Positions 1 through 28,131 of a stretch of DNA of 28,131 nucleotides are shown here, one piece after another. This DNA is from a virus: the IMG/VR virus record IMGVR_UViG_3300048772_000346, positions 1 through 28,131 of that record; one strand, given 5' to 3'. Numbering within the stretch: position 1 is the stretch's first letter; each line of letters starts with the position of its first letter. Under the pieces are notes generated by a model. That model was given only the letters and a program-made list of their open reading frames with translations. It had not been told where the DNA came from and did no database searches. A program made the translations under genes and the position numbers.

Positions 1-114
1 AGCACGGCCGGCGTGACCACCTTTGTCAACTCGATGGTGGCGGCTTTGAACGCTTTCACCCCGGCGGCCAGCACGAGCAAGGCAAGCGTCGGCACGAGCC
101 CCGTCCCCGCCTAA
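1..114 (+). CDS. 3' end of an unknown protein (partial)
   Basis: Frame 1 is open from the window edge to TAA at 112-114, giving the last 37 residues of a protein. The tail is rich in Ala, Ser, Thr and Pro and has no recognisable motif. The stop is followed within 4 bases by a perfect hairpin and then by a terminator, which supports this being a real gene end. Its position just before a lysis-like gene group would suit a late or lysis gene, but nothing in these residues identifies it. Confidence 0.5.
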   Translation, partial: STAGVTTFVNSMVAALNAFTPAASTSKASVGTSPVPA

Positions 115-117
115 TAT

Positions 118-149
118 GCGGCAAACGGCTCAACCAAGCCGTTTGCCGC
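118..149 (+). terminator. Perfect 13-bp hairpin after the first gene
   Basis: Positions 118-130 and 137-149 are perfect reverse complements with a 6-base loop (CAACCA). No T-run follows, so on its own it is not a classical intrinsic terminator. It lies 4 bases after a stop codon and 23 bases before a second, better terminator hairpin. It may be a back-up terminator or an mRNA 3'-end stabiliser. Confidence 0.5.
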
Positions 150-172
150 GGACGCAAAGTTCCCCACCCCCT

Positions 173-207
173 GGCGGATGCTTTAACGGGGCATCCGCCC
201 GCTTTTT
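173..207 (+). terminator. Rho-independent terminator
   Basis: A GC-rich 9-bp stem (173-181 with 191-199) and a 9-base loop are followed by CGC and five T residues at 203-207. The terminator lies between the unknown gene ending at 114 and the small gene starting at 217. It probably separates an upstream transcript from the late structural transcript, and a late promoter would then have to lie at or just after this point. I could not recognise one. Confidence 0.6.
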
Positions 208-216
208 GAGGCCGAG

Positions 217-387
217 ATGGACGAGGAAGAGCGAGTCAAGCGGGCATTCGCGAAGAGCTGGGAAAAGTATGGTGCGGTCGATCCCCACACGGGCTTTCTG
301 TGGCGGCTGATTGAAGCCGCGAAGACGCATGAGGACTGGCAGAGCCTGGCTTATCGAATTCAAGCCGATGGAAGTTTGAGGCCATGA
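217..387 (+). CDS. Small hypothetical protein (56 aa)
   Basis: ATG at 217 opens a 56-residue frame ending in TGA at 385-387. The next gene starts at 384, so the two overlap as ATGA, the translational-coupling pattern used throughout this module. The protein is charged and helical (starts MDEEERVKRAF, then WEKYGAVDPHTGFLWRLIEAA) with no membrane segment or signal peptide. No family is recognised. The ribosome-binding site is weak (GAG a few bases upstream). Its neighbours are lysis or membrane-type genes. The stop/start overlap is the best evidence that it is real. Confidence 0.5.
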   Translation: MDEEERVKRAFAKSWEKYGAVDPHTGFLWRLIEAAKTHEDWQSLAYRIQADGSLRP

Positions 388-1142
388 TGAATCTGGACGT
401 GAAAGCCCAAATCGCCGAGCGTATCGCCGGGGCAGTTTGCCTTTTGGCGGTTGCCGGCAGTGCTGCGTTTTTCGCTTGGGATTCTCACCAGACCCAAGTC
501 ACTACGAGGCAAACGGTTCTGGGCGTGACGGCCACGCTGGCCAACGTTAACCGGCCCTGTACGCCAATCAAAGGCCAGCTCCTTACCGTGGATAACGCAA
601 AAGACTGCGGGCTGCTGGCTCAGTCTTCCATCACTCTGAATACGCTGCGCGGCACTTTGGGGCAGGTTGAGGCAGCAGCAAAGAAAAACGGCGCTGTCTC
701 TACTGACTTGCACAACACACAGATTGCCTTGCAGGGGACAGTCAACTCGCTCGGAAAGACTTCCGACGCGCTCACAAGAACGGCCAACGCAGCCACAGAG
801 ACGCTCAACGCTGCCACCGACACCCTGGGCGAAGGGGAACGCGCCATCGCCGCCGCGCAACCGCTGCTGGCAGCCTACACGGCCAGTGGTTACGACCTGG
901 ACGCCCTGCTCAAGGACCAAAGCATTCACCGGACCATTAACAACGTGGACCGGCTGAGCCTGGCTTTGGCCGGGACCACGGAAAATATGCAGGGCATGAC
1001 CGGCGACGGCAAGCGGGTGGCTGACGATTTGACCAAGCTGTACTTCACTCCCAAGCCGTGGTGGAGGAAGGCGGGGGCAACGATGTTTGACGGGACCAAG
1101 GTCGGCGTCTCGCTCGGCTGCCTTCTGTCCAGGGCTTGCTGA
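384..1142 (+). CDS. Membrane-anchored helical phage protein, possible inner-membrane lysis component
   Basis: This 252-aa protein has one N-terminal hydrophobic segment at about residues 12-32 (around AGAVCLLAVAGSAAFFAW). A long Ala/Thr/Asn-rich helical region follows at about 80-215, with spaced leucines that could form a coiled coil. The C-terminal stretch is Trp/Lys-containing (PKPWWRKAG) and may be amphipathic. The predicted topology is a short cytoplasmic N-terminus with the rest in the periplasm. It precedes a tiny lipoprotein gene, which is how i-spanin/o-spanin pairs (Rz/Rz1) are arranged, but it is longer than a usual Rz protein, so that role is only inferred. A phage MlaD-like or plain hypothetical membrane protein is the alternative. 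ATG at 384 and ATG at 387 are both possible starts. Confidence 0.6.
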   Translation: MMNLDVKAQIAERIAGAVCLLAVAGSAAFFAWDSHQTQVTTRQTVLGVTATLANVNRPCTPIKGQLLTVDNAKDCGLLAQSSITLNTLRGTLGQVEAAAKKNGAVSTDLHNTQIALQGTVNSLGKTSDALTRTANAATETLNAATDTLGEGERAIAAAQPLLAAYTASGYDLDALLKDQSIHRTINNVDRLSLALAGTTENMQGMTGDGKRVADDLTKLYFTPKPWWRKAGATMFDGTKVGVSLGCLLSRAC

Positions 1143-1156
1143 TGGAGGGTCTGACG

Positions 1157-1294
1157 ATGGGGAGAATTCGGAGATCGCAGCTTCTGCCCTGGCTCTGGCT
1201 GGCGCTGTTCTTCGCCCTGGCTGTCTGGCTGGCCAGTTGTGGAGGCCGGGGCGGCCGGAATCCCTGTTTCGCCTGGGCGGTTCTGGGCTCGTAA
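1157..1294 (+). CDS. Tiny lipoprotein (45 aa), possible outer-membrane spanin
   Basis: ATG at 1157 is preceded by GGAGGG with good spacing, which favours it over the in-frame ATG at 1142 that overlaps the previous stop (that start would give 50 aa). The peptide has a basic N-terminus (MGRIRRSQ), a hydrophobic core (LLPWLWLALFFALAVW) and a lipobox ending in LASC. This is a clear lipoprotein signal, with the Cys followed by only about 17 residues, Gly/Arg-rich at first. The size, lipobox and position next to a membrane-anchored helical protein recall Rz1-type o-spanins. It lacks the high proline content usual for Rz1, so the function is inferred. Confidence 0.55.
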   Translation: MGRIRRSQLLPWLWLALFFALAVWLASCGGRGGRNPCFAWAVLGS

Positions 1295-1444
1295 GGCGGA
1301 GAAAAGGCGAAGATGCGTTTTAAGGGCCTCTGGGGCGTCGCGGACGGCTGGAAGGCTCGGATGTACCTGGAAACGGAATCGGGGGCGTGTAGGGGCTTTA
1401 TTCTTCCACGTCGGCCCGTTCAGGACTTGAGGCGAGAGGGCAGA

Positions 1445-1981
1445 GTGACGACATTGGACTTGAGCGGGGTTTCGGTGCCGAAAGTGGGAGTCGAGGCGGG
1501 GTTCCGGTTTGGCTGGCTCCGGCATATAGGCATCGTGATGGGCGGGGCCAGCGGGGCGGCTATCGTTCTGGGGGCCTACAACATCATGACCAGCCAGCCG
1601 GACCGGGCTTTCGCGCTGCTGCAAGGCTGGGGGCCGGCCTTTCTGATCGCCATCGTGGCCCTGTTTGTGGTCGGCAAGTTCCTGGAAGGCATGACCGCGA
1701 CCGTCCGGGAGAGTTTCAGCCTGGTGGCCAGCGGGGTGCATTCGAGCGCCGAGGCGAGCGGGCGGACGGCGGATGCGCTGACCCGGCTGGCCGATCACGG
1801 CAGCCGCCAGGCCGAGCAGGTGGAGCGGCTGGCCATCTACGCGGCGCAGGAATTTCCGGGCATGTATGAGCGGTTTGATCGGCAGGATGAGACTTTGCAG
1901 GATTTGACGAGGTCAGTAAACGCTATCCGGATGAGTCTGGGCAGCGCCGATGGAGGAAGACGCGATGGAAGCGGATCGTAG
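1445..1981 (+). CDS. Two-TM membrane protein with helical C-terminus, holin-like position
   Basis: The frame is open from ATG 1313, but the GTG at 1445 has a purine-rich ribosome-binding site (GAGAGGG) just upstream and gives a more natural N-terminus (MTTLDLSGVSV), so I prefer it (178 aa). The longer form would add 44 residues. Two hydrophobic segments lie at about residues 27-46 and 63-80, followed by a polar helical tail of nearly 100 residues with repeated Ala/Arg/Glu patterns. Two TMs beside a lipoprotein and a membrane-anchored helix suggest a holin or antiholin-like role. The long soluble tail is unusual for a holin. The 3' end overlaps the next gene by 17 bases. Confidence 0.5.
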   Translation: MTTLDLSGVSVPKVGVEAGFRFGWLRHIGIVMGGASGAAIVLGAYNIMTSQPDRAFALLQGWGPAFLIAIVALFVVGKFLEGMTATVRESFSLVASGVHSSAEASGRTADALTRLADHGSRQAEQVERLAIYAAQEFPGMYERFDRQDETLQDLTRSVNAIRMSLGSADGGRRDGSGS

Positions 1982-2285
1982 GCTGATTCAGGCGAGGCGG
2001 CGCAGAGGCATCATCCTGAAGCTGGTGAGGGAGGGGCACGAAAACCAGCTTTCGCGGATGGATGACTTCGAGGTGTGGGCCGTGCTGCAGAAGATGGGGC
2101 AGACGCTGGGCCGCGACCAGGTGCTCACCCTGCTCCAGGATCTCGCGGTGCTCGATTACCTCGATTTCAAGCGGGCCACCAACGAATTCACCGGCCGCGT
2201 GGAGCTGAGCCAGCTCGCGCTCACGGCCACCGGGCTGCGCTTTGTCACCGCGGGCCGCTCCAACGACGACGTGCTTTTCAACTAG
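1965..2285 (+). CDS. Mu gp26-like small protein (VpaChn25_0724-type), winged-helix-like
   Basis: This 106-aa protein starts at ATG 1965, which has GGAGGA 7 bases upstream; an in-frame ATG at 1950 would add five residues. The pattern RRGIILKLV, then MDDFEVWAVLQKMG, then LGRDQVLTLLQDLAVLDYL, then LTATGLRFVTAG matches the small winged-helix-like proteins that sit just before the DUF3486 gene in Mu-like prophages. Its role is unknown; DNA binding during packaging or late regulation is plausible. It is followed after 12 bases by the DUF3486 gene, which supports the assignment. Confidence 0.7.
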   Translation: MEADRRLIQARRRRGIILKLVREGHENQLSRMDDFEVWAVLQKMGQTLGRDQVLTLLQDLAVLDYLDFKRATNEFTGRVELSQLALTATGLRFVTAGRSNDDVLFN

Positions 2286-2297
2286 GCCCGAGAGACG

Positions 2298-3014
2298 ATG
2301 ACCAAACCCAGACCCAAAACCGGAGAAGCGCGGAAGTCCAAGCAGCCGCTCAAGATCGACCGCCTGCCGCAGTCTGCGCAGGATGCGATCAAGCAGCTCT
2401 ATGACCGGGGACGGACCTGGGTGGAGATTTCGGAGCAATCGGCCAGGCCTTACAGCGCCGAATGGGAAAAAGACGGAGGGGGCTTCATCGACTGGGAGCT
2501 GGTGGATACCGGCAGCCTGGATCTCTTCCCGGATCTGCGCCTGGCCAAATCCACACTGCAGCGCTGGTTTGACCTGCGCGTGGCCCAGGTGCGAGCTCAA
2601 GTGCTGGCGGAAAGCGCCAAGGCTCGCGAATGGGCCGGGGCTTTCGCCGGGAATGATCTGCCCGAGTCCAACGCGGCCGTGATGAACGCCATGCGCGACC
2701 AGGTCTTCACGCTGATGCAGAAGGTAGGGCCGGGCGACCAGGCGAAGTTCCTGGAGGGCCTGAACCTGCTTTCGCTCACCATGTCGCGTTTGCAGAGAGT
2801 GGAGCTGCAAGCCAAGCGCGTGGAAGTGGATGCGCGCAAGCTGCGCGTGCTGGAAGAGCGCGAGACTCTCCAACGCCAGAAGCTGGAAGCCGAAACCGAG
2901 GGCGCGGCCAAGAAGCTGCAAAAGGGCGAACTGACCGTCGCCGACATCAACCGCCTGCGTGAGAGGGTCTTCGGGCTGCCGCCGGTCGAGAATCCGGCGG
3001 CTCCTCATGCCTGA
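2298..3014 (+). CDS. DUF3486 family protein (Mu gp27-like), probable small terminase subunit
   Basis: This 238-aa protein matches the Mu gp27/DUF3486 pattern. It has a basic N-terminus, a helix-turn-helix-like region (LPQSAQDAIKQLYDRGRTW), a central helical domain, a long charged coiled coil at about residues 160-215 and the C-terminal phrase LTVADINRLRERVFGL. Members lie directly upstream of the large terminase in Mu-like phages and are thought to act as the DNA-recognition subunit of the packaging motor. Its stop overlaps the terminase start (ATG at 3007), indicating translational coupling. Family assignment is firm; the exact role is inferred from position. Confidence 0.85.
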   Translation: MTKPRPKTGEARKSKQPLKIDRLPQSAQDAIKQLYDRGRTWVEISEQSARPYSAEWEKDGGGFIDWELVDTGSLDLFPDLRLAKSTLQRWFDLRVAQVRAQVLAESAKAREWAGAFAGNDLPESNAAVMNAMRDQVFTLMQKVGPGDQAKFLEGLNLLSLTMSRLQRVELQAKRVEVDARKLRVLEERETLQRQKLEAETEGAAKKLQKGELTVADINRLRERVFGLPPVENPAAPHA

Positions 3015-4422
3015 AATCAAACTTCCTCCCGTCATTCAGCTTCGCCCTTACCAGCAGCGCTGGGTGGACGATCACACCCGCTTCAAGTGCGCCGTGAAAT
3101 CGGCCCGCATCGGCTTCAGCTACGCCACCGGCCTGGAGGCGATCTTCGATTGCCTGGAACACGCCAACGCCACCTGGACGGTGCTCAGCGCCTCGAAGGC
3201 GCAGTCTACCGAGTTCATTGAGACCTGCCAGAAGAACCTGGAGCTGATGGGTGGCACGGCCCGGATGTACGCCGACGAAGACTTCATCGACGTTTTCGGG
3301 CGCATCGAGGGTATTCAGCAGCGCATCACCTTCCCCAATGGCAGCCGCATCATCGCTCTGCCCGCCAACCCGCGCACGGCGCGCGGCTACCCCGGCAACG
3401 CCATTCTTGACGAGTTCGCGCATCACGAAGACAGCTACGCGATCTTCGCGGCCGTCTTCCGCCAGGTGGCGCTGGGGCACAAACTGCGCGTGCTCTCGAC
3501 GCCCAACGGCGAACAGGGCAAGTTCCACGACATCGCCCGCCAGCTCGGGCTCGACCTGGGCGTGGCGCCATCGCAATTGCCGGTGAAGGTGGACGGCTGG
3601 AGCGGCCATTGGGTGGATGTGCACCTGGCCGTGGCCGAGGGCTGTCCGATCAACATCGAGGAGATGCGCCGCGGCCTGAACGACGACGACACCTGGAATC
3701 AGGAGTTCTGCTGTATCTTCCTCAAGTCCACCGGGGCCTGGCTGACGCTGGACCTGATCTCGGCCTGCGAAGATGCTGGGGCGACGATCGATCTTCCTCC
3801 CGACTTCCACCCGCGCGGATCACTCTACAGCGGCATCGATGTGGGCCGGGATCACGACGCCACCTGCCTCTGGCTCGACGAGAAGATTGGCGACGTGGCC
3901 TGGACCCGCGCGGTCATCAAGCTGCACGCCATGAGCTTCCCCGAACAGTGCAAAAGGCTGAATCCGATTGTGCGCATGACTTCGCGGAGTGCCATCGACA
4001 AGACGGGCATGGGCGTGGGCCTCTTCGACTTGCTGAATCTGGAGAACGAGGGCCGGTTGATGGGCGTCAGCTTCGGCGGTTCGAACGATGATGGCGTGAA
4101 GATGAAGACCGACCTGGCCATCCGCATCAAGAAGCGCCTGGAGCAGCAGCGCAGCCGCCTTCCCTACGATCTGCAGATTCGCGCCGAACTCCAGGCCATC
4201 AAGCGCCAGGCGACGCCCAGCGGCGTCACCTTCGACGCGCCGCGCATCGAGGTGGACACGGCCGTGGCTGGCGGCGTGAAGAAGAAGCTCTTTGCCCATG
4301 CTGATGCTTTCTGGGCCAAGGCGCTGGCGGACCTGGCTGGAGACGGCGGCGCATGCCTGCTCTCCGGGGTTCAGACTCCGGACACGCCCACGTCTTATTC
4401 GCAAATGAAGGGGTACCTCTGA
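3007..4422 (+). CDS. Terminase large subunit (Mu gp28-like)
   Basis: This 471-aa packaging motor has an ATPase and a nuclease domain. ATG 3007 overlaps the upstream stop. The upstream in-frame start at 2959 would run 18 codons into the DUF3486 gene and is not favoured. Visible motifs are a Walker-A-like loop at 31-37 (KSARIGFSY, lacking the classical GKT as in other Mu-type terminases), Walker B plus catalytic Glu at 133-136 (ILDE) and the coupling motif at 163-167 (LSTPN). The RNase H-like nuclease shows YSGIDVGRDHD at 274-284, AIDKTGMG at 329-336 and the final acidic site HADAFWAKALA at 431-441. It would translocate DNA into the prohead together with the DUF3486 protein and the portal. Confidence 0.92.
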   Translation: MPEIKLPPVIQLRPYQQRWVDDHTRFKCAVKSARIGFSYATGLEAIFDCLEHANATWTVLSASKAQSTEFIETCQKNLELMGGTARMYADEDFIDVFGRIEGIQQRITFPNGSRIIALPANPRTARGYPGNAILDEFAHHEDSYAIFAAVFRQVALGHKLRVLSTPNGEQGKFHDIARQLGLDLGVAPSQLPVKVDGWSGHWVDVHLAVAEGCPINIEEMRRGLNDDDTWNQEFCCIFLKSTGAWLTLDLISACEDAGATIDLPPDFHPRGSLYSGIDVGRDHDATCLWLDEKIGDVAWTRAVIKLHAMSFPEQCKRLNPIVRMTSRSAIDKTGMGVGLFDLLNLENEGRLMGVSFGGSNDDGVKMKTDLAIRIKKRLEQQRSRLPYDLQIRAELQAIKRQATPSGVTFDAPRIEVDTAVAGGVKKKLFAHADAFWAKALADLAGDGGACLLSGVQTPDTPTSYSQMKGYL

Positions 4423-5882
4423 TGGCCGACGAAAAGATTCCCGCCGTTCCGCCGCTGCCGCCCAAGGGCGAGATGATTCCGGCGTCCAGCTCCTACCTCG
4501 CGCAGATCTCGCTCTACCGCAACACTCTGGCCTTTGGCGGCACGCGCAATCCCACGGCGATCTGGGCGGCGATGATGTACAACCAGCCGGAGACGATGGC
4601 CTACTACCGCGAGCTGGAGGACAAGGACGAGGATGTGGCCAATTGCCTGGACACGCTCAAGCTCTCGGTGCTGGAGCGCGACCGCAGCGTTTACCCCGCG
4701 CCGCGCGATGAATCGCCTCTGGCCCAGGAAGTGAAGGAGTTCGTCGAGGGGGAGCTGGGCAAGCTGGACTTCCACGCGGTGCTGGATTGCGTGCTCGACG
4801 CGCCCGGCTACGGCTTCAGCGTGCAGGAGATGATCTTCGATACCTCGATGGGGCAGGCATCGCTCGTGGACATCAGCGATTGCCCCCAGGAGCTTTTCCT
4901 CTTTGGCGACCGCTTCTATCCGCAAGTCGGGCCGCTGCAACTGCTCGACAATCCCTGGGCCTCGACAGGCCAGCTTGTTCCCGAGCAGAAGTTCTTGATC
5001 TTCAGCTATCGCAAGCGCAGCCGCAACCGGATGGGACGGCCGCTGCTCAAGGCTGTCTTCTGGCCGAGCTGGTTCAAGCGCAACATCCAGCGCCTTTGGA
5101 TGCAGTACGCCGAGAAGGGGCCAGGCACGGCCGTAGTGCACTACAACGACCCGGACAATGCCTCCGAGCGCCAGCAGGCGGTGAACATCGCCCAGGCCAT
5201 CATCGACAACGTGGCCGTCGCGGTGCCCAAAGGCTTCGAGTACGACCAGGAGCTTCTCAAGATCGCGCGCAGTCAGAATCCGGAGGTCTACGAGCACTTC
5301 TACCAGGCGATGCAGTACTCCATCGCCAGGAGAACCATGGGCGAGACGCTGACAAGCTTCGGGAATGAAGGCGGCGGCGGATCAAGAGCCCAGGGCCAGA
5401 CCCACGCCGATACGCTGGACAAACGCTCCGTCGAGCTCTGCCGCAGCTTGCAGTCCGTCATCAACCAGCAGCTCGTGAAGCCCCTTGTGCTCTGGAACTA
5501 CGGGCCTCAGGCGCCGATGCCGTTCTGGGGATTTGACCTGGAAGAGGCTGAGGATCTCCAACTCGCGCTGACGATTGACTCCGGCTTGCAGCGCATGGGC
5601 AAGAAATTCACGGTTGGCTACGTTTCAGATCGCTATGACCGGCCGTTGACTCCGGGCGAGACGGAAGATCAGGAGATGGTGCCCAACGCGACCGCGCCTT
5701 CCGTCGCCCTTACGGATCGCTCCACCACGACCTTCTCCGAACCACAGGTCGAGACCGCCATGCGCGCGGAGATGGCGCAGTACGACAAGCTCTTTGGGCA
5801 GTTGCAAACGGAGGCGGAAGGCCTCTTCAAAGAGCGTGTGCGGGAGATCGCGGCGGTAACCAGGCCGGACGGTGGCCAGTAG
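4422..5882 (+). CDS. Portal protein, DUF935 family (Mu gp29-like)
   Basis: This is a 486-aa protein starting at ATG 4422, which shares one base with the terminase stop. An ATG at 4353 is in frame but lies inside the terminase gene. Characteristic DUF935 features are the early YYRELEDKDEDVANCLDTLK segment, GYGFSVQEMIFD at about residues 128-139, a central stem/crown region and the stretch around GETLTSFGNEGGGGSRAQ, followed by helices typical of the C-terminal wing. Twelve copies form the ring through which DNA enters the head. Length and gene order (terminase, portal, gp30-like) are as in Mu. The stop lies inside the next gene. Confidence 0.92.
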   Translation: MADEKIPAVPPLPPKGEMIPASSSYLAQISLYRNTLAFGGTRNPTAIWAAMMYNQPETMAYYRELEDKDEDVANCLDTLKLSVLERDRSVYPAPRDESPLAQEVKEFVEGELGKLDFHAVLDCVLDAPGYGFSVQEMIFDTSMGQASLVDISDCPQELFLFGDRFYPQVGPLQLLDNPWASTGQLVPEQKFLIFSYRKRSRNRMGRPLLKAVFWPSWFKRNIQRLWMQYAEKGPGTAVVHYNDPDNASERQQAVNIAQAIIDNVAVAVPKGFEYDQELLKIARSQNPEVYEHFYQAMQYSIARRTMGETLTSFGNEGGGGSRAQGQTHADTLDKRSVELCRSLQSVINQQLVKPLVLWNYGPQAPMPFWGFDLEEAEDLQLALTIDSGLQRMGKKFTVGYVSDRYDRPLTPGETEDQEMVPNATAPSVALTDRSTTTFSEPQVETAMRAEMAQYDKLFGQLQTEAEGLFKERVREIAAVTRPDGGQ

Positions 5883-6714
5883 AGTGGCTGTCCGCTTCCA
5901 TTCGACGCCGCGCGATCACGCGGTGCAGACGCGCCTGGGCGATCTGCTGGCGAATCATCTGGCCGCAGCCAACCTGATGGGACGGCTGCACATCGTCGGA
6001 GTGGGCCTGAAAAAGGCGCGGCGCCCGGTGCGCCTGGCCACCAGCTCGCGGCTGGTGCGCTTCGCGGAGGACGACGCCCAGGGCGATACCTTCAACGCGG
6101 GATTCAGCTTCGATGTGCCGGCCGAAGGCGCTATCAGCTATTTGCGCAATCTGACGCCGGTGACGCGGGATGTCTTCGACGGGCTCACCCGGCAGTACCG
6201 GCAAGATGCTTTCACGGTGGCGGGTGTCAGCGACCAGCGGTTGATCGCGAAGATCCGCGACGTGCTCTCCGACACGCTGGCCAAGGGTGGCACCCCGGCC
6301 GATTTCCGAAGCTCCGTAGATGAATTGACCTCTGAAGCCGGGGTGCAGCAGCTGGCGGCCTTCGAGCTGGATACCGTTTTCCAGACCAACGTGGGGAAAG
6401 CCTATTCGGCTGGGCGCCTGGAGCAGATGCGCGAGCCCGGCCTGATGGATGCCCTGCCCTTCTGGCAGTACTGGACGGCTGGCGACCTGCGCGTCCGGCC
6501 GGCGCACGCGGCGCTGGATGGCTTCTGCGCGCGAGCTATCGATCCGGTGTGGATGAAGATTTATCCCCCCAGCGGTTACAATTGCCGGTGTGCCGTGATT
6601 CCGGTATTGCCTGAGGACGCGCCACCAGGAAGCGATGAAGGCGGACTGGAACGGCTGCCGCTTCTGGCCCGTCTTGGAGTGCCTCAGCCCGGCTTCCACA
6701 CACTTACATCTTAG
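5872..6714 (+). CDS. Phage head morphogenesis protein (Mu gp30 / SPP1 gp7-like)
   Basis: This 280-aa protein starts 11 bases before the portal stop. The C-terminal signature is clear: RPAHAALDGF at about 206-215 and IYPPSGYNCRC at about 228-238, the conserved block of the Mu F / SPP1 gp7 minor head protein family. A helical region (SVDELTSEAGVQQLAAFELDTVF) precedes it. The protein is a minor capsid component needed for head assembly and is usually encoded next to the portal, as here. An imperfectly understood 71-base gap with a small 6-bp hairpin (6702-6719) spanning the stop follows before the protease gene. Confidence 0.88.
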   Translation: MASRVAVRFHSTPRDHAVQTRLGDLLANHLAAANLMGRLHIVGVGLKKARRPVRLATSSRLVRFAEDDAQGDTFNAGFSFDVPAEGAISYLRNLTPVTRDVFDGLTRQYRQDAFTVAGVSDQRLIAKIRDVLSDTLAKGGTPADFRSSVDELTSEAGVQQLAAFELDTVFQTNVGKAYSAGRLEQMREPGLMDALPFWQYWTAGDLRVRPAHAALDGFCARAIDPVWMKIYPPSGYNCRCAVIPVLPEDAPPGSDEGGLERLPLLARLGVPQPGFHTLTS

Positions 6715-6785
6715 TAAGTATCGCAGTTATCGCGGCTGTTTCTTCTCTCTCTCCGAGTGGCTTAGTCTCCTTGTAAGTTGGGTGC

Positions 6786-8117
6786 ATGGCCAATGCACTC
6801 ACGAAGACAGTAGACGGCAAGCCGCTGACGGCGGATCAATTTGCCTACGTGGGAGACCCCAAGAATATCGAGTCCTGGCATCTGCCGCTGGACACGCACC
6901 AGCACGTCAATTCCGCGCTGGACATGTTCGCCCACACCGATCTGCCATCGAGCGCCAAAGGGCCGACAGCGCGCAAGATCGCGGCCAAGGCCAAAGAAGA
7001 GAATCTCGACACTACGGATTTTGTGAAGAATCACCTCCCTCAGACCTTCGCCGAGGCCGCTTCGCCGTGGATTGAAGTCTTCCGCGCGGGCGATTACCGC
7101 GACAAGGGCAAGGGGCTGATTACCCGCGCCGATCTCGATCGCGTGGTGCGCAACTACGATCCCACTTATCACGAGGCCCCAGTCACCATCGGCCATCCCA
7201 GCAACGACAAACCGGCCTTCGGCTGGATCGAGCGCCTGGCGGTGGACGGCGATACGCTGCTGGCCAAAGAAAAACAAGTTGACCCGCAATTCCATGAGGC
7301 GCGCAAGGCGGGGCGCTACAAGAAGCGGTCGGCCGCGTTCTACCAGGACGCATCCGGCCAGATCACCAGTCTGCGCCACGTCGCCTATCTGGGCGCGGCG
7401 CCGCCCGAGGTGAAGGGTTTGCAGGACGTCGCATTCGACGATCACGGGCTGGAGTTCATTGAGGTGGACTTCGGGGAGGATGAACCAGTGGCAGGAGAAA
7501 CGAAAACCGTAGCCGAGCAGATCAAAGCCTTCTTTGCGGAGGCTTTCGGCTCGAACGTTCAGCCGAAGACCTTCAGCGAGGACGATCTGAAGAGTATCAC
7601 CGGAGAAGCCCTGGCCAACGCGGCAAAGGCCTTCGACGCGAAGGTTATCGCTTTGCAATCGGAGCTGGCCACGCAGACCGCGAAGTTTACCGAACGCGAG
7701 AAGCTCATCGCCGGCGGCGAAGTGAAGCAGCGCGCTGTGGAAGCGGCCGCCCGGCTCAAGACGGCGGGCAAGTGGCTCCCGGCCTTCGACAAGATGGGCC
7801 TCGGCCTGGTCTTCGACGAGCTGGCCAAGTCCACCGCGACCGTGGAGTTTGGCGAGGGCGACGCGAAAAAGAGCGTCACGCCGCTGGAAACCCTGGTGCT
7901 CTTCCTGGAAGGCTTGCCGAAGATCGTCCCGTCGGGGCGCGTCTTTGAAGCCGCGGCTCATGCTCGCGGCGGCAACAGCAGCGGCGATCCGCTGACCGAT
8001 GCGGCCCGCGTTCGGCAGAAGGAAAAGAAGATCACCTTCAGCGAGGCGCTGGACGAAGTCGCGGCGGAGCAGCCGGAGCTGGCCGTTGCCGGCAGAACCA
8101 CCGCTGGCTCGATCTAA
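6786..8117 (+). CDS. Phage prohead protease with fused scaffold (Mu gpI-like)
   Basis: This is a 443-aa protein. Residues 1-90 form an extra N-terminal domain (ADQFAYVGDPKNIESWHLPL, then a helical Ala/Lys region) also seen on some other prohead proteases. Residues 95-225 carry the Mu-I-type protease, with IGHPSNDKPAFGWIERL at 135-151 (His 137 a likely catalytic residue) and KKRSAAFY at 179-186 (Ser 182 a likely nucleophile). Residues 236-443 are a charged helical scaffold region. The protease would mature the prohead and remove the scaffold. The start has only a weak ribosome-binding site after a 71-base gap. An internal start separately expresses the scaffold. Confidence 0.85.
   Translation: MANALTKTVDGKPLTADQFAYVGDPKNIESWHLPLDTHQHVNSALDMFAHTDLPSSAKGPTARKIAAKAKEENLDTTDFVKNHLPQTFAEAASPWIEVFRAGDYRDKGKGLITRADLDRVVRNYDPTYHEAPVTIGHPSNDKPAFGWIERLAVDGDTLLAKEKQVDPQFHEARKAGRYKKRSAAFYQDASGQITSLRHVAYLGAAPPEVKGLQDVAFDDHGLEFIEVDFGEDEPVAGETKTVAEQIKAFFAEAFGSNVQPKTFSEDDLKSITGEALANAAKAFDAKVIALQSELATQTAKFTEREKLIAGGEVKQRAVEAAARLKTAGKWLPAFDKMGLGLVFDELAKSTATVEFGEGDAKKSVTPLETLVLFLEGLPKIVPSGRVFEAAAHARGGNSSGDPLTDAARVRQKEKKITFSEALDEVAAEQPELAVAGRTTAGSI
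7488..8117 (+). CDS. Nested in-frame scaffold protein (Mu gpZ-like), internal GTG start
   Basis: Codon 235 of the protease gene is GTG at 7488, preceded by GGGGAGGA with a 7-base gap, a much better ribosome-binding site than the one at 6786. Starting there gives a 209-aa protein made only of the scaffold part (begins MAGETKTVAEQIKAFF), lacking all protease motifs. Mu gpI and lambda-type protease genes are known to contain an in-frame 3' gene for the scaffold, made in excess over the protease. The nested gene is inferred from the site and domain boundary; no expression data are available here. Confidence 0.6.
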   Translation: MAGETKTVAEQIKAFFAEAFGSNVQPKTFSEDDLKSITGEALANAAKAFDAKVIALQSELATQTAKFTEREKLIAGGEVKQRAVEAAARLKTAGKWLPAFDKMGLGLVFDELAKSTATVEFGEGDAKKSVTPLETLVLFLEGLPKIVPSGRVFEAAAHARGGNSSGDPLTDAARVRQKEKKITFSEALDEVAAEQPELAVAGRTTAGSI

Positions 8118-8149
8118 GCGTAATCGCGTTACTGCATTTTAACGAGTGG

Positions 8150-8185
8150 GCGCGCCGGACCAGCGAAGTACCGCGGCCGGTGCGC
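8150..8185 (+). promoter_or_regulatory. Hairpin upstream of decoration protein gene
   Basis: Positions 8150-8158 pair with 8177-8185 in a 9-bp stem with one G-U pair and an 18-base loop, in the 105-base gap between the protease and decoration protein genes. No T-run follows. The stem is about 23 bases upstream of the strong ribosome-binding site (GAGGAGG) at about 8213-8219. It could protect a processed mRNA 5' end. Confidence 0.35.
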
Positions 8186-8222
8186 ACCAAACCTCAGACT
8201 TTGACAGCCCCGAGGAGGGCAC

Positions 8223-8966
8223 ATGGCGAACATCAACACTGAAAGCAAGGGTCCGAAGGGCGTAAACATCGAGGAAAGCCTCATCCCCTCCGGCTCTTCG
8301 GGCTACGCGCGCGGCCTGGCCGTGACCTATGGGACCGATCCCTATCACGCTTTGCTGAATACCACGCCGGCCAGCGCCTGCGTGGGCCTCATCGCGGAAG
8401 ACGCGGTCGCCACTACCGAGGCTATCAGCGTAATCGAATTCGGCCAGACGGTGGCTCAGGTAGGCGGAGCGGTCACAGCTTTGCAGCCCTTGACCAACAA
8501 CGCCGCCGGGCAGCTTGTGCCCGCTACCGCCGGTCAGCCGGTCATAGCCGTCGCCCTCGAAGGGACTTCGACGGCCGGGGATTACATCTGCGTCTTCGTC
8601 GTCGGGCTGGGCGCTTTCGCGCTTCCCGCCAGCGATGCCGTCACGCATCTCACCGGCGCCGGAGCAATCCCCGTTGTGGGTGGCACCTATGGCATCGGCA
8701 GCGCTGCAGCGCTGGCCATGACCCTGCTTCCGCCCGCCGCGGCGAACGCGCAGGACGGCACCCGGCTCTTCATCGTCGCCGAGACGGCCCACGCGCATAC
8801 CATCTCGGTGAAAACCGCTGGCGGCGTCAAGGTGGCAAATTCCATCAATGGAGCCGGTGACACCGTGACCTTTGCGGCGATCGGCGACTGCGTGGAACTG
8901 GAGGCGGTAGGCGGCATCTGGGTGGTGCGCAGCCTGGTGGGCGGCGCGGCGGTCAGCGAGGTTTAA
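8223..8966 (+). CDS. Capsid decoration protein (DUF2190-like) with C-terminal extension
   Basis: This is a 247-aa protein with a strong GAGGAGG ribosome-binding site. The N-terminal two-thirds is an Ala/Val/Gly-rich beta protein (YARGLAVTYGTDPYHALLN, VGLIAEDAV, AVALEGTSTAGDYICVFVVG) that fits the DUF2190 capsid cement family, which stabilises mature heads on their outer surface. Known members are often near 110-130 aa. Here a further beta-rich part ends in about 55 residues (AHTISVKTAGGVKVANSI, WVVRSLVGG) resembling C-terminal domains of other virion surface proteins. It lies directly before the major capsid gene, as expected. The family call rests on pattern and position. Confidence 0.7.
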   Translation: MANINTESKGPKGVNIEESLIPSGSSGYARGLAVTYGTDPYHALLNTTPASACVGLIAEDAVATTEAISVIEFGQTVAQVGGAVTALQPLTNNAAGQLVPATAGQPVIAVALEGTSTAGDYICVFVVGLGAFALPASDAVTHLTGAGAIPVVGGTYGIGSAAALAMTLLPPAAANAQDGTRLFIVAETAHAHTISVKTAGGVKVANSINGAGDTVTFAAIGDCVELEAVGGIWVVRSLVGGAAVSEV

Positions 8967-8972
8967 CCTTTC

Positions 8973-9009
8973 CCGCCGGGCGCTCGGCTGATGGTCGAGC
9001 GCCCGGCGG
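8973..9009 (+). promoter_or_regulatory. Perfect 14-bp hairpin before major capsid gene
   Basis: Positions 8973-8986 and 8996-9009 are perfect reverse complements, almost all G/C, with a 9-base loop. The hairpin starts 6 bases after the decoration protein stop and ends 45 bases before the capsid start. No T-run follows, so it should not terminate efficiently by itself. It could be an RNA-processing or stability element that sets the relative output of the two capsid genes. Confidence 0.55.
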
Positions 9010-9054
9010 CGCAATTCAAGCACGAACTGCCGCAAGCGCGGCTGGAGGAAGTAA

Positions 9055-10110
9055 ATGGGCGGTTACGTTGGAACCATGCCGGCCGGGGCTCTGAATGTGG
9101 CGTTGGCGAACTTCGCCAAGGAGTTCCGCAACAATGCGTTGGTGGGCGACATCTTTGCTCCGCGCGTGCCCGTGGTCAGGCAGGCATTTCAGTATGTCGT
9201 CTGGAATCGCGACGATTTCAAACTGCCGGGCAGCACGTTGCGCGCCCCCGGCGGCAGGCCGCAGTCTGTGCGCCGCAGCTATTCGACGGCGCCGTACATG
9301 GCGACCTCTCACGCGCTGGAAGGCGACGTCCCCTTCGAAAGCGAGAGCTACGGCCTGGGCCTGGGCTTCTCGACGCGCAAGCAGCTCACCAAGCAGATCA
9401 TCTCGCAGATCAACCTCGACCGCGAAGTGGCGATCTCCAAGCTGCTGTTGAGCGAGTTGAACTTTCCCAACTTCATCGATCTCAGCGCCGGAACCAATAA
9501 CCAGTGGGACAAGTATCCCGCTGTGCCTGGCGCCGGGACGGACGGCTCTCACCCCATCGTGCAGATCGAGGCGGCCAAGGCCATCCTTCGCCAGGCGGGC
9601 GTGCAGGATGCCGACATGGGCCTGCTCCTGAGCGATCCGGTGGTGGTCGCCTTGCAGAATCATCCGGACATCATCAATCGCTTCAAGTACACCAGCCCTG
9701 GCTCGATCTCTCTCGATCAGCTCTCGCAGGTTTTCCGCGTCAAGTGCATCCAGGGCAGCGCCATCCTGCTCAACCGGCAGAATGCGGCTTCCTGGGTCTG
9801 GGGCAGCAACGCCTTCCTGGGCTACGCGCAGGCCGCGCCCACTCAGGACGATGTTTCCTGCGCCAAGACCTTCGTCTGGACCGGCGGAACGGACGGGAAC
9901 GGCGCCACCATTGCCGCGCCTCCCTCGACCGTGGACGGCTACGGCGTTCTGGAATGGATCGAGCCTCACCTGTCCGAAAAGAAGTACTGGCAGTCGGTGG
10001 ATTGGTACTACGATATCCGCGCGACGGCCTCGGAGACGGGCATTCCCCTGCTCAACGCGCTGAGCGTCGCTCCTGTCATGGGCACGATCCCCGGCGACAT
10101 CGAGGGCTGA
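9055..10110 (+). CDS. Major capsid protein
   Basis: This 351-aa protein has a strong GGAGGA ribosome-binding site. It is placed between the decoration protein and the small connector genes, the normal major-capsid position in Mu-like and B3-like phages. The N-terminal part (NNALVGDIFAPRVPVVRQ, then FQYVVWNRDDF) is the wording of HK97-fold capsid proteins that begin with a short N-arm. A GILL-type helical spine (AKAILRQAGVQDADMGLLLS, VVVALQNHPDI) and a beta-rich C-terminus (KKYWQSVDWYYDIRA) follow. No cysteine or cross-link lysine assignment is possible by eye. The whole capsid is expected to be cut and matured by the protease encoded at 6786. Confidence 0.85.
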   Translation: MGGYVGTMPAGALNVALANFAKEFRNNALVGDIFAPRVPVVRQAFQYVVWNRDDFKLPGSTLRAPGGRPQSVRRSYSTAPYMATSHALEGDVPFESESYGLGLGFSTRKQLTKQIISQINLDREVAISKLLLSELNFPNFIDLSAGTNNQWDKYPAVPGAGTDGSHPIVQIEAAKAILRQAGVQDADMGLLLSDPVVVALQNHPDIINRFKYTSPGSISLDQLSQVFRVKCIQGSAILLNRQNAASWVWGSNAFLGYAQAAPTQDDVSCAKTFVWTGGTDGNGATIAAPPSTVDGYGVLEWIEPHLSEKKYWQSVDWYYDIRATASETGIPLLNALSVAPVMGTIPGDIEG

Positions 10111-10127
10111 GTAGCACCGTAAACCCC

Positions 10128-10157
10128 AGCGGGTGCGTCCAACCAGGCGCGCCCGCT
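10128..10157 (+). terminator. Hairpin after major capsid gene
   Basis: Positions 10128-10137 and 10148-10157 form a 10-bp stem with one G-U pair and a 10-base loop, 18 bases after the capsid stop. The following bases are pyrimidine-rich but not a T-run. A partial terminator or mRNA 3'-end stabiliser after the highly expressed capsid gene is the likeliest role. Confidence 0.4.
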
Positions 10158-10182
10158 CCCAACCTCTATTCGGAGTTGGATC

Positions 10183-10368
10183 ATGGCATCCAAGAAAAAA
10201 GCAATTGAAGAAGACTCTCCGGCCGGGACTGCCAGCTATCGCATCCTCGCGGGCTTCATTTTCGATCACTGCATTTACATCCGCGGATCCAAAGCTCCTT
10301 TTTCCGAGCACAGCGCCGCGGGACTGCTCAAGCGCGGATTGATTGAACCCGCGGTGGATGGCGAATAA
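10183..10368 (+). CDS. Small protein (61 aa) at the Mu gp35 position
   Basis: A 61-aa frame starts at ATG 10183 behind CGGAG. It has a charged Lys/Glu N-terminus followed by a compact segment (YRILAGFIFDHCIYIRG, then AAGLLKRGLIEPA). The ending pattern, hydrophobic strand followed by an Ala-Leu helix and Gly-x-Ile-Glu, recalls short phage proteins encoded between the capsid gene and DUF1320, like Mu gp35, but similarity cannot be judged by eye. It ends 2 bases before the next start. It is probably a minor head or head-completion protein of unknown function. Confidence 0.6.
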   Translation: MASKKKAIEEDSPAGTASYRILAGFIFDHCIYIRGSKAPFSEHSAAGLLKRGLIEPAVDGE

Positions 10369-10370
10369 CC

Positions 10371-10814
10371 ATGGCCTACGCGACCCAAGCCGACCTGGTC
10401 CCTCTTCGCCTGACGACGAAGGACCTGACCGAGCTCACTGACGATGACAATACCGGCACGATCAATGCCGCGATTGTCACGGCGGCGCTCGAAGAGGCGT
10501 CGGGCCGCGTGGAAAGCTACTGCCGCCAGCGTTACGTCACCCCACTGCAGCAATCGGATGACGTGAAGGCGCTGACGCTCGACATCGCCGTTTACCTGCT
10601 CTTCAGCCGGCGGCGCGAGACCACCATCGGCGAGACGGCGCAGCAGCGCTTCGACCAGGCCATCTCGTTTCTGAAGGACATCGCGGCCGCCAAGGCCTCG
10701 CTCGACCAGCCGTCCACCTCTCTCCAGCCGCAGGTTTCGCTGGGCGGACCGACGATCTCGAACAAGGACGGGCATTTGCGTTACAGCGATCGCCACATCG
10801 AGGGGTACGTTTAA
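10371..10814 (+). CDS. DUF1320 family head-tail connector (Mu gp36-like)
   Basis: This 147-aa protein has the typical DUF1320 layout. It starts MAYATQADLVPLRLTTKDL, followed by an acidic Asp/Thr stretch, AALEEASGRVESYCRQRY, DIAVYLLFSRR and a helix with FDQAISFLKDIA. Members are helical proteins similar to gp6-type connectors that bridge portal and tail in Mu-like phages. The TAA at 10812-10814 shares a base with the following ATG. The start has a poor ribosome-binding site, so its translation probably depends on the upstream small gene. Confidence 0.88.
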   Translation: MAYATQADLVPLRLTTKDLTELTDDDNTGTINAAIVTAALEEASGRVESYCRQRYVTPLQQSDDVKALTLDIAVYLLFSRRRETTIGETAQQRFDQAISFLKDIAAAKASLDQPSTSLQPQVSLGGPTISNKDGHLRYSDRHIEGYV

Positions 10815-11491
10815 TGGGCGCGGAAGTCATCCAGATCGACGATGCCAATGTGAAGATCGCGCTGGGCAAGTTCCGCCTCTCGCTGGCCCAGAATGGCGAG
10901 CTGATGAACGATATTGGCGCGTCCATGCTGTTGAGCGTGCGGCGCACCTTCCGCGAGCGGGGTTCTCCGGCCGGCTCCTGGATGCCGCTGGCGCCATCGA
11001 CCATCCGAAGCGACCCCAAGCGGTACGGCGCGGGCCACAAGCTGCTGATCGGCAAAGGCAATCTACTCAACTCCATCGGCTTCCAGGCCGAGCCGGGCAG
11101 CGTGGTGATCGGGACCAATCTGAAGTACGCGGCCGTCCACCAGTTTGGCTCGCGCGATCGCGGCTCCATTGGCGTCGGCCCGCGCACCCAGGCGATGCAG
11201 GATGCGACGGCCAACGTCAAGGAACACAGCTACGACCGCCTTTCGGCCAGCCTGGGCACTGGACGCCAGAACATCATCAACGCGCGAGGACGCCGCCAGA
11301 TCGTGAATCGCGCGATTGCCGGTCCTCGCAATCAGATGCGCGTCCACGTCGCCGGGCACACGCGTCACCAGAACATTCCGGCGCGGCCCTACCTGGTCTT
11401 CCGGCCTGAAGATCCTGGCCGCATCCAGAGCCTGGTCAACCGCTTCATTCGCCAGGCCGTGGCAGCGGCTGGCTTGGGAGGCGCGGAATGA
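10814..11491 (+). CDS. Phage virion morphogenesis protein (Mu gpG-like)
   Basis: This 225-aa protein contains the gpG signature. There is a long N-terminal helix, RTFRERGSPAGSWMPLAPSTI, a basic RYGAGHKLLIGKGNLLNSI segment, then VVIGTNLKYAAVHQFGS and, near the C-terminus, NIPARPYLVF. The family completes tails or heads at the neck. Most members are about 150 aa. The additional roughly 60 residues lie between the VHQFG block and IPARP and look basic. In Mu the G gene precedes the protease gene, whereas here it follows the gp36-like gene. Overlaps link it to both neighbours. Confidence 0.85.
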   Translation: MGAEVIQIDDANVKIALGKFRLSLAQNGELMNDIGASMLLSVRRTFRERGSPAGSWMPLAPSTIRSDPKRYGAGHKLLIGKGNLLNSIGFQAEPGSVVIGTNLKYAAVHQFGSRDRGSIGVGPRTQAMQDATANVKEHSYDRLSASLGTGRQNIINARGRRQIVNRAIAGPRNQMRVHVAGHTRHQNIPARPYLVFRPEDPGRIQSLVNRFIRQAVAAAGLGGAE

Positions 11492-12009
11492 GCGGCTCTC
11501 CCTCGCAGTTCCAGATTTCTTACGTCGAGAAAGCGCTGATTGCGCTGCTCAAGAGCGTGATGCCGGCGGCCTACGGCACCGTGGCTGCTCCGGTGCTGGT
11601 GGACATCGACTCGATCGGCGACAAGGATTTCAACGCGCAGGGCCAGCTGGCGCTCAAGCCGCCGTCCATCCGGGTGCGCTTCGGCGGCGCGGAGTTCAAC
11701 AATCTGCGCGACAATCAGCGGCTCACCTACGAAGCCGGTCTGCCTTTCGAGGTGATGTGCTTTGAGTCGAGCCTGCGCTCGAAGGCCGACGAGCGGTTGA
11801 AGACGCTGGTGCTGGTCGAGACCACGCTCAATCAGCTGGCCGGCGCGCGACTGGCGCTGGCCGACGGCTCCAGTACGTTGCCGCTCACTCTCAAAGGCGT
11901 TTCGCCGGTCATCACCGAGGATGGGCCGGTCGACCAGCTCTTTGCCATCACGGTGCTGGTCAACGGCATCGCTCAATTCGACGGCCCCAATGCGAGGTTT
12001 GGATCATGA
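11488..12009 (+). CDS. DUF1834 family protein (Mu gp37-like), probable tail terminator
   Basis: This 173-aa protein overlaps the previous gene by ATGA. It has the DUF1834 layout: an N-terminal helix (YVEKALIALLKSVMP), an Ala/Pro loop, VRFGGAEFNNLRDNQR, a central strand (YEAGLPFEVMCFES), then a helix (ADERLKTLVLVETTLNQLAG) and a C-terminal beta part (FAITVLVNGIAQFD). In Mu-like phages it follows gp36 and is thought to end the tail at the neck. In a siphovirus-type tail it would do the same job as lambda gpU. The family call is fairly firm; the role is by analogy. Confidence 0.82.
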   Translation: MSGSPSQFQISYVEKALIALLKSVMPAAYGTVAAPVLVDIDSIGDKDFNAQGQLALKPPSIRVRFGGAEFNNLRDNQRLTYEAGLPFEVMCFESSLRSKADERLKTLVLVETTLNQLAGARLALADGSSTLPLTLKGVSPVITEDGPVDQLFAITVLVNGIAQFDGPNARFGS

Positions 12010-12341
12010 CCACAGCAGCTTCCGATTTCGTCCAGGTGCAATTGAGTGCCGCGGGCCTCAACTACGCTGGCCAGGGCGCGACAGTGCGCATTGCCAACGG
12101 GCATTTCAGCTACGTCTTCACGGGCTCGACTCCGGTGCGCGTGCTTACCAGCGAATGGCGGCGCGTGCTCTCGCTCAAGCTGCACCTGGGCCAGCCCGTC
12201 TTCGAGATTGCACCGGCCGCGCCCGTTACAGCCACGCCGGCCACTCCGGCAGCGGCCGCGCCGGTCACCCACGTCATCTCCGCGCCCGCCAGCCACACGG
12301 ACGCTCCAACCGCTTCTGAAACTACGCACGAGGTGAAGTAA
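12006..12341 (+). CDS. Small Ala/Pro-rich hypothetical protein before the tail tube gene
   Basis: This is a 111-aa protein overlapping both neighbours (ATGA at 12006, TAATG at 12341). Residues 1-65 form a beta-rich unit (VQVQLSAAGLNYAGQG, FSYVFTGSTPVRVLTSEWRR). Residues 66-111 are a low-complexity Ala/Pro/Thr tail that is probably disordered. Small proteins at this site between the tail terminator and the tail tube occur in Mu-like phages, but I do not recognise this one as a named family. The tail may be a flexible linker or a product of repeat slippage. Confidence 0.65.
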   Translation: MTTAASDFVQVQLSAAGLNYAGQGATVRIANGHFSYVFTGSTPVRVLTSEWRRVLSLKLHLGQPVFEIAPAAPVTATPATPAAAAPVTHVISAPASHTDAPTASETTHEVK

Positions 12342-13366
12342 TGTCGGGACCGTTCAATTTTCTTTCGCAGTGGAAAACCGCCCGAAACCTGATGCTCAGC
12401 GTCAACAGCCAGGCGGCCTGGAATACCGCGCTGGCGGACGCGGCGCTCACCCAGCGCCAGCGTTTCGACGGCGCGGCGGTTCTGGAACGGAAGATTACCC
12501 GCCGCTCCGACATCGCGTATGCCGGCAAAGGGACAGCTTTCGCCACCAACGGCCAGATCACCAGCTACGACACCGGCTTCACCGGCCTCAAGGCTGAGCT
12601 TTCGCCCTGGCTGGCCGGCTGGCTGCTGGCCTTCCTGATGGGCCAGGACACGGTGACCGGCGTGGCGTCTCCCTATGCGCACTCTTTCACCTTCGACGAG
12701 AGCACCCGCACCGCGGTGCCCACGACGATCTACCTCGAAGACACCGAGGACGTGCATTACAAGTGCCCGGATATGTGCCTCAACGACATCACGCTGACCA
12801 TCAGCGAGCTCGGCGCCATCATGGCCGAGGCGAACCTGATGGGCACGGGCATCCAGATTCTGGGTTCGATGCTGACGGCGCTTCCGGTTGCGCCTACGGA
12901 AACGTACCTGCTGGGCTCGGATGCCGCGCTGAACTTCGGCCCGGTCGGCTCTCCTGCCAGCTTCATCGGCCGCCACATGAGCACCACGCTCAAGCTGGAG
13001 AATCAGCTCCAGGTGCATCGCGCTCCCGGTGGCGGCCTCTATGGCATCTTCGTCCGCAAGGGCAACCCCAAGTTCTCCCTCTCGACGACCTTCGCCGCCA
13101 AGGACACGGATGACATCTACACGCTCTTCGCCAACGACACGGCCAGCGATTACAACCTGACCGTCAACTCCGGCGCGGCCGCGCAGCTCAACATCTCCAT
13201 CCCCCAGATGCACCTGAAGACCACCAAGCTGGGCTTCGATGGCGACATGACGGTCTGGCAGGTGGAGAACGACGAAACCACCAACTACCAGGCGGCCGGT
13301 GTGCCTCCCATCACCCTGGGGGTCACCAACGCCGTGGCATCGTACCTGGCGCCCCCGTCTTCTTAA
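12341..13366 (+). CDS. Phage tail tube protein (siphovirus type)
   Basis: This is a 341-aa protein. N-terminal features are the RQRFDGAAVLERKITRRSDI block and YAGKGTAFATNGQITSYDTGF, followed by WLAGWLLAFLMGQDTV, and then beta-rich segments with CPDMCLNDITLTISE and MSTTLKLENQLQVHRAPGGG. This is the wording of tail tube proteins of long-tailed non-contractile phages. No sheath gene is adjacent, which agrees with a siphovirus-type tail. It stacks as rings around the tape measure protein. It is followed by a terminator and a 220-base gap, consistent with high, separately controlled expression. Confidence 0.82.
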   Translation: MSGPFNFLSQWKTARNLMLSVNSQAAWNTALADAALTQRQRFDGAAVLERKITRRSDIAYAGKGTAFATNGQITSYDTGFTGLKAELSPWLAGWLLAFLMGQDTVTGVASPYAHSFTFDESTRTAVPTTIYLEDTEDVHYKCPDMCLNDITLTISELGAIMAEANLMGTGIQILGSMLTALPVAPTETYLLGSDAALNFGPVGSPASFIGRHMSTTLKLENQLQVHRAPGGGLYGIFVRKGNPKFSLSTTFAAKDTDDIYTLFANDTASDYNLTVNSGAAAQLNISIPQMHLKTTKLGFDGDMTVWQVENDETTNYQAAGVPPITLGVTNAVASYLAPPSS

Positions 13367-13379
13367 TCAACTTTGCTCC

Positions 13380-13414
13380 GGGGCGCGTCAACTGTGGGCC
13401 GCGCCCTCTTTTTT
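13380..13414 (+). terminator. Rho-independent terminator after tail tube gene
   Basis: GGGCGCG at 13381-13387 pairs with CGCGCCC at 13400-13406, and a TCTTTTTT run follows at 13407-13414. The stop of the tail tube gene is 14 bases before it. This is the clearest terminator inside the structural module. Some readthrough must occur, or a promoter must lie downstream, because the tail genes continue on the same strand. Confidence 0.72.
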
Positions 13415-13463
13415 GCACCACGCTGCACCGCTGTGCACCACCCTGCACCACTCTGCAACATCC
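13414..13463 (+). repeat. Five tandem 10-bp repeats (TGCACCAC-type)
   Basis: Five consecutive units start at 13414, 13424, 13434, 13444 and 13454, each exactly 10 bases and each beginning TGCA. The consensus is TGCACCACNC; the second (TGCACCGCTG) and fifth (TGCAACATCC) are the most divergent. Spacing of close to one helical turn would put every copy on the same DNA face. They overlap the end of the terminator T-run and lie within an untranslated gap. They may bind a regulator or be a slippage product. Confidence 0.75.
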
Positions 13464-13541
13464 GCGCCACGACTCCGGCGCGGCCAGAAGCTCCGCATGG
13501 GCTGCGCGGAGCTTCAAGATCCAAAGGGTTCCTTCAACCCT
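13462..13541 (+). promoter_or_regulatory. Three hairpins upstream of tail chaperone gene
   Basis: Three consecutive stems are seen: 13462-13468 with 13477-13483 (7 bp), 13487-13496 with 13506-13515 (10 bp, perfect) and 13525-13530 with 13536-13541 (6 bp). None has a T-run. Together with the terminator and the 10-bp repeats they fill the gap between tail tube and tail chaperone genes. They could be mRNA 5'-leader structure for the downstream transcript. The ribosome-binding site AAGAAGGA at about 13576-13583 lies after them and is free. Confidence 0.45.
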
Positions 13542-13586
13542 CTCGTTCGGCAAAATCCCTATCAAATCCCAGCGAAAGAAGGAACC

Positions 13587-14321
13587 ATGCCCGCAATCGA
13601 ATTGAAGAAACCCCGCATCATCGTGATCGAAGATCGCGGCAAGCAATACTCGCTCACCCTCGCCCGCATTCTCAAAAAGCAGTGGCTGCGCTACTTCGAA
13701 GGCATCCTCTCCACCAGCGAAAATCAGAACGGCAAGCGCGTGGACAGCTTCGACTCCAGCGCCGCGCGGCTGGCCCTGGTGGAGGAATGCCTGATCGGCG
13801 CCACCGGCTACGCACTCCCGGATGGCAAAACCAGCATCGACCAGGTCGAAGGCTGGAAAGCCCTGCTGCCGCTCTCGCACCGGCTGGGCGTAGCCAACGC
13901 CATCATCTCGGTCTCGGCCAGCGATCCCTCCGACGATGTGCCGATCGCCCTGGGCCAGGAGTCGGTCTACATCGACGCGGTTTGGAGTGCCGGCGACGAT
14001 GGCGCGATGCGCAAGTTCAAAGGCCTGCGCCACAACTTCACGGTTCCCACGGCTGATCAGCAACGGCATTTCTCGCGCGATAGCAGCCGCTCGCGGGTGA
14101 TTGGCGGCTCGCGCAACGGGAAGACGCAATGGCTGGGCGCGCAGGCCACGCTGGCCGATCTCTACGACGAACTGATTGTCAGCGTGGATGGCTACACGGT
14201 GGACGGCGAGACGCCGGACCGCGAGGCCATTGTCGAGTACATGGACACCTACCACAAGGTAGCGGCCGTCGATCAGCTCTTCGCGCCCGCCGCCGCCATG
14301 GTTGACGAGGGCGATGATTGA
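13587..14321 (+). CDS. Probable tail assembly chaperone 1
   Basis: ATG 13587 follows AAGAAGGA with 3-4 bases between and gives 244 aa. The frame upstream is open back to 13299 but would run through the tail tube gene, terminator and repeats. The protein starts MPAIELKKPRIIVIEDRGKQ and has mixed alpha/beta composition with no membrane segment or known enzyme motif. It lies between the tail tube gene and a second small gene in a different frame, before the tape measure gene, which is the standard position of the G/GT-type chaperones that coat the tape measure during assembly. The assignment is mainly by position. Confidence 0.65.
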   Translation: MPAIELKKPRIIVIEDRGKQYSLTLARILKKQWLRYFEGILSTSENQNGKRVDSFDSSAARLALVEECLIGATGYALPDGKTSIDQVEGWKALLPLSHRLGVANAIISVSASDPSDDVPIALGQESVYIDAVWSAGDDGAMRKFKGLRHNFTVPTADQQRHFSRDSSRSRVIGGSRNGKTQWLGAQATLADLYDELIVSVDGYTVDGETPDREAIVEYMDTYHKVAAVDQLFAPAAAMVDEGDD

Positions 14322-14715
14322 TGTCTGGCGCGACACAGAAGGGCTGCGCATGGCCGTCGAAGAGATCTTCGAGGCGGATTTCGTGCGCAGCCGCATCCAC
14401 CGCGAGGCGTCCGGGGCCAGCCCCGAGACGCTCGCGCGGATGGAGCGCCAAATCCCCCTTCGTACCCTCGCCTGGGGCTACTACCGCTTTGGCGAGTACC
14501 TTCTTCACCTGGATGCGCTCCTGCGGGCGGGAATCCCTATCTCGACGGGGAGCCTGGCCGCCGTCGAGGTGGAGGGCCTGCTGGCGGTGCATCGTGGGCG
14601 TGCAGCTTTTGAGAGCCGTCATCCGGCTTGCAGCGCGTGCGGAATGCGCCAGCAGAATCGCTTTGGCCGCGAATGCCCCGGCTGCGGCGCGAAATTCCAG
14701 CAGAAAAAAGGCTGA
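14314..14715 (+). CDS. Probable tail assembly chaperone 2 with C-terminal zinc ribbon
   Basis: This is a 133-aa frame starting at ATG 14314, inside the end of the previous gene (a TTG at 14302 is also in frame). Residues 1-95 are helical (VWRDTEGLRMAVEEIFEADF, WGYYRFGEYLLHLDALL). The C-terminus has four cysteines in two CxxC pairs, C106/C109 and C121/C124, with CPGCGAKF, a zinc ribbon. It is followed 3 bases later by the tape measure gene, so it occupies the place of the lambda T-type extension. It may be expressed alone or as a frameshift fusion. A zinc ribbon is not usual here. Confidence 0.6.
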   Translation: MIDVWRDTEGLRMAVEEIFEADFVRSRIHREASGASPETLARMERQIPLRTLAWGYYRFGEYLLHLDALLRAGIPISTGSLAAVEVEGLLAVHRGRAAFESRHPACSACGMRQQNRFGRECPGCGAKFQQKKG

Positions 14716-14718
14716 CCC

Positions 14719-17700
14719 ATGGCTGTAGAGACCAGCGCCGTCCAGATCGTCGTCAATGTCACCGACGCCAACTCCGGCGCGGTGATCGCGGGCGTCGAGC
14801 AGAACATCTCGAAGCTGGGCGCGGCCGGAACCACCTCTGGCCAGCAGATGCGGCGCGGCATGGAGGAGGCTGGCGCAGGCGCACTCTCGGCGCGGGAGAA
14901 GACGCGCCTGCTCAGCGAGGAGTTCGGCATCCGCATCCCGCGCGCCATGCAGTCGCTGATCGCGCAGAGCACCATTGCCAAATCTGCATTGTCGGTACTG
15001 GGCGGCGCGATGATCGGGCTGGGTACAATCCAGATCGGCGCGATGGTGTTTACAGCCCTGTTTGAGGGGGCCAAAAAACTCTACGAGAAATTCCTCGATG
15101 TAGACGGAGCGCTTCAGAGGTTCAACGATGAAGCCGGAGAGGCAGCTTCAAAGAAATTCTATGAAGATGCTGGCCTCGACCAACTGAACGCTGACCTCCG
15201 GGAAGCAAACCAGCAGCTCGATCAGCTCAATAGACAAAAAGGAATCGCGACCAAATGGGAGGGTACGAGCTGGGGCGAATTTGGATCTATGCTCAAATCG
15301 AGTGTTACCTCTATTGCCACATTCGGAGCTGTCCCCTACAAATACGGTTACGGTGTCGCTGGAGCGAAGGCTCAAAACTATCAGCAGGGAATTCAGGACA
15401 CCGATTCGTTGAAAAATATAGAGAATACCCATAAGAGGACCCTTCAGCAAATTGAAGACAGTAAACTGATCAGCGAAGCGAAGGTGACGGGCATAGCCAA
15501 AGCCCGCGTGGCGCAGGATGCGGAAAACAAAAAGGCGGATGAGGATCAACGATTTGCAAAACAGAGGGCTCAGGCTCTAGCCGAGGTCGCGAATCGGGGA
15601 ATAGATAACACGCGCTGGTACGGAAATCTGAAGCCAGGCGACAAGGGATATAGAGAGGCCGTTGTCGTCTCTTCCGACACAGGAAACGCTGAAAACGCCG
15701 ACGCAAAAGCACACTCTGCGGCCGAGTACCAAGCGCAGCAATTCGAAATCGGAAGGTCGCAAAGCCAGGATCTGGCGCATATGCGTGAGCAGGCTCTGGA
15801 AGCCGGACTGCACGGCAGCGCGCTTTATCACGCGCAGGAAGCGGCTGCGATCCAAGATTTGAAGTTCAAGGATATGGATTCAGTGGCGGCCCGCAACGCC
15901 ATTCATGCAAAATTCCATGCAGAAGAGATGAACCGGCTCCGGGCGGAGCAGGATGAAACCGAGAAGCTGGGCCGCACAGCCGCGATGGCCGGGATGACCG
16001 GCATCCAGAAGACCCAGGCGGAAGGTGCAAATCGCGTTGCGGATATTAACACTGACGCGGATAAAGTGGGCCTCGATCCGGCCGAGCGCGCCAAGCGCAT
16101 CGCCTTCGCCAACCAGGAGACGAATCAGCAGATCGCCGAAGAGCAGCGGACCTTCACCCAGGAGATCAATGCGCTGGCCGATTCCAGCGCTGCGCACCAG
16201 GTGCAGGGCTTTGCGCGGATCCACGCGGAGGCCGCGAAAGAACTCGACGGGCTGCAAAAGAAATTCGATGAAGTCTACGGGCACATGGACCGCTCCACGC
16301 CCGGGGGAGAGGCTCAGTACCAGCAGGGAGTTTCGCAGTTGCACGCCGGCCAGGGGATGATCGCCTCCGGAGAATCCGGCCAGGCGACGGAGCTGGCGCG
16401 CAAGAACGAGCAGGAGACCGAGCAGATTGAGGCCCAGGCCCGCATCAAGTTCTTCGACGCGGAAAAGCAGAAGACGCAGGCGATCAAGACCGAGCTCGAA
16501 GAGCGCCTGCAAAAGTACAAAGAGGAGCAGGTCAACGAAGGACTCTCGCAGGACGATTACAATCGGCGCGTGGTGGCAGCCCAGCTGGAAGCCAATGCGC
16601 AGATGATCCAGGCCGCCACCGAGGCGCGCCAGAAGATGGCTGGGGAGTTCACGCATCTGTTCAGCAGCATGGACCATCCGCTGAAAGCGCTGGCGGAGAT
16701 GGGCGACAAGGCCGCGGGCGAAGCGGCGGCGTCGCTCTGGCAGCGTTTCCAGGGGAAAGGCGCGGCCCCGGCGATGAAAGACATTCCCGCGAATTCACTC
16801 AACTCCGTCATCGGCGGCTTCGGCTTCCATGTAGGCGGCCACAAGCCGGGCGCGGCTCCGGGCCTGGGCGAGCCGGGCAGCGCCGTTCCAGCCAGCGCGC
16901 ATGCACCCGGCTCAGGGGCTGAGAAGACGATTGCGGTCAGCCAGGCCACCATCCACATTGCCAGCGCCACCTTCGCCGGAGGGCCGGCCACGGGTGCGGG
17001 CGCGGCGAGCATGGGCTCCGGAGCTCCCGGCGCAGGATCCGCGCCTGGTGTTTCGTCGCCCGCGTCAGGAAGCTATTCTTCTGCTCCTGGCTCAACTTCC
17101 ACCATCGCGGCCGGCCCGATTTCGGCCAGTTCCAGCGCCCCCGAATACGGCGCTTCTCTGCCCGCTTCCGGCAGCTCCAGCATAGGAACGGGCGTTGGCT
17201 ATGGTTCGACTCCCGCCGCTATCGCCGCCGGTGGTGCGGGCCGGGGCGGCGGCGCGGAAGGGATGGCCAACTTCGCCGCGGGAAGCGGGAGTGCTCCGAT
17301 CAAGGGCACCCCGGTTGGCACGGCCCTCGGAGAGGTGAATGAAGGCATCGGCCTGACCAAGCAACTGAAATCCAGTTGGATGACGGCTGGAACGGCCAAC
17401 TCTCCGTTTTTCCATCCGAAACGCTTCGGCCAGGAGCTCAAGGCCGACTTCAGCCGGCATCCGAAAAACAGTGTGGATGCGGGAACTGGCGCGGTCTCCG
17501 GTGCGGATAAAAACCTTGGCTCCGGCGCTTCCGATGCGGATAAAAACCTTGGCACCGGCGCGGCATCCGATGCGGATAAAAACTCTGGCACCGGCTCAGT
17601 GTCAGGCGATGGCTCTTCCAACTCCATCACTCCGAATGTGTCTTTTGCCAACGGCGTTTCCAGCGACGTGAGCTCTGTGCCGGGGTCGGTAAAACTGGCG

Positions 17701-18453
17701 CAAGGCAACGATTCGACGGTCCAGGGAGCCATGAGCGTCGGACAGGGCGCGGTGGGAATGTACGGGGCCATTGAAGGCGATGGAGGCGCGGGCGGAGCGC
17801 TGAAAGGCGCGGCGGCCGGAGCGGAGATTGGCGCAGCTTTCGGACCCATCGGCATGGCCGTGGGCGCGGCGGCCGGCGCGATTATCGGCGCGATCGGCAT
17901 CGGCGGCCGCGCAAAAGCTCGGGCCTACGATCTGAATACCGTGCGCCCGCGCCTGGCCAACGATCGCGACTCTTATCAGCAGGGCAGCATGGATTATTTG
18001 AGCGCCTACTCCGACGCGCAGAGCCTGCAAACCGAAGCGCAGAAGACCTGCAGCAAGCTGGGCCCCGCCGCTGGCCACTATTACTCCGACACCATCAAGC
18101 CGGAGATCATCGAGGCCGAAGGCAAGCTCACCGCCGAGCAGCGCGCCGGGCGCAGCATGTACACCACGTCGGCCGCGTCCTACGATGTCGGCACCGATTA
18201 CGTCCCGCAGACCGGTTGGAATCTGAACCATGTTGGCGAGCGCATCTTCCCCTCCGACCAAAACGAGCGCATCACGCGGGCTATCGAGGGTGGGGGCAAA
18301 ATGCCGGTCCAGGCCGCGGCGATGGGCGATGTGCACCTGCATGTCCACGCCATCGATTCGAAGGGCGTCGCCGGATTTCTGGACAAGTACAAGCACAATA
18401 TCCGCTCGGCGGTGAATGACAGCTACGCGGAGAATTCGGGAGGCGGCCTCTAA
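14719..18453 (+). CDS. Tail tape measure protein
   Basis: This is a 1244-aa protein, the longest in the window, located after the chaperones as expected. Residues 10-85 start the rod. A hydrophobic segment lies at about 88-115 (LGGAMIGLGTIQIGAMVFTA). Residues 120-690 are long charged coiled-coil regions rich in Gln, Glu and Ala. Residues about 695-960 are a Ser/Gly/Ala/Pro low-complexity stretch. A second hydrophobic Gly/Ala stretch lies at about 1023-1060. The C-terminus has the tape-measure phrase DYVPQTGWNLNHVGERIFPS. It sets tail length and may form a membrane pore at DNA ejection. GC content drops to about 49% at 15061-15480. Confidence 0.85.
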   Translation: MAVETSAVQIVVNVTDANSGAVIAGVEQNISKLGAAGTTSGQQMRRGMEEAGAGALSAREKTRLLSEEFGIRIPRAMQSLIAQSTIAKSALSVLGGAMIGLGTIQIGAMVFTALFEGAKKLYEKFLDVDGALQRFNDEAGEAASKKFYEDAGLDQLNADLREANQQLDQLNRQKGIATKWEGTSWGEFGSMLKSSVTSIATFGAVPYKYGYGVAGAKAQNYQQGIQDTDSLKNIENTHKRTLQQIEDSKLISEAKVTGIAKARVAQDAENKKADEDQRFAKQRAQALAEVANRGIDNTRWYGNLKPGDKGYREAVVVSSDTGNAENADAKAHSAAEYQAQQFEIGRSQSQDLAHMREQALEAGLHGSALYHAQEAAAIQDLKFKDMDSVAARNAIHAKFHAEEMNRLRAEQDETEKLGRTAAMAGMTGIQKTQAEGANRVADINTDADKVGLDPAERAKRIAFANQETNQQIAEEQRTFTQEINALADSSAAHQVQGFARIHAEAAKELDGLQKKFDEVYGHMDRSTPGGEAQYQQGVSQLHAGQGMIASGESGQATELARKNEQETEQIEAQARIKFFDAEKQKTQAIKTELEERLQKYKEEQVNEGLSQDDYNRRVVAAQLEANAQMIQAATEARQKMAGEFTHLFSSMDHPLKALAEMGDKAAGEAAASLWQRFQGKGAAPAMKDIPANSLNSVIGGFGFHVGGHKPGAAPGLGEPGSAVPASAHAPGSGAEKTIAVSQATIHIASATFAGGPATGAGAASMGSGAPGAGSAPGVSSPASGSYSSAPGSTSTIAAGPISASSSAPEYGASLPASGSSSIGTGVGYGSTPAAIAAGGAGRGGGAEGMANFAAGSGSAPIKGTPVGTALGEVNEGIGLTKQLKSSWMTAGTANSPFFHPKRFGQELKADFSRHPKNSVDAGTGAVSGADKNLGSGASDADKNLGTGAASDADKNSGTGSVSGDGSSNSITPNVSFANGVSSDVSSVPGSVKLAQGNDSTVQGAMSVGQGAVGMYGAIEGDGGAGGALKGAAAGAEIGAAFGPIGMAVGAAAGAIIGAIGIGGRAKARAYDLNTVRPRLANDRDSYQQGSMDYLSAYSDAQSLQTEAQKTCSKLGPAAGHYYSDTIKPEIIEAEGKLTAEQRAGRSMYTTSAASYDVGTDYVPQTGWNLNHVGERIFPSDQNERITRAIEGGGKMPVQAAAMGDVHLHVHAIDSKGVAGFLDKYKHNIRSAVNDSYAENSGGGL
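17502..17600 (+). repeat. Three tandem 33-36-base repeats inside tape measure gene
   Basis: Copies start at 17502, 17535 and 17571, each beginning TGCGGATAAAAAC, and encode the peptide unit (D)ADKNxGxGxxS three times in the Ser/Gly-rich part of the tape measure. The repeats are in frame, so copy number changes would alter protein length without breaking it. They are probably a recent duplication. Confidence 0.75.
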
Positions 18454-20132
18454 TGCCAGCATCCGACATCCTGAACCCTACGACCGTGTGGGAAGAGGAC
18501 ATCGAGGACTCGATGACCCCCAACTACGGCTTCACCCGCAAGCGCACCAGCACCAAGCTGAACAAAAAAGCCGTGGGCGGTACGCCCTGGACGCGGGAAA
18601 CGCAGAATACCGGCCACAGCTTCAATTTCAGTTGGCTGGCGCGCACCTGGGCCTGCGTGCAGCGGCTCAAGTGGTACGGAGAACAGTACGAAGACGGATT
18701 CTTCACCATCATCGATTGGGATGGAGGCGGCCGGCAGTATGTGGGCCGGTTCACCACGGAAGTGATCCCGGTCGAGACCGGCAACGGCATGTGGGATGTG
18801 CAGAACGTCACCTTCGAGGAGATCCCGCAGCAGGCGATGCTCGAGTATCCCAGCGACTGGGCGCATGACGCGATCGCGTTCTTCATCACCAACGATTTCA
18901 GCGACCAGAAGCTGGCGACCAGCGGGATCTGGGCCCAGACGGTGCGCGCGGCCGTCGCCGGCGCGCAAGGTACCGAGCATGTGAGCCTGAGCACGGTGGG
19001 CACGGCCTACACCACCATGGACGACACTGGCATCGTGGGCGATTGGGCCTGCTACGAATATCGCGGCTACGGATTCCGGCTCTACATGTTGCAAGGCCCC
19101 GAGTTCGGCAGCGCGGACCTCTATATCGATGATGTGTTCGTCCAGACGCTCAATCTCTATGCGGCCACCGAAAAAGGGCCGCAGATAGTCTACGCGCAGC
19201 CCAGTATGCCGCTCGACATTCACCGCGTGAAAGTGGTCTGCGACGGGGCCAGCTTTTTGCCTCTTCCCGTTGTCAATACAGCTCCGGTGCTGCAAGACCT
19301 CGCCGGCACTCTTTCGGTAGCCCTGGCTTCAGACATTCTCGGTGGCACTCTGGCCATTACCAACGCACTTGGGGCTGTCACCAACCTCACCCTGGGGACG
19401 GCGGGAACCACGGACACCCTGGCGAACCTGGCCGCGACGCTCAATGCCGGCGGCTACGGCATCACGGCCACCGTCACTGGTGGCACCGCGATGACCCTTA
19501 CGGAGGCGCTGCTGGCGAATATCGTCGGTTCGAGTCTGACCGAAAAGACGACTCCGGGGAATGTGTTCGGGACACCCCCGGTTCTAGCGTCCCTCGCGGG
19601 CACCCTTTCGGTTGGCACTGCCAGTGATATTCTGGGCGGCTCTCTGGCCATCACTAATGCTGTGGGCGCCATCAGCAACCTGACCCTGGGAACTTCGGGC
19701 ACCACCGACACTCTGGCGAATCTGGCCGCAACGATCAATGCCAGCGGCTACGGCATCACGGCCACGGTGACCGGCGGCACCGCGATGACCTTCGCGGAAC
19801 CGCTGCTGGCGAATATCGTCGGTTCGAATCTCACCGACACCACGCCCGGCATTGACGGCACGCTTTCGCTGGGCGGTGGCTTGCTGGGTGGAAGCCTGAC
19901 GATCACGGATGCAACCGGCGCAACTCACGCGGTCTCGCTCGGCGCGGCCGGGACCACGGACACCCTCGCCAATCTCGCAACCTATCTGAACGTGACGAAT
20001 GCGGCATGGGGCATCACGGCCACCATCACCGGTGGCACAGCGATGACCTTTGGGGGAACGAACTCGACCTGCAACGTCGTCGGCTCTTGCACCACGGGAG
20101 TGAGCTGGTACGCCTTGGAGGTGATGCGATGA
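18453..20132 (+). CDS. Distal tail protein with carbohydrate-binding-like domain and three FliD-like repeats
   Basis: This is a 559-aa protein starting at TAATG overlap with the tape measure gene. Residues 1-130 are a tail-tip type domain (TVWEEDIEDSMTPNYGFTRK, FFTIIDWDGGGRQYVGRF). Residues about 131-265 look like a beta jelly roll of the carbohydrate-binding kind (YRGYGFRLYMLQGPEFGS, ADLYIDDVFVQTLNLY, LDIHRVKVV). Residues 278-363, 376-462 and 466-546 are three copies of a unit with the pattern GTLSV, ILGGxLAIT, TTDTLANLA, YGITATVTGG, like the flagellin hook IN motif. It probably forms the ring joining tube and hub and also contacts the cell surface. The last two roles are inferred. Confidence 0.7.
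   Translation: MPASDILNPTTVWEEDIEDSMTPNYGFTRKRTSTKLNKKAVGGTPWTRETQNTGHSFNFSWLARTWACVQRLKWYGEQYEDGFFTIIDWDGGGRQYVGRFTTEVIPVETGNGMWDVQNVTFEEIPQQAMLEYPSDWAHDAIAFFITNDFSDQKLATSGIWAQTVRAAVAGAQGTEHVSLSTVGTAYTTMDDTGIVGDWACYEYRGYGFRLYMLQGPEFGSADLYIDDVFVQTLNLYAATEKGPQIVYAQPSMPLDIHRVKVVCDGASFLPLPVVNTAPVLQDLAGTLSVALASDILGGTLAITNALGAVTNLTLGTAGTTDTLANLAATLNAGGYGITATVTGGTAMTLTEALLANIVGSSLTEKTTPGNVFGTPPVLASLAGTLSVGTASDILGGSLAITNAVGAISNLTLGTSGTTDTLANLAATINASGYGITATVTGGTAMTFAEPLLANIVGSNLTDTTPGIDGTLSLGGGLLGGSLTITDATGATHAVSLGAAGTTDTLANLATYLNVTNAAWGITATITGGTAMTFGGTNSTCNVVGSCTTGVSWYALEVMR
19284..20090 (+). repeat. Three tandem domain repeats in distal tail gene
   Basis: Units of about 81-87 codons lie at 19284-19541, 19578-19838 and 19848-20090. 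The first two are strongly similar at DNA level too (for example the shared GCGAATATCGTCGGTTCGA at the ends of units 1 and 2), so the last duplication is recent. The third is more diverged. They encode beta domains with the hook-IN-like pattern. Confidence 0.8.
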
Positions 20133-21394
20133 TTTCGTATCCTCTCCCGCTGCTGGCCACCGGTGGCGCGCGTACCGGCATCGCTCCGGTGAATCTGCTG
20201 GAAGTGCAGACGCTGGCTGGCGATATTCATCTTTGGTCTGACCGCCCAGTCGCCGCGCCTTCGGTGATCCTCGCGGCTCTGGCGAATGGCTTGATGGTCC
20301 CATCGCCACCTTTTCCTGTTCCCGCCGGCCAGGGATTGGCGTGGGCTCTCCCGGCCTCGGTTTCGGTCGGATCAAGCGGAAGTGCGTCGGCCTCGTTCAC
20401 GTCCACCAGCTCCGCTGAACTCACCATTCAAGAACAAGCTGGCAGCGGGATAGCCGGCACCGACTCGGCTTGGGCGATATGGAGCGGTTTTGATTTGCCC
20501 TCTTGGGCAGCGATCCCAGAAACAGAGATTGTCGGCATCTACCCGGTGATCATTGCAAGTCCGTCTCCGTCTCCGTTTCCAGGCGAACTTTACTTAAGCT
20601 GCGGACCTGGCCTCACTCCTTTCGCGTTTGGCGGTTTCCGCACAAACCCCGCGCCTCCAGGAGGTGGTGGGATAGGCCCCGATGCGCTGCCCATGGGTGT
20701 TTCTATTGGCTCCAGCCTCAGCGACCTCGACCGAATGGAAATTGGAGCGAATATCCTCTGCCAGGGAAGGACCCAAGAGCCGGTATGGTCGCTCTCCGTC
20801 TCCGCCGTCGGCTTCGCGATTTACTACAGGATTCCCGGCGCGGGTGGATCCTCCGGCTTTTCAGTCGCATGGTCGTCCTTGACTGGCCCAGTTACGCACG
20901 ATCCCTGGCTGCTGAGCGTGCCGCAGATCAGCTTTCACCGCTCGCTGCAGACCGATACGGGATCCTTCGTCGTGCAGAATCTGAGCGGCGATACTCTCAG
21001 CCGCGACACGGAAAAGCTGTTGCGCGCCTCGGCCTTCGAGGGCGCGCTGTTCGTCTATCGCTTGTGGCAGGCGGATGCGGAAGCGGCCTGGATCGAAGTG
21101 CACGGGACTCTCTCCGTGGACGACGTGGGCGTTGACACCCTCACCTTCAAGGGCACACAACTGCTTAATCCATCGCAGGACGACACGCCGCTGGAGAATT
21201 ATTGCGAAACCTGCCAATTGCAATGGGGTGGAATTCGCTGCGGGGCGTCGGGCTCGACCGAATGCAGCTACAGCTATCAGACCTGCCAGGTCATCGAACG
21301 GATCATGGTGGTGATGAACGATTATGAGAAGAACTACGGCGAGACCCTCGCCAACACCGCTCTGAACGTCACCAATCGCCGGAGGCTGATCTAA
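20129..21394 (+). CDS. Tail hub protein, DUF2163 / phage BR0599-like (lambda gpL-like), with Fe-S type Cys cluster
   Basis: ATG 20129 overlaps the previous stop (ATGA), giving 421 aa. The fold splits. Residues 20-38 have NLLEVQTLAGDIHLWSDR, and the pattern resumes at about 259 with PWLLSVPQISFHRSLQTDTG, then VQNLSGDTLSRDTEKLL, FEGALFVYRLW and a C-terminal cysteine block (C359, C362, C371, C379, C386). That arrangement matches DUF2163-type hub proteins, whose lambda gpL relative binds an iron-sulfur cluster at the tail tip. Between the two parts is about 220 residues of unrelated Ser/Gly/Pro-rich sequence. Family call fair; cluster binding inferred. Confidence 0.7.
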   Translation: MISYPLPLLATGGARTGIAPVNLLEVQTLAGDIHLWSDRPVAAPSVILAALANGLMVPSPPFPVPAGQGLAWALPASVSVGSSGSASASFTSTSSAELTIQEQAGSGIAGTDSAWAIWSGFDLPSWAAIPETEIVGIYPVIIASPSPSPFPGELYLSCGPGLTPFAFGGFRTNPAPPGGGGIGPDALPMGVSIGSSLSDLDRMEIGANILCQGRTQEPVWSLSVSAVGFAIYYRIPGAGGSSGFSVAWSSLTGPVTHDPWLLSVPQISFHRSLQTDTGSFVVQNLSGDTLSRDTEKLLRASAFEGALFVYRLWQADAEAAWIEVHGTLSVDDVGVDTLTFKGTQLLNPSQDDTPLENYCETCQLQWGGIRCGASGSTECSYSYQTCQVIERIMVVMNDYEKNYGETLANTALNVTNRRRLI

Positions 21395-24300
21395 ATGGCG
21401 AATGCCTCCACCACTCAGACCAGTTCCGCCAGCGAGACCACTGGCACTCCGATTCCCCTGGCCTATGGCTACGCCTGGGCAACGGGCAAGCGCGCCGAAT
21501 ATTACCAGTTGCAGAACACTGGCAATTCGTCCAGGGACTATACCCGTGTGGGAATCTGGCTGCTGGGCCACGGTGAATGGGATGGCTGCACTGAGCTGTG
21601 GATCAATGACGTGCTGGCATTGGAAGGTGGTACCACGAGCACGACTTTTGGGCCATCCGCAACTCCGCAGGGCGGATTCGGCGGGCAGAACTGGGTGGCC
21701 GCAATAGATAGTGGCCCATCGATGGTTTTCAATTTCCACTCTGGATGCGATTCCACCATTGGAGCAGGTCTTACGCCAGTTTCCAGTGGCCCCGATCAGG
21801 GCGTTGACGTGCTCTTCGCTCAATTCCCGGCCGCCATCAATCCTCTGGCCTATTCGCGCATCGCGTACTACGCCATCATGCGCAAGCAGCCGATTCAGAA
21901 CCAGACCAACAAGCACCAGAACGATCCGACACAATGGGGAGACATCGCTCCTATCGGCCTGTGGCGCACTCTGCGTTGCCGCCTTTTTGATGACCAGGGC
22001 AACCAAACCGGCTACGCCTTTACCACCAATCCGGCCTGGCATTTAGTGGATGTCCTGCTGCGCCGCAAGCTGATGCCCGATTACGGCCTGGCGCTGAATA
22101 TCGGCCCGGATGCGCTGACGATTCCGGTGCAGAACCGCTTCGACTGGGGCTCCATCTATACCGCCGCGCAGTACTTCGATGAGATCCTCGCCAACGGCAA
22201 CCGGCGCTTTCAGGGCAATTACGTTTTCAGCACTCAGACCACGCTGCAAGCCGTGCTCGAACAAATTCTGCTCTGCTGCCGGAGCTACACGATGGAGTAT
22301 GCGGGCAAGATTTCGCTCAACTGCGATATGCCCCGCTCCAGCGTCTTTACCTTCAGCCGCTCCCACATCCTGCCGGGATCGTGGGGGGCCAGCGATCAGA
22401 CCTTGCACAAAAGCGGCAACCGCTACCTGGCCAATTATCGCGATCTGCTGGTGCCAGAGTGCAGCCAGATTGAATCGATCAGCTTCCCCAGCAACACAAA
22501 TCCGGTGGTTACCACCAAAGAGCCGCATCCGTTCAATAAGGCGGATCGCATCGCCATCGGTGGCACGAATACCGTTTTCGACAGCGAGTGGGTTGTACTG
22601 AGCGTCCCGGATGTCATCAACCCCGGAACTCCCGAAGAGGTCGATCCCACCATCTTCACGCTGACTTCCAAAGGATCGAATTATCCTGCTAGCGTGGGAG
22701 CGGTGGGCGGCTGCGGGCTGCTCTATTCACGCTTCAAGGAACGCACTCCGGAATTCTGGCACAAGACCAATATGCTCGCCCGCGGCGCGGTGGGCGCGGG
22801 CGTTCCCCGGTTGCGCAATAAGGTGAAACAGAGCCTCGATTTCGCCACCACAACTTTCGACCAGGCCAGCCGCCTCACTTGCTACGAAAGAGATCGGCTG
22901 CTGGGTCTCGATCAAACTCCGTACATCACACCGCCCTGCGTCAAGCTGCGCACTTCCATGTTTGCCCGCGACGCCAGCGGAAATCTGGCCTGCGCGATTC
23001 GTCCGGGCGATCACGTCACCCTCGATGACACCACCAACTTCCAGTACGCCGGCGAATATGAAGTGCTGGAGCCGCTGACCGTCTATCCTCCCAGCGCGCA
23101 GGCCGCTGGCTCTGGCGGAGAAATTGCGCTCAAGCCCACGGAAAACAGCGGAGAAATAGAGTTTGCGCTCGGGCCTTACAACGAAGCGATCATGTACGAC
23201 AGCAGCGACCCGGCGCAGGGAGGCTGGCCCAGCATCCCCGGCAGCTATCCGGGCAACGACGTCAATTACACCCAAATTCCCCTTGCCAATGGAGGTTCTT
23301 TCGTCTTCTTCACGGGCCAGTTGCCCAGCGGCCAGCAGTTCCAGCTCCCGTCATCCGGCTTTCCCCCCAACAATCTGCTCGCCTGGGCTTCGCCGGCTGG
23401 CGCCAGCATCGAGTACCACACTGCTCGCGTCGTCCAGATTTGCGCTGTCGCCGTGCCTTCTGCTCCCACTATGACTGTGGATGGCTTCGGACTTGTAATA
23501 ACTCCCGGCGTGGCGATCCCGCGCCAGCTAACTTTGATTTACAACGACAACGAAGGACACACCTGGACCGGAGACGTCAATTACGCCGCCCTGAGCTGGC
23601 TGAGCAGGGATGTGACGACCTCCAGCAACGGCATGACCTGGCTCGAACTCACCCTTCCCGGCGGCGAAGTCATACTCTTTGGCCAAGGCGTCCTCGCGGA
23701 TGAAGCCGCCATCGAACTTCCCGCCGGTTACTCCCAGTCCCAGGCTTTTGCCGTCTCTTACATCCATGACATGCCACTCCAAGGCAATAATATGTTTCTG
23801 GTGGGCAGCTATGTCGATGCGGACTTCGTCGTTCACCTCAATTGCTCCGACGATGCCGGGCATGTCTGGCACGGCAACTCCGCAGTGCTTGTCTTCGCCT
23901 GGAAAAACAACATGGGCACCGTCTCCACCCAGAGTCTCAGCGGCGGAAATTGGATGCAATGCACTTTGAGCACCGGGCAGATTTTCGGCGTTGGATGCGC
24001 CAAGAACATGGCCAACGGCTCAACTTTGGTTTTGCCTGCCGCCGCCGGCGATGGATCAACCCTGGAAGCGATGGTCGGCTCCTGCGACGGAAACTATGAG
24101 ACTCCTTCGAACCACGCGCAGGGCGTTGGGTCTTGCTATCTCGACGCGGAAAACATCGTTCACATCACCTTCCAGGATGGATCAGGAGAAGTCTGGCCCG
24201 GTCAGGACGATATCTTCGCTCTCTATTGCAGCTCTGCGGCGGCCGCGCCGACTTTGGTTACCGTGACGCCCGCGACCGCCAGCGTAGCTGAAGGAGCGAC

Positions 24301-24550
24301 GCAGCAGTTCACGGCCACCATCGCAAACAATGCTAACCCCAATGTCACCTGGAGTGTGGATGGCATCGCGGGGGGCAATGTAACGGTCGGAACGATCAGC
24401 GCCGCCGGACTCTATACCACGCCCAGCGCCGCCGGGTCGCACTCCATCACGGCTACCAGCGTGGCTGAGACTACAGCCTCCGGCTCGGCCGCCGTGACTG
24501 TGTGGAGCGGCGATAGCTCTGGCGGCGGCTGGACCATCAACGGGAGCTAA
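21395..24550 (+). CDS. Central tail hub / tip attachment protein (gpJ-like) with C-terminal repeats and Big_2 Ig-like domain
   Basis: This is a 1051-aa protein. Residues 15-330 have the hub wording: PIPLAYGYAWATGKRAEYYQ, VGIWLLGHGEWDGC, NPAWHLVDVLLRRKLMPDYG and RFQGNYVFSTQTTLQAVLEQ. Residues up to about 600 continue the hub with a receptor-side part. Then come three divergent tandem beta domains at about 633-735, 744-836 and 849-945 (pattern: Leu-Pro strand, D-x-x-G-H-x-W-x-G), and a Big_2 Ig-like domain at 952-1036 (QQFTATI, VTWSVDG, GTISAAGLYTTP). It would form the tail tip hub and position fibres. The Ig-like wording is the main hint of an acidobacterial host. Confidence 0.78.
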   Translation: MANASTTQTSSASETTGTPIPLAYGYAWATGKRAEYYQLQNTGNSSRDYTRVGIWLLGHGEWDGCTELWINDVLALEGGTTSTTFGPSATPQGGFGGQNWVAAIDSGPSMVFNFHSGCDSTIGAGLTPVSSGPDQGVDVLFAQFPAAINPLAYSRIAYYAIMRKQPIQNQTNKHQNDPTQWGDIAPIGLWRTLRCRLFDDQGNQTGYAFTTNPAWHLVDVLLRRKLMPDYGLALNIGPDALTIPVQNRFDWGSIYTAAQYFDEILANGNRRFQGNYVFSTQTTLQAVLEQILLCCRSYTMEYAGKISLNCDMPRSSVFTFSRSHILPGSWGASDQTLHKSGNRYLANYRDLLVPECSQIESISFPSNTNPVVTTKEPHPFNKADRIAIGGTNTVFDSEWVVLSVPDVINPGTPEEVDPTIFTLTSKGSNYPASVGAVGGCGLLYSRFKERTPEFWHKTNMLARGAVGAGVPRLRNKVKQSLDFATTTFDQASRLTCYERDRLLGLDQTPYITPPCVKLRTSMFARDASGNLACAIRPGDHVTLDDTTNFQYAGEYEVLEPLTVYPPSAQAAGSGGEIALKPTENSGEIEFALGPYNEAIMYDSSDPAQGGWPSIPGSYPGNDVNYTQIPLANGGSFVFFTGQLPSGQQFQLPSSGFPPNNLLAWASPAGASIEYHTARVVQICAVAVPSAPTMTVDGFGLVITPGVAIPRQLTLIYNDNEGHTWTGDVNYAALSWLSRDVTTSSNGMTWLELTLPGGEVILFGQGVLADEAAIELPAGYSQSQAFAVSYIHDMPLQGNNMFLVGSYVDADFVVHLNCSDDAGHVWHGNSAVLVFAWKNNMGTVSTQSLSGGNWMQCTLSTGQIFGVGCAKNMANGSTLVLPAAAGDGSTLEAMVGSCDGNYETPSNHAQGVGSCYLDAENIVHITFQDGSGEVWPGQDDIFALYCSSAAAAPTLVTVTPATASVAEGATQQFTATIANNANPNVTWSVDGIAGGNVTVGTISAAGLYTTPSAAGSHSITATSVAETTASGSAAVTVWSGDSSGGGWTINGS

Positions 24551-24551
24551 G

Positions 24552-25076
24552 ATGCCGACACAGACGATCAATCTGAATAACACCACACCGGCCGCTCCCG
24601 CCGGCGCGCTCAATATAGAATGGCAGGCCGATCCGCCATCGCTCGACCCTTCGGTGTCGCGCAATGTTTCGGCTTATTTCTCGGCTTTTACCGGAGATAC
24701 TGGCCCAGGGGGCACAATGGGCCTGGTGCCTGCGCCCCCGCCTGGCGCTGCCGCCGCGGGCAAACTGCTCAAAGCTGATGGCACCTGGTCTTTGACACCC
24801 AGCGGCATGACCAACCCCATGACCACCCAGGGCGATTTGATCGTCGGTGGAGCAGCGGGAGCGCCCACGCGCCTGGCTGCTGGCACGGCCGGACAGGTGC
24901 TCCAGGCCAACGGTGCGAGTGCCCTGCCAGGCTGGGTTACACCTAGCAGCGGCGGCGGCGGAGGCTCTTCTACCGCTCATTCGGAACCGTTGACCGATGG
25001 CAACGGAAACCTTATCTTCGCCTCCACTCTACTCATGGGTGGCGACGTCATCATAGTGGTAGGAGTGGCAAATTGA
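24552..25076 (+). CDS. Tail fibre-like structural protein (174 aa)
   Basis: ATG 24552 follows the hub stop closely. The protein starts MPTQTINLNNTTPAAPAG, has a Pro/Gly-rich middle and contains the common tail-fibre phrase MTTQGDLIVGGAAGAPTRLA followed by GTAGQVLQANGASALPGW, a segment seen in many phage fibre and adhesin proteins. A Gly/Ser linker (SSGGGGGSST) and a short hydrophobic end (LLMGGDVIIVVGVAN) follow. It is probably a fibre subunit or adaptor between the hub and the large fibre protein. The fibre motif is clear; the exact part of the fibre is not. Confidence 0.7.
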   Translation: MPTQTINLNNTTPAAPAGALNIEWQADPPSLDPSVSRNVSAYFSAFTGDTGPGGTMGLVPAPPPGAAAAGKLLKADGTWSLTPSGMTNPMTTQGDLIVGGAAGAPTRLAAGTAGQVLQANGASALPGWVTPSSGGGGGSSTAHSEPLTDGNGNLIFASTLLMGGDVIIVVGVAN

Positions 25077-25441
25077 GCACACTTTCCAGCGTCATCCTCA
25101 AGGATGTCATCGCGAACCTTCCCGCCGCTGCTATTCCGGGACGGCTGTTTTTCTCCACTGACACGCCTGAAGTTTTGCGGGATAACGGCAGCAGTTGGGA
25201 CACGGTCGTCACCGTCAATCCGGCAGCCACCTCGATCCTGGGCATCGTCGCCGTTGCTCCATCCTCTGGAGGCAATTTCACCGAGGCACATGGATTGTCG
25301 GCCCCGCCGTCGGCGGCGCTGGTGATGATGACCTCTGACGGTGGTATCTGGTTCCAGTCGCCCGCGATGTTTGACGGCACGAATCTCTATTTAACCGCCT
25401 CGGATGCAGGCATCACAGGCAGTGTAGTTTGCTTCAAATAA
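25073..25441 (+). CDS. Small phage tail-region protein (122 aa), TTG start
   Basis: TTG at 25073 overlaps the previous stop (TTGA) and has AGGAG 7 bases upstream, which decides the start. The protein has segments typical of short fibre-related proteins: LPAAAIPGRLFFSTDTPEVLRD followed by SSWDTVVTV, and a C-terminal beta part. The RLFFSTDT...RDNGSSWDTV pattern resembles the small tail proteins that carry a virion-surface beta domain in many prophages. No enzymatic motif is present. It lies between two fibre genes, so it is probably a structural or chaperone component. Confidence 0.65.
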   Translation: MSTLSSVILKDVIANLPAAAIPGRLFFSTDTPEVLRDNGSSWDTVVTVNPAATSILGIVAVAPSSGGNFTEAHGLSAPPSAALVMMTSDGGIWFQSPAMFDGTNLYLTASDAGITGSVVCFK

Positions 25442-25451
25442 GGAGATGATG

Positions 25452-27905
25452 GTGAAAAGACTGATTGCAGCTTTGATCGTGGTGGCGAGTACCTTTGTGG
25501 CACAAGCGCAGCAGCCTCAGACTCATACCGCGCCGATTTATCGCGCCAATGCGAAGTATGTGCAAGGTGTCGGGCCTGGCTACTGGCCCACGGCTGGCAG
25601 CGGTCTGACGCTGAACGTCGCGGCCGGGACCGCCTTCTGCTCGGGCAATGTCATCACCTATGCCGCCGGAACGCTCACCATGACGGCCAGCGCGACCAAT
25701 TACGTTTATCTGAATACCAGCTCCTCCTGCGTGCCAGCTGTAAAAACCACGGCCTTCACCGTGAGTGACATTCCCATCGCCACGGTGCCAGCGGGTAGCG
25801 CGGCCATCACAAGCATTGCCGATGACCGCACCATGTTCCAGCAGGGAGGGAGTGTCGGCTCGTCTCTCAGTGTTGATGGCACGGCCGTAAGCACTCCCAA
25901 TCTCGACAGCACGACTCCGGCGCCGGACAGCGGTTACACTCTGGGTAAATGGAAGCAGAGCGGCGGCAATATCAGCCTGGAAGTACCCAGCACTGGAGCT
26001 GGTGGTGGGGTCCAGTACAACGCCTCCAACACCATCTATATGTGGACGGGGGACTCCCGGCTGCTGGATGATGCCCACAATCTTGGAGCCACGATCACGG
26101 CCACGGCGGTCAATTGCAATGGCACGGTCTGCATTGTCACGGCGCCGAATTCTTATGTTGCTGGCCAGTGGATAGAGATATATGGCTCATTTTCGCCCAG
26201 CTTTCTTCCTATTGGGGCGGTGAGCACCGGGACGGGCTATGGCATTTATCAGGTCATCGCCACGGGGCTGAGTTCCAGCCAGTTCGAGTTTGCTTACACC
26301 GCAAACATCGGGACCGGTACAGGGGGCACCATCGAAGACGCCTCCTATTTGGTGCCTTTCTACACCGCGAATCTGCCGTACTTCAATGGCCACGGCACTC
26401 CGATGATCGAGTACTCGCCTACGGGTGGCATGACCATTCAGGCTGAGGCTGCGAATTACTCCACAATCTTTCATGCCTACAGTCCGGCGGTCACCGGGCA
26501 GCCGGGGTTCTTTATCATCGAAGGCGGCATCAACGATCTGCAGGCTGACTGCGAATCGTACCCGACGTTACAGGGCCAAATTGCTTCTTTGTGGACTCAA
26601 GCCCACACTGACGGCTGGACCGTCGTACAGACCACCATCCCCACTTTTGGCATTAATGAGAGCCTGTGCAGTGGCTGGTCTCCCAACGGCCTGATGTTGG
26701 AGGCTTACAACGTCAATACCTGGGTGCTGTCGCAAGCCAAGTCTAGCGCCAATGCCAGCAGCGGTGCGTACTGGGACAAGATCGTAGATGTTGCCTCACT
26801 TGAGACCAACCAGTCCTTTGTGAACACTACAGGAGCCTTGGAGTACAGTCCTGCGGGCGTGGGCGTTTTTGCCAATGCCATGAACGAGGCTATGGGGGTA
26901 CAAGGGGCCTCGATCTCGGCTTACCCAAATATCTTGGGTTTATTCGACTCTGGCGCCATCTTCACCCTGCCTGCTCTCTGGCTCAATTTCTGCGATACGG
27001 CGACCTATACGATCTGCCCGCTTCAGATTGATGCGAACGAAAACCAAATCCACGTCAACAACGTGCAGATTTCGTCACTGGGTGCTTCCACCGCTCCGCT
27101 CTGCACCGGGACGGGCGGGTTGGTGACCAATTCAGGATGCGCGGCAGGAAGCCTAGCATCACAAGCTGCTGATACGATTATGATGAATGCCAGTGCTAGT
27201 TCTGCTGCTCCTTTGGCTGTGGCGCTGCCCACAGGTTGCACGAATGGGGTGAATTACTCCTCCAGCACCCATAGCTGGACGTGTGTTTCAGGCTCAGGAG
27301 GGGGAGGTGCTGGTGCACCGCAAATCCGGGGCTCAGGTATACAGACAAACTGGGCTTCTCCGTATACAGTGTCATTCCCCACGGGCACGATTGCAGGTGA
27401 CTTTGCTGTTGTCCTCGTGGGAAACTCTTATCCTGTCAGCACCCCCTCTGGCTGGTCTGTCGCCGACGCCCCAACTGACACATATTTTAACGGCAATGTT
27501 TTCTACAAAACCTTGAACGCCTCCGACATTTCTGCGGGCAGTGTCACCCTCACATCGTCGGGAGCTAACCAAAGCAGCACAGCAATCATCACCTTTCAAG
27601 GAGCGACAGCAGGCATTCGAGAAACTGAATCCTTGTTAGCTGGGGAGGGTACAAGTGCGACTTCGGTGCTCCAAACGGCAACTGATTCCAGCATCGCAGC
27701 AACAGACATAGCCATCTATTTTGGCTCAAATCGTGCTACATCAACTGATACTGTGAGCCTTGGAACGTTGCTGCAAACTGTCAATGGTGGCTGCCTCTAC
27801 ACTCAAACAGGGCTGGCGGCTGGGGTTCCTCTGCAACCCACGTTCTACTATTCCGCCAACGCCCTGGGATATTACCAGGCCACGGTGATCGTGAAAGGTG
27901 TTTGA
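25452..27905 (+). CDS. Large tail fibre / receptor-binding protein with Sec signal peptide and SGNH-like domain
   Basis: AAGGAG at 25440-25445 sits 6 bases before GTG 25452; ATG 25446 and 25449 are in frame but too close to it. From GTG the protein is 817 aa and begins with a signal peptide (MKRLIAALIVVASTFVAQA, cut before QQ). It continues with a fibre-type beta domain (LTLNVAAGTAFCSGN, LTMTASATNYVYLN, ITSIADDRTMF). Then, numbered from ATG 25446, come an SGNH hydrolase-like region with GDSR at 202-205 and GGINDL at 360-365 around an inserted beta domain (about 215-300), and a C-terminal beta domain (from about residue 620, AGDFAVVLVG). The expected SGNH Asp/His block near 460-475 reads TGALEYSPAG and lacks it. 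Confidence 0.75.
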   Translation: MKRLIAALIVVASTFVAQAQQPQTHTAPIYRANAKYVQGVGPGYWPTAGSGLTLNVAAGTAFCSGNVITYAAGTLTMTASATNYVYLNTSSSCVPAVKTTAFTVSDIPIATVPAGSAAITSIADDRTMFQQGGSVGSSLSVDGTAVSTPNLDSTTPAPDSGYTLGKWKQSGGNISLEVPSTGAGGGVQYNASNTIYMWTGDSRLLDDAHNLGATITATAVNCNGTVCIVTAPNSYVAGQWIEIYGSFSPSFLPIGAVSTGTGYGIYQVIATGLSSSQFEFAYTANIGTGTGGTIEDASYLVPFYTANLPYFNGHGTPMIEYSPTGGMTIQAEAANYSTIFHAYSPAVTGQPGFFIIEGGINDLQADCESYPTLQGQIASLWTQAHTDGWTVVQTTIPTFGINESLCSGWSPNGLMLEAYNVNTWVLSQAKSSANASSGAYWDKIVDVASLETNQSFVNTTGALEYSPAGVGVFANAMNEAMGVQGASISAYPNILGLFDSGAIFTLPALWLNFCDTATYTICPLQIDANENQIHVNNVQISSLGASTAPLCTGTGGLVTNSGCAAGSLASQAADTIMMNASASSAAPLAVALPTGCTNGVNYSSSTHSWTCVSGSGGGGAGAPQIRGSGIQTNWASPYTVSFPTGTIAGDFAVVLVGNSYPVSTPSGWSVADAPTDTYFNGNVFYKTLNASDISAGSVTLTSSGANQSSTAIITFQGATAGIRETESLLAGEGTSATSVLQTATDSSIAATDIAIYFGSNRATSTDTVSLGTLLQTVNGGCLYTQTGLAAGVPLQPTFYYSANALGYYQATVIVKGV

Positions 27906-28064
27906 GGGTGCCTGAATGATCTTCTTGTCTGCCAGCAATCGGGGCTTGTCCGGAAGTAACTCTCGGACGATGCGGGGAGGCATTTCTGACGCCCGAGATC
28001 TCGACCCATTTCGGAGGCCATCATCCCCGGTTCTGGCAGCCTCTAAAATCTATGAAAAATGGAA
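27906..28064 (+). other. Non-coding stretch after last gene
   Basis: About 160 bases follow the fibre gene stop. I see no clear terminator with a T-run and no tRNA-like structure. The only distinct item is a 10-base palindrome (CGAGATCTCG) at 27994-28003. A plus-strand frame is open from 27916 to the window edge but its translation runs through the repeats and looks non-coding. Base composition falls sharply towards 28040. Confidence 0.4.
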
Positions 28065-28129
28065 TACAGGATTTATTTTGCCCCACCAGTGCAAAATAAA
28101 TTCTGTATCGGTGCAAAATAATTTCTGCA
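28065..28129 (+). repeat. Three 22-bp AT-rich repeats at the window edge, possible end of a transposable phage or IS
   Basis: Read from the right on the minus strand, 28129-28108 (TGCAGAAATTATTTTGCACC then GA) and 28107-28086 (TACAGAATTTATTTTGCACT then GG) are adjacent 22-bp copies, 18 of 22 matching. A third copy lies inverted on the plus strand at 28065-28086 (17 of 22 matching copy two). The outer copy begins 5'-TG, so the plus strand ends in CA at 28128-28129, as at Mu and many IS ends. Two 22-bp sites side by side plus a third further in resembles Mu transposase binding sites; IS21-type ends also have tandem repeats. About 34% GC over 28041-28131. Confidence 0.6.
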
Positions 28130-28131
28130 GC

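Follow-up and report, generated by a model that had tools for sequence, protein, structure and literature searches.

The closest described systems to the element reported here are transposable phages, among them Mu (Muvirus mu, NC_000929), B3 (Beetrevirus, NC_006548), BalMu-1 from Bacillus, Mushu from Faecalibacterium, RcapMu from Rhodobacter and the D3112-like phages PaMx73 and H70. Mu has TG...CA ends and, according to the same site search that we applied to our element, its R1 and L1 both start at nucleotide 9, R2 starts at 31, the inverted R3 at 57 and L3 at 154 (L2 was missed by this self-search of the Mu ends); the Mu L1-L2 spacer is 74 bp long (PMC3820752) and contains an HU site (PMC10122671). 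The early operon of B3 is inverted relative to that of Mu (PMC5977238), with the transposition genes directed toward the left end and the repressor and late genes rightward, and its Mu-like head is combined with a siphophage tail. PaMx73 and H70 carry 22-bp sites near both ends, a terminal TGT and one inverted right-end site (PMC4378225).

The window analysed here (the whole stretch of 28,131 nt) corresponds to C108:23520-51650 in an Acidobacteriaceae draft genome (2.72 Mb, 169 contigs), and an initial annotation had proposed that its right edge might be a Mu-type right end. Based on the termini, the duplication, the site layout, the gene content and the variable targets among relatives, all read from sequence, we conclude, with a probability of about 95%, that the repeats at this edge form the right end (attR) of a Mu-like transposable prophage, which occupies C108:10130-51654 (41,525 bp) and has both ends on contig C108. 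The spacing of its sites is that of the Mu transpososome and its recognition letters are specific to its clade, so that the phage belongs to an already known kind and adds to the Mu-like type. By analogy with Mu, multiple transposase molecules of the phage would bind L1/L2 and R1/R2/R3 and bring both ends together; after nicking at each 3' CA, the ends would be joined across a 5-bp stagger in the target DNA, which the ATPase would supply; the same reaction may serve both for lysogenic insertion and, in the lytic cycle, for replication through repeated transposition, and packaging would then include host DNA.

Ends of the prophage

As had been noted from the letters of the window, two direct copies and one inverted copy of a motif lie at the right edge, 160 nt after the last tail gene (which ends at 27905), in a sharply AT-rich block (34% GC in the final 91 nt vs 62% for the window, the lowest value among 91-nt stretches sampled every 7 nt). 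The motif is 18 nt long, with a spacing of 22 nt between the two direct copies (GTGCAAAATAAATTCTG at 28089-28105 and GTGCAAAATAATTTCTG at 28111-28127), and even one such direct pair was found in 13 of 2000 composition-matched surrogates of the AT-rich block. The CA that closes the outermost copy (28128-28129) had been taken as the end of the element, with host DNA from 28130; this CA is internal, the true terminus (...GCAGCCACA) being at C108:51654, i.e. at window position 28135 (4 nt outside the window), and the host flank starts at 28136.

A search for a left-end copy of the motif near a Mu-type transposase gene had been suggested as a check, and two such copies were found on the same contig, near the genes of a DDE transposase of MuA type and an ATPase of MuB type. 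When up to two mismatches are allowed, the only occurrences in the 2.72-Mb assembly are those in the right-end block, its copy in the overlap with contig C9, and two places around C108:10138-10260; the five copies in the prophage are confined to its ends (L1 and L2 on the left; R1, R2 and R3 on the right). Counted from the left terminus, L1 starts at 9 nt and L2 at 115 nt (the right sites are given in Table 1), and R1 and L1, at equal distances from their respective termini, are identical in 16 of 18 positions. The prophage starts with TGTG and finishes with CACA (TG...CA type); read inward, its left terminus is TGTGAATACAGAAATTATATTGCACTGG and its right terminus TGTGGCTGCAGAAATTATTTTGCACC. 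The end sequences are TGTGAATACAGAAATTATATTGCAC and TGTGGCTGCAGAAATTATTTTGCAC, each adjoined by TCCAA, which is the short target duplication that had been suggested as a check (5 bp, one copy outside each terminus).

This layout can be compared with those of the known phages. Besides sharing the R1, R2 and L1 positions of the prophage, Mu also has an inverted R3 (nucleotide 57 vs 52), and its 74-bp L1-L2 spacer fits the spacing found here; the recognition letters (CAGAAATTATTTTGCAC vs ...CGAAA in Mu) are nevertheless unrelated, and no L3 site was found in the prophage. The R2 register is common to the relatives described below and to Mu, BalMu-1, RcapMu and Mushu; the last three have R1 at 9 and R2 at 31, and BalMu-1 additionally has L1 at 9 and L2 at 116 (vs 115). 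They differ from the prophage in their hosts (from other phyla), in their site letters and in R3, which was undetected in them by the same search. The D3112-like phages differ in layout, with right sites at 4, 46 and 93 (R1 being the inverted one) and left sites at 10, 93 and 124 (PMC4378225).

The main competing reading in the initial annotation was that of an IS21-family end, whose termini also have repeated motifs and which would explain the end of the contig; such an element would lie beside or inside the phage. IS21 elements do have direct repeats in pairs at their ends, together with a CA terminus and 5-bp duplications (PMC10122671), and the contig end is close by. However, the inverted counterpart of this end is 41.5 kb distant, and the two ends are separated by a full set of phage genes (instead of istA/istB in about 2-3 kb), and it is this left-end position that refutes the reading, to which we give next to no probability. 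Furthermore, no istA/istB element bearing the repeats and no other copies of the motif were found in the genome, the transposase falls within a phage transposase family and has a MuB-type partner, host genes follow the right end, and the contig break is accounted for by a dispersed host repeat of about 155 bp. The end repeats could also be regarded as arm sites of a site-specific recombinase that had integrated a temperate phage at an att site, since lambda-like prophages often have arm-type repeats close to their ends. This is extremely improbable in view of the five-base duplication and TG...CA ends, of the targets, which differ in each of seven related prophages, and of the insertion sites, in which no shared att core of more than 5 bp was seen; in addition, the phage proteins scanned include the transposase and ATPase but no integrase.

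Table 1. Coordinates of the features of the prophage, of its relatives and of the host repeat (window positions unless a contig is named).
Feature	Coordinates	Strand	Remarks
Terminase small subunit	2298..3014	+	phrog_426
Terminase large subunit	2959..4422	+	phrog_2
Mu-type portal protein	4353..5882	+	phrog_113; PF06074 Portal_Mu, E=1.1e-67
Minor head protein (Mu gp30-like)	5872..6714	+	phrog_220
Head maturation protease	6786..8117	+	phrog_976
Major head protein	9055..10110	+	phrog_1005
Tail tube protein	12341..13366	+	phrog_290; PF18906
1244-aa protein, probably tape measure	14719..18453	+	by size and position only; no family match
Tail tip / host-specificity protein, lambda J-like	21395..24550	+	phrog_31, E=2.2e-18
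Last tail-region gene, 819 aa	25446..27905	+	no family match; relatives in viral contigs
AT-rich right-end block	28041..28131	.	runs on to the CACA terminus (C108:51654), then TCCAA
R3, third putative site, inverted	28067..28084	+	CAGGATTTATTTTGCCCC; nt 52-69 from right terminus
R2, second putative site	28088..28105	-	CAGAATTTATTTTGCACT; nt 31-48 from right terminus; direct repeat of R1
R1, outermost putative transposase site	28110..28127	-	inward CAGAAATTATTTTGCACC; nt 9-26 from right terminus
Related prophage	G254:C239:7066-46545		duplication CAAAC
Related prophage	G119:C1:2882137-2924879		duplication TCTCT
Related prophage	G032:C1:4002295-4045614		duplication GTGAG
Related prophage	G047:C1:423787-465130		duplication AAAAG
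Related prophage	G031:C2:347858-389723		duplication CAGCA
Related prophage	G140:C3:691867-730342		duplication GGAGG in phage orientation
Host-repeat copy	C46:10014-10168
Host-repeat copy	C40:37991-38153
Host-repeat copy	C130:7690-7855
Host-repeat copy	C79:23314-23471
Host-repeat copy	C97:10895-11050

Target site and host flanks

The right host flank past its first 32 nt was taken from contig C9, joined to C108 via a 116-nt overlap rather than by reads. For the joined flanks, at least five further matches exist within the genome (about 155 bp, 87-89% identity), and five uninterrupted paralogues of this host repeat (Table 1) span the junction without gaps and with a single copy of the five target bases, so that the ends and the 5-bp duplication are fixed without a second strain. 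An empty site was also sought in sister species and not found, because the flanking intergenic DNA is unconserved, and the paralogues within the genome were used instead. The repeat that holds the phage in one of its copies is a dispersed, MITE-like intergenic element with inverted ends TAGAGCGGTTCTCC(A/T)GTT, with partial matches also in sister genomes. In Pseudomonas aeruginosa, the transposable phage Ab30 has insertion hotspots near REP/BIME repeats (PMC5977238).

The position of the phage in a dispersed repeat also explains why the contig ends here, for which an IS21-family end had been offered as one explanation. The last three bases of C108 agree with the repeat consensus (ACTTCC) and not with C9 (ACTCCC), from which we infer that at the end of C108 the assembler met a multi-copy host repeat rather than an IS. 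Continuation of phage genes past the window, which would have spoken against a right end, was not seen; beyond the repeat, C9 contains reading frames that by eye are acyltransferase-like, Mur-ligase-like and LD-carboxypeptidase-like, i.e. host genes, and the nearest matches of the Mur-ligase-like protein are in Acidobacteriaceae genomes, many of peat origin. The host is a soil or peat Acidobacteriaceae bacterium, with the phage integrated in its chromosome.

Gene content and state of the prophage

The early genes near the left end, which include those of an AAA ATPase and a 651-aa transposase, read leftward; after them come a repressor gene read rightward, a lysozyme gene and the late genes. 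This is the arrangement of B3, which the prophage also resembles in its Mu-like head and probably in a siphophage tail, whereas the early operon is reversed with respect to Mu. The transposase belongs to phrog_310 (E=3.9e-73), and a search of the Protein Data Bank with its profile gave TnsB and MuA as the only matches; D242, D313 and E375, aligned with the catalytic positions of MuA, are invariant across nine members of the family. The ATPase, linked to the transposase, is of MuB type (phrog_296, DNA transposition protein, E=5.8e-32; AAA_22). Despite the MuA/MuB-type proteins and the Mu-type portal and head module, the transposases of the prophage and of Mu are only about 22% identical over 420 aa. 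Among the better matches in known phages are BalMu-1 and Mushu (about 23-26% identity), RcapMu is a weaker match, and the B3 transposase has no significant BLASTP similarity to that of the prophage.

Among the head, packaging and tail genes (Table 1), the tail genes look siphophage-like (tail tube and lambda J homologues), in line with the earlier proposal of a siphophage, and a long non-contractile tail may be predicted; in contrast to the contractile tail genes of Mu, they are lambda-like, with no match to a tail sheath or Mu baseplate among the proteins scanned. Between the lysis and terminase genes, a 252-aa protein (window 384-1142, equivalent to L010:9903-10661) weakly matches phrog_5105, a family of unknown function.

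Even with the ends correctly placed, the prophage could be a stranded copy that no longer transposes. It is present in a single copy in the draft genome, and no Mor or GemA homologue was found by profile search, so that the lytic switch may lack some component or include one that was not recognised (a GemA-like impression gained on reading L007:4720-5250 was unsupported by Pfam or PHROGs). Nevertheless, there is no interruption in the genes for transposase, ATPase, repressor, terminase, portal, capsid and tail, both ends fit the pattern of the relatives, and two IMG/VR contigs, belonging to other metagenome records, contain 18-kb and 12-kb stretches of the phage at 100% identity. A defective state is therefore rather unlikely. 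For this exact phage, one insertion site was seen.

Related prophages and left-end marks

Relatives of the transposase were found in 29 of 300 genomes of the same family, and six more prophages could be bounded exactly (transposase identities of 58, 47, 38, 38, 33 and 32%; Table 1), the seven ranging from 38.5 to 43.3 kb. Because ungapped end pairing alone is at noise level for regions of 30 kb or more (shifted controls score equally high), relatives were accepted only with the end pattern of the clade (TGTG at the left start and TGTGGC at the right start, read inward), a 5-bp duplication and internal sites. Ends were not found, owing to contig breaks or degradation, in G115 (one end only), G157, G109, G015, G030, G139 and G049, and neither were the left end of a second prophage in G119 nor the right ends in G097. 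In the seven prophages, the right-end sites lie at +9, +31 to +33 and, inverted, +50 to +53, and the left-end sites at +9 and +113 to +125; in the same search R3 is inverted also in G119, G032, G031 and G140, and the match is weak or absent for R3 of G254 and G047 and for a few other sites. The recognition letters shift across the relatives, from CAGGAATTA..TGCAC to CGCACGATCGATGACAC and GGCGCGATATTTGAGAGT, and the target sequences differ among the seven. Neither terminus had an exact match in the viral contigs; the last tail gene, however, led us to a relative, a viral contig from another metagenome (L192), with a nearly identical right end, beyond which the DNA is unrelated.

For the Acidobacteriaceae, a dominant soil group, transposable prophages that are complete and have exactly placed ends are thereby available; a search within a collection of papers, combining Acidobacteria with transposable phages, found none. 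Since the distances between end sites are kept while the letters drift with the transposase, the seven prophages form a natural series for studying how an enzyme of the MuA/TnsB type reads its ends, a question that bears also on Tn7-like and CRISPR-associated transposons.

Beyond the sites, the left ends share marks that are less familiar than the rest of the element. In the L1-L2 spacer, GGG[AC] occurs at exactly 30, 40, 50 and 60 in G254, G032, G047 and G140, at 29, 39, 49 and 59 in G031 and at 30, 40 and 60 in G119, and the ladder is degenerate in the C108 prophage (left end C108:10130-10330, equivalent to L007:3131-3330). Mushu has the same 10-bp ladder of GGG (30/40/50/60 from the terminus) and Mu has GGG at 33, 53 and 63; the ladder is absent in BalMu-1, RcapMu, D3112 and DMS3, and hence not general. 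Four of the seven prophages have a single perfect IHF consensus in about 41 kb, and in each of the four it lies at left +174 to +176 (+176 for the one in the C108 prophage), a location presumably unlike that of the Mu enhancer, and a DnaA-box-like TTTTCCACA is found at left +84, also in four of the seven. As in Mu, an HU- or IHF-like protein probably bends the L1-L2 DNA. Tentatively, these marks might form a second conserved layer of Mu-like left ends (the GGG ladder, whose triplets are spaced by exactly one helical turn, and, in the acidobacterial clade, the IHF-like site around +175 and TTTTCCACA at +84), a bending and replication-start module that would set the transpososome geometry independently of the letters, although shared ancestry could account for part of their conservation.

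Two further repeats or blocks were seen next to the end sites. Just inward of L2, at C108:10274-10480 (left end +145 to +350), there are three direct copies and one inverted copy of TCCAACCCAA, absent from the six relatives, which are possibly operator sites. Just inward of R3, the block TATGAAAAATGGAAT (window 28050-28064) is kept in G119, G047 and L192 despite their changed site letters.
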